33,861 bases of DNA from a bacterium (lineage in GTDB: Bacteria > Myxococcota_A > Bradymonadia > UBA7976 > UBA1532), in assembly GCA_030426945.1 (NCBI GenBank), contig JAUHXL010000023.1, forward strand, positions 1 to 33,861, in the 5' to 3' direction. The position numbers were made by a program, and so were the translations under genes. How positions within the stretch are numbered: the stretch's first letter is position 1; the number at the start of each line of letters is the position of its first letter. This document shows, piece after piece, positions 1-33,861 of the stretch. The notes below the pieces were generated by a model. That model was given only the letters and a program-made list of their open reading frames with translations, was not told the origin of the DNA and did not search any database.

Positions 1-2
1 TC

Positions 3-620
3 GTCGTCGCCGACCCCCTGCGCGCCGGCGACGAGACGCGCTACTTCCCCAGCGAGGTCAACCTGTTGCGGGCCGATGTCGTCGTCATCAACAAGATCGA
101 CGCCGCCCCGCCCGACGCCGTCGACGCGCTGCGCCGCAGCGTCCACGAAGCCAACCCGCGCGCCACCGTCGTCGACGCCGCCAGCCCCGTCGAGATCGAC
201 GATCCCGGCGCCCTGCGCGGCAAGCGCGTGCTGGTGGTCGAGGACGGCCCCACGCTCACCCACGGCCAGATGCGCCACGGCGCCGGCGTCGCCGCCGCCC
301 GCCGCTTCGGCGCCGCCGAGCTGGTCGACCCGCGCCCGTGGCTGCGAGGCGCCCTCGTCGACACCTTCGAACGCTACCCCCACATCGGCCCGCTGCTGCC
401 CGCGATGGGCTACGGGCCCGCCCAGCTGCGCGACCTCGAGCAGACCATCGCGGCGGTCGACTGCGACCTCGTCGTCGTCGGCACGCCCATCGATCTCGCG
501 CGCCACCTGACGCTCACCCGCCCCAGCGTGCGGGTGCGCTACAGCCTCCAGTGCCTCGGTCGGCCCAGCCTCGAAGAGGTGGTCGACCGATTCCTCACGA
601 CGCAGGAGGCCGCGCCATGA
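3..620 (+). CDS. Cyclic 2,3-diphosphoglycerate synthetase-like GTPase, 5'-truncated by the window edge
   Basis: Frame is open from base 3: VVADPLRAGDETRYFPSEVNLLRADVVVINKIDAA..., with an NKID G4-like motif; stop at 618-620. Confidence 0.7.
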   Translation, partial: VVADPLRAGDETRYFPSEVNLLRADVVVINKIDAAPPDAVDALRRSVHEANPRATVVDAASPVEIDDPGALRGKRVLVVEDGPTLTHGQMRHGAGVAAARRFGAAELVDPRPWLRGALVDTFERYPHIGPLLPAMGYGPAQLRDLEQTIAAVDCDLVVVGTPIDLARHLTLTRPSVRVRYSLQCLGRPSLEEVVDRFLTTQEAAP

Positions 621-1456
621 CCCGCCCCATCGAAGACCTCGGGCTGCTCGAGCAGCTGCAGCCCTTCGTGCTGAGCCACCGCGCCAACTGGCCGCACCTG
701 AACCTCGAGCCCCTGGGGGTGAAGATCACCGACACCCACGTCTTCGATCCCGCCCAGCTGCGCTCCGGCCGCCTCGTCGAGGGTCTGTTGCGCCTCGATC
801 GCCTCACCTTCGCCCGGCAGGCGATGGGCATGCCCCGTTGGGTGCTCTACGACTGCGCCGCGTTCCCCGGCGTCGTCGTCGGCCTCGGCCAGGTGACCAG
901 CGAGATGAGCGACACGCTGCAGCGCGCCTACGGCGTGCGCCCCAACGGAGCGTTCCTGCCGCTGTCCATGTGGGCCGCCATCCCCTGCGCGCGCCCGGGC
1001 GCCTGGTTCGGCCACAACCTGTCGTCGGCCAACGTGGCGCTGCCCCGCGGCGAGCGCTTCCCGCGCCTCGCGACGCTCACCAAGGCCCTCGGCCTCGCGG
1101 TCACCCGCGCGACGCGCCAATACGGGGCCACCCAGTGGGAGAGCCCTGCGCTGCCCCTGCACCGCCGCTTCGGCCCCCTGCACCTCGACGCCGCGTGGAT
1201 CCCGGCCCACACGCACCCCGGCTCGTTGTCCTACCACCTCGACCTCGACGAGGCCGCCATCCGCGGCGCGCTCGGCCCCCCGCCCGCCCGGCCCGATCAG
1301 GTGGACATGACCGTCGACGCCGCCGACACCGACGCGCTGCACGCCTTGCAACTCCGCCTCGAGGCGGGTCAGGATTGGTCGCTCGTCGGCATGACCGACG
1401 CGCCCGATGGACGAACCCTGCTGCTGCGGGCGCCCCCTCGGCTGCCCGCCGCCTGA
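617..1456 (+). CDS. Conserved-looking protein of unknown function
   Basis: ATG at 617 overlaps the upstream TGA (ATGA). The longer 338 start overlaps the previous CDS and is not supported. Confidence 0.7.
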   Translation: MTRPIEDLGLLEQLQPFVLSHRANWPHLNLEPLGVKITDTHVFDPAQLRSGRLVEGLLRLDRLTFARQAMGMPRWVLYDCAAFPGVVVGLGQVTSEMSDTLQRAYGVRPNGAFLPLSMWAAIPCARPGAWFGHNLSSANVALPRGERFPRLATLTKALGLAVTRATRQYGATQWESPALPLHRRFGPLHLDAAWIPAHTHPGSLSYHLDLDEAAIRGALGPPPARPDQVDMTVDAADTDALHALQLRLEAGQDWSLVGMTDAPDGRTLLLRAPPRLPAA

Positions 1457-1475
1457 GCCCGCGCCCGGAGCCCCC

Positions 1476-1802
1476 ATGAGCGACAAGCTGCCCAAGCCCC
1501 CCCGCACCTACACGAAGTTCGTCACCACCTTCCCCAAGCTGGGCAAGGCCTGGGAGCACATCCACGAGGCCGGCGCCGACGGCCCCATCGACGCCCGCAC
1601 CGCCCGCCTGATCAAGCTCGGCATCGCCATGGGCGCCATGCGCGAGGGCTCGGTGCACAGCGGCGTGCGCAAGGCGGTCGCCCTGGGCATCACGCCCGAG
1701 GAGATCCGCCAGGTGGTCGCCATGTGCGCCAGCACGCTGGGCATGCCGTCGACGGTGGCGGTCTTCTCGTGGGCGGAGGACGTGCTGGAGAAGGGGGAGT
1801 AG
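1476..1802 (+). CDS. Carboxymuconolactone decarboxylase (CMD/AhpD-like) family protein
   Basis: MSDKLPKPPRTYTKF...LIKLGIAMGAMREGSVHSGVRKAVALGITPEEIRQVV resembles the CMD core; no CxxC. Confidence 0.7.
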   Translation: MSDKLPKPPRTYTKFVTTFPKLGKAWEHIHEAGADGPIDARTARLIKLGIAMGAMREGSVHSGVRKAVALGITPEEIRQVVAMCASTLGMPSTVAVFSWAEDVLEKGE

Positions 1803-1893
1803 GGAACCCGGTACCGCGGGCGAGAAGGGGTAGAAAAGGGGGTACCCGAGCCACGGCGTCGTGCTCGCGGCGCCGCGCCGAGCCCCGCCGACT

Positions 1894-1926
1894 TGACGGA
1901 TCTAAACTTCAACTTTAGATCTGTCA
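1894..1926. promoter_or_regulatory. Near-perfect inverted repeat abutting the DUF4143 ATPase start codon
   Basis: TGACGGATCTAAA-CTTCAAC-TTTAGATCTGTCA: 13-bp arms, 1 mismatch, 7-nt spacer, ending 3 bp before ATG 1930; AT-rich island in GC-rich DNA. Confidence 0.6.
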
Positions 1927-1929
1927 GCC

Positions 1930-3099
1930 ATGTATCGGTCTCGACGAATCGCCGAAGCGCTGCGCGCGGCGCGGCAACAGCTCCCGGTGGTGCTCATCAC
2001 GGGACCGCGCCAGTCGGGCAAGAGCACGCTGGTGCGGAACGAGCTGCCCGACGTGCCCTACGTCACCTTCGATGACCCGCTCGAGGTCGACTTCGCCCGC
2101 CAGGACCCCAACGGCTTCCTCGATCGCTTCGACGACGCGGTGGTGCTCGACGAGATCCAGCTCGTGCCCGAGCTGATGCGCTACCTGAAGATGCGCGTCG
2201 ACACCGACCGCCGGCCGGGCCGCTACGTGCTCACCGGCTCCCAGCAGTTCGCGATGATGGAGCAGGTGTCCGAGAGCCTCGCCGGCCGCGTCGCCATCCT
2301 CGAGCTGCTGCCCCTGTCGCTCGCCGAACGCGACCCGATCCCCCCGCTGACCGATCTCATCTGGGTCGGCGGCTACCCCGAGCCCGCCCTGCACCCCGAC
2401 CGCCGCGACCTGTGGGTGCGCGGCTACGTCCGCACTTACGTCGAGCGCGACATCCGCCAGATGCGACAGATCGCCGACCTCGCCGCGTTCGAGCAGCTGA
2501 TCATGCTCGCCGCCGCGAACCACGGGCAGGAGCTGAACGTCGCCCGCCTCTCACGGCAGGTGGGCATGTCCCAGCCGACCGTGAAGGCCTGGATGGGCCT
2601 GCTCGAGGCCGCCTACCTCGGCGTCGCGGTGCCCCCGTACTTCCGCAACCTGGGCAAGCGCCTGGTCAAGGCGCGCAAGTGGTACCTGCTCGACAGCGCC
2701 CTGGTGTGCGAGCTGACCCGCCAGCCCTCCGCCGAGGCCGCCCTCGCCGGCGCGATGGGCGGCCCGCTCTTTGAGGGCATGGTCGTCGTCGAGGTGCTGA
2801 AGGCCATGGCCCACGCGGGCCTGCGCCCCGAGCTGTATCACTGGCGCAGCCACGACCAGCTCGAGGTCGACCTGATCATCCGCACCCGCGACGGGCTGCA
2901 GCCGATCGAGATCAAGCTGACCGCCACCCCCACTGCTGGGCACGCGGCGCCCCTCTCGCGCTTCATCGAGCTCGAGCCCGACGCCGCGCCCAAGGGCCTG
3001 CTGGTGTGCCGCGTCGACCGCGAACGCCGCCTGCCCGGCGGACACCTGGCGATGCCGTGGCAGGCGTTGCCGGCGTGGCTGGAGGGGCGGTTGGCGTGA
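1930..3099 (+). CDS. AAA_14 / DUF4143 family ATP-binding protein
   Basis: Walker A GPRQSGKST, Walker B-like VVLDEIQ, LTGSQQF sensor, C-terminal nuclease-like region ...LEVDLIIRTRDGLQPIEIKLT. Confidence 0.88.
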   Translation: MYRSRRIAEALRAARQQLPVVLITGPRQSGKSTLVRNELPDVPYVTFDDPLEVDFARQDPNGFLDRFDDAVVLDEIQLVPELMRYLKMRVDTDRRPGRYVLTGSQQFAMMEQVSESLAGRVAILELLPLSLAERDPIPPLTDLIWVGGYPEPALHPDRRDLWVRGYVRTYVERDIRQMRQIADLAAFEQLIMLAAANHGQELNVARLSRQVGMSQPTVKAWMGLLEAAYLGVAVPPYFRNLGKRLVKARKWYLLDSALVCELTRQPSAEAALAGAMGGPLFEGMVVVEVLKAMAHAGLRPELYHWRSHDQLEVDLIIRTRDGLQPIEIKLTATPTAGHAAPLSRFIELEPDAAPKGLLVCRVDRERRLPGGHLAMPWQALPAWLEGRLA

Positions 3100-3272
3100 G
3101 GGCTGCGCCGGCGCCGGCTCACAGAACCTGGCCGCAGCGCTGGCCAGCGCCGCGGGTCCGGTGCGGCGGCTTCGGCCGAGAGTGAGCTCCACACCGACCT
3201 GGACATGCCGGCGCCGTCCGGCCACGATGCCCCAAGCAGCACGCACTCGGGCAGTCCCGCAACGGCAGGCTC

Positions 3273-5021
3273 ATGGGCAGCGAACCGAACCGCCGACAGT
3301 TCATCGTCGCCAGCTCCGCGGCTGCGCTGGCCGGGTGCTGCGGCGCGCCCGAGTTTCCCAAGGTCCCTCGGCAGCAGCGCTCCCAGACGCCTGTCGTCGA
3401 CATCCACTGCCACATCTTCAACGTACGCGACCTGCCCATCGAAGGGTTCGCCGCACAACTGCTCGAGCTGCCCCGCTTCGTTCAGATTCTCCTGCTGCGT
3501 CCACTCGTGAACGCCTACCTGGCGACCACCCGATCGGACGCCGCTGACCAGGAGGAGCTGCGCGCGGCCATCGACGGTGACCTACCGTGCTTCGCGCGCA
3601 TCGAGAAGTCCACGACCGAGCAGCAGCAGCGCGTCCTCATCGAGGCCGTGCCCGATCTCGCGTTCGACCTGCAGCATCCCGACGGCGCCGAGGGTGGCTG
3701 GAGCGAGCACTTCCCCCAACTGGCCGCGCGCACCCTGGCCCTGCACCGCGCAGAATCGACTCGTCCCTACGGACCTGCCGCGCCGCCGACCCCGTCGGCG
3801 CCCGACGCTGCCTACGATCCCTTCGCGCCGGTGGACGCGCCCACACGGGTCCCCGACGAGGACCCGAGCACCGATCAGTCCCCGCCGGACGACCAGGCGG
3901 CGCTCGTCGCCTTCGACGCGCTCGCCCGGGCTGCGCGCGAGAGGGATGCCGAGCTTCACGGCTTCCTGGGTGCGCCGCGCGAATCGGGCCTGATCGGGGT
4001 GCAGGACTTCCCGGTGGTCGGCCGGGTGCTCGACACGCTCGCGTTGTTCCGTGGCTCACGCGCGCAGCTCGCGTACTGGCTGGTCCACACCTACCCGACC
4101 GTCGACCTCTTCACGCCCTTGCTCATCGACTTCGAAGGCTGGGTGCAGGACCGTCCGCGCACCGACCTGAAGCAGCAGTACGCGCTGATGAGCCTGGTCA
4201 CCGAGTGGTCGATGCGCACCAACCTGCGAACGGGTGAACAAGGCGTGAACGGTCCGAAGATTCATCCGTTCGCGCCGTTCGATCCACGGCGTGCGAACGG
4301 TCTGGACGACCTGAAGCGGGCGATCGAAACCCACGCCTTCGTCGGCGTGAAGGTGTACCCGCCGTGCGGGTTCCGCCCCAGCGGCGACGAGGACGCCGAG
4401 GTCCAGAAGAACCTCGAGGGCCTCTATGCCCACTGCAACGACCACGATCTGCCCCTGATGGCCCACTGCTCCCCCAGCAACGCTCTGTCGCCCGGCGCCG
4501 AGCTGAAGGCGCATCCCCGCGGTTGGCGCGGCGTCCTGGAAAGCCACCCGCGCCTGCGAGTGTGCCTGGGGCACGCGGGCCACCTGGCGCGGGACGACGA
4601 CCCCGACGCCCCGCTCTGGCTCGACGACATCGCCGATCTCATGATCGAGTTCCCGGGTCGCGTGTTCGCCGACATCAGCAACTCCGAGGCCGTCGAGTCC
4701 GCGGCCTACCGGCGACGCTTCACCGACACCCTCGCCCAACGGCGGCCCGAGCGTCGGCGAGCGTTCCTGAACGGCCTCCTCTTCGGGACCGACTGGTTCA
4801 TGAACCGCATCGTGAAGTCGCGCGCCGCCTATTTCCCCCTCGCCTGGCGCGAGTTGTTCGGGCAGTGGGGTGTGCCGGACGCCGAGGCCATGGGCCGTCG
4901 CGCCCTGGTGTTCCTGGGGCTTCGCGAAGAAGACGGCAGGGCGAGCACCGGCAGCAACCGTGCGCGCCTCTGCGCCTTGTATGACCGACACCGTGTCTCC
5001 TACCCGAGGTGGCTGGCATGA
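3273..5021 (+). CDS. Amidohydrolase-family metal-dependent hydrolase, predicted Tat-exported lipoprotein
   Basis: N-terminus RRQFIVASSAAALAGC (twin Arg plus lipobox), then DIHCHIF, GVKVYPPCGF, MAHCSPSNA, LGHAGHL and GTDWF motifs. Confidence 0.75.
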   Translation: MGSEPNRRQFIVASSAAALAGCCGAPEFPKVPRQQRSQTPVVDIHCHIFNVRDLPIEGFAAQLLELPRFVQILLLRPLVNAYLATTRSDAADQEELRAAIDGDLPCFARIEKSTTEQQQRVLIEAVPDLAFDLQHPDGAEGGWSEHFPQLAARTLALHRAESTRPYGPAAPPTPSAPDAAYDPFAPVDAPTRVPDEDPSTDQSPPDDQAALVAFDALARAARERDAELHGFLGAPRESGLIGVQDFPVVGRVLDTLALFRGSRAQLAYWLVHTYPTVDLFTPLLIDFEGWVQDRPRTDLKQQYALMSLVTEWSMRTNLRTGEQGVNGPKIHPFAPFDPRRANGLDDLKRAIETHAFVGVKVYPPCGFRPSGDEDAEVQKNLEGLYAHCNDHDLPLMAHCSPSNALSPGAELKAHPRGWRGVLESHPRLRVCLGHAGHLARDDDPDAPLWLDDIADLMIEFPGRVFADISNSEAVESAAYRRRFTDTLAQRRPERRRAFLNGLLFGTDWFMNRIVKSRAAYFPLAWRELFGQWGVPDAEAMGRRALVFLGLREEDGRASTGSNRARLCALYDRHRVSYPRWLA

Positions 5022-5872
5022 CCGATGACCGCTTCGACCCCGTCGACGCACCCGAGTCGAAGCTCGACCCGGCCGACGCTTGGGTCGCGATGCCCGCGCT
5101 CGATGCGCCGGGCCCCTGGACCGGCGTGGGACCCCTCACCGTCTTCGACGACGACGGCCGCGAGCCGGTCCCCACCGACGTGCTGCCCTGGGCGGCCGTC
5201 TGCCTGCTCCGGCTCCGGCGGGGTCCCGCCGACCAGCAGCGCGAGACGTTGGCCACCGGCTGGCTGGCTGGCCCACGCGTCGTGCTCACGGCGGGACACA
5301 ACCTGCACCCGGGAGGCGGCGACCACGACGCGGGGTGGGTGCGCGAGGTCATCGTGCAGCCAGGCTCCGCGGGCGCCCGGACGCCCTTCGGCGCACAACG
5401 AACCTGCGTGTTTGCGTCGACGCGCGGGTGGCTGGACCACCACGCTCGGGAAGCGGACCTCGGCGCCCTCTTTCTGGCCCACGATTTCCCAGGGCACCCT
5501 GGCCACCTGCTGATCGACGCGCCGCGCGACGGCCAGGTGTGCGTGGCCGGCTACCCCCACGCCATCGACGCAGCGCAGGCGACTGGGCAGACGCTCTACC
5601 GCCACTGGGGCGACCTGATCGAGAACGCCGACGGCCGACTGCGCTACGACGTCGACACCACCCGCGGGCAGAGCGGCAGCCCGGTCCTTCAACGCCAGGG
5701 TGGGGGCGTCGTCGCGATCGGCGTCCACGGCTACGGCGACGAGGGGACACTCGCGGACGAGCGAGGGAACGCGGCCGTCACGCTCGACGCCCGCTTCGAC
5801 GCCGCGTTGCGCTCGTGGCTGCCTCGTGGCGGCGCCCCCTTGCCACCCTCTCGACGACGTCCCGCCTCATGA
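5018..5872 (+). CDS. Trypsin/V8-like serine protease
   Basis: GWLAGPRVVLTAGH (His), EADLGALFL (Asp), TRGQSGSPVL (Ser); ATGA overlap with the upstream gene. Confidence 0.85.
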   Translation: MTDDRFDPVDAPESKLDPADAWVAMPALDAPGPWTGVGPLTVFDDDGREPVPTDVLPWAAVCLLRLRRGPADQQRETLATGWLAGPRVVLTAGHNLHPGGGDHDAGWVREVIVQPGSAGARTPFGAQRTCVFASTRGWLDHHAREADLGALFLAHDFPGHPGHLLIDAPRDGQVCVAGYPHAIDAAQATGQTLYRHWGDLIENADGRLRYDVDTTRGQSGSPVLQRQGGGVVAIGVHGYGDEGTLADERGNAAVTLDARFDAALRSWLPRGGAPLPPSRRRPAS

Positions 5873-6870
5873 ACGCCGCAGCGCTGCTCCAACGACTCGA
5901 CCGGCTGGGGCCGACTCGCGCCGCGCTGCTGGGCGCGACCGTCGGCGCAGGCGTCGGCGGCCCATTGCTCCTGGCCGACACACCCGCCCTGCGATTCGCT
6001 GGCTGCGGCGCCCTGCTCGGTGTGGGCGCCGCGCTGGCGCTGCGCCAGCGCTGGGTCGACCGGGAGGTCACTGACCAGGCCGCCCATGCGCCGGGCGCCC
6101 CACCGCGCCGCGACCCTCGCGACCTGCTGGACATGGTGTGGGTTCCCAGCGGCACGTTCATGATGGGGTCGGACGAATCCGATCCCGACGCCCGGTCCAA
6201 CGAGAAACCTCGGTTCGAAGCACACGTTCGACAGCCTCTCTGGGTTCAGCGCGTCCCGGTCACCAACGCGGACTACCGCCGCTTCAACGCCGACCACGCA
6301 CCAGGAGAGCCCGGCAACCTACCGGCCAGCGATGTGTCGTGGCTCGACGCCGTGCGCTTCTGCAACGACGCCTCGCAGGCGACGGGTTTCGCGCCGGCCT
6401 ACGAGGTGCGCGGCGATGTGATCCGTTGGCTGCCGACCGACGGCTACCGACTGCTGACGGAGATCGAGTGGGAGTACGCCTGTCGCGCCCACAGTCAGGC
6501 ACGACTCAGCTTCGGCGATGATCCGTCACAGCTCGGGTGGTACGGCTGGTACGACGAGAACAGCGGAGGCCGCAAACGGCCCGTGGGCGCACTCAGACCC
6601 AATGCGTTCGGGCTGTACGACCTGCACGGCAATGTCTGGGAATGGGTCTGGGGCCAGCCGTACAAGTACCCGCTCGACCGACGAACTGGCAGGGTCACCG
6701 AGATGAGCACCCGGATGGGTTCGCCTGTGTTGCGGGGGGGCGCCTTCGACCGCGAGGCCAGGGACCTGCGCGCCGCGAGCCGGGACTGGGACGAGCCAGA
6801 GCGCCGGTTCTCGTTCGTCGGCTTCCGGTGTGCGCGTGGCGCGCGCCCCGAGCCGTCCGTTGCCCCTTGA
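5869..6870 (+). CDS. Membrane-anchored FGE-sulfatase/SUMF1-fold protein carrying candidate DGR variable region VR1
   Basis: Hydrophobic N-terminal segments, then MVWVPSGTFMMGSDES...NVWEWVW...VLRGGAF...VGFRCARGA; ATGA overlap with the protease gene. Confidence 0.88.
   Translation: MNAAALLQRLDRLGPTRAALLGATVGAGVGGPLLLADTPALRFAGCGALLGVGAALALRQRWVDREVTDQAAHAPGAPPRRDPRDLLDMVWVPSGTFMMGSDESDPDARSNEKPRFEAHVRQPLWVQRVPVTNADYRRFNADHAPGEPGNLPASDVSWLDAVRFCNDASQATGFAPAYEVRGDVIRWLPTDGYRLLTEIEWEYACRAHSQARLSFGDDPSQLGWYGWYDENSGGRKRPVGALRPNAFGLYDLHGNVWEWVWGQPYKYPLDRRTGRVTEMSTRMGSPVLRGGAFDREARDLRAASRDWDEPERRFSFVGFRCARGARPEPSVAP
6726..6853 (+). repeat. Candidate DGR variable repeat VR1
   Basis: 128 bp, ungapped alignment to VR2 (7603-7730, opposite strand); 16 differences confined to 6751-6815, flanks identical. 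Confidence 0.9.
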
Positions 6871-6974
6871 TGGGCTTCCCCTTGCAGCGGGGTCGCGTCA
6901 TTTGGCGACACGATGTCGACATGTCGCCAAGTCGTCACATGACCACCCAACCGCGGTAGGACGCCATCGTTCGA

Positions 6975-7472
6975 TCAAGCGCCTCGGGCCCGCGCGGCCG
7001 GCGCGCCGTCCAGGTAGAGCGCCACCACCGCCCGGCTGGCTGCGTCGCGCGCGTCGTGGTAGGCGGCCGACTTCAGATCCCGCTCGAACCAGTGACAGCC
7101 CGTGCCCAGATGTTCCAGGCTGCAGCGCAGCAGGGCCGTCGCGGCGTGGCCCGCGTCGAGCTCGGTGACGCACCTTGCGAGCAGCGGCTGGGCGATCTGA
7201 TAGGCCTTCATGTCGGTCAGCGAGTAGCGTCGGCGCCCGTCGACGTGTGCGTCGCCGCTGACCTTGGTCGCCTCGGCGTCGATGCGCGCCGCGACGCGCT
7301 CGCGCGCGGCCGTCTGGCCCTCGCTCAGCCCGCCCGCGGGCACGTCGGCGAGGTCGATGAGCCACGCTTTGCCGGGCCGCTTCGCGCGCAGCTTGCCCTG
7401 CCTGATCATGTAGCGGATCTGCCGCTCGGACTTGCCCAGCCTTGCTGCGGCTTCGCTCACCGTCACCTGCAC
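6975..7472 (-). CDS. Excisionase/MerR-like HTH protein with C-terminal helical region; possible Avd-like accessory factor
   Basis: MQVTVSEAAARLGKSERQIRYMIRQGKLRAKRPGKAWLIDLADV (HTH), then helix-rich KAYQIAQPLLARCV...SLEHLGTGCHWF...ARDAASRAVVALYLDG. Confidence 0.7.
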   Translation of the reverse strand: MQVTVSEAAARLGKSERQIRYMIRQGKLRAKRPGKAWLIDLADVPAGGLSEGQTAARERVAARIDAEATKVSGDAHVDGRRRYSLTDMKAYQIAQPLLARCVTELDAGHAATALLRCSLEHLGTGCHWFERDLKSAAYHDARDAASRAVVALYLDGAPAARARGA

Positions 7473-7564
7473 GCTCTCACCGCCCCCTTCTGACTCGAAG
7501 GCCGCTCGTCTCGTCGCCGACAGGGTGTCGACACTTCAGGCCGCTTGTCGACAATTCCGCGCGA

Positions 7565-7579
7565 CCCCGCTTCGCGGGG
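7565..7579 (-). other. Hairpin downstream of VR2
   Basis: - strand CCCCGC-GAA-GCGGGG, perfect 6-bp stem, 23 bp past the VR2 3' end. The VR1 counterpart at 6878-6892 is CCCC-TTGCAGC-GGGG, 24 bp past VR1. Confidence 0.6.
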
Positions 7580-7585
7580 AACCCC

Positions 7586-10500
7586 TCAACGATCAACGGG
7601 CTGCTCGGGGCGCGCGCCACGCGCACACCGGAAGCCGACGTCCGAGTCCCGGCTCCCGGGGACGTCCCCGTCCCGGTCCGCGGCGCGCAGGTCCCCGGCC
7701 CCGTCGTCGAAGGCGCCCCCCCGCAACACACGCCGGGAGCACGCAGACCTGTCGACAAGCGGGTCTTTGTCGACATCTTGTCGATACGCCTCTAGGTCGT
7801 AGCAGTCCGCGATCCACTCATAGATGTTGCCGGCTTGGTCCTGCGTTCCAAATGGGCCGGCCCCCGCGGGTCGGCTGCCCACGGGCTCCGGCGTGCTCCG
7901 CTCGCCGGCAGTTTCCGAGAACACCGCGAGCTTGCTCGTCGGCGCTTCATTGCCCCACGGAAACACGCGACCATCGGTGCCCCGCGCCGCGTACTCCCAC
8001 TCGGCCTCGGTGGGCAGGCGACCGCCGACCGAGGCGCAGTAGGCTTGCGCTTCCGCCCATGAGACGTTGCTTGCCGGCCAGGTCTCGGTCTCGCCCGGTG
8101 CATGGTCTTCGACCTTCTTACGGTACTGCGCGTTGGTGACCTCGAACTTGCCCATCCAGAACTCCGAGATGGAGATGGTCTTGACCGGTCGCTCGTCCGA
8201 AGAGCCGTCCACCGAGCCGCGCTCGAACTGTCCGGCGCACACGCGCACGTAGGTCACGCCATCGAACTCGCGCTCTTGGTATGGACACCAATCGATGCCG
8301 GCGGGGCGCAGGGTGACGGGCGCACCCACCACCGCGACAGCGTCGGGCCACACCTCGGTGACCTCGACCGGCTCGGCGTCGAAGGTCTGGTCGGCGCGCG
8401 GCAGATGATCGATGGGCACCCAAGCGGTCGTCACGTCGAATCGCTCGGTCAACACCCGCGCTGAGCTGAACCCGATCACCTGGTCGTCCGGGTCGGCGTG
8501 CCCGAGCGCCTCGGACAGAAGGTCGTTGTAGCTGGGGAGTGCGAAGGGCTCATCGGCCATGAAGGCGACGTCAATCACGCCATGGTCGAGCAGGTTGCGC
8601 ACCTTGGCCAGCGCCTCGGCGTCGGTCGCCGGTCGCTCGACGAGCGCGATCATACGCGGCGGCCAGTCGGGGTCCGCCGGACGCACCGGATCGGGCCGTT
8701 GGCCGCACCGAACGACGCTGTACCCGTCGGCGCGCTCGAGGCAAGGCAGCTCCCGATCACGGACACCGGTGAGGCGGGCGCCGGCGCCCGCCCAGACACG
8801 CTCCGCGTGCCGCGCGTCGCCCGCGAGCACGTTCCACTGTCCCTTCGCTCGAATCCACACGCTTCTGCACACCGGCAGCGTCTCGTCACAACGGGGCGCG
8901 CCGCTGGGCGGCGTCTCCTCGGCCGCGAGCAGTCCGGTCATCGCGACCAGCGCCACGGCCGCGGCCAGCCCGGCCGCCGCCCAGTAGCGGCTGGCCGGTC
9001 GCAGCGTGACGGCCTCCAAGGTCGCGAACGCGCGCGCCAGGCCGGCCTCGCGCAGCAGCCGGCGGACGTCCGGCTCGGCGTCCTCCCAGCGCCAGGGCAG
9101 GACGAAGGCGTCGGGCGGCGCCGGCTGGCTCGCGAACTGCGGGCTGGTGTGGTGCAACCGCTCGGCCACGTCCGCCGAGAGCTGGTCTCGAAGCGCCGCC
9201 AGCGTGGCGGCCGCTTCGGCGAGCGTCGGCCCCGGGCCGTCCCACAACTGCACGAGGGCCAGCTCGGCGCGTCGGTTGGCCGTGTCCACCGGGTGCGCCT
9301 GCTTCTCGTCGAGCAGGGCGCCCCAGCGGGCGCGCCAGAAATCGAGCGCGCGCCGGAAGAGGCTGTTCTCACCGCTCTCCACCCGCTGCAGCCGCGCCAC
9401 GCGCTCGCGGGCGTCGGGCAACGACCAGCGCAGCCCCGTTCCGGCCGCAGCATCGGCCGTGAGCGCCGGCAGGGCCCAGGCGTCGGCGCGCAGCCCGCCG
9501 GCCGCCAGCGCATCGCGCAGCTGCAGCGCGGTGGCGTCGTCGACCGGCTCTGGGCACAACGCGCAGGCGCCCGCCCAGAGCGAGACATCATCGGCGACGT
9601 ATCGAACCCGGGAAGACTCTCCGCCCAACCAGGCGGCGAGCGATGCGGGCGCCAGGTGACGCACATCGTGCGGGGCCAGCACCCCCTCGAGTCCGTGTTC
9701 GCCCTCCGAGAAGTCGGCGAAGGCCAGCGCCGGCCACCGGGCCAGTCGCTGCAGCAGACGCCGAAGGGCTGGCCCGGTCCGCTGATTGCGCGCCCGCGCC
9801 GCGAGCCACTTCCCGTCCGTGAGGATCGCGACGCGCGCGAAGTCGCGATGGCCGTCCACCTCGGACGGTCGAAAGCGACCCCGCGAAGGGCTGAACAGCC
9901 AGTTCGGCGCGCCGCTGAAGCGGGCCAGCTCGACGGGCAGACCCGCGCCCACCAGCGCGCGGCGAATCTCTTCTCCCAGGCGCTCGATCTCCGGGTGGCC
10001 CCGCGCCGCCAGATCGTCGATCCACAGCCACACCTGCCGCGCGTGTCGCTGGCGCTGCATGATGGGCGACGGCATACCACCTGCGCGGCAGGTCGCTTCC
10101 ACGCTGGCCGGCAGGTCGATCTGGTCGGTCGGCAGCTCGCCCACGAAGTGGTCGATTCCCCAGACCAGCGTCTCTCGACTGGCGCCCAACAGACGATCGA
10201 CGGGGCGCGGGTCGGGCGGCGCCGCCAACGGGGCCGGGGCGGGATCCTCGGGCCGCCGGGGGTTCGAGATGGGCAGGGGCGGTGGTCGGCGCGTCGCGCG
10301 CCAGACCGAGTAGCCCAGGACACCGAGGGCGCTAAGCAGAAGGCCGAGATCCCAGCCCCGGCTGGGTGGGGTGGGCTGCCCTGGCGTGACCACGATCCGC
10401 AGGCCACGGAACGTACCAGGTGGGGGTGGTGGAGGTGGCGTGAACTCATCGCCCTTATGCTGGTCCTTCACGATGACCGGATCGACGGGCGCTGGCCGAG

Positions 10501-10852
10501 GCGCCACGGCCACGGCCACACCGATGGCCGCCACGACGACGGCCAGCCACACGAGGTGCCGCCAGGGGACGGGCGGCTTCTCCCGTGGCGGACGCGAGCC
10601 ACCGTCCCCCCATGGCACCACGATCGGCTCTTGGACGGGCGGAGGCGACCACTGCGCGAACGCCTCGTCGAATCGACGAACATCCTCCTTCGACTTGACC
10701 AGCAGCGCGGCCAGGAGGTCGTGCAGTTGCTCTCGGGTCACCGCGTCGGCGCTGCAGACGACGGCCTCGACGCGCAGGCGTTCGCGCGTACCGACGTCGA
10801 TGCCCGCAGCGCGAAGCCGGGCGTACAGGCCCTCGAGGCCGCGGGTGTCCAT
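7586..10852 (-). CDS. CoxE/vWA-like N-terminus, TM segments and C-terminal FGE-sulfatase-fold domain with candidate DGR variable region VR2
   Basis: N-terminal LHDLLAALLVKSKEDVRRFDEAFAQW; hydrophobic segments; Rossmann-like QVWLWIDDLAARG...RVAILTDGKWL; C-terminal RGSVDGSSDERPVK...WPASNVSWAEAQAYC...EWEYAARGTDGRVFPWGN...VLRGGAF...VGFRCARGA. Confidence 0.85.
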   Translation of the reverse strand: MDTRGLEGLYARLRAAGIDVGTRERLRVEAVVCSADAVTREQLHDLLAALLVKSKEDVRRFDEAFAQWSPPPVQEPIVVPWGDGGSRPPREKPPVPWRHLVWLAVVVAAIGVAVAVAPRPAPVDPVIVKDQHKGDEFTPPPPPPPGTFRGLRIVVTPGQPTPPSRGWDLGLLLSALGVLGYSVWRATRRPPPLPISNPRRPEDPAPAPLAAPPDPRPVDRLLGASRETLVWGIDHFVGELPTDQIDLPASVEATCRAGGMPSPIMQRQRHARQVWLWIDDLAARGHPEIERLGEEIRRALVGAGLPVELARFSGAPNWLFSPSRGRFRPSEVDGHRDFARVAILTDGKWLAARARNQRTGPALRRLLQRLARWPALAFADFSEGEHGLEGVLAPHDVRHLAPASLAAWLGGESSRVRYVADDVSLWAGACALCPEPVDDATALQLRDALAAGGLRADAWALPALTADAAAGTGLRWSLPDARERVARLQRVESGENSLFRRALDFWRARWGALLDEKQAHPVDTANRRAELALVQLWDGPGPTLAEAAATLAALRDQLSADVAERLHHTSPQFASQPAPPDAFVLPWRWEDAEPDVRRLLREAGLARAFATLEAVTLRPASRYWAAAGLAAAVALVAMTGLLAAEETPPSGAPRCDETLPVCRSVWIRAKGQWNVLAGDARHAERVWAGAGARLTGVRDRELPCLERADGYSVVRCGQRPDPVRPADPDWPPRMIALVERPATDAEALAKVRNLLDHGVIDVAFMADEPFALPSYNDLLSEALGHADPDDQVIGFSSARVLTERFDVTTAWVPIDHLPRADQTFDAEPVEVTEVWPDAVAVVGAPVTLRPAGIDWCPYQEREFDGVTYVRVCAGQFERGSVDGSSDERPVKTISISEFWMGKFEVTNAQYRKKVEDHAPGETETWPASNVSWAEAQAYCASVGGRLPTEAEWEYAARGTDGRVFPWGNEAPTSKLAVFSETAGERSTPEPVGSRPAGAGPFGTQDQAGNIYEWIADCYDLEAYRQDVDKDPLVDRSACSRRVLRGGAFDDGAGDLRAADRDGDVPGSRDSDVGFRCARGARPEQPVDR
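7603..7730 (-). repeat. Candidate DGR variable repeat VR2
   Basis: Reverse complement aligns over all 128 bp with VR1, no gaps. Confidence 0.9.
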
Positions 10853-11811
10853 CAGCGCTGGAGGGCGCTCAGGTCGTCACTGTCCTTGATCAACACCGAC
10901 AGCGCCTCCAGCTTGGCCAGGTCGGGCTGCCGTACCTTGGCGTGCGCGTCGGCGCCCATCCAGTTCAGCACGGAGAACCACAACAGCAGCTCGCTGGTCG
11001 TGGGCTTCTTGCGCAGGTTCGTGAGCTTCCGGATGTCGTGGAAGCGCGCCAGGCCCGCCTCGAGGGTCGCCTTGTCCAGCTTGGGGAAGTGCCCGGCCTT
11101 CCGGTGTGCCTCGACGACGGCCCCCACCAGATCCTCGTCCAGCTTGATGTGATGGAAGATGCAGCGCCGGAGGAACGGCGCCGGCAGCTGACGCTCCGAG
11201 TTGCTGGTGATGATGATCGGCGGGGGTGAGGACGGCGCCGCGACCCTGTACTCCGGCCCGTTGGGCTCCTCACGCTCCGGTACGCGGAACCACCCCTGGT
11301 CCAGGACGTTCAGCAGGTCGTTGGGAAAGTCGCGCGGCGCCTTGTCCACCTCGTCGATCAAGACGATGGCCTTGCCCTGCGCCGCGTAGGCGCGCCACAG
11401 CGGGCCCGGCGTCACGCAGGCCGCGCGGCTGGTGGACTCCTTCTCGCGGAAGTAGCGGACGGCGTCGAAGTCGTAGAGCAGGTCGCGCCACGTGCTGGTC
11501 GAGCGGACGTGCAGCGCGTGCACGGCCTGGGCCCACCCGGGCCGGCCGTCCTCGCCTGGCTCGTCTGCACCCAGCTGGAAGTACCAGGCCAGGTGGTAGG
11601 CCACCAACGTCTTGCCCGTCCCGGGCTCCCCGGTCAGCAGCAGCGGCGCACGCACGGCCAACGCCACGTTGATCGCGGCGAGCAGCTTCGAGTCAGCGTG
11701 GAAGTAGGGCGCCGCCTCCCAGTGCTTGGGGTTCGCTTTCAGCGCCTCGCGGTTCGCCAACAGGCTCGCGTCACCTCTCGCAGGGTGAGCCTCGACACGG
11801 TTCAAGGACAT
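10852..11811 (-). CDS. MoxR-like AAA+ ATPase
   Basis: Walker A GEPGTGKT, Walker B VLIDEVDKA, sensor IITSNSERQLPAPFLRRC; overlaps the downstream gene start (ATGA). Confidence 0.88.
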   Translation of the reverse strand: MSLNRVEAHPARGDASLLANREALKANPKHWEAAPYFHADSKLLAAINVALAVRAPLLLTGEPGTGKTLVAYHLAWYFQLGADEPGEDGRPGWAQAVHALHVRSTSTWRDLLYDFDAVRYFREKESTSRAACVTPGPLWRAYAAQGKAIVLIDEVDKAPRDFPNDLLNVLDQGWFRVPEREEPNGPEYRVAAPSSPPPIIITSNSERQLPAPFLRRCIFHHIKLDEDLVGAVVEAHRKAGHFPKLDKATLEAGLARFHDIRKLTNLRKKPTTSELLLWFSVLNWMGADAHAKVRQPDLAKLEALSVLIKDSDDLSALQR

Positions 11812-11825
11812 GCTTCTCGCCTCGC

Positions 11826-13790
11826 CTACAGCTCTTCGTCGGGATCGTGCCCGTCGTCGTCGGGATCGCCAAGAAAGCGCCGCCAGCCCATCGCTTCGGC
11901 CGCTTCGATGGCCTTGATCAGGCAGCGGTAGTTGGCGCGGCCGGACGGCGTCTCGTTCACGCCGGCGCACTGCTCGAACAGCGCACGGGTCGCGCTGCGG
12001 ATCAGTCCTCGTGGACAGCCCGTCGCGCCGCGAGTCGACATGAAGTCGGCCAGCTCCTTCAACGTGACGTGCTCCAGCACGCCCAGCGAGGTCGCGTCCA
12101 CGCCCCGATCGGGCGCGTCGAGGAACCAGTCCGTGACGATCTTCTCGATGCGAAGCGGCTGCCTGGTCTCGGTCGTCAGGTAGGCGATGACCCGTACATC
12201 GTGATCGGCGCTCGGCTCGATCAGGACGCTGCACATGTCCAGCCACGCCGTCAGGCGCTTCGGCGTCAGCGATGCGCCGCTCGAGCCGCCCAAGCGCCCG
12301 AAGTCCAGCCACACCAGGGCAGACTGCCCCGGATCGGGCGTGGGACACGCTACGCGAAGGAAGTCCGCCAACGCGCCGCCCTTCGTCGCACCCAAGACTC
12401 GCCGAATCGCGTCCTCGAAGGCCCCCGGAAGGTCATCCGTTCCGGACGGGAAGGTCACCTCGTAGGGGTTGAAGACGAGGGTATCGCAGCGCTCCTCGAC
12501 GAGATCCTCGCGGAGCAGAGTGCTCAGGAGGTCGGGCCGCGCATCCGGATCTTCGGGCGCAATGCCGACGACCGCCATCACGCGCGCGTCCGACTTGATG
12601 AAGTTGTCCACCCGGGTGCGGAAGTGCGCGCGCTGATTGAAGCGGTCCAGTCGATGCGACACGGGCGACGAGAACACGCGGGTGCGCTCCGCTGGACGCC
12701 GCCGGAACTCCCACTTGTCGTAGCGCGTGTGCGCCGCATAGGTCCAGGCGTGGTGGTCGTCGGTCGCGACAGCCGATGCGTAGGTGTGGACCGCCTGGAC
12801 GGGCGACAGCTCGTGGAGCACGATGCCCACCAGCCATTGGGTCACGAGGTCCAGTGCCGCGGCGGTGTCCAGCCGGGTGAGTCCGGTCACGACGGCGGGC
12901 ACCTGCGCTGCCAACAGGCGACCCAGGCCGACCGCGCCGCCACCGCCGCTCCAGCAGCCAACCGACAGGAAGCACTGGACCGAGTTCGGCAGGGCCAGGC
13001 ACAGCGCCTTGGCGTCGAGGCTCTCATCCCCGAAGTCGAGCACCGGCACCCCGCGCCGAATGCGGGCGTGCCCGACGAACACGACGACGTGGGGCAACCA
13101 GTCGCTGGCGGCCCGGCCGACCTCCGACGCGTCTCGAACCACCTTGAAGAACGCGGAGGACGCGTAGCAGGCGTCGTCCTGCTCCAGTCGACTCTGCAGA
13201 TCGCCAGCGAAGCGCGTCGGCGCCCCCCCATTGGGTGCGATCAGCAGCACCTTCGCCGGCTGCGGCAGACGGCCCGTTTCGTCACCCAGGCGCTCGCTAC
13301 TGTGCTCGAACGTCCAACGGTTCTGGGCGCTGGCGAGGTGGGCGTCGCAGAACGGACATGACGTCAGCGACCAGGGGAGCGACAGCAGCACGTCGGCCGC
13401 CTCGGTGTCGACGTCGGGCGCCGAACGATGCACGAGGATCCGGAGCCGCACCGGCAGGCGCTCGGCATGGACCTGTTCCGCCGTGCTGCCGGCCAACGCC
13501 TTGAACGTCTGGTTCGCCGCGCTCGGATCGGGGAACAGCAGCGCCGCCAGCAAAGGCCCGACCTCGACCTGGTTGCGCCCGGCCAGCGCCCCCCGGAGAG
13601 CGTCGCTCTCGCCCTGCGAGAGCGTCCGCGCCAAGGCGCGCAGCGCGTCGGTCAACGTGGCCGCGTGCTTCGGCTGCGTAGCGAGCAGCCGACCGCGCTG
13701 CAGGTACTCGACCTCGATGCTCTTGGCCCGAGGTGTCAGCCGAACGGTCAGCTCCGGCTGCACGACGTTCTTCCACGGATGATGCTGCAT
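11826..13790 (-). CDS. CHAT (caspase-like) protease with C-terminal degenerate NTPase-like region
   Basis: LPWSL, KVLLIAPNGG, VVVFVGHA (His), CFLSVGCWSG (Cys), VPAVVTGLTRL; then VMAVVGIAPEDPDARPDLLSTLLRE without a canonical Walker A. Confidence 0.8.
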   Translation of the reverse strand: MQHHPWKNVVQPELTVRLTPRAKSIEVEYLQRGRLLATQPKHAATLTDALRALARTLSQGESDALRGALAGRNQVEVGPLLAALLFPDPSAANQTFKALAGSTAEQVHAERLPVRLRILVHRSAPDVDTEAADVLLSLPWSLTSCPFCDAHLASAQNRWTFEHSSERLGDETGRLPQPAKVLLIAPNGGAPTRFAGDLQSRLEQDDACYASSAFFKVVRDASEVGRAASDWLPHVVVFVGHARIRRGVPVLDFGDESLDAKALCLALPNSVQCFLSVGCWSGGGGAVGLGRLLAAQVPAVVTGLTRLDTAAALDLVTQWLVGIVLHELSPVQAVHTYASAVATDDHHAWTYAAHTRYDKWEFRRRPAERTRVFSSPVSHRLDRFNQRAHFRTRVDNFIKSDARVMAVVGIAPEDPDARPDLLSTLLREDLVEERCDTLVFNPYEVTFPSGTDDLPGAFEDAIRRVLGATKGGALADFLRVACPTPDPGQSALVWLDFGRLGGSSGASLTPKRLTAWLDMCSVLIEPSADHDVRVIAYLTTETRQPLRIEKIVTDWFLDAPDRGVDATSLGVLEHVTLKELADFMSTRGATGCPRGLIRSATRALFEQCAGVNETPSGRANYRCLIKAIEAAEAMGWRRFLGDPDDDGHDPDEEL

Positions 13791-13863
13791 GCCCGTCCCT
13801 GGCCCCTGGCTTTGTCGGCGCGGCCAGCTTAACTTCGGCCTCCCCAGGGTGGAAGGGCCCCAT

Positions 13864-16530
13864 GTGAAGTACCTCATCGCGAGCGATCTGCACCTCGGCA
13901 ACGGTGGCCGCTACGACATCTTCGCCGGCGCCGACGCGTTGCCGGCGTTGTTGGCCGAGGTGGCGCCGCAGCACCTCATTGTCAACGGCGACGGGTTCGA
14001 CTTCCTGCTGGACGACGAGCCGATCGACCAGCTCGTCGTCGGGCGCGCCGTGCGCCAGGCGGAGGCGATCGCCGAGCACAATGCGGACGTCCTGGCGGCC
14101 TGGGGACGCTGTCCGAAGGTGACGATTCGTCTCGGCAACCACGACGTAGAGCTTGCGGTGCCGCGCGTTCAGGCCGTGTTCGCCGCGGCAATTCAGAGGG
14201 GCGGCGACGCCGAGGTCGCCTTCGAGCTGGGCGACGCGGTGTCGCCGATAGTGGTCCGTGGGGCGCGCATCCTCGTGACGCACGGCGAGCACGACGACGT
14301 CGCCAATCGCATCCAGTATCAGCGCCTTCGCGGTGCGCACACCGCAGATGCGCCGGAGGGCACGCGCGGATCGGCGCGCCCGTTCCGGTACCCGCCCGGC
14401 TCCCATCTGGTGAAGGACGGCCTGAACTGGGTCAAGAGCGAGCTCGGCGCACGGTTCGCCGACCTGGCCAAGCCGGACTTCCAAGGTGGGGCGCTGGCGA
14501 CCGCCTTCCTGTGGCCGGAGCAGACGGCCGCCAAGCTGCGCGCGCTGTTCCCTTCGCTGGCGGCTCGCTACGTCCGCGCGTGGGCGACCACGCCCCGGCC
14601 GTTCGACGAGGGCGACGGCCTCGATGTCGACGCGAACGACGATCTCGACGCGATCGCCGGCGCCGCGGCGCTGGAGATGTACGCGCGCGCTCACCAGTTC
14701 ATCGCGGGCGAGGCGGCCGAGCGCTTCCTCTCGTTCGAGGCCACGAACGCCGAGCGCCGCGAGGCGAAGCGGCTGCTGCGGAAGTTCGACTGCGACGCGG
14801 TCGTGATGGGCCACTCGCACGCGGCCCGATTCTTGGCCGAGCCAGGCCTCACATACCTGAACTCGGGCACCTGGATTCCGTTGGTGCAGATGCCGCCCGC
14901 GGACGCGCCGCGCGCGGAGTGGCAGGTGTTCCTGCAGCGGCTTCGGTCGGACCCACAGATGACCGGCGAAGCGCAACGGTACCTCACCACCCGCTTCACG
15001 GCCGTGGCGGTCGACGAGGCCCCGTTGGGGGCGCGGCTGTCGCTCGTCGAGTGGCTAGATGGCGCGCTGCTCACCCACGACTCGACCGAGGTGTCGCGGC
15101 AGCGTGCGCCGGCCTTTCACGCTCCGCGACGAGAGGCCGACCCTGGCACCTACACCCCGCTGCTTGCCGACCCCGAGGGCGCCCCGTTCGCGGACATGGG
15201 CCTTCCGCTTCCGAGGCAGTTTGGCGTGGACGCGGTGCCGGAACCAGACGATCCCCGCAACAAGCTTCTCGGACCTGGCACGGACGCCAATGACGTCGGT
15301 GCAGCGCATTGGGGCCTTATCGTACCGGCCGATCGACGCGCTGCGTTCGAGGAGGCCTTGCAGCCGCTGCTGGCGTTGCGTGCGTCCCAGATGGGCGTGG
15401 CCCCGAAGGTCTTCGAGGTCGCCCCCGGCGACGCGCACGACGCCAAATCGGCGCTGCGGTGGGTCGAGGCGGAATACACGTCCATCGACTGGGAGGAGCG
15501 CCCCGAGTACCTGCTCATCGCGGGCGATCTGCACGAGGTGCCTCACGCGCTGCACAAGGCGCTGTCGACGCAGGCGATGGTCGGTCGCATCGCGTTCACC
15601 CGGCCTGACGCAGCACGCACGCCCTGGTTGGCGGGCTACGGCGCCTACGCTTCGAAGGTGGCGACCTACGCGACACGGACGAGACGCGATGGCGCCGAGC
15701 TGCTCTACTTCGGCGTCGAAGACGGCACGGCCGCCACCCGAACCGGAACCCGCACGCTGCTGGATCCGTCGTACGACCGCTTCGCCGGGCGGGTGAGAGA
15801 GCGGCCACACCGGTTCTCCGCCGTGCATCGAATCGAGGGCGATGGTCTCGGAGCGCCCTGTCCCGAGGATCTGCTCGACCACCCGGCCGTGCACGGACGA
15901 AACCTCCTCGTCACGCTCAGCCACGGCGTCGGCTTCACCAACGCCTCGAGCGAGCGCTTCGCGCAGCAGGGCGCGATGAGCTTCGGCTACGAGCGCCTCA
16001 CCGCCAGCGACCTCGAAGCATCCACGTTCCTCCCGGGCGGCCTGTGGGTCTACATCGCCTGCTTCGGTGCCGGTACGCCGACCGACAGCGACTACCAGAC
16101 GTGGCTGGACAAGCTCGACGCAACCGGCCGCGGTGGTCGGGCAGTGCTGCAGACGCTGAGCGAGACGCCGTTCGTCGCGGCGCTTCCGCAAGCCGCCCTG
16201 GCCAACCCGAACGGCCCTCTCGGTGTCGTCGGCCACATCGATCTGGCGTGGACATCCGCCATGCAAGACCGCACCGTGCCCGACAGCCCCCTCGCGGGCC
16301 ACGCCCGGTACGACGCGCTGCTGGAGCAACAGGAACGGGTGGGCCACTACGCGCCGAGGACCTTCGGCCTCTCCCTACGCGCGCTCGACCACGGCGTGCG
16401 CCGCATGAACGACCGGCTGGTCGACGACGTGCGGCAGGGGCGTCCCTACGAGAATCCGAACCTCTGGCTGGCGCACGAGGATCTTCGGAACTACGTACTG
16501 TTGGGGGATCCGGCGGCTCGGTTGGGGTAG
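13864..16530 (+). CDS. Calcineurin-like metallophosphoesterase fused to a C-terminal caspase-like/CHAT-like peptidase domain
   Basis: GTG start. MPE motifs SDLHLGN, NGDGFDF, GNHDVE, THGEHDD, GHSHA; C-terminal LLVTLSHGVGF (His), VYIACFGAGTP (Cys), DLRNYVLLGDPAARL. Confidence 0.8.
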   Translation: MKYLIASDLHLGNGGRYDIFAGADALPALLAEVAPQHLIVNGDGFDFLLDDEPIDQLVVGRAVRQAEAIAEHNADVLAAWGRCPKVTIRLGNHDVELAVPRVQAVFAAAIQRGGDAEVAFELGDAVSPIVVRGARILVTHGEHDDVANRIQYQRLRGAHTADAPEGTRGSARPFRYPPGSHLVKDGLNWVKSELGARFADLAKPDFQGGALATAFLWPEQTAAKLRALFPSLAARYVRAWATTPRPFDEGDGLDVDANDDLDAIAGAAALEMYARAHQFIAGEAAERFLSFEATNAERREAKRLLRKFDCDAVVMGHSHAARFLAEPGLTYLNSGTWIPLVQMPPADAPRAEWQVFLQRLRSDPQMTGEAQRYLTTRFTAVAVDEAPLGARLSLVEWLDGALLTHDSTEVSRQRAPAFHAPRREADPGTYTPLLADPEGAPFADMGLPLPRQFGVDAVPEPDDPRNKLLGPGTDANDVGAAHWGLIVPADRRAAFEEALQPLLALRASQMGVAPKVFEVAPGDAHDAKSALRWVEAEYTSIDWEERPEYLLIAGDLHEVPHALHKALSTQAMVGRIAFTRPDAARTPWLAGYGAYASKVATYATRTRRDGAELLYFGVEDGTAATRTGTRTLLDPSYDRFAGRVRERPHRFSAVHRIEGDGLGAPCPEDLLDHPAVHGRNLLVTLSHGVGFTNASSERFAQQGAMSFGYERLTASDLEASTFLPGGLWVYIACFGAGTPTDSDYQTWLDKLDATGRGGRAVLQTLSETPFVAALPQAALANPNGPLGVVGHIDLAWTSAMQDRTVPDSPLAGHARYDALLEQQERVGHYAPRTFGLSLRALDHGVRRMNDRLVDDVRQGRPYENPNLWLAHEDLRNYVLLGDPAARLG

Positions 16531-16760
16531 CGGGCCGAGCCGCTGCCTGCCAGTTGCGGCGCTGTCCGCCGAGACGACGAGGACACGTCGCCCTCGCGAT
16601 CACCGCAGGGTCTGCCATGCCACCGCTCTCCCCCGCAACGCTGCCCCGTAGGATCCCCGGAACGTCTCCGGTGCGCCGCGGCGTCACCGTCGCGGTGGCG
16701 CGGAGCGCGCCGGTGGCGCATGGTGGCTTTGCCCGTTCCACGTCGGCCCAAGGGAGCGCC

Positions 16761-18404
16761 ATGATCGTCCCACCCACGGTGTCCTACCCCGGTGTCTACG
16801 TCCTCGAGGCCGACGGCCCGAGCCCGCCCATCCCGGGCGTCCCCACGGCGGTGACGGCGTTCGTCGGACGCGCAGCCCGAGGGCCAGTGGGCGCGCCGGT
16901 CGTCGTGACCAACTTCGGCCAGTTCCAGCGGTGGTTCGGCGGCTTGGACGGCGAGGACACCGTGGCGTACGCCGTGCGGGACTTCTTCGACGCGGGGGGC
17001 GAGCAGGCGGTGATGCTGCGGCTGTTCCCGGGCGAGGGGGGCGCGGCGACGTTGCAGGTGACGCGGCGGGCGCCTTGGCTGGGCGGCGACGCGGGCGACG
17101 TGCTGTTCGGGCTGGCGGCGGCCTCGCCGGGCACCTGGGCGAACACGCTGCGGGCCTGGATCGACTTCGAGGGGCTCGACGACGCCGTGGCGGCGAGGTT
17201 CGCCGGCGCGGGGCTGCGGGCCGAGCACCTGTTCAACCTGCACCTGGCGCTGATGGGGCCGGATGCGCAGCCGAGCGAGCAGGAGACCCATCGCGGCGTC
17301 ACCCTGGTCGGGGGCACGCCCCAGTCGCTCGACGGGGTGCTCGCCAACGGGTCCCTGTTGGCACGGTGGCCGCGGGGCGCGGCGATGAAGGACGCCACGA
17401 CCGGCGTGGTGGCGCGCACGGGTGAAGACGGCGCGGCGGTGCAGCCGGGCGGCGCCGTCACCGCGGCGACGGCGGGGCGTGACGCGGGGCCGTTGTCGGT
17501 GGAGGACTACGTCGGCGGCGGCGCGGGCGGGGCCTTCGCCGCGCTGAACCACGCGGTCGACGTGAACCTCATCTGCGTCCCGCCCGATCAGCGCGGCGGC
17601 GACACGCCGGCGGCCGTGTACACCGCGGCCGTCGAGTACGCGCGGACGCGCCGAGCGTTCGTCATCGTCGACGCGCCCGCGCAGTGGGACCGCGACGCCG
17701 AGGCCGGCGACCTTGCCGCGCTCGATCCAGCCGCGCTGGGCGTGAGCGGCCTCCCCGGGCGCTCGGCCGCGGTGTACGTCCCCCGGGTGCGTCGGCCGGA
17801 CCCGGCGCGGGGCGGCGCCCCCGACACCTTCCCGGTGTCCGGCCTGATCGCGGGCATCTACGCTCGGAACGACGCCGCGCGCGGCGTTTGGACCGCCCCG
17901 GCCGGCATGCAGGCGACGCTCCCGGGCGACGCGACGCTCGCGGTGACGCTGTCCGACGCCGCCAACGGCGAGCTGAACATCAAAGGCTTCAACTGCCTGC
18001 GCACCTTCCCGGCCAGCGGCCCGGTCGTCTGGGGCAGCCGAACGCTCGCCGGCGCCGACGCGCTAGGCGACGATTACGCCTACGTGCCCGTTCGGCGCCT
18101 GGCGCTCTGCATCGAAGAGAGCCTGCAGCGCGGTACGCAGTGGGCCGTGTTCGAGGCCAACGACGAGACGCTCTGGGCGACGCTCCGGCGGCAGGTCACC
18201 GAGTTCCTGACCGCCCTGTTCCAGCAGGGCGCCTTCCAGGGCGCGTCCGCGAGGGACGCCTTCCTCGTGCAGTGCGACGCCACCACCACGACGCAGGCCG
18301 ACATCGACGCCGGCCTCGTCAACCTCGTCATCGGCTTCGCGCCCCTGAAGCCCGCCGAGTTCGTCATCCTGTACCTGCAGATGCGCGCGGGCCAAGCCGG
18401 CTGA
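16761..18404 (+). CDS. Contractile tail sheath protein (phage/eCIS-like), orphan
   Basis: PTVSYPGVYVLEADG...; C-terminal GPVVWGSRTLAG...YVPVRRLALCIEESLQRGTQWAVFEANDETLW...PAEFVILYLQM; AGGGAG upstream of ATG. Confidence 0.88.
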   Translation: MIVPPTVSYPGVYVLEADGPSPPIPGVPTAVTAFVGRAARGPVGAPVVVTNFGQFQRWFGGLDGEDTVAYAVRDFFDAGGEQAVMLRLFPGEGGAATLQVTRRAPWLGGDAGDVLFGLAAASPGTWANTLRAWIDFEGLDDAVAARFAGAGLRAEHLFNLHLALMGPDAQPSEQETHRGVTLVGGTPQSLDGVLANGSLLARWPRGAAMKDATTGVVARTGEDGAAVQPGGAVTAATAGRDAGPLSVEDYVGGGAGGAFAALNHAVDVNLICVPPDQRGGDTPAAVYTAAVEYARTRRAFVIVDAPAQWDRDAEAGDLAALDPAALGVSGLPGRSAAVYVPRVRRPDPARGGAPDTFPVSGLIAGIYARNDAARGVWTAPAGMQATLPGDATLAVTLSDAANGELNIKGFNCLRTFPASGPVVWGSRTLAGADALGDDYAYVPVRRLALCIEESLQRGTQWAVFEANDETLWATLRRQVTEFLTALFQQGAFQGASARDAFLVQCDATTTTQADIDAGLVNLVIGFAPLKPAEFVILYLQMRAGQAG

Positions 18405-18661
18405 CGCGGCGGGCGGACGCCCGGCGTGGGCCGGCTGCCATCCTCCCGCTCGACCAGCCCTGTCCAGTGGCGCATCCCCAGCGGCCTCGACGACCGCATG
18501 GGCAAGACCGTCGCCGTCGGTCAGCACAGGCCGGCAACTGACCCCCTTCTTGCCCCGAGGTCGCCGCCGGGCGATGCTCCGAGGCCCCGGCCTGATCGGC
18601 AGGGTTCCGAGCCGCGCGCCCGTCTCGTGACGCGTGACCTGCACGTTCGGCCATCGCCGAC

Positions 18662-18994
18662 TTTTCCAGACACCGTCCAGAAAATCTCGCACCACGCCCA
18701 CCGGCGAGATTGTCCAGACACCGTCTGGAGCATCTGCCGACGCCCGCCGGCGGGCGACCACTCGCCGTGCGCCGGGCGCTCCCGCGCGCGCTGCCTCCCG
18801 ACGACCCGGTGAGTCGCCGCACCGGCCACCGCCAGTGTGACCGCAGTGCTCCCGATTCCGCAGACGCTGTCTGCAGAATCTCGGATCCTGGCCCCCGTGA
18901 CCGCGCGAACAGAGCTCCGCGGGTCGCGCCTGCAGAGATGAACACCCGAGCGGCCGACGTTCCAGATGCTCTGGCTACCGTCTGCTGCATCGGT
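18662..18994. repeat. Four dispersed copies of a ~30-bp CAGAC-NNN-GTCTG-type imperfect palindrome
   Basis: 18662-18689, 18708-18735, 18854-18883, 18965-18994; e.g. TCCAGAC-ACC-GTCTGGA and ATTCCGCAGAC-GCT-GTCTGCAGAAT. Confidence 0.6.
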
Positions 18995-19052
18995 CGACCG
19001 GCGCGGACGCGTGGCCGTCCGCTTCCCCAGTCGTCATCGTCGACGATGCAGC

Positions 19053-19451
19053 CTACCCCACCACCAACGCTCCGCCCGGCGCCGGGCACGCCAGGGCGCA
19101 CTCGCCGCACCCGTCGCAGCGTCCGGCGTCGACCACCGGCTTGCCGGCGACGATCCGCAACGCGCCGGCCACCGGGCAACGCTCCGCGCAGGACGAACAC
19201 AGCACGCGCTGGTGCGCCAGGCACGCGCTCGGGATCACCTGTGCGATCACGCGCCGCGGCGCGTGCCAGCGGCCGCGCAGCCAGTCGCGGCGGCTGAGGG
19301 CCTCAGCACGGGCCGAGCGGAGACCTCCACCCAAACCACCCACGTCCGATCGGGCGGACGTGCCCGGGCCCGTGCCCGTGCCCGTGCCCGAATGCTCCCG
19401 CCGCCACGCCCACAGCCCGAACACGCTGTCCATGAACGCCTTTCCCTTCAT
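19053..19451 (-). CDS. NapF-like 4Fe-4S ferredoxin; N-terminus uncertain
   Basis: VLCSSCAERCPVAGALRIVAGKPVVDAGRCDGCGECALACP; N-terminal part contains hexamer-encoded (GT)n. Confidence 0.55.
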   Translation of the reverse strand: MKGKAFMDSVFGLWAWRREHSGTGTGTGPGTSARSDVGGLGGGLRSARAEALSRRDWLRGRWHAPRRVIAQVIPSACLAHQRVLCSSCAERCPVAGALRIVAGKPVVDAGRCDGCGECALACPAPGGALVVG

Positions 19452-19496
19452 CCACTCGACGCCGCGCCCGACCCGTCGGGCACGGGCACGGGCACG
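19371..19496. repeat. Perfect 20-bp inverted repeat built from GGGCAC hexamers (arms 19371-19390 and 19477-19496)
   Basis: CGTGCCCGTGCCCGTGCCCG ... CGGGCACGGGCACGGGCACG, 86-nt loop that includes the candidate start codon 19449-19451. Confidence 0.8.
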
Positions 19497-19541
19497 TGCA
19501 CGGGCACGGTTCGAATGCTGCGCCGGTCCAGTCGGCTGTGC

Positions 19542-21053
19542 TCAGAAGGCATACATCAACACCTGCTTCACCTCCCACGCCGCGTCCGTATCGGTCGTGT
19601 TCCCGTTGATCAGCAGGGCGCTCGCGTCGCCGGGCAGGAAGTAGCCGAACAGCACGACGTACTTCAGGCCGGGCAGGATGGTCAGCTTCAGGTTGACGTC
19701 GATCTCCTGTCCGATGTCCTTCGAGGTCTGGCCCGTCGGGGTGCCGGTCGCGTCGAAGCCGTGCACGTCCTCGGTGGCGCGCAGGAAGGTGTAGCTGGCT
19801 TCGAGGCGCAGGGGCTTCCAGGGCACGACGCCGACGCCGAGCTGGGCGGCCGTCGTGTTCTCGAGCTCGCGGTAGCCGCGCGACGCGGGGCTGCCCAGGC
19901 CCTGGGGGCTGATGCCGCCGACGTCGGGCATGACGCTGTCCTCCCACACGTTGGTCAGCGGCCAGTAGCCCGCGGTCTGGATGCGGTTCAGGTTGCCCTT
20001 GCCGCTGGTCGGGTCGTCATCGCCGCTGCCCAGTCCCACCAGCAGCGTCAGGTCGAAGGGCACGCCCACGTCGAGCGCCTGCGTCGCCTTCACCAGCGCG
20101 TTGAAGCCGGCCAGGTCGCCGTCGTTGCGGTCGAGCAGGCCGCCGGCGTGGTCGGCGTTGTCGACGTCGTCCTTGCCGAACAGGTAATCGAACTCGGCCA
20201 GCCAGGTGAGCCCCTTGGCCACGTCCACCTTGCCGGTCGCGGTGATGCCCAGCGCGACGGCCTGGCTCACCTGGGGCTGGAAGCGGCTGTAGGCGTAGCC
20301 CAGGCCCTGAGGCAGGTGGGCGCCCGGGAAGCGATCCGGATCGATGTGGTCCTTGTAGAACAGGCCGAACAGCTCGGCGCTGTAGTCTCCCTGCTTGAAC
20401 CGCAGTTTGCCGCCGAACAGGTCGGCGTCGGCCCACTGATCGTCGTCGTTCATCAGCAGGCCGCGCGGGCCCTTGATGGCGTTCTGGCCCTCGGCCACCT
20501 TGGCCCAGAAGGCGTCGACCGCGAAACGCTCCCCCAGCCGCGCGGTCACGAGCAGCGCGTCCTGATCGCCGTCGAGCACGAGCTGGTTGCCGGCGGCGAG
20601 GGGCTGGCGACCGACCTGCAGTCGGAGGGGTGCCCAGGGCAGCTCGGCGTACAAGTATGCGTGGTCGACGTGGACCGGATAGTTCGTGTCCTTGTCCCCG
20701 AACATCGCGTCGGCGTTGTAGCCGGTGGCCGTGGTGCCGTCGGGCGCGACCGTGGTGGGCACGTTGGGACTGTTGTCGGTGCCCCACCAGCCCTGCCCGA
20801 CGTCGGCGCGCACCACGCCGCCCACCTTCGGCGTGCCCATCGTCAGGTTCAGGCGCACGTTCTGGACGATGTAGTCGGCCTCGTTCAGCGGCACGTCCTT
20901 CCCGAGGAAGAAGTTGCGCTGGGTCAGGCCCCAGATGGACACGGCCCCGTGCAGGTCGATGGCGAAGGCGTCCTTCTCCTCGGCGTCCTGAGCGTTGGCC
21001 AGCATCGGCGCGCACAGCGCCGCCGTCAGCGTCGCGATGATCGCTCGCAACAC
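19542..21053 (-). CDS. Outer-membrane beta-barrel (porin/alginate-export-like) protein
   Basis: GTG start after GGAGG; signal LRAIIATLTAALCAPMLANA; alternating strands, terminal F (VKQVLMYAF). Confidence 0.75.
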   Translation of the reverse strand: MLRAIIATLTAALCAPMLANAQDAEEKDAFAIDLHGAVSIWGLTQRNFFLGKDVPLNEADYIVQNVRLNLTMGTPKVGGVVRADVGQGWWGTDNSPNVPTTVAPDGTTATGYNADAMFGDKDTNYPVHVDHAYLYAELPWAPLRLQVGRQPLAAGNQLVLDGDQDALLVTARLGERFAVDAFWAKVAEGQNAIKGPRGLLMNDDDQWADADLFGGKLRFKQGDYSAELFGLFYKDHIDPDRFPGAHLPQGLGYAYSRFQPQVSQAVALGITATGKVDVAKGLTWLAEFDYLFGKDDVDNADHAGGLLDRNDGDLAGFNALVKATQALDVGVPFDLTLLVGLGSGDDDPTSGKGNLNRIQTAGYWPLTNVWEDSVMPDVGGISPQGLGSPASRGYRELENTTAAQLGVGVVPWKPLRLEASYTFLRATEDVHGFDATGTPTGQTSKDIGQEIDVNLKLTILPGLKYVVLFGYFLPGDASALLINGNTTDTDAAWEVKQVLMYAF

Positions 21054-21119
21054 GGTGTCCTCCAGTCGTTCACGGTCGGTCACAGACGCTCCGCGGCGTC
21101 TGCGCGGTCGGTTCTCGAG

Positions 21120-21617
21120 TCAGCTCGCCGGCGCGCGGGCGTCCGCCAGGGCGCACAGGCGGTGGTAGTAGTCTTCCTGGTCCAGGCCCAAGAGCGTCGC
21201 GCCGAACACTTCGGCGTCGTCGGCCGTGGGCATGCGTCCGTAGTTCACCGAGGGCAGGTGGTAGGCCACCATCAGCGGCACGTCGGCGGCGTCGGCGACC
21301 AGGCTGGCCGCCACCACGACACGGAACGCCGTCTCGTCACCCGCGTCCCGCTCGACCACCGCGAACAGTCCCGGCGGCACCGCCGCGTCGTCGAACACCA
21401 CCCGCGTGGGGAAGCGTACGCAGTCACGGTCGGCCAGCAGCGCCTCGAGCGAGGCCAGGTCGGGGAACGGTCCGTGCCGCCCCCGCCCCGCCTGCGCCCG
21501 CGCCACCAGGTGGTCGCGCAGCGCCGAGCGTCCGGCCGCTTTCAGCCCGCGGTACTTGCCGCGGGTCTCACCCGCCGCGTCGACCAACGCATCGCTCTGG
21601 GTGCCTGCGTCGCTCAC
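21120..21617 (-). CDS. Hypothetical protein in the cytochrome operon
   Basis: GTGA overlap with the upstream octaheme gene; MSDAGTQSDALV...LLGLDQEDYYHRLCALA. Confidence 0.65.
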   Translation of the reverse strand: MSDAGTQSDALVDAAGETRGKYRGLKAAGRSALRDHLVARAQAGRGRHGPFPDLASLEALLADRDCVRFPTRVVFDDAAVPPGLFAVVERDAGDETAFRVVVAASLVADAADVPLMVAYHLPSVNYGRMPTADDAEVFGATLLGLDQEDYYHRLCALADARAPAS

Positions 21618-23089
21618 TGGTACCGCGCCTTGAACTCGGCCTGCCGCTTCGCGCGCTCGGCCTTCTCTTCGGCCGGCATCTTGTCGAGGTACCAACGGTG
21701 GTTCGGGTGGTTCAGCACCTCGTCCAGCTTGGCCTCCAGCGCCGCCGCGGCCCGCTTCTTCGCCGCGTCGCTGCTGCCCTTGCCGCGCTCGACCAGCTCG
21801 TACAGCTCGGGGATGAACTCGCTGTAGAAGTTGCGCGCCACCTCGTAGGTGCCGTGCCAGTGCGTGATGTCGGGCCCCATCATCGACGCGCCGTGGCGCG
21901 CGCGCCGGCCCTCGTGGTGCCAGATCTCGAACCACGTGAAGTCGACCTTCTCGGCGAACTGCGGCGCGCGCTTCAGCGGCTTCGCCAACTCCATGAGCGC
22001 CAGGCCGGGCTTCGCGAACTTCTCGTGGTACAGGTCGATGAGCGCGTCGTACTGCGTGTAGAAGCCATCGATGAAGGGCTGGTTGTGGCAGTTGCTGCAC
22101 ACGTCCTCCATCGCCTTGCGCCGCTGCTGCCAAGGCACCTTCGCGCCGGGCAGCCCCAGCTTCGCGTCGGCCACCTCGGGGCGCACGCTGATCGCGGGGC
22201 GGTTGTTCCAGCTGATGCGCAGACCCACGTCGTGCGACACGGGCTGGTTGGGCGTCGCGCTCATGTGGCAGGTGGCGCAGGTGGGCGCGGCGGAGTAATC
22301 CTCGCCCACCACCCACTTCGGGCTGTCGAGCGCCATCTTGTCGACGTTGGCGCGGAACGCGATGCCGTGCTTCGACTCGTTGTAGATCTCGATCTGCGGG
22401 TGGTCGGGCCCCATGTGGCACTTGCCGCAGGTGTCGGGCTGGCGCGCCACCTCGAGGCTGAACTCGTGGCGCGAGTGACACGCCGTGCAGCTGCCCTCGC
22501 TGCCATCGGGGTTCACGCGACCGATGCCGGTGTTGGGCCAGGTGGCCGGATCCAGCCGGCCGTCCTTCAGCACCTTCACCTCGGTGCCGTGGCACTGCCA
22601 GCAGCCATTCACCGCCGCGGCCGAGTTGCCGCCGGGGAAGCCCGGCGTCACGAAGCCGCGGTTGCCCTCGACCACCTCGGCCAGGACGTTGTCCGCCGAG
22701 CCCAGGATGTGTCCGGCCTTGGCGTGCCGGCTCTTCGAGAACTCCTCGACCTCGCGCTCGTGGCAGCGCCCACAGTCGCGGGGCGACACGATGACCGCGA
22801 TCACCTCGCCCTCGTGCTTGAACGCGTCGGGGTCGCCGGGCTTGGCGAGGTGACACTCATAGCAGCCCACGTTCCCGCGGTAGTGCTTCGACTTGCCCCA
22901 CTGCTCGTACAGCGCGGGCGTCTTGTCCTTGTGGCAGTCGACGCACTTCTGACTCTTCGCCGACAGCCGGCCGGGGAAGGTGCCGGCCGTGGTGTCGGTG
23001 GGCGTGAACAGCGCGAGGCCGCCCGCGACCAGCCCGACGGTCAGGGGGACGGCGGCCAGGACCGGCCAGCGGGGCGACTGCGTCTTCAT
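21614..23089 (-). CDS. Octaheme c-type cytochrome, hydroxylamine oxidoreductase (HAO)-like family
   Basis: Eight CxxCH (CVDCH, CYECH, CGRCH, CWQCH, CTACH, CGKCH, CATCH, CSNCH); PNTGIGRVNPDGSEGSCTACHSRHEFS and ISWNNRP. Alternative start 23107. Confidence 0.85.
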   Translation of the reverse strand: MKTQSPRWPVLAAVPLTVGLVAGGLALFTPTDTTAGTFPGRLSAKSQKCVDCHKDKTPALYEQWGKSKHYRGNVGCYECHLAKPGDPDAFKHEGEVIAVIVSPRDCGRCHEREVEEFSKSRHAKAGHILGSADNVLAEVVEGNRGFVTPGFPGGNSAAAVNGCWQCHGTEVKVLKDGRLDPATWPNTGIGRVNPDGSEGSCTACHSRHEFSLEVARQPDTCGKCHMGPDHPQIEIYNESKHGIAFRANVDKMALDSPKWVVGEDYSAAPTCATCHMSATPNQPVSHDVGLRISWNNRPAISVRPEVADAKLGLPGAKVPWQQRRKAMEDVCSNCHNQPFIDGFYTQYDALIDLYHEKFAKPGLALMELAKPLKRAPQFAEKVDFTWFEIWHHEGRRARHGASMMGPDITHWHGTYEVARNFYSEFIPELYELVERGKGSSDAAKKRAAAALEAKLDEVLNHPNHRWYLDKMPAEEKAERAKRQAEFKARYQ

Positions 23090-23103
23090 CTCGGTTGCTC
23101 CCT

Positions 23104-24357
23104 TCATGGGGTCGTCTCGCCAGCGGGGGGCGACACGGGCGGCGCGGCGCGGCGCATCGTGCCCAGCACCACCGGCACGGCCACGCGCAGCATCAGCGTG
23201 TAGAGCAGGGCGCCGAAGGCCCAGATGCCCATCGACACCAGGGTCTCGTTCAGCGTAGGCGCGTACTCGACCACCTCGCCCAGCGGGCTGGGCACGAAGC
23301 CGGGCACGATGAGTCCCATGCCCTTCTCGACCCAGATGCCGACGATCGCGAGCACGCAGGCCAGGTTCAGCCAGCGGAGCGTTCGTGTCTTGGGGCTCAT
23401 CAGCAGGACGGTGGCCACCAGGTTCATCGCGATGGCCAGCCAGATCCAGGGCACCAGCTTGCCGGCGCCGCCCAGCCCGAAGAACAGATAATGCGCGGCG
23501 GCCACGTGGCGGCTGTCGGTGTAGAACTCGGTGAACACCTCGGCGCCGAGCAGGAACAGGTTGATCAGCATCGCCACGGTGATGATGCGGCGCAGCAGCA
23601 TCAGCGCCTCGTCGCGCACGTCGAAGCCCCACAGGCGCCGCACGAGCTGCAGCGTGATGACGATGAGTCCGGGCCCGGCGGCGAAGGCCGAGGCGAGGAA
23701 GCGCGGCGCCACGATGGCCGAGTTCCAGAAGGGACGCCCGCCCAGGCCGACGTAGAGGAAGGCGGTGACGGTGTGAATGCTCACCGCCCAGCCGATCGAC
23801 AGGAACACGAAGGGCAGGTACCAGCGCGGGTTGGGCTTCTCACCCTTCCACCGCGTGTAGATCAGATAGCCCGCCACGTGCGCGTTGAGCACCAGATAGC
23901 CGTTCAGCGCGATGACGTCCCAGGCCAGCATCGAGATGGGCCAGTTGAAGCGGCCGAGGAGCGGGATCATGTGCCAGAAGCGATCGGGGCGGCCGAGATC
24001 GACGGTCACGAACAGCAGGCACATCACCAGCGCCGCGACGGCCAGCAGCTCGCCCAGGAGCACCACCTGGTGCACCGCCTCGTTCTTGTAGATGTAGGCC
24101 GGGATGACCAGCATCACCGCGGCCGCGGCGATGCCCACCAGGTAGGTGAAGTTGGCGATGTAGGCGCCCCACGACACCTGATCGCTCATGCCGGTGACGC
24201 TCAGGCCGCCCACGACCTGGCGGGCATAAGCGTTCAGGCCCACCAGCACCACGAGGGTGAGGAAGGTCATCCACGCGTAGTAGCGCCAGCTGCCCTGGAA
24301 GGCGCGGCGAACGCTCCGGGCGAGGAAGGTGAGGTAGTCGTGGAGCTCCGCGGCCAT
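23104..24357 (-). CDS. NrfD/polysulfide-reductase-family membrane subunit
   Basis: Multiple hydrophobic segments; LVTVDLGRPDRFWHM-type motif; next to a FeS subunit gene. Confidence 0.85.
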   Translation of the reverse strand: MAAELHDYLTFLARSVRRAFQGSWRYYAWMTFLTLVVLVGLNAYARQVVGGLSVTGMSDQVSWGAYIANFTYLVGIAAAAVMLVIPAYIYKNEAVHQVVLLGELLAVAALVMCLLFVTVDLGRPDRFWHMIPLLGRFNWPISMLAWDVIALNGYLVLNAHVAGYLIYTRWKGEKPNPRWYLPFVFLSIGWAVSIHTVTAFLYVGLGGRPFWNSAIVAPRFLASAFAAGPGLIVITLQLVRRLWGFDVRDEALMLLRRIITVAMLINLFLLGAEVFTEFYTDSRHVAAAHYLFFGLGGAGKLVPWIWLAIAMNLVATVLLMSPKTRTLRWLNLACVLAIVGIWVEKGMGLIVPGFVPSPLGEVVEYAPTLNETLVSMGIWAFGALLYTLMLRVAVPVVLGTMRRAAPPVSPPAGETTP

Positions 24358-24368
24358 CGTGACCCGCC

Positions 24369-25316
24369 TCAGGCGTCGAAGTAGTAGAAGAAGTTGGGGA
24401 GGGTGCCGACATCCTCCTTCAGCACGAAAACCCGCTTGTTTTCGAGGATGTAGCGAATCTCACTCTTCGGGTCGTAGACATTGCCGAAGGCGCGCGCGCC
24501 GGTCGGACAGGCCTCGAGGCAGGCCGGGTAGCGCCCCTCGCGCACGCGGTGCAGACAGAAGGTGCACTTCTCCATCACGCCCACCGGCCGCGGCCGGTTG
24601 CTCAGGTAGGCCGTGTCGGTGTTCATGTCGGCCGGGTTCAGCACCGGCTTCTCGAAGTTGAAGCGCCGCGCCCAGTAGGGGCAGGCGGCCTCGCAGTAGC
24701 GGCACCCGATGCACCAGTTGTAGTCGACGACGACGATGCCGTCGGGCTCTTTCCAGGTGGCGTTGACCGGGCACACCTTGGTGCAGGGCGGCTTGTCGCA
24801 CTGGTGGCACTGCACGGGCATGTAGAACTTGCCCGGCTGCGGCACGGTCTCGGGGTCGTACTGGTGGTTGGCGGTCTCGAGGTCGATGCCGCCCTGCTCC
24901 ATCTCGAGCACCCGGATGTACTGCTTGCCGGGCGCGCGCGAGGTGTTGTTCTCCTTCTCGCAGGCGTAGGCGCAGCGGCGGCAGCCGACGCACACGCCCA
25001 GGTTCAGGGCGTAGGCGTACTTCGTCTTGGCCTTCGGCTTGACGTCGCGCACCGTCACGTCGACGCCGTACTCGGCCTTGGCCTCGTCCTCGAGGCGCGC
25101 GAGCACCTTGTCCATCTCGGCGGGCGTCAGCTCGTGATAGTGCTTCTGCAGCCACGCCTCCTTGTCGAAGGTGGCGTCCAGTTCGCGCAGGGGCGCGAGC
25201 GACGCGGCCACGGCGCCCACGCCGGCGGTCGTCACGGCGGCCGCCTTCAGGAAGTTGCGGCGCGTGGTCCCCTCCTCGGGGTCCAGCAGCGGACCGTTGG
25301 GGGCGTCCTGACTCAT
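24369..25316 (-). CDS. Tat-exported 4Fe-4S ferredoxin subunit (NrfC/DsrO/TtrB type)
   Basis: TRRNFLKAAAVTT Tat signal; CVGCRRCAYACEKEN, CHQCDKPPCTKVCP, CIGCRYCEAACPYWARRF, CTFCLHR. Confidence 0.9.
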   Translation of the reverse strand: MSQDAPNGPLLDPEEGTTRRNFLKAAAVTTAGVGAVAASLAPLRELDATFDKEAWLQKHYHELTPAEMDKVLARLEDEAKAEYGVDVTVRDVKPKAKTKYAYALNLGVCVGCRRCAYACEKENNTSRAPGKQYIRVLEMEQGGIDLETANHQYDPETVPQPGKFYMPVQCHQCDKPPCTKVCPVNATWKEPDGIVVVDYNWCIGCRYCEAACPYWARRFNFEKPVLNPADMNTDTAYLSNRPRPVGVMEKCTFCLHRVREGRYPACLEACPTGARAFGNVYDPKSEIRYILENKRVFVLKEDVGTLPNFFYYFDA

Positions 25317-26035
25317 GGTGCGTCCTCGTCGGGCGCGGGCGCGGGGCCGCGGAGCGTGTCGGGCTCGACCACCGGCGGCGTGCGCAGGATCTGCTGTACC
25401 GCGCCGTGCGGCTCGAGCGGCGGATGCACCGGCCCGACGGCGACGCCGGGCGGCGGCAGCGGCTCGATGGGTCGGAACGCCGGCCGGTGTGGATCGTGGC
25501 AGACGATGCAGTCGGTGCGGCGCAGCGTACCGACGCTGCGATCCCAGAAGCCCGAGCGTCGGCCGTGCGCGCCGCCCAGCCAGTCGCGGTGCTGCGTGCC
25601 GTGGCAGCCCGCGCACAGCTTCACGTGATCGGTGGACGGCAGCACGTCGCCGGCGGCCGTGACGAAGCTGGTCAGCTCGGTCTCGTGGTGACAGTTGAAG
25701 CAGCGATCGTTGCGACCGTGGTCGAACTCGAGCTTCGAATGCTCACCCACGAACGTGCGCGGCGTGCGGTCGCGCACGCGGTCGTAATGACACTCGTCGC
25801 AGTCGTAGGCGAAGCCGGCCTTGTGCAGCTGCAGCGTCTCGAGGGGCACGCGGTCGGGGCCGAAGGGCACCGCGAGCGAGGGGCGGGCCTCGGTCACCGT
25901 CGTGCGCGACTGGGCCGCCGACGACAGCAGCCACGCGACGCCGGCGTACGCGACGAGGCCCAGCGCGACCAGCACACCGCCGGCCACCCACGCGTTGGGC
26001 GGGGACTCGGTTCGGGTCTCGGGCGCGTCGTCCAC
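25313..26035 (-). CDS. Membrane-anchored tetraheme cytochrome c
   Basis: One N-terminal TM (WVAGGVLVALGLVAYAGVAWLL); four CxxCH (CDECH, CFNCH, CAGCH, CIVCH); GTG start at 26035 after GGAGAG; ATGA overlap with the FeS gene. Confidence 0.75.
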   Translation of the reverse strand: MDDAPETRTESPPNAWVAGGVLVALGLVAYAGVAWLLSSAAQSRTTVTEARPSLAVPFGPDRVPLETLQLHKAGFAYDCDECHYDRVRDRTPRTFVGEHSKLEFDHGRNDRCFNCHHETELTSFVTAAGDVLPSTDHVKLCAGCHGTQHRDWLGGAHGRRSGFWDRSVGTLRRTDCIVCHDPHRPAFRPIEPLPPPGVAVGPVHPPLEPHGAVQQILRTPPVVEPDTLRGPAPAPDEDAP

Positions 26036-26120
26036 CGTGCTCTCCGGGTCCGGTGTCGCGGCGCCTGTTTGCAGCGGTCGGGCCAACGATCGGGCAGGCC
26101 GGACGGTCCCAACCGGCAGC

Positions 26121-26149
26121 GGTAACGCTCCGATCCACCGTCTGTTACC
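26121..26149. promoter_or_regulatory. Inverted repeat GGTAAC-N17-GTTACC in the divergent cytochrome/nap intergenic region
   Basis: Seen directly at 26121-26126 and 26144-26149, overlapped by repeated AACGCTCC. Confidence 0.4.
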
Positions 26150-26240
26150 AACGCTCCACCGGGCCTGCGCTGGCACGCCGCGTGAACAGTCCCGCGGCGT
26201 CTCGATCGCGCCCGCCGAGGGCGCCCGGAGGAGCGAGCCG

Positions 26241-26564
26241 ATGCACGTCAGCGGGGTGGTATTGCGGATCGTCGGGGGCCGGCTCGACGCCGTCGCGGCG
26301 GCCCTCGGTGGCCTGTCCTGGGTCGAGCCGGTGCAGCGCGACGCCGCCCGCGGCCTGCTGGTGGTCACCATCGAGGGCGAGACGGCGCGCGACCTGGTCG
26401 ACCGCGCCGAGGCGCTGCGCGCGCTGCCCCACGTGGCCGACGTCACGCCCGTCTTCCACGGCTTCACCGACGACGCGCCCGATCTGCGCGCCCTGTCGCC
26501 CGCGACGGCGACGGCGGCGCGCCTGGAAGAGCCTCACCGTCCCCGCAGGAGCGACGCCCGATGA
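26241..26564 (+). CDS. napD: NapD-like chaperone
   Basis: [22 protein letters not shown]...VVTIEG..., small protein overlapping the napA start. Confidence 0.75.
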
Positions 26565-29296
26565 AGACCAACCGACGCGAGTTCCTGAAGGCCTCGGCCG
26601 CCACCGCCGCCGCCGCCGCGGTGGGCCTGAGCGTCGACGGCCAGACGCAGGCGCTGGCCGCCGCCGGCGAGGATCAGTGGCAGTGGGACAAGGGCGTGTG
26701 CCGCTTCTGCGGCACCGGCTGCGGCATCATGATCGCCACGCACGAAGGCCGCGTGGTCGCCACCAAGGGCGACCCCGAGGCGCCGGTGAACAAGGGCCTC
26801 AACTGCATCAAGGGCTACTTCAACGCGAAGATCCTCTACGGCGAGGACCGCCTGACCCAGCCGCTGCTGCGCAAGAAGAACGGCCGCTTCGACAAGCGCG
26901 GCCGCTTCGAGCCGGTGAGCTGGGACGAGGCCTTCACGGTGATGGCCGAGCAGTTCAAGAAGCACTACCGAACGCTCGGCCCGGCCGGCGTCGCCCTGTT
27001 CGGCAGCGGGCAGTACACCATCCAGGAGGGCTACGCCGCGGCCAAGCTGTGGAAGGCCGGCTTCCGCAGCAACAACATCGACCCCAACGCGCGGCACTGC
27101 ATGGCGTCGGCCGTCGGCGCCTTCATGCAGACCTTCGGCATCGACGAGCCCGCGGGCAACTACGAGGACATGGAGGCCACCGACACCGTGCTGGTGTGGG
27201 GCGCCAACATGGCCGAGATGCACCCGATCCTGTGGTCGCGCATCACCGACCGCCGGCTGACCGCCGACCACGTGCGCATCGTCAACCTGAGCACCTACAC
27301 CAACCGGTGCAGCGATCTGGCCGACCTCGAGATCATCTTCCGGCCCAACACCGATCTGGCGATCCTCAACTACCTGATTCGCGAGGTGATTCACCGCAAG
27401 GCGGTGAACTGGGACTTCGTGAAGAAGCACTGCGTCTTCGCGACGGGGCCGCGCTACATCGGCTACGGCCTGCCGCGGCAGACGTTCGCGACGAAGGCCG
27501 AGCGCGACACGGTCGACAAGGAGATCCGCAAGCGGCTGAGCGAGGACGAGGCCATCGCGCTGGGTCTGGGCGAGACCGACGAGCGCCTGGTCGAGATGGT
27601 GCACCGCGACAAACCGCAGGCGCACTGGCAGATCAGCTTCGAGGACTTCGCGAAGGGCGTCGAGCCGTACACGCTGGACTTCGTGGCCCAGCTCGCGAAG
27701 GGCGACCGCGACGAGCCGCTCGACACGTTCAAGGCGAAGCTGAAGCAGCTGGCCGACCTGGTGTGCGAGCAGCCGCGCAAGATGGTCAGCTACTGGACGA
27801 TGGGCTTCAACCAGCACCAGCGCGGCGTGTGGGTCAACGAGGCCTGCTACGCGCTGCACCTGCTGCTGGGCAAGCAATCGATGCCCGGCAACGGCGCGTT
27901 CTCGCTGACCGGCCAGCCCTCGGCCTGCGGCACGGCGCGCGAGGTGGGCGTGTTCTGCCACCGGCTGCCCTCGGACATGGTGGTGGCGAACCCGGCGCAC
28001 CGCGCGAAGACCGAGAAGCTGTGGACGCTGCCGACGAACACGCTGAACCCGAAGCCGGGCACGCACACCGTCGAGATGCTGCGCCAGCTCGAGTCGGGGC
28101 AGGTGAAGTTCCTCTGGGTGATGGTCGCCAACCTGTTCCAGAACTCGGCGAACGCGGATCACTGGCTGAAGGCCGCGCGCGAGATGGACAACTTCATCGT
28201 CGTGTCGGACGCCTACCCCGGCATCTCGGCGAAGGTGGCCGACCTGGTGCTGCCCGCGGGGATGATCCACGAGAAGTGGGGCGCCTACGGGAACGCCGAG
28301 CGGCGGACGCAGCATTGGCGGCAGCAGGTGGCGCCGCCCGGTGAGGCGGTGGGCGATCTGTGGCACCTGATGGAGTTCGCGAAGCGCTTCACGCTGGCCG
28401 AGTGCTGGGACGAGAAGAAGGTGCCGGGCGCCGAGCTCGAAGGCGCGCCCAAGGGCGTGCTGCCCGACGTGTTGAGCGCCGCGAAGGCGATGGGCCACAA
28501 GCCGGAGCAGACGCTCTACGAGGTGCTGTTCCGCAATGCGTTCACGCGCAAGTACCCCTGGCCCGACGCCATCGCGAACGGCCACCGCAACCACGTGGCC
28601 GAACGCCTGGGCGACGGCTGGTTCCCCGAGAAGGGGCTGTGGGAGGAGTACCGGCAGTTCACGCTGCACGGGCACGACCTGGCCGACTTCGACACCTATC
28701 ACCGGGTGCGCGGGCTGCGCTGGCCGGTGGTGGACGGCAAAGAGACGAAGTGGCGCTTCAGCGAGGGGCACGACCCCTACGTGCCGAAGGGCGCGGGCTT
28801 CGCGTTCTACGGGCCGGCGCTGAAGGCCATCCCGACCGGCGACCTGACGCAGGTGACGGATCCCGCGCCCACGCCCATCGGCCCGAAGGCGAAGATCTTC
28901 TTCCGGCCGTACATGGATCCGGTCGAGATGCCCGACAAGGCGTGGCCCTTCTGGCTGTGCACCGGGCGCGTGCTGGAGCATTGGCACAGCGGGACGATGA
29001 CGCGGCGGGTGCCCGAGCTGCATCGCGCGGTGCCGCAGGCCGAGATGTACATGCACCCCGCCGACGCCGAGCGCATGGGGCTGGGCAAGGGCGATCTGGC
29101 GTGGGTCGAGTCGCGGCGCGGCAAGGTGCGCCTGCGGGTCACCATCGGAGGGCGCAATCGGATGCCGCGCGGCACCGTGTTCGTGCCCTGGTTCGACGAG
29201 AACGTGCTGATCAACAAGGTGACGCTGGACGCGACCGATCCGATCTCGAAGGAGACCGACTTCAAGAAGTGCGCGGTCAAGGTGTACCGGGCCTGA
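26561..29296 (+). CDS. napA: Periplasmic nitrate reductase catalytic subunit
   Basis: Tat [70 protein letters not shown]. Confidence 0.95.
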
Positions 29297-29312
29297 GCGC
29301 GGGAGGCGCGCC

Positions 29313-30068
29313 GTGCAGGCGAACCGTCGCAGAGTGTTGCAGGGGCTGGCGCAGGGCGCGGCCGGCGCGTTCGTCGGCGGCGCCCTGTGGGGCGGCTTCC
29401 TGCGCCAGAGCCGGGCCGCGCCGACGGTGCTGCGTCCGCCGGGCGCGCTGGCCGACGAGGCGGACTTCGCGCGGGCGTGCATCAAGTGCGGGGCGTGCGT
29501 CAGCGCGTGCCCCTACGACACGCTGCGCCTGGCCGATCTGGGCGAGGACGCGCCCGCGGGCACGCCGACCTTCACGCCGAGGCAGGTGGCCTGCGCGATG
29601 TGCGTCGACATCCCCTGCGTGCGCCCCTGCCCCAGCGGCGCGCTCGACCGCGCCATGCAGGACATCGGCGCGGCGCGCATGGGCGTCGCGGTGCTCGACC
29701 CGTCCACGTGCCTGTCGATGCAGGGGCTGCGCTGCGAGGCCTGCCACCGCGCCTGTCCGGTGATCGACAAGGCCCTGCGCCTCGAGTACCGACACCAGCC
29801 GCGCACGGGCGTGCACGCGTTCTTCGAGCCGGTTGTCGACCCGGATCACTGCACCGGCTGCGGGCAGTGCGAGCACGCCTGCGTGATGGACGTCGCGGCG
29901 ATCAAGGTGCTGCCGCGCGCGGTGGCGCTGGGCCGCGTGGGCGCGCACTACCGCATCGGCTGGGAGGACGACGCGCCGGTGACGGAGGGCTTCCGCCAGG
30001 GGCCGGCGCCGGCGGCGGCGGACGAAGCGGTGCCGGGCCTCGACTACCTCAACGGTGACCCGCCATGA
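29313..30068 (+). CDS. napG: NapG-type ferredoxin
   Basis: CIKCGACVSACPYDTL, CAMCVDIPCVRPCPSGALD, CEACHRACP, CTGCGQCEHACV; RRRVLQG Tat-like start (GTG). Confidence 0.9.
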   Translation: MQANRRRVLQGLAQGAAGAFVGGALWGGFLRQSRAAPTVLRPPGALADEADFARACIKCGACVSACPYDTLRLADLGEDAPAGTPTFTPRQVACAMCVDIPCVRPCPSGALDRAMQDIGAARMGVAVLDPSTCLSMQGLRCEACHRACPVIDKALRLEYRHQPRTGVHAFFEPVVDPDHCTGCGQCEHACVMDVAAIKVLPRAVALGRVGAHYRIGWEDDAPVTEGFRQGPAPAAADEAVPGLDYLNGDPP

Positions 30069-30913
30069 GCCGCCTGCCCCGCTGGCTCGTCGCGCGACGC
30101 CTGGTGCAGGTGGGCCTGCTGGCCGCCTTCGCCTGGGCGGCCAACGCGGGCGCCGGCCACCTGCTGCGCGGCAACCTGTCGGCCTCGGTGCTGTTCGACA
30201 CGGTGCCCCTCGCCGACCCCTTCGCGGCGCTGCAGATGCTGGCCGCCGGGCACGTGCTGGCGACGACGGCGCTGGTGGGCGCGGCCGTCGTGCTCGTCTT
30301 CTACGCGCTGATCGCCGGCCGCGCTTTCTGCGGCTGGGTGTGCCCGGTGAACCTGGTGACCGACGCCGCGGCGTGGCTGCGACGGCGGCTGGGCCTACAC
30401 GGCCTGGTGCGGCTGCCCCGCACGACGCGCTTCGTGGTGTTGGGCCTGGCGCTCGCGCTGAGCGCGGCGCTCGGCGTCGCGGCCTTCGAGTGGGTCAGCC
30501 CGGTGGGCCTCGCGCAGCGCGCGGTGATCTTCGGCCTGCCCGCCGCCTGGAGCGTCGTCGCCGGCGTCTTCCTGCTCGACCTGTTGGTGCTCGAGCGCGG
30601 CGTCTGCGGCCACCTGTGCCCGCTCGGCGCCTTCTACGTCGCCGCGGGCGCCCGGCCGATGGTGCGCGTGGCCTACCACGACGATCGCTGCACCGCCTGC
30701 ATGGCCTGCCACAAGGTGTGCCCCGAGCGGCAGGTGCTCGCGCCGCTGCTCGACCCCACCGCGCGGCCGGACTTCGTCGCGGGCGGCGCCTGTCTGAACT
30801 GCGGCCGCTGCGTCGACGTGTGCGCGGACGACGCCCTGACCTTCACCCTGCGCCCGCCCGGCGCCCGACCCGCGCGCCTGCCGCTCGCGGCCTCCCGGAG
30901 GCACTCGCCATGA
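30065..30913 (+). CDS. napH: NapH-type quinol dehydrogenase membrane subunit
   Basis: Hydrophobic; FCGWVCPVNLVTD, LCPLGAFY, CTACMACHKVCP, CLNCGRCVDVCADDAL. Confidence 0.9.
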   Translation: MSRLPRWLVARRLVQVGLLAAFAWAANAGAGHLLRGNLSASVLFDTVPLADPFAALQMLAAGHVLATTALVGAAVVLVFYALIAGRAFCGWVCPVNLVTDAAAWLRRRLGLHGLVRLPRTTRFVVLGLALALSAALGVAAFEWVSPVGLAQRAVIFGLPAAWSVVAGVFLLDLLVLERGVCGHLCPLGAFYVAAGARPMVRVAYHDDRCTACMACHKVCPERQVLAPLLDPTARPDFVAGGACLNCGRCVDVCADDALTFTLRPPGARPARLPLAASRRHSP

Positions 30914-31410
30914 AGCGCCCGAACCTTCTGCAGGGACTCGCGATCACGGCCCTCGGCCTCGCCCTCGGCGCGGGCTGGGTCGCCGCGAAGCCCGGCCCTG
31001 GCGGCATCTCGCCGGACACGCTGGGCCTGACCGACCTGCCCGCCGGCGCCCAGCCGCCCCAGCAGCCGACCACCGACTACGAAGGCGCCGATCCGGGCAC
31101 CAACCGCAAGGTGCCGCGCTCGTACGACACCGCGCCGCCGATGATCCCCCACCAGGTGGAGGACTACCTGCCGATCACCACGCGGAACGAGTGCCTGAAC
31201 TGCCACGTGAACCCGCCCAAGGCGATGGTCGAGGCGAAGATCACGGTCGTGCCCGACTCGCACTACGTCGACCGCGAGGGCGATGACCGGGCGACGACGC
31301 CGGGCAGCGTGCGGTCCGTGTCTCTCCGGTTCTATCAGTGCTCGATGTGCCACGCGCCGCAGGCCGACGCGCCGGTGTTGAAGGGCAACACCTTCCGCCC
31401 GGCGCCCTGA
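30910..31410 (+). CDS. napB: NapB-like diheme cytochrome c
   Basis: Signal peptide; PPMIPHQVEDYLPITTRNECLNCH...FYQCSMCHAPQADAPVLKGNTF; two CxxCH. Confidence 0.9.
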   Translation: MKRPNLLQGLAITALGLALGAGWVAAKPGPGGISPDTLGLTDLPAGAQPPQQPTTDYEGADPGTNRKVPRSYDTAPPMIPHQVEDYLPITTRNECLNCHVNPPKAMVEAKITVVPDSHYVDREGDDRATTPGSVRSVSLRFYQCSMCHAPQADAPVLKGNTFRPAP

Positions 31411-31462
31411 GGGTGTCGACGCCCCCGCTGACCTGGGGTCTGCGCACGCGCCGTGGGTGCGG

Positions 31463-31525
31463 GTCCGACCAGCGGTCAGCGGTCAGCGGTCAGCCGAGCC
31501 CCGTACGCGGTGCCGAGCGCGGAAG
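31463..31525 (+). repeat. Copy 1 of a ~60-bp dispersed element with GGTCAGC heptamers
   Basis: TCCGACC...AGCGGTCAGCGGTCAGCGGTCAGCCGAGCCCCGTACGC; compare copy 2. Confidence 0.6.
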
Positions 31526-31835
31526 CGGTCGGTAAGCTCGGGCCGCCGGACGACCCGGCAGAAGGTACGACCGCCGCGACGGCGCCGAGAGCCGACTGCC
31601 CGACCGTCCCGGCGGCGCGTACGGTGGACCGACAGGTTCGAGTCGCCCGCTCTGACGCACCGCGGCCCCTCCCCACCCGGCCATTTCGGACCTTTTCGTT
31701 ACCGTTCGCTGACCCGGCATCGTCACGGCGCCCTCCCCCATGGCCGCCCGACGCGACCGTCGACGGCGCGATCGGGTCATTCGGACCACGCGCGGTCAAT
31801 TCGACCCGGGCCGATCGGGTCAATTCGACCGCGCG

Positions 31836-33464
<1,629 letters not shown>

Positions 33465-33480
33465 GAGCCGTGGGGCTCGA

Positions 33481-33546
33481 TCCGACGGGCTGTCAGCTGT
33501 CAGCGCTCAGCTGTCAGCCGGGCCCCGTTCGCTCTGCCGGGTTCGC
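33481..33546 (+). repeat. Copy 2 of the heptamer-bearing element
   Basis: TCCGACGGGCTGTCAGCTGTCAGCGCTCAGCTGTCAGCCGGGCCCCGTTCGC aligns with 31463-31525. Confidence 0.6.
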
Positions 33547-33674
33547 GGCCGCTCGGCAGGCCCGGGCGCTCGGCTCTCGGGGAGACACTGCGAGCCTCGC
33601 GGCTGACAGCGTCAGCAGAAACAGTCCGCCTGCTGCGCGAACCGCCGCATCCCGCTGCCCAGCGTTGCTGAGCA

Positions 33675-33720
33675 CACAACATCTGGGGAAGCACGGCGAG
33701 TGCGTCCGCCAGATGTTGTG
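33675..33720. repeat. Perfect 12-bp inverted repeat CACAACATCTGG-N22-CCAGATGTTGTG
   Basis: Arms 33675-33686 and 33709-33720. Confidence 0.75.
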
Positions 33721-33861
33721 CACCCCGCGCCTTGCCCAGCAGGCGCCCCGCTCCGCGCGCGACGGCGTCCAGTTTCCGCTGACCCCGTGAAAGCTCCGCC
33801 GCGATGATGGGGAGCGTCGGCCCGAGAGCACCGGGCGTCGACCATCCAGCCCGGTTCCGAG

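Follow-up and report, generated by a model that had tools for sequence, protein, structure and literature searches.

A metallophosphoesterase fused to a C25-like protease, beside a divergent CHAT gene, in a Bradymonadia genome

The 13864–16530 gene and its two enzyme halves

The DNA analyzed in this study (the window) is a stretch of 33,861 nucleotides, contig JAUHXL010000023.1 of the Bradymonadia assembly GCA_030426945.1. An open reading frame on its forward strand, at positions 13864–16530, starts with GTG and encodes a protein of 888 residues. We preferred the GTG at 13864 to an in-frame ATG at 13789 because the homologs in our alignment begin at the same SDLHLG motif. By codon-position GC, the whole gene reads as a single coding frame, with no shift where the two halves of the protein meet. 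The AlphaFold2 model of the protein had a mean pLDDT of 81.

The N-terminal half, residues 1–415 (13864..15108, + strand), was assigned as a metallophosphoesterase (MPE) based on Pfam, Foldseek and conserved motifs. Both PF00149 Metallophos (E 2.6e-7) and PF12850 Metallophos_2 (E 1.3e-6) passed their cut-offs, and all five motifs of the set reported in the initial annotation were present (SDLHLG from residue 7, NGD from 41, GNHD from 91, HGE from 140 and GHSH from 316). This combination of a Pfam match above cut-off with the DxH, GDxxD, GNHD, H and GHxH motifs is that of a calcineurin-type enzyme, and the metal motifs were conserved among relatives in a 14-row alignment. A PDB sequence search with the MPE found no solved relative. 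Foldseek matched its modeled fold to LpxH (5b4c, E 4e-5), PolD DP1, Mre11 and other calcineurin-type enzymes. Together, the sequence and the model identify residues 1–415 as a predicted calcineurin-type MPE with an LpxH/PolD-DP1/Mre11-like fold.

The window MPE shares its fold and metal motifs with LpxH and other calcineurin-type phosphoesterases, but differs from them in a long helical insert that separates HGE from GHSH, the fourth and fifth motifs, and within which lies a conserved block, PGSxLVK...NPLK...KPDFxG. LpxH also carries a helical cap. Residues 236–265 of the insert (14569..14658, + strand) were modeled with pLDDT <50, and their disorder is a pLDDT reading only; this stretch may represent a gating or cleavage loop.

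A second low-confidence region (pLDDT <50), residues 414–457 (15103..15234, + strand), forms a putatively disordered linker between the MPE and the protease. The peptidase region spans residues 421–888 (15124..16527, + strand), with the C25 domain at residues ~460–888, and was recognized by Foldseek and by the Pfam matches of its relatives. Its best fold match was gingipain K (4rbm, E 3.4e-9, probability 1.00), with 6i9a also matched, and a PDB sequence search with this half returned weak gingipain matches only. The candidate catalytic residues, His687 (15922..15924, + strand; SHGxG, here SHGVG) and Cys733 (16060..16062, + strand; ACxxGTP, here ACFGAG), correspond to H267 and C313 of an alignment of 82 sequences, in which both were invariant down to ~25% identity. 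Peptidase_C25 (PF01364) was matched at E<=0.1 by 77 of the 82 relatives (best E 8.7e-12), and the window protein itself scored 18.7–21.5 bits, under the 23-bit cut-off. The GDPAARL tail, also noted initially, aligned with the end of this Pfam family.

These data indicated that the C-terminal half is a C25-like (gingipain-fold) cysteine protease of clan CD, as predicted from its sequence and model. The initial annotation had described it as caspase/C25/CHAT-like, to be abandoned if the half proved to have a non-peptidase fold or poorly conserved key residues. The fold is that of a peptidase, the residues are conserved among homologs, and the caspase/C25-like part of the description stands; the CHAT-like part fits the divergent gene instead. 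Assignment of this half as CHAT was rejected, as CHAT was absent among the families matched by the 82 members and the best fold was gingipain. The likeness to gingipains R and K extends to the fold, the His/Cys dyad and a GDPxxRL C-terminal strand. The window protein differs from them in its MPE fusion, its score below the Pfam cut-off and its gene neighbors, which belong to conflict systems. Gingipain-type proteases are best known as secreted virulence proteases.

The suggestion that one chain carries two enzymes was supported: within one coherent frame, the 888-residue protein is predicted to hold a metal-dependent phosphoesterase followed by a protease of the caspase/gingipain type. Both enzymes are probably active, because the His and Cys are invariant in 82 sequences and the MPE motifs are conserved. 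No PADLOC model (0 families) and no NCBIfam entry matched the protein.

The divergent CHAT gene and its cassette

The MPE-C25 gene is separated by 73 bp (13791..13863) from a divergently transcribed gene, as had been noted initially. Shared control through this gap, as proposed in the initial annotation, is a possibility only: a promoter and terminator scan that included the gap found no promoter-like site and no terminator, though a similarly close divergent C25-like/CHAT arrangement recurs in L129. The divergent gene (11826..13790, - strand, ATG at 13790) encodes a protein of 654 residues with no Pfam match. Its His241 and Cys279 aligned invariantly with the CHAT neighbors of the relatives in two alignments (n=15 and n=17), and its model matched separase (5fc2, E 1.7e-6), SAVED-CHAT (8tl0, E 3.7e-6) and DdvA (8rot) in Foldseek. 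Based on these alignments and the model, the gene is predicted to encode a CHAT protein with a separase/SAVED-CHAT-like fold.

Following the CHAT gene on the same strand are genes for a MoxR-type AAA ATPase of about 319 residues (10852..11811; Pfam AAA_5, E 4e-10) and a vWA-like protein (7586..10852). The latter has a C-terminal FGE-sulfatase domain (residues 867–1078, Pfam E 6.7e-47), in addition to N-terminal CoxE-like helices, a vWA-like region and TM segments that were recognized by eye. This CHAT/MoxR/vWA-FGE cassette recurs in six other loci (L141–L146), one of which (L141, G000:C334:1-5516) lies in the window genome itself. The MoxR partner is 43–49% identical in the six loci, and homologs of the window CHAT protein were found among them. 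The order of first component, MoxR and vWA was kept in L141, L142, L144 and L146; an unmatched or weaker first gene precedes MoxR-vWA in L143 and L145. The C-terminal region of the window CHAT protein also recurs in other ternary loci (the L146 match spans residues 314–640) and, although the model is too poor there, this region is probably an iSTAND-like component.

The cassette resembles the iSTAND MoxR-vWA ternary systems (PMC7159879) in the order of a first component with a peptidase domain, MoxR and vWA, and in the FGS effector on the vWA protein, its TM segments and its CoxE-like N-terminus. It differs in that the inactive STAND of the window CHAT protein is only putative. The text of PMC7159879 makes no mention of C25 or CHAT. 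None of the six other CHAT-or-similar/MoxR/vWA cassettes adjoins an MPE-C25 gene, and we therefore regard that gene as a local addition to the window cassette.

Other genes surround these. A trypsin-like peptidase gene (5009–6870, + strand) adjoins the cassette and overlaps the start of a second FGE-sulfatase ORF. Downstream of the MPE-C25 gene, a phage/contractile tail sheath gene stands alone (16762–18404, + strand; PF04984, PF17482), and positions 19542–30913 hold a cluster for multiheme cytochrome, NrfD, Fe-S and molybdopterin oxidoreductase proteins that is unrelated to the MPE-C25 gene. We rejected the possibility that the fusion is cargo of a contractile injection system, as the related loci had no sheath match, with the caveat that the gene caller also missed the window's sheath gene. 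The location of the genome's two other sheath genes on a different contig (C51) also disfavored this possibility.

MPE–protease pairs and CHAT neighbors in Myxococcota

A search of 379 same-phylum genomes at E<1e-17 identified 11 MPE relatives, counting the window genome's own. A C25-like gene accompanies eight of these (own genome counted, and one, G267, inferred from contig ends). In six genomes (G175, G069, G265, G323, G352 and G108) the MPE and C25-like genes are separate neighbors, some pairs overlapping by a few bases, and in G267 the two lie at contig ends compatible with the same gene order. The MPEs of the remaining three genomes (G038, G200 and G248) are fused to an HEVGHD metallopeptidase-like region, and one adjoins a TIR-SLOG gene. 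This MPE subfamily was therefore always seen with a protease, although not always the same one.

The HEVGHD fusions lie at L048:10823-13960, L051:10289-14068 and L052:1-3290, and their HEVGHD region has no Pfam match. The TIR-SLOG gene is the one that follows the MPE-HEVGHD gene in L048, and an iSTAND-type cassette (L145) is found further along the same contig. The MPE gene of MAG.430 (L031/L088:890-2156) is split over two frames, indicating either decay or a sequencing error.

The fused MPE-C25 form was not found in a second genome among the 379 genomes of the phylum or the 57 of the class, and no relatives were identified in viral contigs. A survey of MPE-CHAT fusions had been proposed in the initial annotation; the fusion partner is C25 and the fusion was found in the window genome only, but split MPE/C25-like pairs do recur. 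Judging by its sequence, the protein joins head to tail the products of two genes that are normally separate neighbors in related Myxococcota.

A scan of named genomes identified 244 C25-like relatives, and 75 loci were kept. Nearly all are from Myxococcota, with several copies per genome, Sorangium cellulosum So ce26 having at least six. MPE genes were enriched near C25-like genes (p 1e-6, indicative only since related loci were counted as independent), and most C25-like genes have no MPE. On the C25-like tree, where the window sequence is on a long branch, MPE pairing required seven changes, at least five of them forced by supported branches; MPE pairing has therefore arisen or been lost repeatedly. 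Many stand-alone C25-like genes (e.g., L057:9974-11701) have a Pro-rich linker and, at the C-terminus, ~60 residues resembling a helix-turn-helix; both were recognized by eye and are absent from the window protein.

CHAT genes were also common beside the C25-like genes. Among the neighbors of 81 C25-like genes, CHAT occupied 46/304 positions at ±1–2 genes versus 0/228 at ±5–7 (Fisher p 2e-12, likewise indicative only with related loci treated as independent). The CHAT partners were of several kinds: CHAT-nSTAND1-WD40, zf-HC2-TPR-CHAT after an ECF-sigma-like gene, and SAVED-CHAT with a CD-NTase. In L084 the C25-like gene lies between TPR-CHAT on one side and SAVED-CHAT (PADLOC E 3e-115) and a CD-NTase (PADLOC E 3e-119) on the other, and a CD-NTase is also beside the C25-like relative of L106. 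In L129 the C25-like and CHAT genes have a close divergent arrangement, about 55 bp apart.

The full L084 operon (5461-14482) encodes an ECF-sigma-like protein, zf-HC2-TPR-CHAT, a 230-residue protein, the C25-like protease, SAVED-CHAT and a CD-NTase; it is a locus of CBASS type that combines three proteases with a sigma/anti-sigma-like pair. Similar operons are present in L110 and L121, and parts of it in L057, L104 and L106. In Sorangium cellulosum So ce26, a single ORF (L116:7226-11341) holds CHAT, nSTAND1 and C25-like regions.

A possible protease-controlled conflict system

We regard the MPE-C25 locus as a probable variation on the protease–hydrolase pairs of bacterial conflict systems. 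In the Hachiman and AVAST nuclease–protease pairs and in Canu (PMC12799240), hydrolase and protease genes likewise adjoin and are recurrently paired, and the Canu protease, like that of the window, belongs to the caspase superfamily. The hydrolase of those systems has an MBL fold, in contrast to the calcineurin-type MPE found here, and their protease is trypsin or MALT1-like rather than C25 and is not fused to it in a single chain. In Canu the caspase activates a gated pro-nuclease (PMC12799240). A second parallel is the type III CRISPR/CBASS cascade, a proteolytic one that is reported to be started by SAVED-CHAT (PMC11229360, citing Steens 2024); a CHAT protease adjoining another clan CD protease is a putative common feature, and the C25-like gene of L084 is flanked by SAVED-CHAT and a CD-NTase. 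The window differs in this respect, as tblastn with the L084 cyclase and SAVED genes found no match in it.

We tentatively favor, at somewhat less than even confidence, a conflict or programmed-cell-death locus in which CHAT is the initiator, the C25-like enzyme a second protease and the MPE the controlled payload. CHAT would be coupled to the MoxR-vWA ATPase module, respond to a trigger and activate the C25-like protease, either by cleavage or by binding. The C25-like protease would in turn free or activate the MPE by cutting the disordered insert (236–265) or the linker (414–457); our guess, from the model, is that these are the natural cut sites. The MPE would then hydrolyze a nucleic acid, nucleotide or lipid-pyrophosphate target, leading to cell arrest or death. 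The identity of the enzymes is strongly supported, and we infer the order of the steps, the MPE substrate and the role in immunity. Several points weigh against such a cascade: the fusion is known from one MAG, the CHAT/MoxR/vWA link to MPE-C25 is specific to the window locus, C25-like genes mostly lack an MPE, and the MPE need not be toxic because LpxH-like folds include lipid-metabolic enzymes.

The initial annotation had offered two readings, of which the first was a two-warhead effector. Both the protease and the MPE would then be effectors that the CHAT/MoxR system releases at once, with no regulation of one by the other, consistent with the conservation of both active sites and with the listing of calcineurin-like and caspase-like domains among the effectors of such systems (PMC7159879, PMC8195603). 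We consider this a rather unlikely possibility, as the strict pairing of the MPE subfamily with a protease, even the unrelated HEVGHD one, suggests coupling over a free mix, and the split pairs and neighboring CHAT genes better fit a partner under protease control. The second reading makes the MPE an off-switch: by degrading a nucleotide second messenger, it would shut down CHAT or the C25-like protease, which that messenger activates. In its favor, some MPEs are nucleotide phosphodiesterases, and C25-like genes are found in CBASS-type operons that also encode CD-NTase and SAVED-CHAT. It found no support and seems improbable, because MPE-bearing loci and SAVED/CD-NTase loci did not overlap among the loci tested; neither the L084 cyclase nor SAVED was matched in the window, and the nearest folds of the MPE are LpxH and nucleases.

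A role outside immunity would be regulated proteolysis with phospholipid or nucleotide turnover in myxobacterial housekeeping or development. The expansion of the family in multicellular myxobacteria such as So ce26, the LpxH-like fold of the MPE and the CHAT-like fold of the anti-sigma factor DdvA are all consistent with this, but CHAT-nSTAND1-WD40, SAVED-CHAT/CD-NTase and TIR-SLOG neighbors are typical of conflict systems, and we judge such a role to have little likelihood. An assembly error in an ordinary two-gene pair is a very unlikely source of the fusion. The fusion is known from a single MAG of 772 contigs, and every other MPE/C25-like pair is of separate genes, but the frame is coherent over the junction, with third-position GC of 0.75–0.85 and no shift, and the N-terminal residues of the C25-like protease continue in frame.

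Returning to the reading in which proteases control the MPE, it is possible, although doubtful, that these loci represent an undescribed two-enzyme immune module of multicellular bacteria, in which a C25-like protease under a CHAT initiator gates an MPE, with STAND, CBASS and MoxR-vWA sensors. The MPE would then be a novel type of payload among protease-activated pro-enzymes. The coexistence of split and fused versions makes the MPE/C25 coupling directly testable. If this speculation is correct, gingipain-type proteases would make up a large family that acts alongside CHAT proteases in social myxobacteria, in a bacterial pairing of initiator and second protease resembling that of animal caspases, and a phosphoesterase would join the short list of enzymes under the control of a partner protease in immunity.
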